DNA of 64,000 nucleotides from the NCBI GenBank assembly GCA_019454045.1, contig SKCR01023420.1:310001-374000 (forward strand), written 5' to 3'. Below the pieces are notes generated by a model. It did no database searches, was not told the DNA's origin, and worked only from the letters and a program-made list of their open reading frames with translations. The position numbers and the translations under genes were made by a program. This DNA is from Zanthoxylum bungeanum. Its lineage: Eukaryota; Streptophyta; Magnoliopsida; Sapindales; Rutaceae. This document shows positions 1-64,000 of the stretch, piece by piece. How positions within the stretch are numbered: the stretch's first letter is position 1; the number at the start of each line of letters is the position of its first letter.

Positions 1-1735
1 ATTAAACAATCACGGTTTGACCATGATGAAAATACTTAAGCAATAAGTTTCTCGTATACTTGAAAGAGTATAGTATTCTTTCAATGAGGACTCCTCATGG
101 AACACGTCATTTTGACGATGTGTCCGAAAACGATTAACCGAATTTTGTTAGACATGATAAGGTTAATCACGAGTCGCTCTGAGCTACCATTTCCTTCAAC
201 GGATAAGCTTTAAACAGTGCAAGAACTTATTTTGAATAAGGTTCCATAAAAATCTGTTTGACAGATTTCATATTAGATATGAACATGAAAGAAACTGGGT
301 TTTCAAATTCCTGAATATTTGGGTATGCTAGGCATATGTTTGGATGATACCAAACTAAAACCCAAATTGGATAAATGCCAATTGTAGGTTATCATAGGGA
401 TACCAAAGTATAGTACTTATACAACCTCACATGAGAACAATTAGATTGTTGCTCACCATGTGGTTTTCCAGAGAGGAATACCGATATGCAGTGGTAAGTG
501 GGAGGATAGTAAAACTCGATGAAAATCAGAGTAATACTATTCTAGGCATCGAGTCTTAATGGAACACAAATAGTTCATCAAGGATGAAACTATTCCAATA
601 ATCTTCGAATACACAAGAACCGCGTAGGTCGGAGAGAATCAAAAGACAACTTGGGGTATGGGTTTCTTGATCTCACCTCATAAAGATGTCTATCTTATTG
701 AGGAATACTAACTGACTACGTATGAGGAAGTGATACAAGGTATCGACTCCCTATTATGGCAAAGTGCCATAAAGTCCGAAGTGGATTCCATGTAGACCAA
801 CTATGTTTAGACACTAGTTGATGTACCGCAAGACATTGTGCCTATTGGTACCACATAAGTCTTCAAGGAAGACATACATGGATGGCAACATACCATCGTA
901 CTAAGCACGGCTTTTAGCAAAAAGGTAGAGTTATCAACATTGTGTTGATTGCGACGAAACATTTTACCTATTGCCATGGTAAATCCATTTTGATAATGCT
1001 TGCTAATGCTGCATGTTTCATTAATGAAATGTGGCAGCTTGCATGCCAAAACCGCTTTCCTTAACGGAAACCTTTGAGAGGATGTTTACAACATCCTGAC
1101 GGTTTTGTCGAACCATAACAAGCAAACTAGGTTTGCAGGTTATTCGATCCATATATGGATTGAAGCAAGCATTAGGTTCTTGGAATTCTCGTTTTGATGT
1201 AATCATAATATTTTATGATTTAATTCAAAAGGAAAATAATTCTTGTGTATATAAGGAGGTTAGTGGGAGAGCACTGACAGGGAATGTCCTGAGTAATGAT
1301 GACATATCATTTCTTGGAAATGATATTCCCATAATATAATTGGTGAAAGCTTGGCTTTCATGATAATGACTATAAGTCGTAACAAAGGTACCATACAATA
1401 GTATAACGGAACAGTGAGCTGGAAATCTTCCAAGCAAGATACTATTACCGAATAAACAACAAATGCGGGTTAATTGCAGCAGCTGAGGCAGCAATAGAAG
1501 CCATTTGGGTCGATAATAAATCTAATTAGATTAGATATAGTTCTGTTAGCAGCTGAGCTAGGCGTCAGCGCATGCTTAAGAATTAATGGTCTCATCGACG
1601 ATCAAGATACTTATTTTGATATTCATCTGATTCGTTCGGATCATACATCATGGCGATGTGATGATCGAATAAATCGCATTAGACGATAATCATGCAAATC
1701 CACTGACGAAAACCTTTTCTCAGTAGTTTGAGCCA
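1..1735 (+). pseudogene. Decayed Ty1/copia pol (INT C-terminal part, RT, RNase H)
   Basis: Remnant of a copia polyprotein on the plus strand, with many stops and frameshifts. Around 300-480 the translation resembles the copia integrase tail (a GY..YLYN-like stretch). Around 721-900 it reads YEEVIQGIDSLLW followed by a TNxV.TLVDVP block, which matches the RT start of the minus-strand copia at 18076-19541 almost word for word. RT continues with IYGLKQA near 1147, and RNase H ends with WKSSKQ near 1420-1440. The two copies clearly belong to one family in opposite orientation. The left end is cut by the window edge and nothing here could be translated into a working enzyme. Domain identity is secure; exact limits are not. 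Confidence 0.75.
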
Positions 1736-1739
1736 ACCG

Positions 1740-2778
1740 TACATAGTTCGGGGAAAATTAATCTGGGATTAATTGCGGAGATATTTTATCTGGGATAAAA
1801 TATTAATTAAAGAGAGAGAACGATTAATTTGGAATTAATCGATAAAATAATATATTTGATATATTATTAGAAATTGGATTTCGACGCGGAATTAAAATTA
1901 GATTTTTAATTCGGGCGAACGAATTAATTTAGAATTAATTCGTTAGCGACGTGAATAGTGATTTCGCTAGACGTAATCACTTAATTACGACGCGACGGAA
2001 AATTCGTTAATTCGGAATTAGCGAAACCGAGCCCGAGAGTGATTGCGAGCGCATTCACATTTCGAATTCAAGCGCGACACGCAAGTCACATCAAGCGTCA
2101 AATCGCTAGTCGCATCAATTGTCAAATCACTTATCACTTTGAGTGATGTGATGTGACATGACATGTTGTCACTTTATTAAAGTGACTTGATGTGAATAGT
2201 AAAAGGTGAAAGGACTTTTGCTTTTTGCTTTTTCCACTTGACTTTTGTATTAAAGTAATACATATGTTTATTTATTTATTTACTTGGTAAATGAAATAAA
2301 TATATAATAAATGAAAAAGCTTTTCTCTCTCTCTCTCACCACTCTCACGCACCTCTCTTTTCCCTCTCTTTTCTTCTTCCTCTTCTCACGGCTTCAAGCC
2401 GATTTCTTCACAAAACTCTTCTGGTTTGACCGAATTTTTGAGAAGAAAATGAAGATGAGTAGTGCTAGCACACACAATGAGTTATATTATGGTGATAGGG
2501 AAACGAATTTGTGAGCTTGGAATTGTTTTTAAAGCTTGAAGCTTGGAGCTTCAATGGTGACAACCATGGCCGATTCTTGAAGCATCAAAGAGGAGCAAAA
2601 CCGAGCAGTCCACTGCCTTGGAGGGTCACTGCCGAACTGATTGGAGGAAGAAAATGGCTTGTGTTCTTCTTCGCATCAAAACCGACCATTGTGAGTATAT
2701 TACGCACCTCCTATGTTGTGTATTCATGCGTTTTCTTGCTTGATTTGTTGATCTTGGGACCTATATTAGAACTCAACA
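1740..2778 (+). repeat. Truncated 3' LTR of the plus-strand copia
   Basis: Matches the inner half of the copia LTR at 54840-55735 in reverse. Shared features are the TTAATTC-rich palindromic block, the AGAGAGAGAACGATTAATT stretch and the G-rich 'agcttggagctt' segment near 2545. It ends in ACTCAACA at 2778, corresponding to the LTR end at 54840. The first roughly 1 kb of the LTR (55740-56761 in the other copy) is missing, so a deletion has joined the RNase H end directly to mid-LTR sequence. ORFs predicted at 2311-2816 lie inside this LTR and are not genes. Confidence 0.7.
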
Positions 2779-3240
2779 CCTTCATCACCGTAACTGAACC
2801 TTCCTTCACTGAGTAACAACCGAGACCCATGGCCGAGCTTCCAACCTTCGACCAAGATTCACCCAAATCAAGAAACGCCGATACACCCATCTAGCCGAAC
2901 CACCCGAACCGCACAAGACCGACCATTACCGGATCTCTAACCCAAAACCGAGCCAACCCACTGTCGAGACCCAACCCACAACCAAAACCGAGAAGCAGCA
3001 AAACAACCCAAGTCCTAGCCGATCCGTATCTTTCATTACCAAATCTGGAATTGACGGTAAAATTGATAAAAACAATATTTGGTTTGGTAAAATTGATTTG
3101 GTGGTTATGAGATTTGAGATTATTTGATTCATAGTCGTGGGGGCAAAGAGTTGAATTGGGGTGTTTGTGGCCTTTGAGATAGATTTAGGTTGTGTTGGAT
3201 AATCAAAAATTAAGAGGAGATTCTGCCAAATTTTTTTTTA
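2779..3240. other. Unassigned sequence between copia LTR end and A0
   Basis: No gene or recognisable element domain. The first part is rich in CCGA/ACCGA-type repeats and the second is AT-rich and ends in a homopolymer-rich stretch. It lies between the end of the copia LTR and the first base assignable to the Athila-like element A0, so it may be old flanking DNA or the scar of a deletion that removed the 5' half of A0. Confidence 0.4.
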
Positions 3241-3250
3241 AAAAAATGGC

Positions 3251-3300
3251 CAAATAGCGATCGTGGTAAGAACCGTAATCTGGGCATAAATCTTAATCGG
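3251..3300 (+). pseudogene. Last codons of a captured LOG gene (A0 copy)
   Basis: The stretch beginning CGATCGTGGTAAGA aligns with the DRGKRRRINLDLNL end of the LOG ORFs at 39286 and 45724. The following sequence, through the 'AGCTAATCAGG' motif, also aligns with the DNA just downstream of those stops. Everything upstream of about 3240 is lost. This third copy shows that the LOG insertion was present in the common ancestor of the three elements. Confidence 0.6.
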
Positions 3301-3829
3301 TAATTTTTCCTAAAAACTTTCAGCTAATCAGGTATTACCTTCTAAACTTTTCTTCTACTGTTTAAGACATTGGGGACAATGTCTCATTTAGGTTTGGGGG
3401 AGGAAATTAGTTGATTCTTATCTTGTTTTTAGTTGTATGTTGTTTTTGTTTTTGTTCCAAATTTTTCGAAAAATACAAAAAAAATTGAAAAATTTTCAAA
3501 AATTACAAAAATATTTTGTGTTTTTGTTTTGACTAAGAATGTGAAATTGGTAAAAGATAGCCGAGTAAGGAGTTTCCACTCCTGAGACGTATTTCAAACC
3601 TATTTTGAAACAAGTTAATTTTTATTTCCTTTTAAATTATTAATTTGTGAATTCTCCTTAACACTGACTAAAATGGATCTTCATATACTCAGTTGGCAGG
3701 TATTATCAACATACATAGTAACATACGGACATGAGCTAAAATTGAAAAGTTTGTAATATTCAATACTCTAGTTTAATGAGAGGAAGCATCTCAAAAAAAC
3801 AATGGAGTAAAAAAAAAAAACGTCTGAGA

Positions 3830-4055
3830 TCCAAGTTATTAAGTCTGTAAGGGTGTTTTAAATCCTAGTGCCCTAAAACCAACTGGTTTGGGAGTCACTG
3901 GCCCAAAGCTCGTTACATGGATCAAAGATGCTGCAAAAATATATATCTGAAGTCTGAGTAATTAAGTCCGTAGGGGTGTCTTAACACCTGGTGCCCTAAA
4001 GCCAACTGGTTTGGGAGCCACCGACCCAACACTCGCTACATAGATGGAAGGTATT
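3830..4055 (+). repeat. Two direct repeats in the A-family 3' noncoding region
   Basis: Two copies, about 130 bp apart, of a block centred on 'GCCAACTGGTTTGGGAG', preceded by 'GTGCCCTAAA' and followed by a 'CTCG.TACAT' motif. The same pair occurs in reverse in A1 (about 38535-38755) and A2 (about 44960-45185), so it is a fixed part of the family. No coding potential. Confidence 0.7.
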
Positions 4056-4594
4056 GTATATAAATAAAAAATAGAGAAAAATCAAAGAAAAATCAGAAAA
4101 ATTAGAAAAATTATTCCATTGCTACAAAAAGGTGTGAAATCTGATAAAACTTTAGGACAAAAATATTACTCTCTTATCAACTACACTTATGACTGTTGTG
4201 GGCAAAAATGAGTTGATTAATATTTTGTTGGCTGTGTATATGGAGAATGGTAAATATAATCGGAGAATTTACTTATTCGGTAATTTAGAAAGAAACAAAA
4301 CAACTAGTAACTTTGAGTAGAAATTTCACCTGATTAGTCACTAATTCTTTATTTTCTTTTCGCTTGTCTTTTTGCTTTTGTGTGCATTAGTTTTAACTAC
4401 CTTTTTACTTTTGTAAAATGTTTGTGGGTATAATTGCTGTAAACCCTCACGAGACTAAAACTCGTCCACTAGGGACACCTAAGGGTTAAAGGCTTGTTGC
4501 ATACGCTAAATGCAACCGTGATCCCTACGAAAGTGGCTTAGTTAAATTTTATTTATGTTATGTTATTTTATGTTTTGCTCGAGGACTAGCAAAA

Positions 4595-4611
4595 TGTTAG
4601 GTTTGTGGGTG
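4595..4611 (+). other. Polypurine tract of A0
   Basis: Sequence TTAGGTTTGTGGGTG directly precedes the LTR start TGATGAG at 4612. A1 and A2 have TTAGGTTTGGGGGTG or a similar tract in the same place. It would prime plus-strand DNA synthesis. Confidence 0.65.
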
Positions 4612-4899
4612 TGATGAGTGGTAAATCTATCACTATTTCTCACTCATTTAACCTAATTTATTGTATATTTTCTTGAGTTATGTGAATATTTTGATGTGTT
4701 TTGTGTTATTTTGTAGATAAATAAAGTTTCAGGACATTCTGGAGGTGATTTGGGGCAAAACAGGAAAAATTGGCAAAACGGGCATTTTGGTAAATTGTCC
4801 GCGTCGCGACGCCCAAGTCATCCGCGTCGCGACGCGTAACGTGCACCATATCTGCTAACGTGCGCCGGGTCAACAGGTCAGAATTTGAGAAGTTTGACT

Positions 4900-5290
4900 T
4901 TGCTAACATGCGCCGTGCCACATGTCACCATCACAGCCGAGCTGCTAACGTGCACCGTGCCACGTGTCATCATCCTACAGTGCCGACACTCACAATTACC
5001 ACGTGTGCCATGTGTCATCCATGTCATCGCCACATCATCGGTCAACGAGTCAACCTTTGCCACGTGTCATCCATGTCATCATCACGTCAGCAGGTCAACC
5101 GAGTCAACATGCCACGGCATCATCAACCAATCACGCCGTGACACGTGGCACAATCCTACGGTGCCGACAATTGATCTCAGCCGCATTGCCACGTCAGCGC
5201 CACGTCATCGCCATGTCAGCATAATAATTGAGCTCTTAGCCGCCTCGCCACGTGTCGCCTTATCCTCTTATCCGAATCGCCATGTGTCAA
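4900..5290 (+). promoter_or_regulatory. G-box / ACGT-core cluster in A0 LTR U3
   Basis: Five CACGTG cores (near 4960, 5000, 5061, 5142 and 5249), three CACGTCA cores (near 5084, 5190 and 5200) and several GTCAAC motifs, all within 400 bp just upstream of a TATA box. In plants CACGTG with TGTC or TGGC flanks binds bZIP/bHLH factors and acts as an ABA or light response element; GTCAA is the W-box core. The arrangement suggests a stress-responsive LTR promoter, but function is inferred only. Confidence 0.55.
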
Positions 5291-5350
5291 GCCGAGAACA
5301 TGCCACGACTCACTGTTCCAGCGTCGCGACTCCAGAAGCTTATCTGCGCC

Positions 5351-5358
5351 TATAAATT
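5351..5358 (+). promoter_or_regulatory. TATA box of the A0 LTR
   Basis: TATAAATT in a GC-rich context (GCGCCTATAAATTCAGC), directly downstream of the G-box cluster and upstream of a CT-rich stretch (5388-5450) typical of plant transcription starts. It is placed where an LTR promoter is expected. Confidence 0.6.
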
Positions 5359-5666
5359 CAGCTTCAAATTTCAGATTTCATTACACCACTCTCTCTCTCA
5401 AATTCTATCTAAAGAGAGAGTTTCTCTCTCTAGATTCTTTAGTTTTTTTAGTTTTTTTTTATTTTGTTTTTAGTTTTTGTAAATAATTTTAATTACGTTT
5501 TGTAATAATAGTAATTTAATTTTTACTTTTTACTTTTACAGTTTTTACTATTCACCATGGTGAGGTAACTTCCCTATGCTATGGTGAAAGGTAATTCTTT
5601 TACTGTTACTATTTAGATTAATCTACCTAAAAAATAATATATTCACTATTTAAAATACTGACTTAA

Positions 5667-5850
5667 AAAGGATACTGCTATATTGGTCGGTTGGTAATTT
5701 AATTTTAATCTGGTTTAAACCTGACTAATCAAGGATACCGCCAGATTGGTCGGTTGGTAATTTAATTTTGGTTCCGCCTTTATTGCTGGTTGGACTTAAT
5801 TTGACTTAATCAGGATACCGCCAGATTGGTCGGTTGGTAATATTATCACA
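5667..5850 (+). repeat. Three tandem blocks in the A-family LTR
   Basis: Three copies of 'GATACCGCCAGATTGGTCGG'-type blocks, spaced about 60-75 bp. The same triplet occurs in reverse at about 36885-37030, 43325-43470, 51190-51330 and 53005-53150, so it is a conserved LTR module downstream of the promoter. Confidence 0.7.
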
Positions 5851-6722
5851 AGTTTATATATTATTTTATGGGAGATATCTAAATTTTTAGTAGTAAAAGT
5901 AATTCCTTTTACCTTAGCATTTTATTGTAATTTACTTCTCAGCTTTTACTTTATGTCTTTTACTTTTATGTTTTTACTAGCCCTAGTTATGTGTTTGTTA
6001 TCTGGGGTTGTGATGACTTTTAATATCACCGGTTTATAAGGGGTTATTTTATAGTTTTGGTAATTTAAAGGTTTACTTATTAAGTCTTAAGCTTAATGCT
6101 TCTTGTTGTCTAATCACCAATAAGATTGATGTGGTAAATCTAAAATGAACTAGACAAAGGGATTTTAGGTTTCAGCCTTAGAATTAATATCCCACGATCT
6201 TCCTTGAGGATAGATAACCCTTTAATAGATTTCCTTACATGATAGGAATATACCTGTCGAGCGGGGGTAGCCATAATTGGAACTTAAACTTAATGAATCC
6301 AGATAATTTGGTTGACATAGACATATGGTTCAATTAGGTTAAACTGGGTATTTGTGTCTGACAATCGACAGAGGCTTACACATAATTAGTGTTCCAGGTT
6401 AGTAAACTGATTTATTACACAACTATAAAATAACCACTTCATCTTTAAAATGATATTAGAATGATTCACGACCCTAGATCTTTGTGTCTTTTGTTATTTT
6501 CCTTAGTATTTTCTTTTATCTTTTTATTTATTTATTTATTGTGCAAAACCACATTCAACCAATCAAACAATCATTCTCTTCTCCATTTAATTAGATATTT
6601 GTAAATAAATAGATTCAATAATTAATAACAATAGTAGGAATTAAGTCCTTGTGGGATCGATATTTTTATACTACTTGAACGATACGTGCGCTTGCGTTAT
6701 ACGTGTGTGTTTACGCCGGTCA

Positions 6723-7663
6723 CTGCTGAGTGATTTTTACGTGAGATGAGGGCTTTGATTGCTTGGCTTAAGGGCAGTTTTTGTTCACGTGGCTGAGGGT
6801 TGTTGGTACGTTGGTGTGTGGTTAGTCGGTCAGTGGGTGGCTGATCCTTAAGGGCTTATGCGAGAGGGCTACTAAGTTGGTGAGGATAATTTGTTTATTC
6901 TTTGTTTGGTTGAAGGGCTGCTAGTTGACCGAGAGGATGTGATGATGGTCTCTGAATGGGAGAGAGATGATGCCGAGAGTTTAGGGTTTATTTGATGTGT
7001 TTTTTTTTTGTGAGAATGAGCCAGGGTTTCCAAGGCTTGGTTTAGGCTTTTTTTTTTATAGGCAGGGTTGAGGTTTACCTTATGTGAATAGGGAAAGAAT
7101 ATTGTGTAATTATGGGGGGATATTTTTAATTAGTGTGTGATAGGGAAAAATCTTTTAATTAGGGATGTGATTTGGTTTGATTTGATTTGATCTCTTTTAA
7201 TTAGGAATATGATTTAATTGATTTGATTTGATTTCTTTAATTTGGGAAGGTGATTTAATTGAATTAGGAAAGTGTTTTATGAGATTTAATTTGAAACTTT
7301 TAATCTGGGAAGGTGATTTGTCTTGATTTTAGCATGTGTTTAATGTGCGAATATGTTATTTAGGAATGCATGGGCATGACTTGGGTCTTGGGCGTGGGTT
7401 TGGTTTTTGGTGGGCTTGGTGTGTGTTGCGGGGGTTTTGGGCCAAGGATATGTGGATTGCGGGGGTTTTGGGTTAAGGTTGTGTTTTAAAATAGAGGTCC
7501 AACGAGCAAACCCACAGCTAAGCAAACGAATTTAGTCCAACAAGATATGGATTTCTGACTTTTCCCTTCCGACATTCGTTTCCCGCGACTTCCACTACTT
7601 AAATGGTAGTGCCTCCATGTGAGACTCATCATCGGGACTTATATGCAAAAATGCAGTGCCTAC
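6723..7663 (-). repeat. B0: partial LTR of an Ogre/Tat-like element
   Basis: Read on the minus strand it begins TGTAGGCACTGCATTTTTGC at 7663, the start of the B1 LTRs at 8406 and 15267, and follows the 'GATGATGAGTCTCAC' and 'GGGAAACGAATGTCGGAAGG' landmarks. AT-rich stretches near 7090-7350 match 15540-15780 in reverse. It breaks off where A0 ends at 6722. The copia RNase H sequence resumes at 7664, so this was an insertion into the copia; its other end has been lost. Confidence 0.75.
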
Positions 7664-8405
7664 AAGTCTCTTGCTTGGAAGATTTCCAGCTTACTGCTCA
7701 GTTGTTCAAACAAAATACGTACCCAGATTGTGACTTACAGTCGTCTTTATCGGTTTGGAAACTTCCATTGGTATACCCAGTTACCTCAAGTTCTCCATCT
7801 CCATAGATTAAGAAAGCATCCTTAGTTCGTCTAAGATACTTAAGGATATTCTTAACCGCCATCCAGTGACCATCACCTGGATCGGCCTGATAGCGACTAC
7901 ACATGCTCAAAGCATACGAGACATCAGGTCGCGTACATATCATGACATACATGATCGATCGAACTGCCGACACGAATGGGATCCGACTCATGTTGTCTCT
8001 CTCATATTGAGTTTTAGGACATATGTCCTTAGATAGAGTGACGCCATATGACACTGGCAACAGTCCCCTCTTGGACTGATCCATGTTGAATTGCTTCAAC
8101 ACTTTGTCAATGTACGTGGTCTGGGAGTGTCCAAGTAGTTTTCTAGATCTATCCCGTTAGATCTTTATTCCTAGAATAAAGGCTGCTTCTCTCAGATCTT
8201 TCATGGAGAATTTTAATGAAAGCCAAGCTTTCACCGATGTTAACATGGAATGTCATTGCCAATAAGCAATACATCATCAACGTAAAGGATAATGAATGTC
8301 AGTGCGCTCCCACTAACCTTCTAATATACACAAGGATCATCCTCGTTTAGAACGAAATCATATTCTTTTATGATCTCATCAAAATGTTGGTTCCAAGAAC
8401 GCGAT
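7664..8405 (-). pseudogene. Minus-strand copia: RT C-terminal half and RNase H
   Basis: Continues the copia pol interrupted at 18076. From 8405 downwards it reads SWNQHFDEII, then LYVDDVLLIGN (the catalytic YVDD of reverse transcriptase) near 8280. An open stretch at 7698-8102 has the copia RT/RNase H connection (RGLLPVSYG, IPFVSAVRSIMYVMICTRPDVSYAL, YLRRTKDAFLIYG). It ends WKSSKQET where B0 is inserted. Frameshifts and stops make it nonfunctional. The remaining RNase H, PPT and 3' LTR are not present. Confidence 0.85.
8401..8405 (+). repeat. Target-site duplication of B1, left copy
   Basis: GCGAT immediately before the LTR start TGTAGGC at 8406; repeated at 18071-18075. The duplicated site lies inside copia RT, between IYGLKQAS and SWNQ. 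Confidence 0.9.
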
Positions 8406-9499
8406 TGTAGGCACTGCATTTTTACATATAAGTCTCGATGATGAGTCTCACACGGAGACACTACCTCTTAAATCGTGGAAGTCGCGGGAAACGAATGTCG
8501 GAAGGGAAGAGTCAGAAATTGACATCTTATTGGATTTAATTCGCTTGTTTAGCTTGAGGTTTGCTTGTTGGACCTCTGTTTTAAAACACATCCCTAGCCC
8601 AAAACCAAAGCCACACGCCCACCTAGCCTAAGCCCATTAAAGCATATCCAATAATAATTTAAAACACATGTCAAAAATTAAATTAAATCAAATTAAATCA
8701 AATTAAAATAAATCAAAATAAATCTCATTCCTAAATTAAATAAATAACATGCCTAAACTAAATGAAATCAAATCAAATCTCAATAATCATCTTCCTAACT
8801 AAAATAAAATACATTCATAATTAAAAAGATTTTTCCTTATCACACACTAATTAAATATTCCCCCCATAATTACACAAATCCTTTCCCTTTTCACACAAAA
8901 ATCATCTAAAACAGCAGCCCCAATACCCCTTAAAAATGACAAAACAGTCCATTAATACAGTGAAAACAGTGACAAAAAATACAGCAAAAATAGCAGCAAA
9001 ACGGAGTAAAAAACAACAGCCCAAACAGCGAAACAGTGAAAGGAAATGTTGAACCAGTGAAACGGAGGAATTGAGGAGCATCAACCCTTCCGACAATCCC
9101 ATACCGCACTTCCGAGAGATGATTTAAGAGGCTAGACCAGAGGGCACCTTCTTTATTTATTATTCTTTATTTTCATTTATTTTAGTACTTTATTTCATAT
9201 TAGTATTGTGGATTGGTGCATGATGTGATTTCCGGATGAACGGAATATGTGTTCTCTCTTGTGGTATATCGGATGGAGACCTGGACGTAAATTCCGTAGC
9301 CGAATCCGAATGGACGGTATTGCAGTTTGCACTCGGGATACAATGCCACGTACCACTTGAGAGATTCACATGTTTCGTTTCATCCAACCTTGCGTTTTAA
9401 GCATGATTTAGTCGTTAGTATGTTATTTATTTTAAAGCATGTTTTAGTCGTTAATATGTTATTACTTCCTGCATGTTACTTATTTATGCATGGTAATGT

Positions 9500-10290
9500 A
9501 ATGCGCATGGGCTAACTAGGGTGGATTAAAGGTCCTATATTCGAGGGAAATGCCTGAAGGCTACCTTTACCACGATGTTTTGCCGCGCCGGACGAAGTAT
9601 GTTTGATTGACTGTGAGATATGTTTAATCGGATATACGGAGTTCCATATTATTGTCTCATTCATTTGTATGCATTGTAATATAATGCGCATGGGCAAACT
9701 AGGGTGGATTAAAGGTCCTCTATTCAAGGGAAATGCCTGAAGGCTACCTTTACCACGATGTTTTGCGCGCCAGACGAAGTATGTTTGATTGAATGTGAGA
9801 TATGTGTAATCGGATATACGGAGTTCCATATTATTGTCTCATTCATTTGTTTGCATTGTAATATAATGCGTATGGGCTAACTAAGGTGGATTAAAGGTCC
9901 TCTTTTCGAGGGAAATGCCTGAAGGCTACCTTTACCACGATGTTTTTCCGCACCTTTTATTATGTCATTTACCATTTGTATATCATTGCTTTATTTACGC
10001 ATTGCATTCTAGTGCGCATGGGCTAACTAGGGTGGATTAAAGGTCCTATATTCTAAGGAAATGCCTAAAGGCTACCTTTACCATGATATTTTGCCGCACC
10101 AGACGAGGTATACTCAATTGAACAAGAAATGTGTTCAATCGGGCATACAAGGTCCCATATTATTTATTTGTTTATTCATGTATTGATAATTTAATGCGCA
10201 TGGGCTAGCTAGGGTAGATTAAAGGTCCTCTATTCGAGGGAAATGCCTAAAGGCTACCTTTACCACGATGTTTTTCCGCGCCGGACGAAG
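9500..10290 (+). repeat. Five tandem ~150-185 bp blocks in the B1 5' LTR
   Basis: Each block begins near GCGCATGGGCTAACTAGGG (about 9502, 9685, 9866, 10012 and 10196), continues with an AAAGGTCC...GGCTACCTTT inverted pair and ends with a GCCGGACGAAG motif. The 3' LTR has five matching blocks at about 16935, 17118, 17301, 17453 and 17633. B2 LTRs hold only one to two copies (20930-21140, 31795-31990), so copy number is variable between family members. Confidence 0.85.
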
Positions 10291-10394
10291 TGCACACAAT
10301 TGAATGTGAAATGTGTTCCATCGGGCACACGAGGTCCTACATTGTGTATTTGTTTATCCATGCATGTGTTTGTGTCATTTCAGATGCCATTTTG

Positions 10395-10650
10395 GCAATC
10401 TCGTTCGAACACGTTTCCAAACGCTACATGAACGTATGCATTCTGCCTCTTTCCGTTCGAACGCGTTTAAGAACGCTACAGGAACATATGCATTCTGCCT
10501 CATTTCGTTCGAACACGTTTACGAACGCTACTCGAACGCGCATATATTTTATTTTATCATGCATCAGGTCTTACCCTGTTCGAATGCATTTCCGAACGCT
10601 ATACGAATGCGAACCTTCTGTTTACCATTCGAACGTATTTTCAAACGCTA
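10395..10650 (+). repeat. CGTTCGAACG palindrome cluster, B1 5' LTR
   Basis: Repeated units of a TTCGAA-centred palindrome followed about 15 bp later by AACGCTAC and GAACG, spaced about 50-60 bp. Related clusters occur at 17845-17935, 20400-20830 and 31260-31690, and shorter ones near the U3 end at 22485-22560 and 33430-33500. Confidence 0.8.
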
Positions 10651-11106
10651 CACGAACGCACATACATTGCATAGACTTTTTTTCGTCACATTTCATGCAT
10701 GCTTGCTTCTTTGGTCATTTCTTTTGCACCATATGATTAGTCACATCATTTCATTCTTTACGCTTAGGAAATTATCATTCATTTATATTTCCGCATTTAT
10801 TCGATATACTCATGAGATTATGTGCTCGCTTTTATTATTAATGCCTTTATAGTTGTTATTAGTTACATTATTGCACTTTATTGTTTAATATGTTCATGAA
10901 TTATGTATTTTGCCTTCATTTTTCATTTACGATTATGGATGTGCACACTTGCATGTTGCTTAAATTATCTGGTATGTGTTGCATGAGATTTGGTTGTACT
11001 ATTTCATAAATCCTTTCATTACAAGTGGCATAAGTAAGGGACCATTCTGAACCCAACGGTTTTAGGTCTTCCCTTGCGAGGGGTGAGTGCGGCCTTAAAT
11101 CATTTT

Positions 11107-11122
11107 CCCGGTTCACACCGGG
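11107..11122 (+). other. GC hairpin followed by a PBS-like copy in the LTR end
   Basis: CCCGGTTCACACCGGG can form a stem of five pairs with a TTCACA loop. It is followed at 11123-11133 by TGGCGACTCCA, identical to the first 11 bases of the true PBS at 11231. The same pair occurs at about 17950-17974, 19921-19946 and 30787-30812. Confidence 0.7.
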
Positions 11123-11230
11123 TGGCGACTCCATTTTTAGTTCTCTGGTTTAGTCCCTCGCGGGCTATTCCGTACTCCCAACCGGGCCGCGAGCCCGGGA
11201 CAACGTCACTGATTTCTGTGTCCAACAGTC

Positions 11231-11248
11231 TGGCGACTCCACTGGGGA
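11231..11248 (+). other. B1 primer-binding site (tRNA-Arg type)
   Basis: TGGCGACTCCACTGGGGA starts three bases after the LTR end CA at 11227. It is complementary to a tRNA 3' end, and tRNA-Arg is the primer reported for Ogre-type elements. B2 has the identical sequence at 30672-30689 on the minus strand. Confidence 0.8.
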
Positions 11249-12293
11249 TAGAGAATTGGCCCCGAAATAATGTCTTGTAGTGATTGTGATTTATGCTTTA
11301 GTTAACTGTGTCTATCGTGGGTTGAAAGGGGTTTAATCAAAGACATTATTAGATCTAAGTAATGGTTTGGTGTATTTCTTCATTCACTACCTTTCTATAA
11401 GGAAAAGCTGCAAAGACACCTAGATAATCATTACTTGAAGGTTACTGTGATGGACTAATTTGGAGGACTTGTTGTTTATTCCTGTCACCAAGGCGATAAG
11501 AGCCTAAGAGGGTTGGGTATTTAAGAGAGTTTGCTCCACCCTCCCTCTGAGGAATCTTCAATAGGAAATCCATTTGACATTCAGTCATGTATCAAAACTC
11601 GTTGGCACGTACCGTAAGGTATAAAAAAGGTGCGCTCACTTGGTCCCTTGAACCCTTGAGTGGGGAGACCTAGTTGTGGGCAATCCTTCGCAAACCCACA
11701 TGTAGACCATAGTTGTATGACCAATAGAGACTATTTCCGTGTGTTTGTGTTTGAGGACCATCATCATTTGGATTCAGTTGGACTTCTTGTCAGAAATGCG
11801 AACTTGTTGGGCCATTTAAACTGGGATGAGTTCGTATCTTATGACAATTGGGCTAAGATTTTCTAAAATGCCGATAAGCCACTCTGTTGAAATTGTTTCT
11901 TTATGCTTATGTTTAGGACCATCATCATTTGGATTCAGTTGGACTTCTTGTCAGAAATGCGAACTTGTTGAGCCATTTAAACTGGGATGAGTTCGTATCT
12001 TATGACAATTGGGCTAAAAGTTTCTAAAATGCCGATGGGCCATCCTGTGTTTGGGCCCCTTTTCATTTGAAGTCGTTTAGCCATGTTATCGCAAAGTTGT
12101 AAACCTATTGGGCCATTTCAACTGGACAAGTTTGCACCTTGCAATAATGTGATTGATGTTTTAAAATGACAAGAGGCCGACTTATATATTCCATACATTG
12201 CATGCATACATGCTGACTGAGAATTTTAAAAGACACCATAGATTCTCGTTGGGTTAGGAAAGAGGAAGACTTATCAAAAGGCTGATAGCAAAC
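11249..12293 (+). other. B1 leader with three ~160 bp repeats
   Basis: Noncoding leader between PBS and gag. A block beginning GACCATCATCATTTGG and ending ACAATTGGGCTAA occurs at about 11757-11865 and 11919-12018, with a third decayed copy at 12045-12150. B2 has the same kind of repeats in its leader at about 29750-30200. The ORF at 11660-11866 is a by-product. Confidence 0.65.
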
Positions 12294-13621
12294 ATGAGTG
12301 AATCAGAGAACGAGGTATCCCGTATGGATCAGTTAGAGACCAATCTCACCAAAGTTACTGAACAGTTGCAAGCCCTGACTACTGCTATGGCTAATATAGC
12401 TGTGCCCCGTGCTGGGGGAAACTCTGAGATATGAGGCGTGAAGAGCCTCCGAACAGATTGAGTGATGATATCCATGTATTTGATGATGATATGGTTGAGT
12501 ATGCCTCATGAAGAATAGCCGGATCACAAGCCAAATTAAAGAAGCTCCGAGATCAGGTGGAGTCAGTTACCCGTAAGCTAAAGGGTAAGAATGAGGACTT
12601 ATTGGACTATGAAGCAATGACTTTTGAGGAGGAGCTGCCGGCTCAGTTTAAAATGCCGGACATAGCTAAATTCAATTGGAACGGGGATCCGAGGGTCCAT
12701 CTACGACAATATGTTTTAGTGATGAGTTCAGTGGGTCTGTCGAAGCGTCAGGTCTAGAAGATGTTCGGGATGTCGCTTGAAGGGGCACCCGTAGTGTGGT
12801 ATCATGGCCTGGAGAGAAAGGTCAAGGATGATTGGAGGGCATTAGCAGACGCCTTTCTAAAACAGTATGTTACATATTTGGAGATTGACTTGTCACTCGC
12901 GATTTGGAGAACACCAAGCAGAAGTCGGAGGAGAGCTTCAAGAAGTATGTAGACCGCTGAAGAAGCCAGCTTCTAAAGATGTAGACTCAGCCCTCAGAGA
13001 AGGATCAAATCAAAATGATCATCAAGGGCACCAAGCCCTCCATTTATGGCAAGTTGAGGAGGACGTCCTCCATGATTACTATTTTCGACAGTTGAGGGAA
13101 ACTGTCATGGATATTGAGGAAGAAGAGGCTGAGAATAGAAAGTTCTATGGCCAAAATAGAAGGACTTTTGGGGGAAATTCTGAGACCAAGCCCGCTACAG
13201 CCGAGGTTGCTGCCATCAGGAACCGACATTTCTCTAACCTGAGGAAGCCTTTATCTAATGTGCTTGAGAAGCTAAAGGCGCAAGGACTCCTAGAACCCTT
13301 AGAGCCTAAACCACTTCCAGATCCTATACCACCCAACCTTAACCTAAGCCTGTATTGTCACTTCCATCAGAGGAGAGGCCACGAAACTGACAACAGCACT
13401 CACCTTAGGCATGAAATCAAAAACCTCATTAATGCCCATAAAATACCCGATCCTGAGAAAGAACAACCCAACACACGCCGGAACCCACTAGCGAACTATC
13501 ACTCCGTCCCACCGCCTACCTACATGATTAACTCCGGCATGCTTGAAAGCTTTGTCCTCCAAACTCTCAACCACCCAGTTTCTTTCATAGGGATATGGAA
13601 GGACAGCAGTAGAGAACCATA
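12294..13621 (+). pseudogene. B1 gag (Ogre/Tat-like), broken
   Basis: Begins MSESENEVSRMDQLETNLTK, as the B2 gag does at 29579, but stops after about 46 codons. Later segments recover the family sequence: FKMPDIAKFNWNGDPRVHLRQ (12645-12710), FGMSLEGAPVVWYH (12762 onward) and LRETVMDIEEEEAENRKFYG (about 13090-13150). These form the retrotransposon gag region. A CHFHQRRGH.T stretch near 13350 is a likely remnant of a zinc-binding box (C-H-H). At least three stops or frameshifts interrupt it. Gag builds the particle that packages element RNA; this copy cannot make a full-length protein. Confidence 0.85.
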
Positions 13622-14100
13622 GGCCGATGAAGAAGGCAATGCTGCGAATGATGAAGTTATTCCTCCTAGTTTATTTGATCTTGCATTTTTAATAAAGACA
13701 TTGATTTTGTCAAATTGTTCGAACCTTTTCTTGATGATAATAAAGACGTTTATTTCGCTTACTTGCCTGAGTCTCTTCCTTTCAACCTGCAACATGAGTA
13801 TATTTGGCAAAAGCATTCAACCCTGGTACTATGATACTCAGCGATGTTTAGAACACGGGGAATCCTCGGAAGAAGCAAGCAGAAATACAGGATAGCCATT
13901 TAGAAATTGGGAAATAGGGCGGTGGAGTTGTCAGACTTAGAAGGAAACAAGCTCACCGAGCCAACCAATGTGGATAGAATGAAGCGGTACTTTGCCTGAG
14001 GAAGAGAAGAACGAGCAGTCACCAAGGGAATTAGCGGAAGACCTAACCCGACGGGATAGAAAACTCATTCATGCATGCATGCATACACGAAACATATTTG
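13622..14100 (+). pseudogene. B1 pol remnants after internal deletions
   Basis: About 13690-13805 matches the acidic linker of B2 (a DVYFAYLPESLPFN stretch in one frame). Near 13820 it jumps to the INT N-terminal region (PWYYDTQRCLEHGE), and near 13910 to the INT C-terminal end (ELSDLEGNKLTEPTNVDRMK). Protease, RT, both RNase H domains and the INT catalytic core, all present in B2, are missing. The junctions show at least three separate deletions. Confidence 0.75.
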
Positions 14101-14479
14101 CATCCTCTTTTGTGGTTGTTTTGTTTTTTATTCACAAGAGAGACCGAGAAAGCGGCAAAGGCAAGCCAATTAGAAGTAGCAACAGTACAATATCAGTTTT
14201 AGGATGAGTCCCAGGGTTGAGGCCCACATCAGCATCAGTATCAGTTTTGGGGATGAGTCCCAAAGTCGAGGCCCGGATCATCAGCAGTTTTGGAAAGTCA
14301 CATCACATGATCTACTTTGGCCGAGTGCAAGTAACGAAGAGTAAAAAATCTAAATCAAGTCTGGGGGCGACTAGTCAACCACCCCACGAATAAGGGATTT
14401 ATCGAGAACATGAGCAATGAGACTAAAGGAAACTGAGCAATCACCAAGAGAGAATCGACAGAAAGGAACTATGAGTAGG

Positions 14480-15135
14480 CCCAGGAGGCGACCAATGAAT
14501 TTTGCAGGAAAATGGTACTCCGAAAATGGAGAACGGTTTGGAAATGGACCACTATCATATCAGACGCCAAAAATGGCACTCCGAAAATGGAGCACGGTTC
14601 AGAAATGGACCAAGGAAGGCCTAACCCATTGGAATAGGAAACATATCCATGCATACATGCATACATATCACATACATGCAATTTTTGTTTTGTATTCGCA
14701 GGTTTGTAGCGGTAAATACCATCTCATCAAGTAACGGTTCAAAAATGGACCACCTCTCATCAAGTAACGGTTCCAAAATGGGCCACCTCTGATCAAGTAA
14801 CGGCTCAAAATGAGCCACATTCTCACACAACACAGTTCAGAAATGGTCCACTACCACATCAGACGCCGAAAATGGCGCTCCAAAATGGAGCACAGTTTGA
14901 AAATGGACAACTATCACAACAGATGCCGAAAATGGTGCTCCAAAATGGAGCACACACAACAGATGTCGAAAATGGCGCTCCAAAATGGAGCACACACAAC
15001 AGATGCCGAAAATGGCGCACCAAAATGGAGCACACACAATAGATGCTGAAAACGGCGCTCCAAAATGGAGCACACACAACAGATGCCGAAAATGGTGCTC
15101 CAAAAATGGAGCACAGTTCGAAAATAGAGCACCAG
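14480..15135 (+). repeat. B1 3' minisatellite (~40 bp unit)
   Basis: Tandem copies of a unit around GCCGAAAATGGCGCTCC and AAAATGGAGCACACACAA. They are regular (about 40 bp) from 14925 to 15115 and more diverged upstream. It lies between the pol remnants and the PPT, the position of the B2 minisatellite at 22840-23430, yet the two arrays are unrelated in sequence. Cys-rich ORFs predicted here on the minus strand (14837-15254) are artefacts of the repeat. Confidence 0.85.
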
Positions 15136-15248
15136 ATCAACTCAGTTCGAAGCAGCAGGCAAGTCAGGAGGCAGCTGGCGAGCCAGTTAAGTAAAAATGC
15201 ATTGCATAACTTTGATAGGATTGTCATTGTCACACACTGCACAAGTCC

Positions 15249-15266
15249 CATCAAAGTGGGGGCGAC
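15249..15266 (+). other. B1 polypurine tract
   Basis: ATCAAAGTGGGGGCGAC directly precedes the 3' LTR start TGTAGG at 15267; B2 has the same CATCAAAGTGGGGGC core at its PPT. Confidence 0.8.
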
Positions 15267-18070
15267 TGTAGGTACTGTATTTTTGCATATAAGTCCCGAT
15301 GATGAGTCTCACACGGAGACACTACCTCTTAAATCGTGGAATTCTCGGGAAACAGACGTCGGAAGGGAAGAGTCATAAATTGACATCTTATTGGATTTAA
15401 TTCGCTTGTTTAGCTTCGGGTTTGCTTATTGGACCTCTTTTTTAAAACATATCCCTAGCCCAAAACCAAAGCCACACGCCCACCTAGCCCAAAACCAAAG
15501 CCACACGCCCACCTAGCCCAAGCCCATTAAATCACATCCAATAATAATTTAAAACACATGTCAAAAATTAAATTAAATCAAATTAAATTAAATCAAAATA
15601 AATCTCATTCCTAAATTAAGTAAATAACATGCCTAAACTAAATGAAATCAAATCAAATCCCAATAATCATCTTCCTAACTAAAACAAAATACATCGCTAA
15701 TTAAAAAGATTTTTCCTTATCACACACTAATTAAATATCCCCCCATAATTACACAAATCCTTTCCCTTTTCACACAAGGTAAACTCCAACCCTTGCCTAT
15801 AAAAAAAATCCTAAACCCAACACATTGAAGCCTAGCTCAATCTCACAAAAAACACAAAGAAAATAACCCAAGGATTCACGACACTCAATTCACAAACAAA
15901 ACCATCACGCCTAAACTGCCGTTCACGTATCCCTCAGTACCCCCACTCTCCCGGCAAGCAAAGCTCCCTTCAAACAGCCACCTGCCTTCAATTCACACTC
16001 ACCATTGCCCACAAATTACCCACTCACGCAAACAGCAAACCCTTCACAAATAAGCATACGCCACTCACCTCACAAATCAGGTCCTCACGTTACTGCCTCA
16101 TTCAACACGTCCTCACCACCCTTAAGCACAAAGCCATTAAACAACACGTCCTCAAGCCACACATCCTCATGTTACTGCCTCATTCAACACGTCCACACAC
16201 CCTCACGTTACTGCCTCAAATCACTTCATCAACTGTCCCTTAAAGCCCCTTCAATTACCACACAAAAACAGCCCATGAACAGCCCTATTTCACCGCAAAA
16301 CTGTCGAGAAAACTGCACCTAAACCACCGAAATTCTGCCCTTGAAACACAGCCCTTTTATCGTAAAAATCACCTAAAACAGCAGCCCCAATACCTCTTAA
16401 AAAATGCCAAAATAGTCCCTTAATACAGTGAAAATAGTGACCAGAAAATACAGTAAAATAGCAGCAAAACGGAGTAAAAAACAGCAGCCCAAACATTGAA
16501 ACAATGAAAGGAAACGTTGAACCAGTGAACCAGAGGAATTGAGGAGCATCAACCCTTCCGAAAACCGCATACCGCACTTCCGAGAGACGATTTAAGAGGT
16601 TAGACCTGAGGGCACCTTCTTTATTTATTATCCTTTATTTTCATTTATTTTATTACTTTATTTCATATGAGTATTGTGGATTGGTGCATGATGTGATTTC
16701 CGGATGAACGGAATATGTGTACTCTCTTGTGGTATATCAGATGGAAACCCGGACGTAAATTTCGTAGCTGAATCCGAATGGACGGTATTGCGGTTTGCAC
16801 TCGGGATACAATGCCACGTACCACTTGAGAGATTCACATGTTTCGTTTCATCCAACCTTGCGTTTTAAGCATGATTTAGTCGTTAGTATGTTTTTACTTT
16901 CTGCATGTTAATTATTTATGCATGGTAATGTAATGCGCATGGGCTAACTAGGGTGGATCAAAGGTCCTCTATTCGAGGGAAATGCCTGAAGGCTACCTTT
17001 ACCACAATGTTTTGCCAGGCCGGACGAAGTATGTTTGATTGAATGTGAGATATGTTTAATCGGATATACGGAGTTCCACATTATTGTCTCATTCATTTGT
17101 ATGCATTGTAATATAATGTGCATGGGCTAACTAGGGTGGATTAAAGGTCCTATATTCGAGGGAAATGCCTGAAGGCTACCTTTACCACGATGTTTTGCCG
17201 CGCCGGACGAAGTTTGTTTGATTGAATGTGAGATATGTTTAATCGGATATACGGAGTTCCACATTATTTTCTCATTCATTTGTATGCATTGTAATATAAT
17301 GCGCATGGGCTAACTAGGGTGGATTAAAGGTCCTCTATTCGAGGGAAATGCCTGAAGGCTACCTTTACCATGATGTTTTGCCGCGCCTTTTATTATGTAA
17401 TTTACCATTTGCATATCATTGCTTTATTTACGCATGCATTGCATTCTAGTGCGCATGGGCTAACCAGGGTGGATTAAAGGTCCTCTATTCGAGGGAAATG
17501 CCTAAAGGCTACCTTTACCCCGATGTTTTGCCGTGCCGGACGAGATACACTCGATTGAACATGAAATGTGTTCAATCGAGCATACAAGCTCCCATATTAT
17601 TTATTTATTTATTTATATATTGATAATTTAATGCGCATGGGCTAGCTAGGGTGGATTAAAGGTCCTATATTCGAGGGAATTGCCTAAAGGCTACCTTTAC
17701 CACGATGTTTTGCCGCGCTGGATGAAGTGTACTTGATTGAATGTGAAATGTGTTCCATTAGGCACACGAGGTCCTACATTGTGTTTTTGTTTATCCATGC
17801 ATATGTTTGTGTCATTTCAGATGCCATTTTGGCAATCTTGTTTGAACGTGTTTCCAAACGCTACACGAACGTATGCATTCTGTCTCATTTCGTTCGAACG
17901 TGTTTACAAACGCTACACGAATGTATGCATTCTGTCTCATTCCATTTTCCCGGTTCACACCGGGTGGCGACTCAATTTTTTAGTTCTCCGGTTTAGTCCC
18001 CCGCGGGCTATTCCGTACTCCCAACCGGGCCGCGAGCCCGGGACAGCGTCGCTGATTTCTGTGTCCTACA
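15267..18070 (+). repeat. B1 3' LTR (2.8 kb)
   Basis: Starts TGTAGGTACTG and ends GTGTCCTACA. It is collinear with the 5' LTR apart from small indels: an extra CCCACCTAGCCC duplication near 15485-15525, an added segment at 15775-16340 that is absent or shorter in the 5' copy, and fewer palindrome units (17845-17935). The length differences indicate decay since insertion. Confidence 0.9.
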
Positions 18071-18075
18071 GCGAT
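18071..18075 (+). repeat. Target-site duplication of B1, right copy
   Basis: GCGAT after the LTR end CTACA at 18070, matching 8401-8405. Confidence 0.9.
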
Positions 18076-19829
18076 GCTTGCTTCAATCCATAAATGGATC
18101 GATTTAACTTACAAACCTTGTTTGCAAGTCTTGGTACGACAAAACCGTCAGACTGTTACATATAAACATCCTCCAAAAGGTTTCCGTTAAGGAAAGTGGT
18201 TTTGACGTCCATCTGCCATATCTCGTAATCAAAATATGCAGCAATAGCAAGCATTATCCTAATGGATTTAATCATGGCAACGGGTGAAAAAGTTTCATCG
18301 TAATCGACACCATGTCGTTGACGATACCCTTTCACTACATGCCTAGCGTTGTACGTTTGTATGTTGCCATCCATGTCGGTCTTCCTCTTGAAGACCCATT
18401 TGCAACCAATAGGCTTTACGCCTTTTGGTGCATCAACTAGTGTCCAAACTTGGTTGGTGTACATGGAATCCATTTCATAATTCATGGCATTTTTCCATAA
18501 ACCGGACTCGATACCTTGTATCACTTCCTCATATGTAGCCGGCTCATCTTCCTCAATAAGATTAATATCCAATGAGGTGAGATAAAAACCCATACTGTTC
18601 AATGCATATTCCCAGAAGGAAATTGGTAGCTTTGTGCTACTCATCATAGACCTTACCATGTCTAACAAAGTTCGGTTTCTCCGTTCGGACACACCTTTTA
18701 ATTCCGGTGTTCCGGGAGGAGTCCACTTTGAAAGAATACCATATTTTTTCAAGTAATCAAGAAACTCATTGCTCAAGTATTCACCACCACGGTCTGACCG
18801 TAATGTCTTAATACTTTTGCCGGTCTGTTTTTCTACTTCGTGTCGAAACTCTTTGAATTTCTCAAAGGTTTCCGACTTGTGTCTCATAAGATACACATAA
18901 CCATAACGCGATGCATCATCCATAAAGGTTACGAAGTATTCATATCCACCTCTAGCTTGGTTAGACATGGGCCCACATACGACACTATGAACGAGGGCTA
19001 ACAGTTCGGTGGCACATGCACCTTTACCGCTAAAAGGTGATTTAGGCATCTTGCCTAATAAACAAGATTCGCAGACGTCATATGAATTTGGATCAAATCC
19101 GTCCAAGTACCCACTCTTCGAAAGTGTGGATATACGTGTCTGGTTTATGTTTCCTAGACGACAATGCCACATGTAAGTTTCATATTTGTTACTTACTTTA
19201 TGCCTTTTGTTTGTTAAATTATATGTTTGAGATTGATTTATATTCAAAATATAGAGACCATTATTTACATCAGCAGTGCAAATTTCCATATCATTTTTAT
19301 ACATAAAACACCCAGTATTTCTAAATACAAAAGTATACCCAGATTGGGCTAACATAGATACAGAAATAATATTCCTAGTCAAACTAGGTACATAATAACA
19401 GTCTGATAGTTTAAGTACATGCCCCGAGGACAGTTCCAAAACAAAAGTGCCAACGGCCAAAACGGTGACTCGTGTCCCATTTCCAACGCAGAGGTCAATC
19501 TCTCCTGAGGCCAGTCTCCTGCTAATCTGTAGATCCTGCACATCAGTATATATATGAGTACCACAACCAGAATCAAAAATCCATTTTTAAAACTAGTAGT
19601 GGACATATTTATTTCTATAACAAACATACCTGAAGCCGGTGCCTTGCCCGCTTTGATTTCCTTCATGTGTGCCTTGCACTCGCGGCAGTCACGCTTCTAG
19701 TGACCCTGCTTGCCACACTGCAGACATACATCTTAGTATTTGTTTTTACCCTTCCCATAAGGTTTTGACGATTTGGCCTTACCTTTCTTATTCTTCTTCT
19801 TTACACCTCCAGTCGCCTTGGGCCAAAAG
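18076..19829 (-). pseudogene. Minus-strand copia: zinc knuckle, protease, integrase, RT start
   Basis: The best-preserved copia coding segment. Reading from 19829 it has a CxxC..H.KRDC zinc knuckle with a stop at the Trp position, then from 19541 an uninterrupted 461-codon frame. That frame contains the protease tail (LSDCYYVPSLTRNIISVS), the integrase zinc finger (WHCRLGN...CESCLLGK) and the integrase core with its acidic residues (FVTFMDDASRYG, LRSDRGGEY, GVSERRNRTLLDMVRS). RT begins TNQVWTLVDAPKG, KWVFKRKTD and ETFSPVAMIKSIR. The INT C-terminal part is missing: FWEYALNSMGFYL runs straight into TSLDINLIEEDEPATYEEV, an in-frame deletion. Cut at 18075 by B1 and at 19830 by B2. Confidence 0.9.
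19823..19829 (+). repeat. Probable target-site duplication of B2, left copy (altered)
   Basis: CCAAAAG precedes the left LTR end; the right flank is CCAAG (33664-33668). The two match if two A residues were gained on the left. Not certain. Confidence 0.45.
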
Positions 19830-22719
19830 TGGAACACAGAAACTGGGCGAGCATGCTGTCCCGGGCTCGCGGCCCGGTTGGGAGTACGGAGTAGCCACAT
19901 GGGACTAAACCGGAGAATAATGGAGTCGCCACCCGGTGTGAACCGGGAAAATGAGATTTAAGGCCACACTGACCCCTCGCAAGGGAAGATTTCAAACCGT
20001 TGGGTTCGGAATGATCCCTTACTTATGTCACTTGTAATGAAAGGATTTATGTAATAATTTAATCAAGTTTAAGTAATACTTATTTCCAAGAGTATCATGC
20101 TTCTAAATTCACATGCATGCATCAATAAGTTCATCTAAATTTACATGTAACACATATCCGAATTTGCATACAGCCTATTAGCACATAATCTATGTCTCAA
20201 TTTGCATACATAAAGATTAACATACGGCAATTATACAAGTTAATAAACACATTATACTCATACATGTGGGGAATACAGATGAACGACACCTACACAATCT
20301 TGCGTAATACAGAGGGGCAATCAGGTTCATCATACGAAAGAATAGCTACTAGGGACAATTATGTACGAAATCTGACGAAAATAACTCAGTTCAGTGGGCG
20401 CGCGTTCGTGTAGCGTTCGAGAACGCGTTCGAATGGAGCCTGACCTGATGCATGAAACACTAAGAATATGCGTGCACATTCGCGTAGCATTTGATAACGC
20501 GTTCGAACGGTAAACAGAAGGTTCGCGTTCATATAGCGTTCGAGAACTCGTTCGAACGGAACCAGACCTGATGCATGCTGAAACTAAGAAAGTGCGTGCG
20601 CGTTCGCGTAGCGTTTGTAAACGCGTTCGAACAGTAAACAGAAGGTTCGTGTTCGTATGGCGTTCGAGAACGTGTTCGAACGGAACCAGACCTGATGCAT
20701 GATGAAACTAAGAAAGTGCGTGCGCATTCGCGTAGCGTTTGTAAACGCGTTCGAACGGTAAACAGAAGGTTCACGTTGGTATAGCGTTTGAGAACGCGTT
20801 TGAATGGAACCAGACCTGATGCATGCAATACATTCATAGGAAAACAAATCCCTAATGTGGGACCTCACGTATCCGATTGAACTCATCTCACACCCAACCG
20901 GACATACACCAACCGGCGCGGCGAAGCATCGTGGTAAAGGATTTTAACCCCTCCAAATAGGGGACCTTTAATCCAACTTACAAAGCCCATGCGCTCGATC
21001 GCATCATGCATACAAAGAATAAAGAAACAATAATACCAAACTTAGTATGCCCGATTGAACGTATCTTGCATTCAACCAAACACACATCAAACGGCGCGGC
21101 AAAGCATCGTGGTAAAGGGTTTTAACCCCTTCAAATAAGCAGCATGCAGAATTCAAGTGACGAAAAATAAATAAATCAAAGCAACAAAACACAAAAGAGG
21201 GTGTCGTTTACTCAAGCGGTACGTGGAGTTGTATCCCGAGTACAGATCATACTACCGTCCATTCGGAATCGGCTATGAAATTTATGTCCGGGTTTCCATC
21301 CGATATACCGCGAGAGTTGACACATCTATCATTTTATTCCAAAGCCACAACATACAACATCTCATAATTCATGCATATTTATCTACTCAAGGGTCACACC
21401 ATGCATTTCATATAACAATCATGCAAGCAATACTCGATAAATAATACAAATAAAACAGAAAACGAGTGTGGAAAATACCCTCAGGTCTAACCTTTTGCCA
21501 ACTTTTAGGCTTGCGTTTCACGGACGTCGGAAGGGTAAGGCTCCTCAACTTCTCCGGTTCACTAGTTTAGCGTCCTAGATCATTGTTTTGATGTTTTGCT
21601 TGCTGTTCGGTCTCCGTTCTGCTGCTGTTCGACCTCTATTTTGCTGCTCACTGTTCAGGTCACTTGTTTTGACGTTTCAACGGACTGTTCCTAGTGTTTT
21701 TTGTGGGTTTTTAGTGTAGTCTTGTGTGATTATTTTAAGGATTATGAATGCAGTTTTTATGTTACTGTTTTGAGGATTTTAGGACTGTTTTAAGAGGATT
21801 TGGCTGCTGTTTTGGGTGTATTTTCGGTGATGTGTGGGGAGTTTATGGAGGTGGTTTTCAGTGCTTGTTAGGGGCTGTATTGGTGGTTGTAATGGCTGTT
21901 AAAATTCGGCAATGGAGGGGATGAAGGATAATGGTATTCTCGGCCAAAGAAGGAGAGATGAAGAGAAGATTTTTGTTTGTGCTTCTTGCTATTTCCGTGA
22001 GTGGCTAGGGTTCTTGGTGTTGTGATTTTCGTGTAAGTCTTGTGTATGAGCTAGGGGAGTGCATGTCTTGGTTAAGGGTTGTTTATATAGAGAAAGGTTA
22101 GGGCTACTCTTTGTCTCACAAGGAAGGGATTTCGGCATTAAAAAGAGGATTTGATTTGGTATTCAACAAGGAAATGATTAGATTGAGGGGGGACAAATCT
22201 TGGTTTTCAATATATTTGATTTATCTTTATTAGGCATGCAATTTCTTTAATTTGTGTAAGTATTTTTATTATTTTGGTAGGTGATTATTTAGATTTTATT
22301 TGTTTTATTTAATTTGGTATATGACTTAATTAATTATTTTGTTTAATAACATTATCTAATTAATATTTAATTTAATTTCCCATGTTTTTTAAATGTGTTT
22401 TATTAATTGGGATATGTTTTTATGGGCTTTGTGGGGCTAATTGGGCTGGGGTGCGAGGCTAGTAACAAAACCAGAAATACCGACGCCGTTCGAACGCCCA
22501 TTCGAACGCTACATGAACGCCTGCAATCTGTTTGACGTTCGAACAAAGTAACGAACGCAGCACTAACGAAGACAATGAACTTGCGAAATGAATCTGATGA
22601 CGTACTTATCTGAATCTCCCATTCCGACCTCCGTTTCCCGCAATATCCTTAGCTAAAAAGTTAGTGCCTCCAACTGAGACTCATCATCGGGTTTCACATG
22701 CGAAAATACAATGCCTACA
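19830..22719 (-). repeat. B2 3' LTR (2.9 kb)
   Basis: Minus strand: starts TGTAGGCATTGTATTTTCGC at 22719 and ends CTGTGTTCCA at 19830. It is collinear with 30693-33663. It holds the palindrome cluster (20400-20830), one to two of the GGACGAAG/AAAGGTCC tandem blocks (20930-21140) and an AT-rich U3 (22190-22410). Its partner is longer by about 80 bp, mostly an AT-rich insertion at 33078-33150. Confidence 0.9.
20400..20830 (-). repeat. CGTTCGAACG palindrome cluster, B2 3' LTR
   Basis: About eight sub-blocks of GCGTTCGAGAACGCGTTCGA type, alternating with AACAGAAGGTTCGCG and GACCTGATGCATG, giving a higher-order period of roughly 120 bp. The partner LTR has the same array at 31260-31690 with point differences. 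Confidence 0.8.
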
Positions 22720-22740
22720 CCAAGCCCCCACTTTGATGGG
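22720..22740 (-). other. B2 polypurine tract
   Basis: Minus strand ATCAAAGTGGGGGCTTGG abuts the 3' LTR start at 22719, the same place and core as in B1. Confidence 0.8.
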
Positions 22741-22839
22741 ACTTGTGCAGTGTGTGACTTTAAACAATCTTATCAAAGTTATGCAATGCATTTTCACTTA
22801 CCTGGCTCGGCTGCTACCTCCAGCTGAGTTGGTGCTGCA

Positions 22840-23430
22840 GTGGACCTCGATCCTGGGACGCATCCAATAACTGCAACCGACAACGGGGGCTCCTCGACCC
22901 TGGGCACCTCGACCCAACACCGTTGACAATATGGACCTCGCCCTCGAACTGATGATGTAGTGGGCACCTCGACCCGGAACTACGACTGACAACGGGGGCA
23001 CCTCGACCCAACACCGCTGACAATAGGGACCTCGCCCTCGAACTGATGATGTAGTGGGCACCTCGACCCGGAACTACAACTGACAACGGAGGCACCTCGA
23101 CCCTGGGCACCTCGACCCAACACCGCTGACAATAGGGACCTCGCCCTCGAACTGATGATGTAGTGGGCACCTCGAATCTGGACACCTCGACCCGGAACTA
23201 CAACTGACAACTGGGGCAGCTTGACCCTGGGCAACCTCGACCCAACACCGCTGATAATAGGGGCCTCGCCCTCGAACTGATGATGTAATGGGCACCTCGA
23301 CCCTGGGCACCTCGACCCGGAACTACAACTAACAACGGGGGCCTCTCCCTCAAGCTGATATGGGCCTCGCCCCCAAGCCGACATGATATGGGCCTCGCCC
23401 CCAAGCTGATATGGGCCTCGCCCCTTGGGA
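22840..23430 (-). repeat. B2 3' minisatellite (~95-125 bp unit)
   Basis: Tandem units containing GGCACCTCGACCC, AACACCGCTGACAATAGGG, CCTCGCCCTCGAACTGATG and ATGTAGT, with starts near 22904, 22999, 23106 and 23229, then shorter CCTCGCCCCCAAGCTGATATGGG units to 23430. It is GC-rich, unlike its surroundings. Arg/Gly/Ser-rich ORFs predicted here are artefacts of the repeat. Confidence 0.85.
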
Positions 23431-23479
23431 CTCATCCCAAAAACTGAAATTACGCTGACGCTGTTTGGCTCAAATCTGC

Positions 23480-25000
23480 CGCTTTTTCCTTTCTTCGAAC
23501 CTGCGAACTCAAAACAAAAACAAACACGAAGAGAATGCCATGTTACGTGTATGCATGAATGATTTTCTTATTCCGTTGGGTTAGGTCTTCTGCAATTCCC
23601 GTGGTGACTGCTCGGTCTTCTCTCCCTCAGGCAAAGTATTGCTTCAATCTGTCCACGTTGATCGGCTCGGTGAACTCGTTCCCCTCCAAGTCTGATAGCT
23701 TCACTGCTCCATTTCCATTACCTTCTGCACTATGTAAGGTCCTTCCCAGTTAGGTCTGAATTTTCCTCTCGGATCTGTCATCGACGGCCTCGACTGCTTA
23801 AGTACCAAATCACCCTTCTGATCTTGGTGGGGCGTACTTTCTTGTTGAATGCTCGGGCCAGTCTCTTTTGATACAGCTGCATGTGATACAGAGACTTCGT
23901 TCTCTTCTCGTCCAATAGTGCTAACTGATCAAACCTCTGTGCGGCCCAATCCTGTTCCGGTAATTCTGCCTCTGTTAATACCCTCATAGACTGTATTTCT
24001 ACTTCTACCGGCAATACTGCTTCCATTCCATAGACCACAGAGTAAGGTGTGGCCCATGTTGCTGTTCTTACTGATGTTCTGTACCCCCACAAAGCATACG
24101 GTAATTTCTCGGCCCAATCTCTGCAATTTTCTATCATCTTGGCTAAAATTGTCTTTATAGTCTTGTTGGCTGCCTCAACTGCCCCATTTGCCTGCTGCCT
24201 GTACGGTGATGACTTGTGGTGGCCTATCCCGTACCTCTGTAACATTGCCTTAGTCTCTCCTTGAAACTAAACCCCGTTGTCTGTCACTACATGATGCGGC
24301 ATACCATACCGACAAATGAGGTTCCGAGCTATAAACTTTGCCATCTATTTTGCTGTAACATTGCGGAATAATTCGGCTTCCACCCACTTCGAGAAGTAAT
24401 CTACTGCCATTACTATAAAGCGATGCCCATTTGATGCATTCGGTCGAATTTCCCCAATAATATCGATCCCTCATGCTGAGAAAGGCCACGGCTCTGACAA
24501 CCCGTGCAACTCTGTGTGCGGTAAGTGATTCAAATTACCATGTGCTTGAAAGTCATGACAGTGCTTTACCATCTTCGCGTAGTCTGTTTCCATGGTTGAC
24601 CAATAAAAACCTTGTCTCACTATCTTGCGGGACAGATTCAACCCGTTCATATGCGGACCACACACCCCAGCATGTATTTCTTCCATTACATGCTGAGCTT
24701 CTTCCTTTCTCAAACACTTCAACTGAATACCGTTTGCTTGCCTCTTGTACAGTTCCCCTTTCAAAATCACATACTGGGAAGCTAACTTCTGAATGGCTAT
24801 TCTGTCTTTTCTGCATGCCACTTCCGGGAGTTCGCCATGTTCCAAATACCTCTGAATGTCATAATACCAAGGTTTTCTGTCATCGACCTCAACTTCCAGA
24901 ATTCTTTCTATCTCATAAACAGGTCTGCTTGCTATTGTCAGTATCAACGGTCTCATCACTAACTTTTCTGGATTTTCCACGTTGCTGCAAGTGTAGCCAA
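23480..25000 (-). pseudogene. B2 integrase
   Basis: Integrase inserts the DNA copy into the genome. From about 24980 the frame shows PWYYDIQRYLEHGE, then the zinc-finger region HVMEEIHAGVCGPHMNG...GFYWSTMETDYAKMVKHCHDFQ, in which the last metal-binding Cys is replaced by Phe. The core follows in other frames (GIDIIGEI, DYFSKWVEAE, VTDNG and SSPYRQQANGAVEAANKTIKTILAKM, the DDE region with the final Glu in VEAANK). The tail is RFDQLALLDEKRTKSLYHMQLYQKR..FNKKVRP. Stops occur before GIDIIGEI and within AK*MAKF and DNGV*FQ. The very C-terminal SDLEGNEFTEPINVDRLK lies near 23650-23720. Nonfunctional. Confidence 0.88.
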
Positions 25001-25005
25001 TGCAT

Positions 25006-26640
25006 CTACCATCTGATTCTCTTCTCTCGGTAAGTGCTGAAACTTACACTCGGGGATAACCTGTGCCAACTTTCTGAGGTGAAAAAGCTAAGGTTCAACC
25101 GTTCTTCTTTCAATTCCCATTCTCCTCGCATCTGCTGGACTACCAACATAGAATCTCCGTAGATTCCACACTCCCGGCCTTCAAGGCTATCAGTGCTGTC
25201 AAACGAAAGCACACGCTTCATACTCGGCCATGTTATTAGTCACTCTAAATGTCAACCTCTTGGCTAAAGGTAAAGTCTCTCCCTCGGGGGTTACTATCAC
25301 GATTCCAATTTCCGCTCCCTTGTAATTCACTGCTCCGTCAAAATACATCTTCCATCTATGAACTGTTATTGCTTGGATCTCTTCATCTGGAAATTCAAAC
25401 TTATAATGATCCCCATCAACAGGTTGCAATGCCAGAAACTCTGCTACTGCTTGCCCTTTGATCACTTTGGAGGTGAGATACTTAATGTCAAACTCTGTCA
25501 ACAATACCAACCACCTACCCAATTTTCCCACTAGTGAAGGCACCGAGTGAAGATACTTTAGAGGATTTTCCTTGGCCACTATCTGGATCTTGTATGACTG
25601 GAAATAATGCCGTAATTTTCTGGAAGCCCATACCACTACGAGACAGATCTTCTCAACTTCCTGATATCGAGCCTCATACGGGAGCATCTTTTTACTCAGA
25701 TAGTAAATTGCATGCTCTACCCCTGTCTCATCTGCCTGTACCATCATTGCCCCTAGTGCCTCTGATTCTATAGCCAATACAATATCAAGGTCTGCCTGGT
25801 GTCGGAGGTTTCAATATAGGAGGCTTTACCAAGTACTCTCTGATTTTTTCGAAGGCTGTCTGACACTGTTCATTCCATCTCATGGCTGATCTTTTATCAA
25901 CAGTTTGAAGATAGGCTCACATACTGATGTCAACTTGGCGATGAACCGACTGATGTACTGAATCTTCCCAAGAATGCTCTGACTTCTTTTTTGTCTTCGG
26001 TGCAGGAATTTCTGTGATTGCCTGATCTTCTCGGAGTCTACCTCTATTCCGCCCATTCCAACTGTATGACCAAGAAATTTCCCTGATGTCACCCCAAACA
26101 CACATTTCTTGGGATTAAGCCGCAAGTTGTATCTGTCAACTCTCTGAAGGACCTTTCCAGTGCTTCTAATGCCCAACTCTTGTCTCTGATTTTACCATCA
26201 TGTCATCCACATACACCTCAATCTCTTTGTGCATGAAGTCATGGAGAAGTGTAGTGGCCATCTGTTGATAAGTATCCCCCGCATTCTTAAGCCCAAACGG
26301 CATAACCTTGTAACAATAAGTACCCCACTCAGTAACAAATGCAGTCTTATGTTTGTCTTCCTCAGCCATGAGAACCTGATTGTAACCTGAAAATCCATCT
26401 GCAAACGAATACATAGCAGATAAAGCCGCACTATCAACCAGAACATCTATATGCGGCAGAGGAAAATCATCTTTCGGACAAGCCTTGTTGAGATCTCTAT
26501 AGTCTACACACATTCTGACCTTCCCGTCTTTCTTTGGCACTGGCACTATATTAGCCAACCACTCGGGATACTTTACTACTTCCAAGAACCCCACATCTAT
26601 CTGTTTCTTAACTTCCTCTCTGACTTTCTCAGCCCATTAT
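25006..26640 (-). pseudogene. B2 reverse transcriptase, RNase H and archaeal-type RNase H
   Basis: RT (26166-26594): VPVPKKDGKVRMCVDYRDLN, FPLPHIDVLVD, ADGFSGYNQ, FGLKNAGDTYQ and the catalytic YVDDMMVKS are all visible. The thumb (LRLNPKKCVFGVTSGKFLG) follows near 26080-26120. The classical RNase H (25400-25777) has YYLSKKMLPYEARYQEVEKICLVVVWA and FDIKYLTSKVIKGQAVAEFLA. Then WKMYFDGAVNYKGAEIGIVI and TNNMAEYEACA (25199-25340), continuing GIYGDSMLVVQQMRGEWE (25085-25160), form a second RNase H of archaeal type. The tandem RNase H pair is a hallmark of Tat/Ogre elements. Frameshifts near 26170, 25860 and 25215 break the reading frame. Confidence 0.92.
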
Positions 26641-26798
26641 GGTCTCATCCGTCAGTTTTCTGTTTTACTGGCCTCATATTTGGATAAGTTGGTATTGTGT
26701 GCTGGGCAATGTTTCTGTCTACCCCAAGCATGTCCTCATAGGACCAAGCAAACACTTTGGCATATCTGACCAACACTTCTTCTAGTTTCTCCCTCTCT

Positions 26799-27257
26799 TT
26801 AGGAGGTTACTTCACTCGCAATCAGAATTTCCTTGGGGTTCTCAAGTGTACCCAAGTTAAATGAGGTAGTTCTGGCTGAATTGATGTCAAATATGCTTGA
26901 TTCGTGCAGAGTAAATGGAAATGACTCAGGCAAGTAAGCAAAAGAAATGTCTTTATTATTGGATAATGCGGAAGTACATTCAAACAAATCAGGAAGGTAA
27001 ATGTCTTCATCATCTATAGACACTTCTTCCTCTGCAATCAGGTCTTCCTCAGGCTTTTTGTCCTCTCCCAGAGTCAGGCTCTCTAACTTCAGTAGTTCTT
27101 CCTCCCAATTCTCTTCTTCTTTCTCCATAATTTCTTCAACTATCAGCTTCTTACCCAACATATCCTGGAAGATCTCAAACCCAGGTACCACAATTCCATT
27201 AACTTCCACAGGTTCAGGCTCCCCTTGATATCCTGAAGCTTTCACAAAACATTCCAT
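26799..27257 (-). pseudogene. B2 acidic linker between protease and RT
   Basis: A 152-codon open stretch beginning MECFVKASGYQGEPEPVEV, with a Glu-rich middle (EEIMEKEEENWEEELLKLE, PEEDLIAEEE) and SFAYLPESFPFTLHESS near the end. It lies between PR and RT in frame order and has no catalytic motif. A piece of it survives in B1 at about 13690-13805. It was probably part of the polyprotein and not a separate gene. Confidence 0.7.
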
Positions 27258-27375
27258 CAGTTTCAGGCCATTTTTCTTGACCTTTGGTTTTCTTCATCAG
27301 ACTTGTACCCGAAACCTTTCCGAGTAGTCTGTCCTCTGAAATCTGGTAATTTTGAACCTTTACCCGGCTCAAACT

Positions 27376-27861
27376 TCATTTTCTCCATAATCCTAGCCAC
27401 CATATGATCCACCCCTTCTCAAAAGTAGCTGACACCTGAAACCTCGTGAAAGGTTGTATCTCCAAGGCAGCCACGACATTATCTAACTCAGCCCGGATAG
27501 TAACAACGTCTCCCTCATACGGGAACTTGATCATCTGATGTAAAGTGGAAGGCATGCCCCCAAGTTTTTGAAACCAAGGCCTTCCCAACAATAAGGCGAA
27601 AGTAGCCGGGATGTCCAGTATTGTGAACTCAACCTCAACTTCAATCGGTCCTACCTTGACCATAGCCATAAAGGTACCCTCGACTCCCCTTTTGCTGTCA
27701 TCATAAGCCTTAATAGTCATGCTGGAGGGGTCCAAGTCTGTTGCTTTCATACCCATTCTTGCCAGAATTTTCAGCGGGCACACATTGATGGACGAACCGT
27801 CATCCACCATCACACATGAAGTTCTCTTGCCTCTCACCTCGGCCCTGATAAATAGAGGCAT
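27376..27861 (-). pseudogene. B2 protease (retropepsin)
   Basis: Aspartic protease that would cut the polyprotein. The active site reads SCVMVDDGSSINVCP (about residues 14-28 of this stretch), the D-x-G-S pattern of gypsy retropepsins. The flap/second-half motif FALLLGRPWFQKLG is near residues 88-101. The frame is entered by a shift near 27865 from the upstream ORF (27834-28346), and it ends in a frameshift near 27400. The upstream ORF carries the low-complexity region between the gag nucleocapsid and PR. Confidence 0.85.
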
Positions 27862-29579
27862 GTTATGATTTCTCCCCTCTGCTGGAGTTCATCCTCAGAA
27901 AAAGATATCTGCAAAACTTCCTTCTGAACTGACCCAACAAACATTGCGGGGTTGGCGTCTTCTGGTACCACAATCTTGCTCAAAGCCTCAACCATGGCTT
28001 GCCTATGCTCCCGAGATGCACATAACAGTTCCCAGATACTCACTTGTGCTCTAGTCTTCCTCAATTGCCTCAGCACTATATCCCCCTCAGTGTTTTCTGC
28101 AGTCTCAACCACTTCTCTACCATATGTCAAAACTTTCTTACCCTTATCTGCCATATCATTGTAAAAACAACCACCACTGTGCGTCATTCCTCTTACTTCT
28201 TCCTCATCACTGCTAGAGAAATCAAGCCAAAAGTTTTTCCCCTGCTCAGTCTCATCCTCACTAGTGCTATCCCAGATTCCCAGGAAAAAGGCTTGAGGGT
28301 GAAAGGATTTTAGGACAAGGTCTTCTGCGAGGCCAGAATTGATCATTTAGGCTGGTGGTGGTACGGCACGGTAATTGGGTAAGGGGTTTTTGTGTGTGTC
28401 AGGCTGTTCTGTTTCTGGGTCAGGTATTTTCTTGGAGTCTATCAGGTCTTGGATTTCATGGCGAAGTCAGGCGCAATTGTCAATGTCATGGCCCTTTTGT
28501 TGGTGAAAGTGACAGTAAAGGCTTAGGTTATAATGTGATGGTAGGGGATTGGGTAATGGTTTGGCTTCCAAGGGTTTTAAGAGCCCTTGCCTCTTCAATT
28601 TCTCAAGCACCTTGGACAAGGGCCTTCCCAAGTTGGAAAACTGCCGGTTCCGGATAGCGGCAATCTCAGCAGAAACGGGCTTTGTTCCCGATGTTCCCCC
28701 AATGGGCCTCCTGTTAAGACCATAGAATTTTCTGTTTTCCGCCTCTTCGTCTTCAATGTCCATGACAGTCTCCCTCAACTGCCGAAAGTCTGTAATCATG
28801 GAGGTCATCCTCCTCAACTTGCTGTAAATGGAGGGTCTGGTGCCCTTGATAATCATTTTGATATGGTCCTTCTCCGAGGGCCTAGTCTGCATCTTCAACA
28901 ACTGACCCCTCCACCGGTCCACATACTCCTTAAAACTCTCCTCCGCTTTCTGCTTAACATTCTCCATATCACGGAGTGACAGATCGATCTCTAGGTCAGT
29001 GACATACTACTTCAGGAAGGCATCCGCCAACTCCCTCTAATTTTCCTTCACTTTCTTCTCCAAACTGTGGTACCACACCACGGGAGCTCCTTCGAGCGAC
29101 ATTCCAAACATTTTCTGCACTTGGCGCTGAGACAGGCCAACTGAACTCATGACTGATACAAACTGTCGGAGATGCACCCTTGGATCCCCATTCCCGTTAA
29201 ACTTAGCCATATCAGGCATCTTGAACTGTGTCGGCAACTGTTCCTCGAAAGTCAGTGTGTCATAATCCAGCAAATCCTCATTCTTACCCCTCATCTTGCG
29301 GGTAACTGACTCAACCTGATCCCAAAGTTTCTGTAACTCTGCCTGAGACCCAGATACTATGTCTGCTGCATACCCTGCCATATCATCATCAAAAGTGGGG
29401 ATATCATCCCCCAACCCATTCGGAGGCTCCTCACGCCTCACATTCTCAGAAATTCCCCCAGCACGGGGCACAGCCATACCAGCCACAGCAGTAGTCAAAG
29501 CTTGCAACTGTTCAGTGACCTTGGTGAGACTGTTCTCTAACTGATCCATACGGGATACCTCATTACCAGATTCACTCAT
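27834..29579 (-). pseudogene. B2 gag with downstream spacer region
   Basis: Starts MSESGNEVSRMDQLENSLTK at 29579 and is collinear with B1 gag. FKMPDMAKFNGNGDPRVHLRQ and FGMSLEGAPVVWYHSLEKK lie in the first open part (29037-29579). After TAG stops at 29037 and 29007 the same frame continues with DLSLRDMENVKQKAEESFKEYVDRW and ends with CHFHQQKGHDIDNCA near 28470, a C-H-H-C zinc box. Further TGA and TAA codons near 28465 and 28345 separate it from the 170-codon MINSGLAEDLVLK part. All interruptions except the last shift are single stop codons in one frame, so the loss is fairly recent. Confidence 0.85.
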
Positions 29580-29581
29580 GA

Positions 29582-30671
29582 CTGTTACTATTCTTTTAAT
29601 GAGCCTTGTCCATTTCTCTAACCCAAACGGTATCTATGATGTCTTTTTAAGACATAGATGGTGTTAACATGATATATGTATGTATGAGGTGCATGAGATT
29701 CATGTAACATATATAACATACTACATTAACTAAAATTCTCAAACAAATCGGCCCGTTATCATTTTAGAAACTTTCGGGCTAACTATCATAGGAGTGAACT
29801 CGTCCCAGTTTAAATGGCCCAACAAGTTCACATCTCATGGCAAGGAGCCCAACTAAATCCAAATGGTAATCTTCCGAACACAAGCACAAAGTGGCCCATC
29901 AGCACTTAGAAGCTTTTGGCCCAATCGTCATAAAATACATTCTTGTCCCAGTTTAAATGGCCCAACAAGCCCATATCCTATGACCAATGGTCCAAATGGA
30001 TCCAAACGACGATGTTCCCAAACACAAGCATAAAAGATAATGCAATCATAAAGTAATAGTTTCTACATAATGGCCCATCAACATTTCAGAAGCTTTGGGC
30101 CTAGTAGTCATAAGGTATGAACTCGCCCCAGTTTAAATGGCCCAGCAAGTCCGCATTTCTGACAATAGTCCAACTGCATCCAAATGAGGATGGTCCACAA
30201 GCACATATTCAAGGAAATAATTGTTACTTTAACCATACAAACCTGGTCTGTGGGTGGGTTCGCAAGAGTGTAGACCAAGTGAGCGCACCATTTTTTTATA
30301 CACTAAGGTACGTGCCAATGAGCTATGGTGTGTGACTGACTGTCAAATGGATTTCCCGTTGTAGATTCCCTATAGGGAGGGTGGAGTGAGGCTCTCTTAA
30401 GCACCCTAGCCTCTTAGGCTCTTATCGCTTGGTGACAGGAATAAACAACGAGTCCTCCAAATTAGTCCATCACAATAGGCTAAGGGTAGATGGCCATATA
30501 GGTGCCTTCACAGCTTTTCCTTCTAGGAAGGTAGTGAATGAAGAAAGACACCAAACCATTACCTAGCCTCAAGATGCCCTTGATTAAACCCTCATTTTAT
30601 CCACTATAGACACGGTCAATTAGAACATAAATCCAAACATTACAAGACAATATTTTGGGGCCGATTCTCTA
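29582..30671 (-). other. B2 leader with repeats
   Basis: Noncoding. Three to four copies of a block with 'GTTTAAATGGCCCAACAAG' and 'TTGGCCCAATCGTCATAA'-type sequence lie at about 29750-30200, related to the leader repeats of B1. The remainder (30230-30660) matches the B1 leader at 11270-11700 in reverse. No ORF of note. Confidence 0.65.
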
Positions 30672-30689
30672 TCCCCAGTGGAGTCGCCA
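30672..30689 (-). other. B2 primer-binding site (tRNA-Arg type)
   Basis: Minus strand TGGCGACTCCACTGGGGA, three bases from the LTR end at 30693; identical to B1. Confidence 0.8.
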
Positions 30690-30692
30690 GAC

Positions 30693-33663
30693 TGTGGGAC
30701 ACAGAAACTGGGCGACGCATGCTGTCCCGGGCTCGCGGCCCGGTTGGGAGTACGGAGTAGCCACGGGGGACTAAACCGGAGAATAATGGAGTCGCCACCC
30801 GGTGTGAACCGGGAAAATGAGATTTAAGGCCACACTCACCCCTCGCAAGGGAAGACCTCAAACCGTTGGGTTTGGAATGGTCTCTTACTTATGTCACTTG
30901 TAATGAAAGGATTTATGTAATAATTTAATCAAGTTTAAGTAACACTTATTTCCAAGAGTATAATGCTTCTAAATTCACATACATGCATCAACAAGTTCAT
31001 CTAAATTTACATGTAACACATATCTGAATTTGCATACAGCCTATTAGCACGTAATCTATGTCTCAATTTGCATACATAAAGATTAACATACGGAAAGCAT
31101 ACAAGTTAATAAACACATTATACTCATACATGTGGGGAATACAGATGAACGACACCTACACAATCCTGCGTAATAAAGAGGGGCAATCAGGTTCATCATA
31201 CGAAAGAATAGCTACTAGGGACAATTATGTACGAAATCTGACGAAAATAACTCAGTTAAGTGGGCGCGTGTTCGTGTAGCATTCGAGCACGCGTTCGAAC
31301 GGAGCCTGACCTGATGCATCCAACACTAAGAAGATGTGTTCATGTTCGCGTAGCGTTTGATAACGCGTTCGAACGGTAAATAGAAGGTTTGCGTTCGTAT
31401 AGCGTTCGAGAACTCGTTCGAACGGAACCAAACCTGATGCATGATGAAACTAAGAAAGTGCGCGCGCGTTCGCGTAGCGTTTGTAAACACGTTCGAACGG
31501 TAAACAGAAGGTTCGCTTTAGTATGGCGTTCGAGAACGCGTTCGAACGGAACCAGACCTGATGCATGATGAAACTAAGAAAGTGCGTGCGTGTTCGCGTA
31601 GCGTTTGTAAACGCGTTCGAATGGTAAACAGAAGGTTCGCGTTCCTATAGCGTTTAAGAACGCGTTCGAACGGAACCGGACCTGATGCATGCAATACATT
31701 CATAGGCAAACAAATCCACAATGTGGGACCTCACGTATCCGATTGAACTCATCTCACACCCAACCGGACATACACCAACCGGCGCGGCGAAGCATCGTGG
31801 TAAAGGATTTTAACCCCTCCAAATATGGGACCTTTAATCCAACTTAATGTGCCCATGCGCTCGATCGCATCATGCATACAAAGAATAAAGAAACAATAAT
31901 ACCAAACTTAGTATGCCCGATTGAACGTATCTTGCATTCAACCGAACACACATCAACCGGCGCGGCAAAGCATCGTGGTAAAGGGTTTTAACCCCTTCAA
32001 ATAAGCAACATGCAGAATTCAAGTGACGAAAAATAAATAAATCAAAGCAACAAAACACAAAAGAGGGTGTCGTTTACTCAAGCGGTACGTGGAGTTGTAT
32101 CCGGAGTACTGATCATACTACCGTCCATTCGGAATCGGCTATGAAATTTATGTCCGGGTTTCCATCCGATATACCGCGAGAGTTGACACATCTCTCATTT
32201 TATTCCAAAGCCACAACATACAACATCTCATAATTCATGCATATTTATCTACTCAAGGGCCACACCATGCATTTCAATATAACAATCATGCAAGCAATAC
32301 TCGATAAATAATACAAATAAAACAGAAAACGAGTGTGGAAAATACCCTCAGGTCTAACCTTTTTGCCAACTTTCAGGCTTGCGTTTCACGGACGTCGGAA
32401 GGGTAAGGCTCCTCAACTTCTCTGGTTTACTGGTTTAGCGTCCTAGCTCACTGTTTTTCTGTTTTGCTTGCTGTTCGGTCTCCGTTCTGCTGCTGTTCGG
32501 CCTCTGTTTTGCTGCTCACTGTTCAGGTCACTTGTTTTGACGTTTCAACGGACTGTTCCGAGTGTTTTTTGTGGGTTTTTAGTGTAGTCTTGTGTGATTA
32601 TTTTAAGGATTATGAATGCAGTTTTTATGTTACTGTTTTGAGGATTTTAGGGACTGTTTTAATAGGATTTGGCTGCTATTTTTGGGGTGTATTTTCGGTG
32701 ATGTGTGGGGAGTTTATGGAGGTGGTTTTCAGTGGTGGTTAGGGGCTGTATTGGTGGTTGTAATGGCTGTTAAAATTCGGCAATTGAGGGGATGGAGGAT
32801 AATGGTATTCTTGGCCAAAGAAGGAGAGATGAAGAGAAGCGTTTTGTTTGTGCTTCTTGCTATTGCCGTGAGTGGCTAGGGTTCTTGGTGTTGTGATTTT
32901 CGTGTAAGTCTTGTGTATGAGCTAGGGGAGTGCATGTCTTGGTTAAGGGTTGTTTATATAGAGAAAGGTTAGGGCTACTCCTTGTATCACAAGGAAGGGA
33001 TTTCAGCATTAAAAGGAGGATTTGATTTGGTATTCAACAAGGAAATGATTAGATTGAGGGGGGACAAATCTTGGCTAGATTATGAATACAAAATATTTAA
33101 TTTGTTAAGATTTATTTTAATTAGGCATGATATTTGTTAATTTTGGTATATAATATATTTGATTTATCTTTATTAGGCATGCAATTTCTTTAATTTGTGT
33201 AAGTATTTTTATTATTTTGGTAGGTGATTATTTAGATTTTATTTGTTTTATTTAATTTGGTATATAACTTAATTAATTATTTTTTTTAATTACATTATCT
33301 AATTAATATTTAATTTAATTTCCCATGTGTTTTAAATGTGTTTTATTAATTGGGATGTGTTTTATGGGCTTTGTGGGGCTAATTGGGCTGGGGTGCGAGG
33401 CTAGCAACAAAACCAGAAATACCGACGCCGTTCTAACGCCCATTCGAACGCTACACGAACGCCCGCAATCTGCTTGACGTTCGAACGAAGTAACGAACGC
33501 AGCACTAACGAAGACAGCGAACTTGCGAAATGAATCTGATGACGTACTTATTCTGAATCTCCCATTCCGACCTCCGTTTCCCGCAATATCCTTAGCAAAA
33601 AAGGTAGTGCCTCCAACTGAGACTCATCATCGGGTTTCACATGCGAAAATGCAATGCCTACAC
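30693..33663 (-). repeat. B2 5' LTR (3.0 kb)
   Basis: Minus strand TGTAGGCATTGC (33663) to CTGTGTCCCACA (30693). Pairs with 19830-22719. Contains the palindrome cluster (31260-31690), one full GCGCGGCGAAGCATCGTGGT block plus a partial one (31775-31990) and AT-rich U3. The ORFs at 32464-32879 are inside the LTR and have no family match. Confidence 0.9.
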
Positions 33664-34313
33664 CAAGCCCTCAGAGTCTGAGATGTTGAAGCGAAGTGCG
33701 CCTCGTGATTCTTGCCCTTTAGGAGCTCTTTTTCTGCTTCACGTAGTGTGGACATCAACTCTCCAAGAGTTTGTTCTTGGTTCAACATATTATAGTTCAT
33801 GATGAACCCACTCCAAGTGTCGGGGAGAGAGTGTAGGATCAAATCTACTGAAGACTCAGCCTCAAAGACAATGCCCATTTGTCCCAGTTGTTCAATGTCA
33901 GCAATCATCTGTGACACATGGTGCTCACCAGACGTACCCTCTAACTTGCAAGCGCGGAAGAGCTTCTTCTGTAACTCATATCTTTGCGATCTAAGATTAG
34001 ATCGGTGAAGATCATGCAACTTCACCATCATCTCATAGGGATCCAATCCCTTATTTTGAAAACGGAATTGCGGAGTCATAGCAGCAAGCATTATCGATTG
34101 AGCAGTCGCGTTGTCATCGCTATGAGTCTTCCAAAGCTCTAGCTCAAGCAACTGATCAGGTCGGGGCTTAGGCCGAAGAGGTCTCCCTATGGTATAGAGT
34201 AACTTCTTGGATCCCAGGACAATCCTGAGATTCATATCCCAGTCTTGAAAATTTATGCCATTAAAGACATTATCGCCAATGATAATATCCATAATGCTTA
34301 ACTTTTCTGTCAT
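33664..34313 (-). pseudogene. Minus-strand copia gag (UBN2-like), cut by B2
   Basis: Starts MTEKLSIMDIIIGDNVFNG at 34313. It has the copia gag pattern: NGINFQDWDMNLRIVLGSKK, AMTPQFRFQ, YELQKKLFRACKLEGTSGEHHVSQMIADIEQLGQMG and LILHSLPDTWSGFIMNYNM, then LGELMSTLREAEKELLKG. This region is uninterrupted for over 200 codons. It ends at SQTLRAW, where B2 begins at 33663, and resumes as a Lys-rich stretch and the zinc knuckle at 19680-19829. Gag forms the particle; here the gene is split, so nonfunctional. Confidence 0.88.
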
Positions 34314-35784
34314 CTTAATCGTAATAGTCCAACTATTCAATTAACGATGTATGGTACAATCTAACTTTTATAAGAAAAATAATAAAATATCAGTCCATTC
34401 AATAAATATAATTGACGAAATAATTTGAAAGCGCGTAAAGCTAAGTATTTGAACGAACTTACAAATTCAATACTAGCCTCCCATTAGTTTTCGACGAGCC
34501 TCTAACCCTCTGTTGAGTACTCGGGAAACCTAGTTTCCTAGTGGGCTAGGATCGTGTTAAATAACACAACCTTGAATTTGGCCAACAAGATGTATGATAT
34601 TTAACTAGGTAGATCTCTAAGATCAATTGGATCTCATCCAATTCCTAGATCCGGTTGGTGGACCTCCAAGTCTGAAACATATATATAATATATATGCCAA
34701 TATATCCAATATATTTTCCTAACCTTTTCCTCTGAATCAACTAAACCTTGGCTTTGGCACAACAAGCTTAATGATTCCAGTTAAGCTGAACCCATTGACT
34801 TTGGAAAGCTTCGTAATCGATGTCGATGGACAAGAAGTGATCTTGACTTTGGCCAATAAATCACAACTTGGACAAGACATACGATATGGAACAAAGCCTT
34901 CATGATTCAAACACATCTGTGATGGACAAAGGTCTTGACTTTGGCCAACAAACCAGTGCCAATCTTGGATCTTGAGTAAGAATCACTCAATGGAAGGAAA
35001 ACGCTTAATATTTGTTGAGGGTTTTTCGCGTAAATTGGCAACCAATTTATTATCTTTGATTAGGTCTCATCATACACCCTTAAGCATGCATTCTAAAAGC
35101 ATAATAAGGCGCGGTAAATAAATTAATAATGATATGCGGATGGATATCTCATAGATTGTTCCTAGAACAAATCACTCCATTTCCTCTCCCCGGCTAGTAC
35201 TATTCTAACTTCTACCCAATTACATAATACAATTAAAGAAACCTCATTAACATTGAGGGGAATTAGGTGAGAACAAAATTACAAAGAATCGAGAGATAAA
35301 GCTGGACACGCAGGTCCAATTTAATAAATTCTAAATTTACAACAATTTCCAAAATTGCCCTTTCCCTTTTAATAACCATCTGATATACATTATTCATTCA
35401 ACACATCCATGTATTCACACAAAGCATGTTATTCAATCAATCTAATCCAATTAATTAATCTTTGAATAAAGTGATCATCCAATGTTTAAACAACGATTTT
35501 ATTTGCGCGAGTCCAACTCATTTAAGAATAAGTACTCAAAGTACGAATTCTTGAATTATATCGAACTACAATTTAAATCTAATTTAATTCGTATTCAATA
35601 CTAATTTTATATTTAAGTCCAAATTAAATAATTACACTTTTAAATGCGCCTTTAAGATTTAGATTCCAAATCTAATCTAAATGGGTCTCAAAGCCCAATT
35701 AACATCCAATGTCATTTAATTAAAGTCCAATGGGCTTTCAATTAAATTCTTAAGGCATGGACTTTGGTCAATATGGGTCAAAAC
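34314..35784 (-). other. Copia leader, proximal part
   Basis: About 1.47 kb between gag start and the A1 insertion, with no ORF of note. AT-rich, with a TATATATAATATATATGCC stretch near 34680 and several 'TTGGCC/TTGACTTTGGCCAA' repeats (34740-34960). Together with 54103-54825 it makes a leader of about 2.2 kb. Confidence 0.6.
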
Positions 35785-37970
35785 TGACCAGCGTAAACAC
35801 ACACGTATTACTCAAGCGCACGTATCGTTCAAGTAGTATAAAAATATCGATCCCACGAGGACTTAATTCCTACTGTTGTTATTAATTATTGAATCTATTT
35901 ATTTACAAATATCTAATTGAGGGTGAAGAGAATGATTGCTTGATTGATTTGGTTGATTGTAGTTTTGCAAAATAAATAAATAAATAAAAAGACAAAAGAA
36001 AATACTAAGGAAAATAAAAAAAAAATACACAAAGATCTAGGGTTGTGAATCATTCTAATATCTTTAAAAGATGAAGTGATTATTTTATGTTTGTGTAATA
36101 AATCAGTTTACTAACCTGGAACACGAAATTATGCAAAAGCATATGTCGATGGTCAGACGCAAATACCCAGTTTAACCCAATTGAACCATATATCTATGTC
36201 AACCAAATTATCTGGATTCATTAAGTTTAAGTTCCAATTATGGCTACCCCCGCCCGACAGGTATATGTCTATCCTGCAAGGAAATCTATTAAAGGGTTAA
36301 CTATCCTCAAGGAAGATCATGGGCTATTAAGTCTAAGGCTGAAACCTAAAATCCATATGTCTAGTTCATTTTAGATTTACCACATCAATCTTATTGGTGA
36401 TCAGACAACAAGAAGCATTAAGCTTAAGACTTAATAAGTAAACCTTTAAATTACCCAAACTATAAAATAACCCCTTATAAACCGGTGATATTAGAATTCA
36501 TCACAACCCCAGATAACTAACACATAACTAGGGCTAGTAAAGACTTACAAGTAAAAGACATAAAGTAAAAATGCTGAAAAGTAAATTGCTGAAAAGTAAA
36601 TGACGGAAAGTAAATGCTGAAATTAAATACTGAAATTAAATGATGAAAAGTAAATGTTGAAAGTAAATTGCTGAAAAGTAAATGCTGAAAGTAAATTGCT
36701 GAAAAGTAAATGCTGAAAATAAATTGCTGAAAGTAAATTGCTGAAAAGTAAATGCTGAAAGTAAATTACTGAAAAGTAAATAAAGTAAAAGTACAATAAA
36801 AGAAAATGCTGAGGTAAAAGGATCTACTTTTATTACTTCTATTTTAGATATATCCCTTAATATAATATATTAACTTTGCATGATAATTACCAACCAGCCA
36901 TATAGGCGGTATCCAGATTAAGTCAAATTAATAATTAATTACCAACCGACCAATCAGGCGGTATCCAGTTTAGTCAGGTTAAAACCAATTTAAATAATTA
37001 CCAACCGACCAATATGGCGGTATCCTCGGTAAGTCATGTTTTAACTAGTTTATATATTATAATTAAGGGAGATTAATCTAAATATTAGTAATAAATGTTT
37101 TATCTTTTACCCCAGCAAATGGGAGTTACCTCCTCATTACTGAAAAGTAAAAACTGAAAATTAAAGAAAGAAAAGTATTGTGCGTAAAAGTAAATTGCGG
37201 AAAGTAAAAATTGAAAAGTAAAGAAAAGAAAGTGCGAAAGCGGAAATTAATTACTGAAAGCTGTAAATAAACAAACAAGATACAATCTTCTTAGTATTCT
37301 TAAGAAATTCCTTAGAAGAAAGTATGAATTTACAAATGAAATGGCTTGGTATTTATAGGCAAAATTTTGCCTCCATCAAATCATCCACCAAATCAATTAT
37401 TAATTGCTCCACTAATTGCTCCACCAAATCCATTATTAATTGCTCCACTAATCTCTTATCATTTTTTGTGGTGATTTGATAATTTTTATTATTTATTTAT
37501 TAATTTATTTTTTGCTTTGAAAATGATTGAAAGTGACTTTAATAATTACACACAACACACTTCTGGATGGTTCATCAATTTCGGGAATGAAATCTTTAGA
37601 ATTCGAAATTATTTTATCTTTCAAAGCTGTAGATCTTTGAGTCTTCTTTAATCTGGAACTTGAATCAGCTAAATTGGATATCGGAGTAAAACGTTATGCC
37701 CAAAATACGACAGATACACAAAACTGGAATTTCCAAAACTGCACTTCGTTAAAACGCCCCTTCAAGTTTCCAATCTCCAAAATTAATATGTCAAGTCCAA
37801 TTTTTGCCCTTATTTGACCCATATTTCGTCCTAAATGATTTCATTAAGTCCCAATATTATTTTATCTGCAAAATAAACTAAAACATATAAAAACGTTTAT
37901 CAAACCCGAGATACTAAACAAAATATTAAGTAAAATAGGCGGTAAATATTGATATATTTTCCGCTCATCA
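35785..37970 (-). repeat. A1 3' LTR (2.2 kb)
   Basis: Minus strand TGATGAGCGGAAAATATATC (37970) to ACGCTGGTCA (35785). Contains the TATA region near 37350, the three CCGACCAAT blocks (36885-37030) and the AAGTAAATTGCTGA array (36555-36790). Pairs with the split 5' LTR. Confidence 0.88.
36555..36790 (-). repeat. Short-unit minisatellite in A-family LTR
   Basis: Tandem 13-15 bp units of CTGAAAAGTAAATTG type. Counterparts lie at about 43040-43225 and 50890-51085 (A2) and 52665-52905 (A1 5' LTR), with different unit numbers. Phe/Ser-rich ORFs predicted over it (43041-43238, 50896-51102, 52741-52977) are artefacts. Confidence 0.8.
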
Positions 37971-39285
37971 CACCCCAAAAACTAACATTTTGCTAGTCCT
38001 CGAGCAAAACAACAAAATAAAATATAAGAAACAATTAAAATTTAACTAAGCCACTTTCGTAGGGATCACGGTTGCATTTAACATATGCAACAAGCCTTTA
38101 AACCCCTAGGTGTCCCTAGTGGACGAGTTATAGTCTCGTCAGGGCTTACACCAACGATACCCACAAACGTTTTACAAAAGTAAACAGATAATAAAACTAA
38201 TGCACACAAAAGCAAAAAGACAAGCGAAAAGAGAATAAAGATGTTAGTGACTAATCAGGTGAAACTTCTACTCCAATTACTAGTTGTTTTCTTTCATTCT
38301 AAATTACTGAATAAGTAAATTCTCCGATTATATTTACCATTCTCCATATGCACAACCATCAAAATATTAAACAACTCATTTTTGCCACAACAGTCATAAG
38401 TGCAGTTGATAAGAGAGTAATATTTTTGTCCTAAAGTTTTATCAGAATTCACACCTTTTTGCAGCAATGGAATAATTTTTCGGATTTTTCTGATTTTTTT
38501 CTTTGATTTTTTTTTATTTATATACAATACCTTCCGTCTATGTAGCGAGTGTTGGGTCGGTGACTCCCAAACCAGTTGGCTTTAGGGCACCAGGTGTTAA
38601 GACACCCCTACGGACTTAATTACTCAGACTTTAGATATATATATTGTTGGAACATCTTTGATCCATGTAGCGAGCTTTGGGCCAATGACTCCCAAACCAG
38701 TTGGCTTTAGGGCACTAGGTGTTAAAACACCCTTATAGACTTAATAACTCGGATCTTATAATTTTTTTTTACTCCATTGCTTTTTGAGATGCTTCCTCCA
38801 ATTAAACTATATCACTGAATATTACAAACTTTTCAATTTTAGCTCATGTCCGTATGTACTATATATGTTGATAATACCTGCCAACTGAGCATATGAAGAT
38901 CCATTTTAGTCCGTATTATGGAGAATTCACAAATTAAATAATTCAAAATGAAATAAACAAAATTAACTTGTTTCAAAAATGGTTTGAGATACGTCTCAGG
39001 AGTGAAAACTCCTTACTCAACCATCTCTTACCAATTTCACATTTTTAGTCAAAATAAAAACACAAAAACGCAAAATATTTTTGTAATTTTTGAAAATTTT
39101 TCAATTTTTTTTTGTATTTTCGAAAAATTTTGGACTAAAAATAAAAATAACACACAAACTAAAAACAAGGTACTAATCAACTAATTCCCTCCCCCAAACC
39201 TAAATGAGACATTGTCCTCAATGTCTTAAACAATAAAAGGAGAGTTAAGAAGGTTGTATCTGGTTAGCTGAAAATCTACAGGAAA
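37971..39285 (-). other. A1 PPT and 3' noncoding region
   Basis: Begins with the purine tract (minus strand TTTTTGGGGTG next to the LTR) and the 'CTCGAGGACTAGCAAAATG' motif. It then has the pair of GCCAACTGGTTTGGGAG repeats (about 38560-38740) and an AT-rich stretch to the LOG stop. The same 1.3-kb region follows LOG in A2 and A0. No coding potential. Confidence 0.7.
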
Positions 39286-39935
39286 TTAAAGGTTAAGATC
39301 CAGATTAATCCTACGCCTCTTACCACGATCGTCCTCGGACCAATTTATCTTTGAAAGGATATGGTCAACTTGTGGTTCATAGGCTAAGAGTTGGTCTATT
39401 AGATCCGGAGCAGTTCTGGCAGTAAAGAGGAGTTCTTTCAAAGGTTTTGACACGAACTCATTTCTTCGGGCATCATCAAGAAACACACAAAGAAAATCAT
39501 AAAATCCATCAATGTTGTACAGTCTAAGTGGTTTCTGGTGTATGTTCAGGTTCGCCCAAGATAGAACTATAAAAATTCCTCCAATGTACCCAAGCCACCT
39601 GGCAAAGCAATAAAATCCTCAGCACGGTTAATCATTTCTACCAAACGTTCAGACATACCTGGCACGATCAGTTCCTCTTCGTTTGATGGTTCAATAAGAT
39701 TTGCCTATGTCAAGGGTTTTGGATGATTCCCAAAACGTGACCGCCTCCCTCCTGTAGCCTTTGAAACGATCCCCATTAGTCCAAGATTGTCTCCGCCATA
39801 TATTAAGTGCATATTCCTTGCAGCTAAGACTCAACCCAATTCCTGTACTGCTTCTACGTATTGTGGCTTAACACCAACACTACAACCGCAAAACACACAG
39901 ATGTTTTCAACTCGTCTTCTTGAAGTGGCTTCCAT
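39286..39935 (-). pseudogene. LOG-like: LOG cytokinin-activating enzyme, captured copy in A1 (decayed)
   Basis: Starts MEATSRRRVENICVFCG at 39935 and ends NLDLNL at 39286, matching the A2 copy throughout. Visible pieces are LIYGGDNLGLMGIVSKA, ELIVPGMSERLVEMINRA and ALPGGLGTLEE, the LOG signature. A TGA after QELG, a second stop near PKPLT and at least two frameshifts (near 39725 and 39570) break it. It keeps CAA (Gln) where A2 has a TAA stop, and GGD where A2 has GRG, so the two copies decayed independently. LOG enzymes release active cytokinin bases from nucleoside monophosphates; this copy cannot be active. Confidence 0.88.
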
Positions 39936-39989
39936 TTTTATATATTTCTTTCTTAAATCTGGATGCCTGCCAAAGTGCAATGACGAGCT

Positions 39990-39998
39990 GAATTTATA
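39990..39998 (-). promoter_or_regulatory. TATA-like box and CAG site upstream of captured LOG
   Basis: Minus strand TTTTCAGGTACTATAAATTCAGC lies about 60 bp before the LOG ATG (40012-39990, described by position). A2 has CAGGTACAATAAATTCAGC at 46450-46431. The TATAAATTCAGC core equals the TATA context of the A0 LTR (5351). The preceding pyrimidine run plus CAG could instead be a splice acceptor. Function inferred. Confidence 0.4.
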
Positions 39999-40019
39999 GT
40001 ACCTGAAAATGGTGAGCAA

Positions 40020-40310
40020 TAATAGCACTAATATCTTCCAAAGGACGATTGTTAGCTAAACAACAAAAGAAATCGTGAAAGGTCAAAAAAATCTGGATCA
40101 TGTCTACGAAAATAAAGATAATTACAACAGAAAAGTGAATCAAAGCAATAATTAAGGCAACAGAATTGTGTACGCAATACGCCACTCGTTTGGTATATAA
40201 ATCCATTAGGATGCGTCTCAAGATTTCATTCCTTACTCAGCCATCGCTAATGAGTTGGTTCTCATCTTTGTGATTACCAAACACCATTCCTTCTATCTTA
40301 AAATGCTGCG
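40020..40310 (-). pseudogene. Remnant of the virus-like Cys-rich gene (C-terminal part), A1
   Basis: In the minus strand a stretch reading NHKDENQLISDG aligns with NREDKIKFISDG of the A2 ORF at 46638-47186, and the DNA around GGATGCGTCTCAAGA is shared (40208-40222 and 46789-46803). The N-terminal half with the GRSTYAKKR block and Cys cluster is absent. The copy has stops. Confidence 0.55.
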
Positions 40311-40465
40311 TTTGTGTTTTCCCTACAAAACAACACACAAAATTAAAAACTCTACAACATGTATACACAAAATATGAAAACAGAAATTACAACAAATTGC
40401 ATGGGTTGCCTCCCTGCTAGCGCTAAATTTTTCGTATTTAGCCAGACGTGACTGAAATCCATCTG

Positions 40466-41755
40466 TCAATGAGGTTTCAGCGTCATTTTGGATGTCCGAT
40501 TAAAGACAATCCCATGAGCGTTGCTTTTGAAGGGTCTCTTCCAACGGTAAGGTAGCAGAAAATATTTTGTCCCATTTAGTGCTTGTGCCACCTTTTTGCT
40601 CCTTGTTGCTCCAGTGGTTCCTGCAAAGAAAGAAAGAAAGTCAGTAGGTCTCGTATGGTGCTTGACTTGGAATGGGAGTTCCATTCTGTCAAGCTTCTGG
40701 GCGATATCTTTGATTTGTACTCCCCAAAATAGCGATGTTTCTCCTGAATGCTCTAGATCTTTATTAAGGTCAGACATTTGCTCATCCATTTGCTCTACTT
40801 CTTGCTCCCCCTTTTCTTCACAGATGTATTTGAAAATTTCTGCATTCAACTCTTCATCTGTCATCTGTGAAATACATGCTTCAAAATTGTCAACCTGAAG
40901 ATGAAAAGATGTTTCTGACATTAGGTTTTCATCCTCTGATACGACTGGAATGGATGGTTCAGATAGATCTTCTTCAAACATCATGGTAAAGCATGCTCCA
41001 AGATCTTCATTTTGAGGATTAAAAGTTTGATCCTCCGTTGTTGGTGCAGTTGGTACAAATAGATCAGTTTCATCCTCGTCAGAATCTGAATAATAAAAAT
41101 CAAATCGGGACTTTGCCGGTTCGGGCTCCTGAACTGATGCCTTTGATTCTTGATTCTGCTCAACCTTCTCTTCTGCTAAAGTGTCATCGTGAAATGCTTG
41201 GTACTCGAAGGCTTCATCTGAAAATGGTCATTGAGGTATGTAGCTCTGGTTTTCTGTTAATTGTCTGATCTACTGAGTCATTTTCTAAATTGGTGTTGAT
41301 TGTCTCTGAATACTTTCGAGTTGATTCTGGAATGTTTCAAGCATTGTATCCAATTTTTCATCTCGTTTCTTGAACACATCTTTGAGCATGTCAATCATCT
41401 GATCTTCTTCTGATTGTTCTGATTGTTGATGAAGATCATTGTAGGTGGGTGGTGGATAAGATGGAAAATGTGGTTCTGTGAAATGTGATGGCTCGTCATA
41501 CCATGAAGGATCTTGATAGCTCTGCTACCCTGGATGGTAGTTGTATTCGCAATAATCTCTAGGGTGGTTACCATTACATATGTCACATCTCCCCATTATG
41601 TTCTGTTGAGTAAATGTAATATTGCTTGGTTCTGGCATCCGGTGATAATTGTTGGGCTGGACAACAGGCCTCAGAAAACCGGACTGTTGCTCCCAGATGT
41701 GGGGTGTATCTTCTTGTAAAGCATGTAATCTTTCAATCTCCCAATAATGTTCCAT
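40466..41755 (-). pseudogene. A1 first ORF: gag-like protein with zinc box and acidic tail
   Basis: Begins MEHYWEIERLHALQED at 41755, about 110 bp after the PBS, the position of gag in A2. Residues 55-67 read CDICNGNHPRDYC, a C-x2-C-x3-H-x4-C zinc box. Then come a Gln/Glu-rich stretch (DEKLDTMLETFQNQLESIQ), a very acidic section (YYSDSDEDETDLF) and, after stops at about 41525 and 41275-41285, an uninterrupted 172-codon end. That end (40466-40984) reads from MMFEEDLSEPSIPV to LLPYRWKRPFKSNAHGIVFN. It does not match the A2 gag. I do not recognise the C-terminal part. It probably helps package RNA or is a relic of an unrelated Athila-type gag. Confidence 0.6.
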
Positions 41756-41861
41756 TTTTCAATCACCTGAAAAATAAAAGAAGGAAATAAAAATTACAGA
41801 TAAAGAAAATTAGATACAAGTAAATTAGATAGCGTCAAAATTAATAATTTAAGAAAAATAA

Positions 41862-41880
41862 GTCCCCGGCAACGGCGCCA
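41862..41880 (-). other. A1 primer-binding site (tRNA-Asp)
   Basis: Minus strand TGGCGCCGTTGCCGGGGAC, five bases inside the LTR end at 41886; complementary to plant tRNA-Asp, the primer used by Athila elements. Confidence 0.85.
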
Positions 41881-41885
41881 AAACT

Positions 41886-42249
41886 TGACCGGCGTAAACA
41901 GACACGTATAACGCAAGCGCACGTATCGTTCAAGTAGTATATAAAATATCGATCCCACGAGGACTTAATTCCTACTGTTTTTTTATTATTATTGAATCTA
42001 TTTATTTACAAATATCTAATTGAGGGTGAAGAGAATGATTGCTTGATTGATTTGGTTGATTGTAGTTTTGCAAAATAAATAAATAAATAAAAAGACAAAA
42101 GAAAATACTAAGGAAAATATCAAAGATCTAGGGTTGTGAATCATTCTAATATCTTTTAAAAGATGAAGTGATTATTTTATGTTTGTGTAATAAATCAGTT
42201 ACTAACCTGGAACACGAAATTATGCAAAAGCACCATCTTCGATGGTCAG
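41886..42249 (-). repeat. A1 5' LTR, segment left of A2
   Basis: Minus-strand 3' end of the LTR (ends ACGCCGGTCA at 41886), matching 35785-36155. Interrupted after GTCAG (42245-42249) by A2; continues at 52257. Confidence 0.88.
42245..42249 (+). repeat. Target-site duplication of A2, left copy
   Basis: GTCAG, repeated at 52257-52261. The intact A1 3' LTR has a single GATGGTCAG at the matching position (near 36150), which proves the site is duplicated. Confidence 0.92.
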
Positions 42250-44395
42250 TGACCGGCTTAAACACACACGTATAACGCAAGCGCACGTATCATTCAAGTA
42301 GTATAAAAATATCGATCCCACGAGGACTTAATATCTAATCTATTAATTTTATGAGGTCAAATGATTACTAGTATCTAACAGGTTGTTTGATTGATTTGAA
42401 ATGGTGACGATTCTAAATTTAAAAACAAGTAAATAACATTGTTCGAAAGTATATTTTAAGAAAATTTAATATTAAAAACTATCTAGGGTTGTGATTTCTT
42501 CCAATATCATTTTAAAGATGAAGTGGTTATCTTAAAGTTGGGTAATATATTGATTTATTAACCTGGAACACTAAATTATGTGTAAGCCTCTGACGATGGT
42601 CAGATACAAATACCCAGTTTAACCCAATTGAACCATATGTCTATGTCAACAAAATTATCTGGATTCATTAAGTTTAAGTTCAAATTATGGCTAACCCCCG
42701 CCCGACAGGTATATTCCTATCCTGTAAGGAAATCTATTAAAGGGTTATCTATCCTCAAGGAAGATCGTGGGCTATTAAGTCTAAGGTCTTAAACCTAAAA
42801 TCCCTATGTCTAGTTCATTTTAGATTTACCAGTTCAATTTTATTAATGGCCAGTTAATAAAAAGCATTGGATTAAGACTCAATAAATAAACCTTTATATT
42901 ACCCAAACTATAATTTAACCCCTTATAAACCGTGATATTGGATTTCATCACAACCCCAGATAACTGGCTTAGTTACGACACATATTTACAGGTAGTAAAA
43001 ACTTAAATAAAATAAAAGACATAAAGTAAAATACTAAAAATTAAATACTGAAAAGTAAATTGCTAAAGTAAATGCTGAAAGTAAATGCTGAAATTAAATA
43101 CTGAAAATTAAATGCTGAAAAGTAAATGCTGAAAGTAAATTGCTGAAAGTAAATTGCTGAAAGTAAATTGCTGAAAGTAAATTGCTGAAAAGTAATGCTG
43201 AAGTAAATTGCTGAAAAGTAAATAAAGTAAAAGTACAATAAAAGAAAATGCTGAGGTAAAAGGATCCGCTTTTATTACTTCTATTTTAGATATCTCCCCT
43301 TAATATAATATATTAACTTTGCATTATATTACCAACCAGCCATATAGGCGGTATCCAGATTAAGTCAAATTAATAATTAATTACCAACCGACCAATCAGG
43401 CGGTATCCAGTTTAGTCAGGTTAAAACCAATTTAAATAATTACCAACCGACCAATATGGCGGTATCCTCGTTAAGTCAGGTTTTAACTAGTTTATTTATT
43501 ATAATTAAGGGATTAATCTAAATATTAGTCATAAAATTTTTACCTTTTACCCAGCAAAGGGGAGTTACCTCCTCATTACTGAAAAGTAAAAATTGAAAAT
43601 TAAAGAAAGAAAAGTATTGTGCGTAAAAGTAAATTGCGGAAAGTAAAAACTGAAAAGTAAAGAAAAAAGTGTGAAAGCGGAAATTAATTACTGAAAGCTA
43701 TAAATAAACAAACAAGATACAATCTTCTTAGTATTCTTAGGAATTCCTTAGAAGAAAATATGAATTTTACAAATGAAATGGCTTGGTATTTATAGGCAAA
43801 ATTTTGCCTCCATCAATCATCCACCACCAAATCAATTATTAATTGCTCCACCAAATCCATTATTAATTGCTCCACTAATCTCTTATCATGTTTGGTGATG
43901 ATTTGGTAATTTTTATTTTATTTATTAATTTATTTTTTGCTTTGAAAATGATTGAAAGTTACTTTAATAATTACACACTACACACTTCTGGATGGTTCAT
44001 CCATTTCGGGCATGAAATCTTCCGAATTCGAAATTATTTTGTCTTTAAAAGTTGTAGATATTTGAGCCTTCTTTAATCTGGAACTTGAATCAGCTCAATC
44101 CGATATCTGAGTAAAGAGTTATGCCCAAAATACGACAGATGCGCAAAATTGGAATTTCCAAAACTGCACTTCGTCAAAACGCCCCTTTCAAGTTTCCAAT
44201 CTCCAAAATTAAAATATCAAGTCCAATAATTGCCCTTATTTGACCCATATTTCGTCCTAAATGATTTCATTAAGTCCCAATATTATTTTATGTGCAAAAT
44301 AAACTAAAACACATCAAAACGTTCATCAAACCCGAGAAACTAAACAAAATATTAAGTAAAAGGGGCGTAAATATTGATATATTTTCCGCTCATCA
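42250..44395 (-). repeat. A2 3' LTR (2146 bp)
   Basis: TGATG...(44395) to ...CCGGTCA (42250) on the minus strand. The end segment 42335-42450 differs from A1 and A0 (which have TTGAGGGTGAAGAGAATGAT there), while the rest is shared, so A2 has an exchanged U5-side block. TATA region near 43790. Confidence 0.9.
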
Positions 44396-45723
44396 CACCC
44401 CCAAACCTAACATTTTGCTAGTCCTCGAGCAAAACAAAAAAATAAAATTAAAATTAAACTAAGCCACTTTCGTAGGGATCACGGTTGCATTTAGCATATG
44501 CAACAAGCCTTTAAACCCCTAGGTGTCCCTTGTGGACGAGTTGTAGTCTCGTGAGGGTTTACAGCAATGATACCCACAAACATTTTACAAAAGTAAAAAG
44601 GTAGTAAAACTAATGCACACAAAAGCAAAAAGACAAGCGAAAAGAAAATAAAGATGTTAGTGACTAATCATGTGAAACTTCTACTCCAATTCAATAGTTG
44701 TTTTGTTTCATTCTAAATTACAGAATAAGTAAATTCTCCGATTATTTTTACCATTCTTCATATACACAGCCAACAAAATATTAAACATCTCATTTTTTTC
44801 CCACAACAGTCATAAGTGCAGTTGATAAGAGAGTAATATTTTTGTCCTAAAATTCTATCAGATTTAACACCTTTTGGTAGCAATGGAATAATTTTTCTCA
44901 TTTTTCTGATTTTTTCTTTGATTTTTTCTTTTTCTATTTTTTTATTTATATACAATATCTTCCATCTATGTAGTGAGTGTTGGGTCGGTGGCTCCCAAAC
45001 CAGTTGGCTTTCGGGCACCAGGTGTTAAGACACCCTTACAGACTTAATTACCCAGACTTCAGATATATATATTTTTTGCAGCATCTTTGATCCATGTAAC
45101 GAGCTTTGGGCCAGTGACTCCCAAACCAGTTGGCTTTAGGGCACTAGGTGTTAAAACACCCTTACAACTTAATAACTCGGATCTCAGACGTTGTTTTTTT
45201 TTTTTTTTACTCCATTGCTTTTTGAGATGCTTCCTCCAATTAAACTAGAGCACTGAATATTACAAACTTTTCAATTTAGCTCATGTCCGTATATTACTAT
45301 ATATGTTGATAATATTGCTAACTAAACATATGAAGATTCCTTTTTAGTCAGTTTTAAGGAAACTTCACAAATTAAATAATTCAAAATAATATAAACAAAA
45401 ATTAACTTGTTTCGAAATAGGTTTGAGATACGTATCAGGAGTGGAAACTCCTTACTCAGCTATCTCTCACCAATTTCACCCTTTTAGTCAGAATAAAAAC
45501 AAAAACACAAAATATTTTTGTAATTTTTGAAAATTTTCCAATTTTTTTTGTATATTTCGAAATATTTTGGACTAAAAATAAAAATAACACACAAACTAAA
45601 AAAACAAGGTACTGATCAACTATTTCCTCCCCAAAACCTAAATGAGACATTGTCCCTAATGTCTTAAACAGTAAAAGGAGAGTTAAGAAGGTTGTACCTG
45701 GTTAGCTGAAAATCTACAGGAAA
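44396..45723 (-). other. A2 PPT and 3' noncoding region
   Basis: Minus strand GTTAGGTTTGGGGGTG abuts the LTR (44396-44411). The region contains the GCCAACTGGTTTGGGAG repeat pair (about 44995-45135) and no coding potential. It is nearly collinear with A1 37971-39285. Confidence 0.72.
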
Positions 45724-46377
45724 TTAAAGGTTAAGATCCAGATTAATCCGACGCCTCTTACCACGATCGTCCTCGGACCAATTTATCTTTGAAAGGATAG
45801 GGTCAACTTGTGGTTCATAGGCTATGAGTTGTTCTATTAGATCCGGAGCAATTCTGGCAGTGAAGAGGAGTTCTTTCATATGTTTTGACACGAACCCATT
45901 TCTCCGAGCATCATCCAGAAACACACAAAGAAAATCATAAAATCCATCAACGTTGAGCAGTCCAAGCGGTTTCTGGTGTATGTTCAGGTTCGCCCAAGAT
46001 AGCACTATAAAAATTTCCTCCAATGTGCCCAAGCCACCTGGCAAAGCGATAAAAGCATCAGCACGGTTAATCATTTCTACTAGTCGTTCAGACATACCTG
46101 GCACGATCAGTTCCTCTCCATTTGATGATCCAATAAGATTTGCCTCTGCCAAGGGTTTTGGGATGATTCCTAAAACATGACTACCTCCTTCCTGTACGGC
46201 CTTTGAAACGATCCCCATTAGTCCAAGATTGCCTCTGCCATATATTAAGTGCATATTCCTTGCAGCGAAGACTCGACCCAATTCATGTGCTGCTTCTACG
46301 TATTATGGTTTAGTACCAACACTACTACCGCAAAACACACAGACGTTTTCAACTCGTCTTCTTGAAGTGGCTTCCAT
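45724..46377 (-). pseudogene. LOG-like: LOG cytokinin riboside 5'-monophosphate phosphoribohydrolase captured by A2
   Basis: Starts MEATSRRRVENVCVFCG at 46377; 217 codons, the usual LOG length, and no introns although host LOG genes are normally interrupted. One in-frame TAA at codon 25 (46303-46305) replaces a Gln codon kept in A1. Otherwise the frame is open from codon 26 to 217. LOG family marks: LIYGRGNLGLMG at 44-55 (usual GG replaced by GR), Arg98 in MSERLVEM, and the signature PGGLGTLEE at 113-121, the phosphoribohydrolase active site. HQKPLGLLNVDGFYD follows. The family converts cytokinin nucleotides to active free bases in the cytosol. The tail ends KRRRINLDLNL. Identity is confident; activity is doubtful because of the stop and G48R, unless translation restarts downstream. 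Confidence 0.92.
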
Positions 46378-46637
46378 TTTTATATGTATTTCTTTCTCAA
46401 CTCTGGATGCCTTCAAAAGTGCAATGACGGGCTGAATTTATTGTACCTGAAAAAGGGTGAGTAATAATAGCACAAGTATCTTCCAGAGGAGGATTAGTAG
46501 CGAAATAATATCGTGTAAGTCAAAAAGGTCTGGATCCTGTCTACGAAAATAAAAGAAAACAACAAAATAAATCACAATTATTAGGAAAAGACAAAGAGAT
46601 ATAATATTTACAAGAAAAGTAACGGCTTGATTGACGT
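46378..46637 (-). other. Spacer between virus-like ORF and LOG in A2
   Basis: 260 bp without an ORF. Contains the minus-strand CCTTTTTCAGGTACAATAAATTC block (46458-46436) also present before LOG in A1, a possible splice acceptor or promoter. Confidence 0.5.
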
Positions 46638-47186
46638 CTATGCGTCAAGGACAAGCTTCCCATCCAATTTTCTTATAAATTGGCAAACATGGTCTTTTTG
46701 AGTCAGATTCCCGAGACTTAACAGTTGTCTTTCCTTTTTGAATTGTGTATGTAATTTGCGAATGGCTATATGAACATATCCACTGGGATGCGTCTCAAGA
46801 GTTGAAGATATTTCATCTACAGACTCCTTACTCAAGCCATCACTAATGAATTTAATTTTGTCTTCGCGATTATCAGACACCATTCCTAAAGAACGACAAC
46901 AAGTGTTGCAATTAAATCGTGCACATTTGTAACAATCACCCATTTGCTTAGCTATACGTTTCTTTGCATAGGTGCTTCTTCCAAAACCAGGCAGATGTGA
47001 AATAAAAGAGTCAGAAGACTCACCTGCCAATCGGATTCGTGCTTCAATTACCCAACGAATATCATTAGGAATACCATTGATCATCAGTAGTCTCATTCGT
47101 TTTAAGCGAGCTTTATAGACTTTCATCAGAGATTTTTGAGGCAGGGAAGGGAATTACTTGTGAAGATTTGCGAGAGCTTCTTCCAT
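46638..47186 (-). pseudogene. Cys-rich, basic ORF resembling carlavirus-type nucleic-acid-binding protein
   Basis: ATG at 47186, one TAA at codon 11 (47154-47156), then open for 162 codons from MKVYKARLKRMRLL at 47126. Counting from that Met, a hydrophobic/basic N-terminal part is followed by GRSTYAKKR (49-57) and, eight residues later, C65-x2-C68-x4-C73-x2-C-C77. The pattern 'GRS.YA, basic run, G-x-C-x2-C' is how I recognise the small Cys-rich RNA-binding proteins encoded at the 3' end of carlaviruses and relatives, which bind nucleic acid and can act against silencing. The Cys spacing after the second Cys is shorter than I would expect, and a roughly 75-residue C-terminal extension has no match I know. 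Alternative: an Athila-specific env-position protein. No membrane segment is visible. Confidence 0.5.
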
Positions 47187-47344
47187 CTTAAAATGACTAA
47201 ACCTGCAAAAATTAAACACACAAAAATAAAACACACCAAATCACAATATATACACACAATTGCATGGGTTGCCTCACTGCTAGCGCTAAGTTTAAAGTCG
47301 TCAGCCAGACTTGACTTCTCGAACGTTAAGCTGGATCTGAAAGT

Positions 47345-47690
47345 GTAACACTTTCTTTTTGTCGCTCAAATGATTCTCCCCAGTAGTGCTTGACACGCTT
47401 GTTTTTAACCTTGAAAGTTTGGCTGGAGTCAGGATCATGTATCTCAACGGCTCTATTTGGTAGAACTTTGGTGATCACAAATGGACCTGACCACCGTGAT
47501 TTTGGCTTCTATGGGAAGAATTTCACCCTTGATTTGTTTAACAGTACCTTCTGCCATGGTTCCAGTTGTATGCGCACTAACTTCTCATCATGTCTTTTCT
47601 TGCCATTTTCTTTGTACAATTTGGCATCCTCAAAAGGCTGATTGTGAAATTCCTCCAATTCGTTGAGCTGGTGGAAAGTTTTCTCTTATG
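47345..47690 (-). pseudogene. A2 integrase C-terminal tail
   Basis: Minus strand reads KETFHQLNELEEFHNQPFEDAK, then ENGKKRHDEKLVRIQLEPW and GPFVITKVLPNRAVEIHDPD, and ends VKNKRVKHYWGESF. This is the usual end of Athila integrase (GPFxV.KV.P.GAVEI followed by VNGxRLKHY). It begins right after the protease, so RT, RNase H and the integrase zinc finger and core were removed by one large deletion near 47690-47718. Stops are present. Confidence 0.8.
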
Positions 47691-47717
47691 TTGCTTGTAG
47701 TGCAAGAATTGGCTCAT

Positions 47718-48600
47718 TTAGTACAAAAGACGCTTTTCTTTAGGCTCCACATGCAATTGACATGTTTTAAGTTTGTCAGTAGAACTTTGTCTTTCATCAG
47801 AGTTCTGAATGGTACTGTGTATCACATCGAGTTTGAAACATTCCTCATTCTTTTCATCATCTGGGAAATTCATGGCCTTGAAAACATTGAATGTTACTTC
47901 TTGGTCTTGTACCCTCATGGTTAATTCTCCTTTTTGTACATCAATAATGGTTCGACCTGTAGCCAAGAATGGTCTTCCAAGGATGATTGGCACATCTGCG
48001 TCTTCCTCATATCAAGGACAATAAAATTTGTTGGGAAAATGATTTGTCAACTTTGACCAGCACATCCTCAACTACGCCTCTTGGAAATACTAGTGTTCTA
48101 TCAGCAAGTTGCACTGAGACTGATGTTGGCATTGTTTCTCCAATCTGTAATTTCCTGAAAATAGAAAAAGGCATCAAGTTAACATTAGCACCTAAATCAC
48201 ACAGAGCCTTACCAAAGTCATGTTCTCCTATGACGCAAGGAACAGTGAAACTGCCAGGATCTTTCAACTTTGGGGGAAGTTTCCTCTGAATGATAGCGCT
48301 GCATTCTTCTGTTAATGCTACTATCTTGTAATCTCCCAATCTCCTTTTTCGTGAAAGAATATCTTTCAGTAATTTGGCATATGTGGGCATTTGTTCCAAC
48401 GCTTCTGTTAATGGAATGTTGATATGCAGCTTTTTGAAGATTTCCAAGAACCGAGAAAATTGTTTGTCAATTTGTTCTTCTGAAGACGTTGAGGAAAAGG
48501 TGGAGGTGGAATGATCTGTTCTTTTTCCTTGCTTCTTTTTCCTCCATCTGTTGCTTTGTTTCTTTTGGAACTTCCTCAACAGCTGTTTTGGCTCCAACAT
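47718..48600 (-). pseudogene. A2 protease region
   Basis: Two overlapping open parts. The upstream part (48007-48600) contains KLKDPGSFTVPCVIG and ALCDLGANVNLMPFSIF, the Athila retropepsin active site (D-L-G-A). After a shift near 48000, PIILGRPFLATGRTIIDVQKGELTMRVQDQEVTFNVFKAM follows (47860-47993, two adjoining motifs), the standard protease end before RT. Here the deletion starts. Confidence 0.85.
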
Positions 48601-49980
48601 CTTTGTTGATTTCAGTACCGCTTTTTAACATGATGGCATGACATTGCTCCTTCCCCATGTTCCTTGGATTTGGCTCTGTGTTGCTAGGAAGGGTACCTGG
48701 CGGGGTCTGTAACTCTGAGCATTAGCCAGTGTCCAATTTGATTCTCCAGTGCTTTAATAGAAGCTGAATGGCTTTGATTGAATGTTGTTTGAGCTTGAAA
48801 CATAGCATCGTATTTTGCTTCTTGCTTTTTGAATATCTCTGCAAACCATTCTTTCATTTCTAGTTCATTTTCATGCTCCTGGACTTTGTTCTGCTGGTGG
48901 AATCCAGGTGGTGGATAGTTCTTTTGCCCTGAACTGTTGCTCCATGAAAAATTGGGATGATTTCTCCACCCAGGGTTGTAGGTGTTGGATATGGATTGTT
49001 CCCATGTCTGTTGAAATTATTGACATAGTTCACTGTCTCTTCCTGCTGAACTGGTTCTGGTGCTCCTCTATATGATGAACTTGTGGATCCACCATTAACC
49101 TTCATGTTAAGAGTTTCCAGATTTTTGCAAATCATATCCAGCTTGACATTCAGTGCTGTGTTGGCTCCAACTTCATAAATTCCTGCGATTCTTTGGATCA
49201 TGCTCCTTTCTGTTGGCCACAAAGAATTATTGTTGGCCATTTCTTCAATTAAATCCCAAGCCTGATCTTCTGCTTTTGCCATCAAAGCTCCTCCAGCAGC
49301 AGCATCAATTGTGGTTCTCATTATTCCAGAAAGTCCATTGTAGAAGGTTTGGACTTGTAGCCACTTTGCGATCTCATGATGATGACATTTTTGGAGTAAA
49401 TCTTTGAATCTTTCCCAAGCTTCGCAAAGGGATTCTGAATCTTGTTGTACAAAAGATGTGATGTCATTCCTCAGTTTTGCTGTTCTGGCTGGTGGAAAGT
49501 ACTTTGCAAGAAATTTGGTGGCTAAAGTGTTCCAAGTTGTGATAGAACCTGCTGGTAGTGAATGTAGCCATGCTTTAGCTCTGTCCTTCATGGAGTATGG
49601 AAAAACACGCAGTCTCATTGCTTCTTCAGCTGCTCGGTTGTAATTGAAAGTGCCGCAAACTTCCAGGAAGTTGCTGATGTGAGCATTAGGATCTTCAGTT
49701 GCATTTCCCCCAAACTGTACTGACTGCTGAATCATCTGGATGCATGTTTTGAGTCACCTGCATTTGCTGGTAAGGGAGGAAGTACAATACAAGAAATGAG
49801 TCTGTCAACCACCGGAATTGTTCTGCCTCGAATGGGAATTGGTGGTGCAACCTCCAAAGGTTCATGTTCCATGTTAACAATTGCTTCTTGGCCTTCTCGC
49901 CTTTCCCTTCTCAACTGTCTAATGGTTCTTTCAATTTCTGGGTCAAGCGGTCGAAATTCAAAGCTTCTGGTTCGTCTCAT
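48600..49980 (-). pseudogene. A2 gag (Athila-like)
   Basis: ATG at 49980 (MRRTRSFEFRPLDPEIERTI). After a frameshift near 49740-49770 the main gag domain follows: EDPNAHISNFLEVCGTFNYN, LRVFPYSMKDRAKAWLHSLP, ATKFLAKYFPPARTAKLRND, FVQQDSESLCEAWERFKDLL and VQTFYNGL. This is the classical Retrotrans_gag pattern. A second shift near 49000 interrupts the NPY.....PGWRNHPNFSW motif typical of Athila. The rest, down to the protease, is present with stops. Confidence 0.88.
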
Positions 49981-50085
49981 GTAGTTTCTGAGAACCTGAA
50001 ACACAAGAAAACAAAAACAATAAGTAAAAAGAAATTAGATACAAGTAACGTATATACCCCAAAACTAATAGTGAAAGATAAATAA

Positions 50086-50104
50086 GTCCCCGGCAACGGC
50101 GCCA
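50086..50104 (-). other. A2 primer-binding site (tRNA-Asp)
   Basis: Minus strand TGGCGCCGTTGCCGGGGAC, six bases from the LTR end at 50111; identical to A1. Confidence 0.87.
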
Positions 50105-50110
50105 AAAACT

Positions 50111-52256
50111 TGACCGGCGTAACACAACACGTATAACGCAAGCGCACGTATCGTTCAAGTAGTATAAAAATATCGATCCAACGAGGACTTAATATCTAAT
50201 CTATTAATTTTATGAGGTCAAATGATTACTAGTATCTACAGGATGTTTGATTGATTTGAAATAGTGACGATTCTAAATTTAAAAACAAGTAAATAACATT
50301 GTTCGAAAGTAGATTTTAAGAAAATTATATTAAAAACTATCTAGGGTTGTGATTTCTTCCAATATCATTTTAAAGATGAAGTGGTTATCTTAAGTTGGGT
50401 AATATATTTATTTATTAACCTGGAACACTAAATTATGTGTAAGCCTCTGACGATGGTCAGATACAAATACCCAGTTTAACCCAATTGAACCATATGTCTA
50501 TGTCAACCAAATTATCTGGATTCATTAAGTTTAAGTTCAAATTATGGCTACCCCCGCCCGACAGGTATATTCCTATCCTGTAAGGAAATCTATTAAAGGG
50601 TTATCTATCCTCAAGGAAGATCGTGGGCTATTAAGTTTAAGGTCTTAAACCTAAAATCCCTATGTCTAGTTCATTTTAGATTTACTAGTTCAATTTTATT
50701 AATGGCCAGTAATAAAAAGTATTAGGATTAATACTCAATAAATAAACCTTTATATTACCCAAACTATAATTTAACCCCTTATAAACCGGTGATATTAGAT
50801 TTCATCACAACCCTAGATAACTGGCTTAGTTACGACACATATTTACAGGTAGTAAAAACTTAAATAATAAAAGACATAAAGTAAAATACTAAAAATTAAA
50901 TACTGAAAGTAAATTGCTGAAAAGTAAAATGCTGAAAAGTAAATGCTGAAATTAAATACTGAAAATTAAATGGTGAAAAGTAAATGTTGAAAGTAAATTG
51001 CTGAAAAGTAAATTGCTGAAAAGTAAATTGCTGAAAAGTAAATTGCTGAAAAGTAAATGCTGAAAAGTAAATTGCTGAAAAGTAAATAAAGTAAAAGTAC
51101 AATAAAAGAAAATGCTGAGGTAAAAGGATCCGCTTTTATTACTTCTATTTTAGATATCTCCCTTAATATAATATATAACTTTGCATGATAATTACCAACC
51201 AGCCATATAGGCGGTATCCAGATTAAGTCAAATTAATAATTAATTACCAACCGACCAATCAGGCGGTATCCAGTTTAGTCAGGTTAAAACCAATTTAAAT
51301 AATTACCAACCGACCAATATGGCGGTATCCTCGTTAAGTCAGGTTTTAACTAGTTTATATATTATAATAAAGGGAGATTAATCTAAATATTAGTCAAAAA
51401 TGTTTTACCTTTTACCCCAGCAAAGGGGAGTTACCTCCTCATTACTGAAAAGTAAAAATTGAAAATTAAAGAAAGAAAAGTACTGTGCGTAAAAGTAAAT
51501 TGCGGAAAGTAAAAACTGAAAAGTAAAAAAGAAAGTGCGAAAGCGGAAATTAATTACTGAAAGCTAAAATTAACAAAAAGATACAATCTTCTTAGTATTT
51601 TTAAGGAATTCCTTAGAAGAAAGTATGAATTTTACAATGAAATGGCTTGGTATTTATAGGCAAAATTTTGCCTCCATCAAATCATCCACCAAATCAATTA
51701 TTAATTGCTCCACCAAATCCATTATTAATTGCTCCACTAATCTCTTATCATGTTTGGTGATGATTTGTAATTTTTATTATTTATTTATTAATTTTTTTTT
51801 GCTTTGAAAATGATTGAAAGTGACTTTAATAATTACACACTACACCTTCTGGATGGTTCATCAATTTAGGCCATGAAATCTTCAGAATTTGAAATTATTT
51901 TGTCTTTCAAAGTTGTAGATACTTGAGTCTTTTTTAATCTGGAAATTGAATCAGCTCAATCCGATATCTGAGTAAAACGTTATGCCCAAAATATGACAGA
52001 TGCGCAAAACCGGAATTTCCAAAACTGCACTTCGTCAAAACGCCCTTTCAAGTTTCCAATCTCCAAAATTAAAATATCAAGTCCAATAATTGCCCTTATT
52101 TGAACCCGTATTTCGTCCTAAATGATTTCATTAAGTCCCAATATTATTTTATCTGAAAATAAACTAAAACACATCAAAACGTTCATCAAACCCGAGAAAC
52201 TAAACAAAATATTAAGTAAAAGGGGCGGTAAATATTGATATATTTTCCGCTCATCA
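50111..52256 (-). repeat. A2 5' LTR (2146 bp)
   Basis: Same length as the 3' LTR and differing from it by scattered substitutions and short indels. Contains a minus-strand TATA box CCTATAAATA at 51651-51660, the CCGACCAAT triplet (51190-51330) and the short-unit array (50890-51085). Confidence 0.9.
51651..51660 (-). promoter_or_regulatory. TATA box of A2 5' LTR
   Basis: CCTATAAATA on the minus strand, preceded by GGCAAAATTTTG. The same motif is at about 43787-43796, 37346-37356 and 53468-53478. Unlike A0, no G-box cluster precedes it. Confidence 0.6.
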
Positions 52257-54102
52257 GTCAGTCGCAAATACCCAGTTTAACCCAATTGTTCCATACATCT
52301 ATGTCAACCAAATTATCTGGATTCATTAAGTTTAAGTTCCAATTACGGCTACCCCCGCCCGACAGGTATATGTCTATCCTGCAAGGAAATCTATTAAAGG
52401 GTTATCTATTCTCAAGGAAGATCGTGGGCTATTAAGTCTAAGGCTGAAACCTAAAATCCCTATGTCTAGTTCATTTAAGATTTACCACATCAATCTTATT
52501 GGTGATCAGACAACAAGAAGCATTAAGCTTAAGACTTAATAAGTAAACATTTAAATTACCCAAATTAAAAAATAACCCCTTATAAACCGGTGATATTAGA
52601 ATTCATCACAACCCCAGATAACTAACACATAACTAGGGCTAGTAAAGACTTACAAGTAAAAGACATAAAGTAAAAATGCTGAAAAGTAAATTGCTGAAAA
52701 GTAAATGACGGAAAGTAAATGCTGAAATTAAATACTGAAATTAAATGCTGAAAAGTAAATGCTGAAAGTAAATTACTGAAAAGTAAATGCTGAAAGTAAA
52801 TTGCTGAAAAGTAAATTGCTGAAAAGTAAATCCTGAAAGTAAATTGCTGAACGTAAATTGCTGAAAAGTAAATGCTGAAAGTAAATTGCTGAAAAGTAAA
52901 TAAAGTAAACGTACAATTAAAGAAAATGCTGAGGTAAAAGGATCCACTTTTATTACCTCTATTTTAGATATATCCATTAATATAATATATTAATTTTGCA
53001 TGATAATTACCAACCAGCCATATAGGCGGTATCCAGATTAAGTCAAATTAATAATTAATTACCAACCGACCAATCAGGCGGTAACCACTTTAGTCAGGTT
53101 AAAACCAATTTAAATAATTACCAACCGACCAATAAGGCGGTATCCTCGTTAAGTCAGGTTTTAACTAGTTTATATATTATAATTAAGGGAGATTAATCTA
53201 AATATTAGTAATAAAAGTTTTACCTTTTACCCCAGCAAAGGGGAGTTACATCCTCATTACTGAAAAGTAAAAACTGAAAATTAAAGAAAGAAAAGTATTG
53301 TGCGTAAAAGTAAATTGCGGAAAGTAAAAACTGAAAAGTAAAGAAAAGAAAGTGCGAAAACGGAAATTAATTACTAAAAGCTGTAAATAAACAAACAAGA
53401 TACAATCTTCTTAGTATTCTTAAGGAATTCCTTAGAAGAAAGTATGAATTTACAAATGAAATGGCTTGGTATTTATAGGCAAAATTTTGCCTCCATCAAA
53501 TCATCCACCAAATCAATTATTAATTGCTCCACTAATTGCTCCCCTAATTGCTCCACCAAATCCATTATTAATTGCTACACTAATCTCTTATCATGTTTGG
53601 TGGTGATTTGATAATTTTTATTATTTATTTATTAATTTATGTTTTGCTTTGAAAATGATTGAAAGTGACTTTAATAATTACACACAACACACTTCTGGAT
53701 GTTTCATAAATTACGGGCATGAAATCTTTAGAATTCGAAATTATTTTGTCTTTGAAAGCTGTAGATCTTTGAGTCTTATTTAATCTGGAACTTGAATCAG
53801 CTCAATCCGATATCGGAGTAAAACGTTATGCTCAAAATACGACAGATGCACAAAACTGGAATTTCCAAAACTGCACTTCATTAAAACGCCCTTTCAAGTT
53901 TCCAATCTCCAAAATTAATATGTCAAGTCCACTTTTTGCCCTTATTTGACCCATATTTCGTCCTAAATGATTTCATTAAGTCCCAATATTATTTTATCTG
54001 CAAAATAAACTAAAACATATCAAAACGTTCATCAAACCCGAGAAACTAAACAAAATATTAAGTAAAAGGGGCGGTAAATATTGATATATTTTCCGCTCAT
54101 CA
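52257..54102 (-). repeat. A1 5' LTR, segment right of A2
   Basis: Resumes with the duplicated GTCAG and TCGCAAATACCCAG, matching A1 3' LTR from about 36151 to its start at 37970. Ends TGATGAG on the minus strand at 54102. Confidence 0.88.
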
Positions 54103-54825
54103 CAACCCAAATACCAAAGCCCAATAAAAGAATCACCCTATTTGCCAAGAAACCAATTTCGGCCCATTAGGCCCAATTAAACATAAAAGGCTCATTTGTC
54201 ATATTTGGACTTAATGGAATGGTTTAGGCCCAATTTGGATCCAATCCAATTGACCTAAACAAACTTGGCCCAACCAAGCCCATTAGGCCAAAATACAACA
54301 TTATAAGCCCAATTCTAAATTAAGCCCAACTAATTAAATTTTAATATTCCAAATATCATGATTTAATTAATTAAAGTGCTTAGCCATGATTAACTATTTA
54401 AATTAACATTTCCAAAATACTAATCTAATCAATAATCATGCTTATTCATAATCAATACATGTCCAAAATAATTTAAACAAAATCAACTCATTTCCATGCT
54501 TAAAGCTCACGGCATTAGTAGGGATTTTATATCTGATTCCGATTTCAATCTGATTGAATCTCAAATCAATATTTCCCAAGTCTTTAAACTCATCCAATGA
54601 TCAAAAGAAAAAAAAATACCACGACTTTAGGGCATATATGTATTCGGCCAAGCCTAAGATTTTGGGCAAATTTAATCCAATTAATTTTTTTCTAAAATTG
54701 ATCATGCATAACTCTAAGTTATCAACATACAAGCATACTCAAACAAACAATTGATTAAAACATGCTCAAATCAAAAATACCCAAATCAAGAATATAAACC
54801 CTAAATTCTATTTCATGCTCAATAA
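54103..54825 (-). other. Copia leader, distal part
   Basis: Noncoding sequence between A1 and the copia PBS, rich in GGCCCA/AAGCCCA motifs (54110-54320) and then AT-rich. No ORF of note. Confidence 0.6.
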
Positions 54826-54838
54826 GGCTCTGATACCA
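54826..54838 (-). other. Copia primer-binding site (tRNA-iMet)
   Basis: Minus strand TGGTATCAGAGCC, one base inside the LTR end at 54840; the standard copia primer site. Confidence 0.9.
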
Positions 54839-54839
54839 T

Positions 54840-56761
54840 TGTTGGTCTCCAAGGCATTCCCAAGATCATGTAAAGCATGAAATAAATGTGAATACAAAAG
54901 TAAGAATGGCAGAAACATACTTACAAAGATCGGATGGTTGGATGCGTTGAACACAAAATTTTTTTGCTTCCTTGAAGTTTCGGCCAAGCTCCTTTGAAGT
55001 TGATCTCCAAGCTCCAAGCTTTGAGTGATGAGATTCCAAGCTCAATGGGAAAGGTTTCCCTATCACCTTATATGATCCTTTAATGTGCTAGCATTAGGAA
55101 AAATTACTACAAAATTTCCTTATCATTGCTTATAGTGCTCGGCAATTTGAGAGAGAGAGGGAGAAAGCGTTTTTCCTTTTGTTTTGTGTACTGTTTCTAA
55201 AACAAATTGCTAACAAAGTCAACTTTAATATTTGGTATATGCTTTTCCAAAAAACATAAAGCAAATTGGAGGGAAAAATACATTCAATGCCTCCATCTAC
55301 TCCCATCATGAATAGTGACTGGATGTCAATCACAAAAAGGTGACATGACTTCCATCACTAAAGTGACTTGCGATGTGACTTGTGGGCCCCACTTAAATTC
55401 AAAATCCGAATGGGCCCGCAAACACATTCCGGGCTCGGGTTCGTTAATTCTGAATTAACGAATTTTCCATTGCGATGTAATTAAATCAAATTTAATTAAA
55501 TAATTATGCCTAGCAAAATTACTATTCACGTCGCTCGCGAATTAATTCTAAATTAATTTGTTTGCCTGAATTAAAATCTAATTTTAATTCCGCGTCGAAA
55601 TCTAATTTCGTTTAATATATCGAATATATTATTTTATCGATTAATTCCAAATTAATCGTTCTCTCTCTTCAAAAAGTATTTTATCCCAAATAAAATCTCT
55701 CCGCAATTAATCATAGATTAATTATGTTCGAATCATACGTCATCGGTGAATCTTTGGGAAGCGACCCATGAGATCCCTGGATATGTTGGCAGTAATTCCG
55801 GTCGTCGGACTATCTGAATACGTACGTACCTCGTACTACATTTTTTACCGATTAACGAGACATGGTTGGCTTCTAGCAAAGCACCGTGCCTACCCAATTC
55901 TCCAGAAATATTCTTAAACGAATATATAATCTATGTCAGGCGTAGTATACGTAGTATTGCGTATTGCGATCTAGTATCGGATGTCACATGCAAGGCCTGG
56001 GGCTTGAATAATATATGCCCCGTACGAAGCATATATCGGATCACAAGTAACTAGTCTCTTTAATCGGATAATCATGACCTTGTCATATTATCCCGATGGT
56101 TGCAACCAATTAGAGTACTAGTTTTGTATCCCTGCATGATCATCATCTCCATATGAATGAAGTGATACTTTCATCTTGACATCACACCTAATACACTACG
56201 ATTCTCAATAAACCCAGAAGAGGCATACAAAGAACCTGTTAAAGTCCCGAACGACCAAAGCGTATTGATTGTCACAAGTACTAGCGATGTAAGTCTCAGG
56301 TTAAGACCAAATACACCTACCCTGATGCGGATTCCCATAGACACATAGTCATACTACCAATGGGATTCCTCGGGGTCTATCCAGAGCGAAGCTGTTTCCA
56401 TACCATCGGTAAACATAACCTCTTATCACACTTGCATAAGTATCCAATACTTAAATATATGAGAACTATGATGTTACGTTTCCATAACACGCACAAGTGC
56501 AATGCTAGTCTATTCCGCATTATCGATGTCCAGTCTCGATAATACTACGACTAGGGATATTTAATGATTAAACCGTTATGGATTGATATTGTCTCATATC
56601 TTATAATCCGGAACTAATCATAAGGACTTTTATCATTTATATATTAGAGTAATCAAATTACAAAATGATGAAATACAATTTCCATTGTCACATAGTTAAT
56701 TTATACAAAAACCACAATGTCTTTTACAAATAGTGACGCTATGGATCATAATTGTCTAACA
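54840..56761 (-). repeat. Minus-strand copia 5' LTR (1.9 kb)
   Basis: Minus strand TGTTAGACAATTATGATCC (56761) to TTGGAGACCAACA (54840). The inner half is shared with the plus-strand copia LTR at 1740-2778. The 55740-56560 part has the long ORF-free pattern of large copia LTRs. Short ORFs in it (54866-55333, 55866-56054, 56360-56542) are not genes. Confidence 0.85.
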
Positions 56762-57389
56762 TCAAGTTTTTCAGACAGAGAGACTGATTTCAGAAACAGT
56801 TTTCAGAATTCAGTTGCAGTTTTCAGAAAGAACTTTTAGAAAAGAAAGTTTTCCAGAAACAATAGTTTTATAAAAGATTTTTAGAATGAAGCTCAGAGTT
56901 TTAAGACAGAAAATAGTTTTCTTATAAAGTTGTCTCATGAGTTTTCGGTTTTAGAACTAAATATTTTATAATAGTTTTACGTTTTTCGTCCACTCACTTA
57001 GATCGTTCAGCGATCTAACCCCATCACTCTCAGTGTTTGTTTTGCAGGTATTCCAGGAGGATGAGCTCGAGAGGACGGATACTGATGGCAGTCACTAGTG
57101 GGTCTGAGTCCACCAGTCCAAGTATAAGTTCAGTCAAGTCAAGTAAAGTTTAGTTTGAGAAAATTGTATAAGTGAAGTTGTGTTCCAATACTCAGTGTAG
57201 AGTCAAAATGTATATAACGTTAAGTTCATATGAGTTTGTACTTTATGTTAACAAGTTTGGCAATGGTCCCATGTTCAAATTATAGTTGAGTTATGACAGT
57301 AGCAAAAAATTCAGTTAGTATTTCAGTGGCTTAAGGGAATAGTACGGCCTATTCCCCACCGGTAACATCTCCGGATCGAGGATGTTACA
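56762..57389 (-). repeat. Gypsy-type LTR fragment (TGTAACATCC start)
   Basis: Minus strand starts TGTAACATCCTCGATCCGG at 57389. A block with GACTGCCATCAGTATCCGTC and CTCGAGCTCATCC (57050-57110) parallels 62900-62945, suggesting relation to the LTR-like piece at 62531. It is truncated by the copia LTR at 56761. Assignment to a lineage is uncertain; the TGTAACA start suits several plant gypsy families. Confidence 0.5.
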
Positions 57390-58627
57390 AGTAATTATCT
57401 TATAATTATTACTAACATGATTATATCATAATCATGATTTGATTATCTTATAATCAAAAAATTCTTGAAAACATTAAGTTAAACTAATTTAACATAGTTT
57501 TCATTTGTGGCAAAATATTATTAATCTCATGAATATTATATAAATATAATGTGAGCATATTATTAGACAATCTAATTATATTAGGTTTGCTACAGTTAAT
57601 CGAGCTAGTACAAGGACCAAATGGACCAACGGTGCCGAGCTCCAATAATTTCGAAATATTAATTAATCTCTTTTAATCAAATATTACGAATTATTAACTT
57701 CGCGTTATTGTATAAAAAACTAGAAGTTGAACTCTCATTACCGTAGATGGAAAATAAGCCGAAAAAACTTCGGTGTCCATCGATATAGTCATTACATATG
57801 TATACAACCCTTCACGAATATCTCATAAGTAGAGCCGGGTCATAAGTTTGTTATACCCCTCTAAATATTTTGTCTCTTAAGCACCATTGATTCTATAATG
57901 AACAATTAATTCATAACAATTATGAATATAAAAATTTCTATTTATAATAGAAGAGTTGAGCGCTCAAATTTTTCAAGTCCCGAATCAATTCTTAAAAGGG
58001 ATATTTTTCTGCTTCTCGTAAGAATGAGTGAATTCCATATCTGTGTAAAAATTTCCCAACTACACACCAAACCATATCTCCAAAATATGTAGTTATTGGC
58101 CGGGAATGCAACACCAACCTCACCGTAGTAAATCAAAGGACATAGTCAACCATGCAGGAGTTAGTAGTACACTCAGGATTAAGATCGAATCCATATATAA
58201 CCATCTAGTAGATAAAATAAATTTTTTCGGTTAACGGATATTAAAAGAAATTCGTATTTATCTGAGTCCAGTCCTATATAATATCATCATACAAGGTGCC
58301 TTCATTCCCATGTTACTATACGAACAATCCTGGATCAAGGTCGTCATACAAATATAGAATGGACCGCAGGTATAGATAAGCCACAAACAAGTACCCTTAT
58401 TGTTTACTCTCTATGGGCTATTTAGATTACTAACTTCAGACTTAAATCCTCATATACATCAAACATAGACTAAGTCTGAAAATATAAGAGTAATTAAGGT
58501 AAACAAAACAATTAGACAATATGCGATATAAATCAAACAACTTTGATATATGAATAATGTATTTATTATTATTACAATAATCAATTCCGTTTACAATACA
58601 TGAAGCTCTATGGCATATATCCCAACA
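57390..58627 (-). repeat. Copia-type LTR, solo or truncated
   Basis: Minus strand begins TGTTGGGATATATGCC at 58627, a typical start of large copia LTRs, and continues AT-rich with sequence of that LTR style. No PBS, PPT or coding domain adjoins it, and I cannot find a target duplication or a clear far end near 57390. The ORF at 57942-58136 lies within it. Confidence 0.5.
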
Positions 58628-59151
58628 CTTTCAAGTGTATGAAGTGTTGAGAAAAACCTTCATTTTATAAGCACAATGAGGCAAGTAAATAAGTAATAAT
58701 ATAAGAAATGATGATCCTTAATTTAGGGAGATAATGTGAGGGATGGGAAGTCAAAATGTTGCTAATGGTAGATTAAAAAATTTATTGATAAACATCCACA
58801 TAGTTTTATATTTTCATAACACTTCCCTTTAGATGTTTATCCTATAAAGAATATGCCTCATTAAAATAATTGCTAGCAAAAACCAATGGAAAAACTAGAG
58901 AAGGAAAAAGAGTACATCATTCACTATAATTTAACAATTTTCAACATTACCTCATTAAAACCTTACTAAGAAAAACCTAATGGCTCGGATTAAAAAAACT
59001 AGGAAAGGAAAAAGAGTACAATGTTTGTAGTTTCATTCAAGTCATCAGCTCCTCTTTAATAAGTAAGCTTCCCTTCAATGGATGTTTCCTCTTAATGTGA
59101 CATTATTGCTTTATTGATCAGTCATCTAATTGATAGCACCTTAGGTGAAAG
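58628..59151. other. Unclassified repeat-derived DNA
   Basis: AT-rich. Two related copies of a 'CTCATTAAAA...AAAAACC.AATGG...GGAAAAAGAGTACA' block at about 58854-58915 and 58951-59015. The block is familiar from plant retroelement 3' regions, but I cannot name the element. No gene. Confidence 0.4.
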
Positions 59152-59746
59152 TGTAAGGAGCCTAGGACACCACTTATCTCCACATTGGTATGATATTGTC
59201 CACTTTGGGCCTAAGCCCTCATGGATTTGCTATTGGGTTATACCCAGAAGGCCTCATACCAATGAAGATACATGTCCATCCTTATATGCCCATGATCTTC
59301 CCCATTTCTAACCAATGTGGGACTTTGGGACTTTTTTTGACCAAACAATCCTCCCCTCGAACAAAGGACCACAAAGGACAACTGAGCCTCCCCTCAAACG
59401 ATCATTCATCCGTCCACTCCATGAAGACCAGAGCACACCGCCTGTCTAACCGAGCACTCACGGATCACGATCGAGGCTCACCACCTTTGTTCGGTATTCC
59501 GAGGATTCATCCAGATGGCTAACTCCGGGGCATGGCTCTGATACCACTGTAAGGAACCTATGACACCACTTATCTCCACATTGGTATGATATTGTCCACT
59601 TTGGGCCTAAGCCCTCATGGATTTGCTCTTGGGTTATACCCAAAAGGCCTCATACCAATGGAGATACATGTCCATCCTTATATGCCCATGATCCTCCCCA
59701 ATTCTAACCAATGTGGGACTTTGGGACTTTGTTTGCACACTCAACA
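59152..59746 (-). mobile_element. TRIM element (terminal-repeat retrotransposon in miniature)
   Basis: Two LTRs of about 196 and 199 bp (59152-59347 and 59548-59746) flank an internal part of only 200 bp. On the minus strand each LTR starts TGTT and ends CCTTACA. The PBS TGGTATCAGAGCC (59534-59546, tRNA-iMet) follows the right LTR, and a purine tract TTCGAGGGGAGGATT precedes the left LTR (59348-59362). No coding capacity; ORFs at 59114-59987 are artefacts. Confidence 0.85.
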
Positions 59747-59915
59747 ATCCTCCCCTCGAACAAAGGACCACAAAGGACCATCGAGTCTCCCCTCAAACGA
59801 TCATCCATCCGTCCACTCTAGCATAGGCCAACTCCTCTTCACCGTGTTGGGATTAGGACACGTCCATGAAGACCGAAGCGCACCGCCTATCAAACCGAGC
59901 ATTTTAACGGATCAA
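59747..59915 (-). repeat. Second TRIM internal segment (tandem copy)
   Basis: Beyond the right LTR the internal sequence starts again with the same purine tract and runs parallel to 59348-59470, with an extra 46 bp or so around 59820-59865. It has no third LTR or PBS. The arrangement LTR-internal-LTR-internal is a partial tandem array. Confidence 0.75.
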
Positions 59916-61140
59916 TTGATAAATAAATTTTCAGTTTGTGACTTGACTATCTTCATAAGAAACGTCACCATGTACATATATTATTAACTGTGTGTTACAT
60001 AAAGGTATATGTTTGCACACCATTTCCATATATTCAAGCTTACTATGAACAATAATTTATTTACAAGAATGCACATACTATACAATGTGTAGTTTAACAC
60101 AAGTTACTTTGCAATAAAATATGGTACTTCAGGACCCATAAATAATATTTCATGTTCTAAAATAAGAAAATAACAATTCTTTATTATAATTTTCCTATAT
60201 GAAATACTTAAGATATTTCTATAATATTAGTTAATGTACTAACTTGATAATTTTTAAACCAAAATCTTTTCCACTCTTCAAGAGTGGTTTTATTTGAATT
60301 ATCAATATATTTTTCAAACATTACATAAGTAGTTTGTAATTTTAATAAAATCACATAAGAAAGTGGATACTTAGCATATCCTATTTATTATAATTATTTT
60401 CTATAATAATTATGCAACATGTAGATGGATTACTGGGATCACTATAGTTTTAACATATACGATTTTAATTTTGTGCTTCAAGTAAATGCTCATTTTATCT
60501 TAACACAATAATTTTTACTTCTTCGGGTGTCTAGACAACAAGTTCATTTCAAATTTAATTAATGAATTTTACGACTTCAAACATATGGACTACAGGTCTA
60601 AAATACTTTAAATTTTGCTTACGTCTTCAAGTGTATGGACAATAGGTCCAATTATCTTATAATTTTGGCCAATTATATAATTTAATAATCTTTCACATTT
60701 TTATTTTCAGGATCCTTGATATTATTTTTCTTAATATCAATAATAATAACAAATGCAAATATATTTTCACATTAATATTATGTCAATTTGTAAACTTATT
60801 TATAAACCAACATATAATTGATAGAAAAATCATCGTCGATGAACACTAAAAAGTGTACATTCAATAAAAAGAAAAGTAATTGTTTTACACTTACAGTTTT
60901 ATTAATCCCTTTAATTTATCACATTTGTGAAATCATAATTAAATTTGTGATTTACATATTTTTATTATGATTTTTATTTATTATATAGGTAAAATACTTA
61001 TTCGGATGCTCAACATGAAAATGGATATGAAATCTGAAATTCCAAGAGCCAGAAACCCAAAAGCACGCGATAGCTAGATTCAAATCGGACTTGAAAAATA
61101 TTCATCGTATTTAGATTGGCGACAAAATGAGCTTATGATT
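59916..61140. other. AT-rich intergenic DNA, no gene seen
   Basis: No ORF or family domain. There is a short hairpin CCACTCTTCAAGAGTGG at about 60271-60287 and three decayed copies of 'CTTCAAGTGTATGGACAACAGGTC'-like sequence at about 60520-60640. Confidence 0.5.
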
Positions 61141-61149
61141 TATTTACCT

Positions 61150-61299
61150 ACAAATTTATTATTATTATTATTATTATAATTATAATTATTATTATAATTA
61201 TTATTATTATATATAATATATTTTGGAGTACCCACCAAGATTTTATATATATAATATTTTATATAAATTATATTGGAGGTTCCACCATGATTATATATA

Positions 61300-61341
<42 letters not shown>

Positions 61342-61380
61342 AATGCATTAATATAATAATAATAATAATATATAATAAAT
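61150..61380. repeat. AT microsatellite block
   Basis: (ATT)n/(AAT)n stretches at 61158-61215 and 61345-61375 and a (TA)n run at 61292-61335, with a GGAGTACCCACCAAGATTTTATATA-type duplication (61225-61290). Confidence 0.85.
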
Positions 61381-61419
61381 AAACATGAAATGACAACCCA
61401 TGTGAGTTTTCATTGAAAA

Positions 61420-62300
61420 CATTTCAAGCACAGCTTGCAATTTGCAAGAGAGGTGCCTAACATCTAACCTATAAATAGAAGTGATCAGCACTTCGGTCTA
61501 AATTTCACACTTCTCTCTGAGAATTTGTGGAGTTTCAGCTCTTGTGTCTTTTATTTTTCAAGTTTTGTTATAATTTCTTGTTCTTTCAGTAAAAAAATTA
61601 TATGTGTTTTTATTCAGAGCATAAGTAGCTAATTCTATTATGCTGGGGTAAAAGGGTGAAACTCTTAATATGTGAATATAAATTAATTTTACTTATATTA
61701 TAATATATGAATTTTAATCTAAAGACTAATCTTTAATCTATTCTTATATTTGTAGGTGTCTTGATTCACTATAGACAATCTCATCTTTGTTGGTACAATC
61801 AATACTTTACCCATACTACATGAGAGAGTAATTTAAATCTAGACTAATAATTGACAAACTTTGTTGCCGCCTTTACGAATGATTTTATATATTTGCCATT
61901 ATTGAGTACCTAAATGGACTTGTTATAGACAAATGTTAACACCACTTATATGGTTGGTTTTATATGTTTTGGCATAATAATTCCTTAAGTAAATTAACTG
62001 AGTAATAATGACAATTTATATATTATAGAAAGTAATATTTCTCTATATTTGAAATATCAAGAGTGGATCTCCTAACCACAACATTTTATTTTATTGTTGT
62101 AGTCCAATTTAAGATATTCATCACTTCAAACAATTCAGACTTTTTATTTTCACTCAAATTATTTTTTTATTTTACTACATCTATTCCTTGTGGATCGACC
62201 CCGGACTTACCAGATTAATTTATTAGTTCGACACTCTTATACTTAGGAGTTAAGAACCACTCTGTGAGTGTGTCAATCGTTTCTTATATATATCCAATGC
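61420..62300 (+). repeat. Possible LTR fragment with promoter
   Basis: TATA box CTATAAATAG at 61470, followed by a CT-rich start-like stretch and, at 62187-62212, CTTGTGGATCGACCCCGGACTTACC. That motif resembles the block before the end of A-family and Athila/Tat LTRs (compare GTCCTTGTGGGATCGATA at 6646). No matching second LTR is in the window. An alternative is a fragment of a pararetrovirus promoter. Confidence 0.35.
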
Positions 62301-62530
62301 AATCTTTAAATATTTATAAATTATTAGCTACTGCAAGGATGATTCAGATCTCTTCATCATTTACATGTGTGTGTTTTAGGAAAATTTGAATATTTTTATT
62401 TTTCACCATATACCTCTTCAAGGGTAATTGAGATTCATTTATTTCTTGGTATACATACACCTCTTTAAGTACAATCTACACAATAATTTCATAGAGATTA
62501 ATATTTTTCTATATATGCAAACACATTATG
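62301..62530. other. AT-rich DNA, nothing recognised
   Basis: No ORF, repeat or element terminus identified. Confidence 0.4.
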
Positions 62531-63030
62531 TAACACCCAGCCAGAGGTAATGTGCTATCGGCAAGAGACATGATTAACCCATCTCCATAAGCCTATAAAT
62601 TTATAAAAAAAATAATCAGGCATGATGTATCCTAAAACTGGAAAACCTGGATCATAGTCCAGAATCAAAACAGAATATAAGAAAAACAACAAACAAACAA
62701 AAGGACCTCAGGTCCACCTAAACAAATCAAATCAATACTTAAGGGCTCCGTCCCCACATCATCTATCAACAAACAAGGGCTATGTGCCCACAACATAATA
62801 AGCAATCAAACATGTACTTATTACAAACATCGTGCTCAGCACAACAACCAAAACAATAATCAAAATATCCTAAACTTCTAAAACTTCTTCCAGGACAATT
62901 GCGATGGTGACTGCCACTTAGGTGATTCGTGTCTCGAGCATGACTTCCAAAGCTGAAGTGGTTGACCCACCTGATAGCCAACCTATAAAACTAGAAAACT
63001 AGTTTGGTATGAGTTATAAAAACCCAGTAA
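62531..63030 (+). repeat. Gypsy-type LTR-like segment (TGTAACACCC start)
   Basis: Begins TGTAACACCCAGCC, a frequent plant gypsy LTR start. It contains GGTCCACC, GGTGACTGCCACTTAG and GTGTCTCGAGCATGAC, which parallel the reverse of 57050-57110, and 'AAAACCCAGTAAGTAACC' near 63020. The minus-strand ORF 62766-62981 shows no known domain. The far end was not found. Confidence 0.45.
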
Positions 63031-64000
63031 GTAACCATTTTAGTACAGCAAATAGAACATACAAGTCAACCACAATAGAAGTTTGTTAGAATTATCAATT
63101 TATTAGGAGCTTTAGAATTATCATCTTTCTATTATCCTCTATACTTTATCTATGTCAAATTTCCATATTTACATATTTACATGTTGTCAATATAATGGCC
63201 AGATATTCAAAGCACATAAAGCATGGATTCGAAATCATAAATTATGTCATATAACATCGAAACTATTTCAATATTGAAGCATGAAGTCACCTATTAATAC
63301 TTATCAGAAGTAAACATCTTTGAAATATCATCAAATCGGTAAATCTAACAAATTTTCTTCTATTCTATCTTCAATACCAAAATAAGCTTTCTTTAACATT
63401 TCTTAACCACGATAACCTTACAATAGCTTAACACTTGAGGTTCATATGCATTCACACACCATAACACACTTCTCTTATATACAAGCAAATACAATTTCAG
63501 AATTCTTACACATATACGTACATACCAATACAACTTAGCAAACACGCTTTATAACCACTGAAATTCACATCAGTTTCAAATCATCTATTCATTTCACATA
63601 TGCGTACACGATCCATATATATCACAAGTTCTATCATACACATACATACACTCAGACATATTTATAAACATCATGCAACCAACCACGAAGCACACATAAC
63701 AATCAATACATCAAAGATCACATCACCCAATTATACATACATATGATTGGCTTACACACACAATACTCATATGAGACTCATCACCTATTTTAGAATAGGT
63801 ATGAGATGAATTCCATCCGAATGGATTCCTAACCAGATCGACTACTACAGTAAGCATTTATCAACCAATCAAATAAACACACATGTGCGAATATCACGTA
63901 GCACAAACCCATCACTCGAGTTCTCATACATAAGCATATACATGACAAACACATATGATTTTTCATCCAAATACTCATTTACATACATATATTTCAAACA
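63031..64000. other. AT/CA-rich DNA to window end
   Basis: No ORF of note. Many CATACA/ACACACA runs, and short hairpins CCTATTTTAGAATAGG (63785-63800) and CCATCCGAATGG (63813-63824). It may be a continuation of the LTR-like segment before it. Confidence 0.4.

Follow-up and report, generated by a model that had tools for sequence, protein, structure and literature searches.

The LTR retrotransposon A2 of Zanthoxylum bungeanum carries, in its own sense orientation, a gene of the LONELY GUY (LOG) family. It lies in a window of 64,000 nucleotides, which is the whole stretch of DNA analysed here. The A2 copy of the gene is dead, as it holds an internal stop and the element around it is internally deleted. 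Next to the LOG gene lies a second ORF encoding a cysteine-rich protein. We tentatively propose, at somewhat less than even confidence, that the two ORFs are the remains of an old accessory module directed against host control. In this proposal, a spliced LOG capture with a changed pocket and an EAR-type tail would have been joined by a neighbour able to blunt silencing.

The LOG-family ORF of A2 (45724..46377, minus strand, read from 46377 to 45724) consists of 217 codons plus a stop codon, with a single internal stop at codon 25. Its open part (46302-45727, 192 amino acids) matches the Pfam profile PF03641 over positions 1-130 of 131 (E 4.9e-35) and PF18306 (E 6.2e-14). Among the structures of the PDB, the frame matches Arabidopsis At2g37210 (LOG3; 2a33, E 2e-50) and AtLOG8 (1ydh, E 1.2e-42). 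The LOG hallmarks are all there, namely PGGLGTLEE, following the PGGxGTxxE pattern, the catalytic Arg99, and Glu122. An earlier note on this DNA had described a 217-codon frame with one stop, the motifs PGGLGTLEE, MSERLVEM, and LLNVDGFYD, and an assignment to the LOG family. Direct translation returns the frame and all three motifs, and the PF03641 match agrees with the assignment. A reading of 45724..46377 on the plus strand is ruled out by 12 stops.

A2 as a whole occupies 42250..52256 on the minus strand. It has TG..CA termini and is bounded on either side by a perfect 5-bp target site duplication (TSD), GTCAG, read directly at 42245-42249 and 52257-52261. The self-comparison of the window places the 5' LTR at 50111..52256 and the 3' LTR at 42250..44395, and the pair is 95.8% identical over 2170 columns. 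The LOG gene therefore lies in sense orientation within an LTR retrotransposon, as had been claimed. On the minus strand, the components follow one another as 5' LTR, primer binding site, gag with a frame change, protease region, integrase tail, cysteine-rich ORF, LOG, about 1.3 kb without a recognised gene, polypurine stretch (about 44396-44410), and 3' LTR. The primer binding site TGGCGCCGTTGCCGGGGA (50087..50104, minus) recurs in element A1 at 41863-41880 and presumably matches the 3' end of tRNA-Asp, a type of site that we take to be linked to the Athila lineage. The gag (48863..49753, minus) matches PF03732 (E 8e-24), and its probable upstream part lies in another frame (50034-49735) and has no Pfam match. 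The protease region of gag-pol (48010..48624, minus) and the integrase C-terminal tail, formed by two open segments (47329..47685, minus), were assigned by eye, the former without a significant Pfam match and the latter without any. The earlier note had placed the LOG gene between the integrase tail and the polypurine tract; its site ahead of the 3' LTR holds, while the integrase end of that interval stays a by-eye assignment. A Pfam scan of 14 open segments (13 from A2, 1 from A1) returned no reverse transcriptase, RNase H, or integrase domain, so that A2 would be unable to move by itself. A2 is an internally deleted LTR element of a family in which two additional ORFs, both in sense orientation, lie between the pol remnant and the 3' LTR. 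The traits that we compared with Athila elements are the gag match, the primer binding site TGGCGCCGTTGCCGGGGA, and these extra sense ORFs in the 3' part.

Two features of the non-coding parts are recorded alongside. Between LOG and the 3' LTR, A2 (44947-45164) and A1 (38519-38735) each hold an imperfect duplication with a unit of about 92 nt and a spacing of 125-126 nt. The LTR copies contain an array of a repeat of about 14 bases that varies in copy number (36549-36781, 43010-43223, 50877-51087, and 52643-52901).

The LOG gene is shared by other members of the family within the window. Element A1 spans 35785..54102 on the minus strand, with its 3' LTR at 35785-37970, and A2 sits in its 5' LTR, which is thereby split into 41886-42249 and 52257-54102. 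The LOG-family copy of A1 (39286..39935, minus) has frameshifts and stops, and it ends in the same tail, GKRRRINLDLNL, as that of A2. Remnants of the cysteine-rich ORF are found in A1 at 40163..40290 (minus), where a short match of 20 residues and another of 17 each have an E of 0.003. A third, truncated element, A3, retains the last 16 codons and the stop of a LOG copy (3253..3303, plus), at the same place relative to the 3' region as in A1 and A2. All three LOG copies are broken. A1 (35785-40133) and A2 (42250-46567) align in one piece at 88.7% identity, through the LTR, the non-coding region, the LOG gene, and its upstream flank. Since A1 and A2 have the LOG gene, and A3 its tail, in corresponding positions, the gene belongs to the element family. 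A separate LOG insertion with its own boundaries, which the earlier note had named as one of the findings that would overturn its reading, is ruled out by the one-piece alignment.

Further observations concern A1 and its surroundings. No matching TSD was seen at the outer ends of A1. Just past the outer end of its split LTR, the stretch 54095-54125 resembles the polypurine stretch of the family and not a TSD, which suggests either that this LTR is shared with a further element or that the copy has recombined. An open frame of 253 amino acids (40469-41227, minus) lies between the primer binding site and the cysteine-rich remnant of A1, where gag-pol is expected; it gave no significant Pfam match, and tblastn found no second copy of it in the window. 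Elsewhere in the window, a large direct repeat (19829-22727 and 30694-33670) is about 95.8% identical across 2.4 kb and a further 0.5 kb.

A protein search with the LOG frame of A2 gave 7404 matches at E 1e-20 or better among 7999 scored candidates, and the best 120 of these 7404 are the listed relatives considered here. The closest of them are 76 to 88% identical to A2 and include four proteins of 217 amino acids (P0121, P0122, P0124, and P0127). Listed relatives with a species name come from Xanthoceras, Populus, Paulownia, Diplodiscus, and Reevesia, with more than one entry each and at 48 to 59% identity. A length of exactly 217 residues is seen in 69 of the 120, at 47 to 88% identity to A2. 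The AlphaFold model of the intact relative P0122 reaches a pLDDT of 90 or more in 151 of 217 residues and superposes on AtLOG3 (2a33) with 46% identity and an rmsd of 1.2. We infer that the listed relatives sit in elements. The Populus proteins P0170, P0176, and P0215 are annotated as 'probable cytokinin riboside 5'-monophosphate phosphoribohydrolase LOGL10', and P0170 has Leu and His at the positions of Lys100 and Glu125 of cytokinin LOGs. All three are probably element genes, and proteins labelled LOGL10 but of this kind call for caution in genome annotation. As a host control, we used the best 120 of 7325 matches to a fragment of AtLOG3, which are 76-98% identical to AtLOG3, together with a fragment of AtLOG8. 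As this control is limited to AtLOG3-like proteins and the AtLOG8 fragment, the changes in tail or pocket described below might predate the capture and have arisen in another host LOG clade. A tree of 108 rows separates A2 from both AtLOG3 and AtLOG8 and places it within starred sets of 8, 24, and 29 rows.

The most prominent changes are seen in the nucleotide pocket. In the numbering of CgLOG, Arg99 and Glu122 are the proposed catalytic residues, and Met96, Lys100, and Glu121 form the adenine site (PMC4979012). The proposed prenyl site consists of Met96, His97, Lys100, Glu125, and Trp129, all described there as identical in AtLOG3, OsLOG, and CpLOG (PMC4979012). A2 reads Met96, Ser97, Leu100, Ile125, and Trp129 at these positions; three of the five are changed, and the cytokinin-type prenyl/adenine pocket of AtLOG3 and CgLOG is thus not that of A2. 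Pocket residues were counted in 114 of the 120 listed relatives, the short proteins P0130, P0150, P0151, P0158, P0162, and P0181 being left out. The catalytic core is widely retained in these 114 (Arg99 in 102, Glu122 in 111), as is Trp129 (112). Of the 114, 104 lack both Lys100 and Glu125, 10 keep both, and none is mixed; every one of the 120 host proteins (best 120 of 7325) keeps both. On a tree of 120 rows, 14 of them host proteins, built without the pocket columns and the tail, the loss of Lys100 and the loss of Glu125 each require one change, on a branch with an SH-aLRT support of 76% only. We infer that the part of the pocket recognising the N6 side of the base was probably rebuilt in the LOG lineage, with the core retained.

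Arg99 itself is replaced in some relatives, by Gln in 11 and by Cys in 1 of the 114, with five changes on the tree. Catalysis may therefore be lost in some lineages. The Gln99 proteins include P0131, P0134-P0136, P0140, P0143, P0144, P0152, and P0154, six of these nine ending in LDIDLNR; among all 11, six carry this degraded tail and only three end in LxLxL. The tail left in A3, NLGINLNR, resembles the LDIDLNR tail of the Gln99 relatives.

The C-terminal tail of the A2 protein (GKRRRINLDLNL plus stop, 45724..45762, minus) combines a basic patch with an LxLxL sequence of the EAR type. The EAR consensus is LxLxL or DLNx(x)P (PMC9956375), and A2 ends in LDLNL, which follows the first form. An LxLxL end is found in 89 of the 120 listed relatives. 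Restricted to the 92 listed relatives of 205-230 amino acids, it is present in 77, a basic pair lies within the last 16 residues in 89, and 76 have both; by shuffling, the chance of an LxLxL end is 0.0016. Among 87 host proteins in the same length range, none has the LxLxL end, two have the basic pair, and none has both. Across the whole host set, LxLxL occurs in the last 12 residues of 0 of 120 proteins and a basic pair in the last 16 residues of 5 of 120. When relatives of 217 amino acids are thinned to less than 75% mutual identity, 9 of 12 end in LxLxL, and the other three in LDFNL, LDIDLNR, and DLNLTP. The last of these, in P0191, is the second EAR type. The LxLxL tail changes six times on the tree; with the five changes at Arg99, this means that neither feature is strictly fixed. 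P0178 carries the tail together with the old pocket; in nine other listed relatives, the old pocket occurs with no such tail. This pattern suggests that the tail is older than the pocket change. The AlphaFold model of P0122 leaves the tail disordered (pLDDT under 50 for residues 203-217), which fits a linear motif. An EAR motif alone is insufficient for interaction with TPL (PMC7446885).

To the first reading of this DNA we add a second ORF (46638..47186, minus, read from 47186 to 46638), situated between the integrase-tail stretch and the LOG frame. It has an internal stop at codon 11 and an open part at 47153-46641. This cysteine-rich ORF resembles carlavirus-type and viral nucleic-acid-binding proteins, matching PF01623 (E 2.4e-05) and PF05515 (E 4.1e-05) with scores just above the curated cut-offs (24.7 bits for a cut-off of 20.9, and 24.1 bits for one of 23). 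A search found 366 relatives, and the best 120 of these 366 were listed; those with a species name come from Xanthoceras, Populus, Acer, Rhamnella, and Orobanche. In 30 aligned relatives out of the 120 listed, at E 0.01 or better, PF01623 is matched by 26 (best 1.9e-07) and PF05515 by 25 (best 1.1e-08). The family comprises 182 amino acids, with conserved parts on both sides of the cysteine-rich core. The model of the relative P0001 has a mean pLDDT of 56.4, and a search of the PDB with its profile returned nothing convincing (best E 0.39). Among the viral contigs scanned, no relative of the cysteine-rich ORF or of its alignment was confirmed, and none of the LOG ORF. The neighbour could be an element gene derived from a virus, the source of a virus gene, or simply alike in its zinc-finger core. 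An indirect hint that the two ORFs co-occur elsewhere comes from P0022 (cysteine-rich) and P0196 (LOG), both JGI proteins, with a longest contig of 4511 bases. Some viral cysteine-rich proteins, for example the CRP of CYVCV, are described as suppressors of RNA silencing (PMC12172455).

Several other accounts of the LOG gene have to be weighed. That it is a host LOG gene or a separate retrogene, beside or into which the elements inserted, finds support in its general similarity to host LOGs only. We consider this next to negligible, given the alignment of A1 and A2 in one piece through the gene and both flanks, the enclosure of both copies within their own LTR pairs, and the end of the gene at the same place in A3; gene conversion is the sole proviso to the alignment argument. 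The gene might, in turn, be a functionless captured cDNA fragment kept by copying only, as would suit the decay of all three copies in the window. A1 and A2 differ in LOG by 18 changes per 145 synonymous and 27 per 485 nonsynonymous sites (dS 0.135, dN 0.058, dN/dS 0.43; Fisher p 0.009), a count of 45 changes in one pair of broken copies with the positions of four stop codons and the gapped codons left out. This ratio, though thin evidence from a single broken pair, points to some purifying selection before the copies decayed. The length of exactly 217 residues shared by 69 of the 120 listed relatives (identity to A2 from 47 to 88%), the core and tail kept in most of them, and the LOG domain reported in elements of Citrus and Populus (PMC9289625) speak against a passenger as well, and we hold this account to be quite improbable.

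Two further accounts assign the protein a function other than the one that we favour. As a plain cytokinin activator, the element LOG would free iP or tZ in one step and promote cell division or a cell state permissive for multiplication of the element. The family match, the PGGxGTxxE motif, the retention of Arg99 and Glu122 in A2 and most of the 114 relatives, the retained Met96 and Trp129 of the proposed prenyl pocket in A2, and the 10 relatives that keep Lys100 and Glu125 all agree with this account. Against it stand the changes of A2 at His97, Lys100, and Glu125 and the joint loss of the latter two in 104 of 114 relatives. Alanine substitutions in the AMP site of CgLOG almost abolish activity, S19A excepted (PMC4979012), which likewise argues against it. 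As the pocket is changed in A2 and in these relatives, release of active cytokinin is doubtful; the statement of the earlier note that the gene releases active cytokinin is not supported in that form, and on these sequence comparisons a hormone-activating enzyme is not the best-supported function of the element LOG. We regard plain cytokinin activation as rather doubtful. Somewhat less probable is a non-catalytic adaptor, in which the LOG domain would be a dimerising or ligand-sensing scaffold and the tail would do the work. The frame is conserved even where Arg99 is Gln or Cys, as an adaptor would allow, but Arg99 and Glu122 are kept in more of the 114 relatives (102 and 111) than expected if catalysis were dispensable. 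The degraded LDIDLNR tail in six of the 11 Gln99 proteins, against LxLxL in three, also argues against the tail as their function.

We postulate, in line with the accessory module proposed above, that a spliced plant LOG transcript was captured in the distant past, gave rise to the LOG ORF, and was maintained in an accessory role. The phosphoribohydrolase core would have been retained and the pocket for the N6 side of the base rebuilt, and the LOG lineage would have carried the C-terminal basic patch and LxLxL tail. Such a protein would most likely act in or near the nucleus, where its tail could recruit TOPLESS-type corepressors, and its LOG domain would bind or hydrolyse a nucleotide other than an ordinary cytokinin riboside monophosphate. 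The cysteine-rich neighbour is hypothesized to bind nucleic acid and to blunt RNA silencing, and the two proteins may jointly lower host control while the element multiplies. The neighbour in A1, which amounts to two short, weak matches only, is a point against joint action. A bolder version, which we think unlikely, would see a widespread lineage of eudicot LTR retrotransposons with a two-gene counter-defence module. Here, a virus-like silencing suppressor would be paired with a neofunctionalised LOG that has moved off cytokinin chemistry, acts on another host nucleotide, possibly an immune signal, and bears a TOPLESS-recruiting tail. If that were true, LOG would be an element-encoded nuclear effector. 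The element LOG has the fold of a known enzyme, lacks two pocket residues in common with most of its relatives, and ends in a specific linear motif, so that its function is directly testable.

Steinbauerova et al. reportedly described, in Genetica in 2011, two Athila-like elements with similarity to LOGL4. For Citrus and Populus, the presence of a LOG (YgdH) domain in elements of the Ty3/gypsy type is in print (PMC9289625, citing Steinbauerova et al.), and capture of LOG by plant gypsy elements is therefore already known and not new. These elements resemble A2 in having a LOG-family ORF as an extra gene of a plant gypsy element. They come from other species and copies, and the passage on this domain (PMC9289625) says nothing on the pocket, the basic and LxLxL tail, or the cysteine-rich neighbour. 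A search of open-access main texts found no mention of these three features. In the open-access literature, no paper on a LOG with an EAR tail was found, and the matches for a link between LTR retrotransposons and carlaviruses look unrelated. Reports of additional ORFs in plant LTR elements are frequent, and the roles of these ORFs are described as still unclear (PMC7264820).

Other systems share individual traits with A2. The AlkB/2-ODD domain of Phalaenopsis gypsy elements is likewise a host-like enzyme encoded as an extra ORF, which its authors relate to the surveillance of elements by the host (PMC9289625). It differs from the A2 LOG in enzyme, lineage, and ORF neighbours, and in vitro activity was shown for AlkB/2-ODD (PMC9289625); AlkB domains are described in viruses too. 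The downy-mildew effector HaRxL21 similarly places a C-terminal EAR motif on a foreign protein in the plant cell (PMC7446885). HaRxL21 is, however, a secreted pathogen effector with shown TOPLESS binding (PMC7446885), whereas the tail of A2 is a candidate for such a motif. Carlavirus-type cysteine-rich proteins (PF01623 Carla_C4, PF05515 Viral_NABP) and the neighbour ORF are alike in a basic stretch followed by a cysteine-rich, zinc-finger-like core. In contrast to the viral proteins, the neighbour is encoded by an LTR element and belongs to a family of 182 amino acids that is conserved outside the core as well. Host LOG genes have introns. Compared with AtLOG3 (2a33) and AtLOG8 (1ydh), the element LOG shares the fold, the PGGxGTxxE motif, and the catalytic Arg and Glu, and it differs in its changed Lys100 and Glu125, its added basic and LxLxL tail, and the lack of introns.
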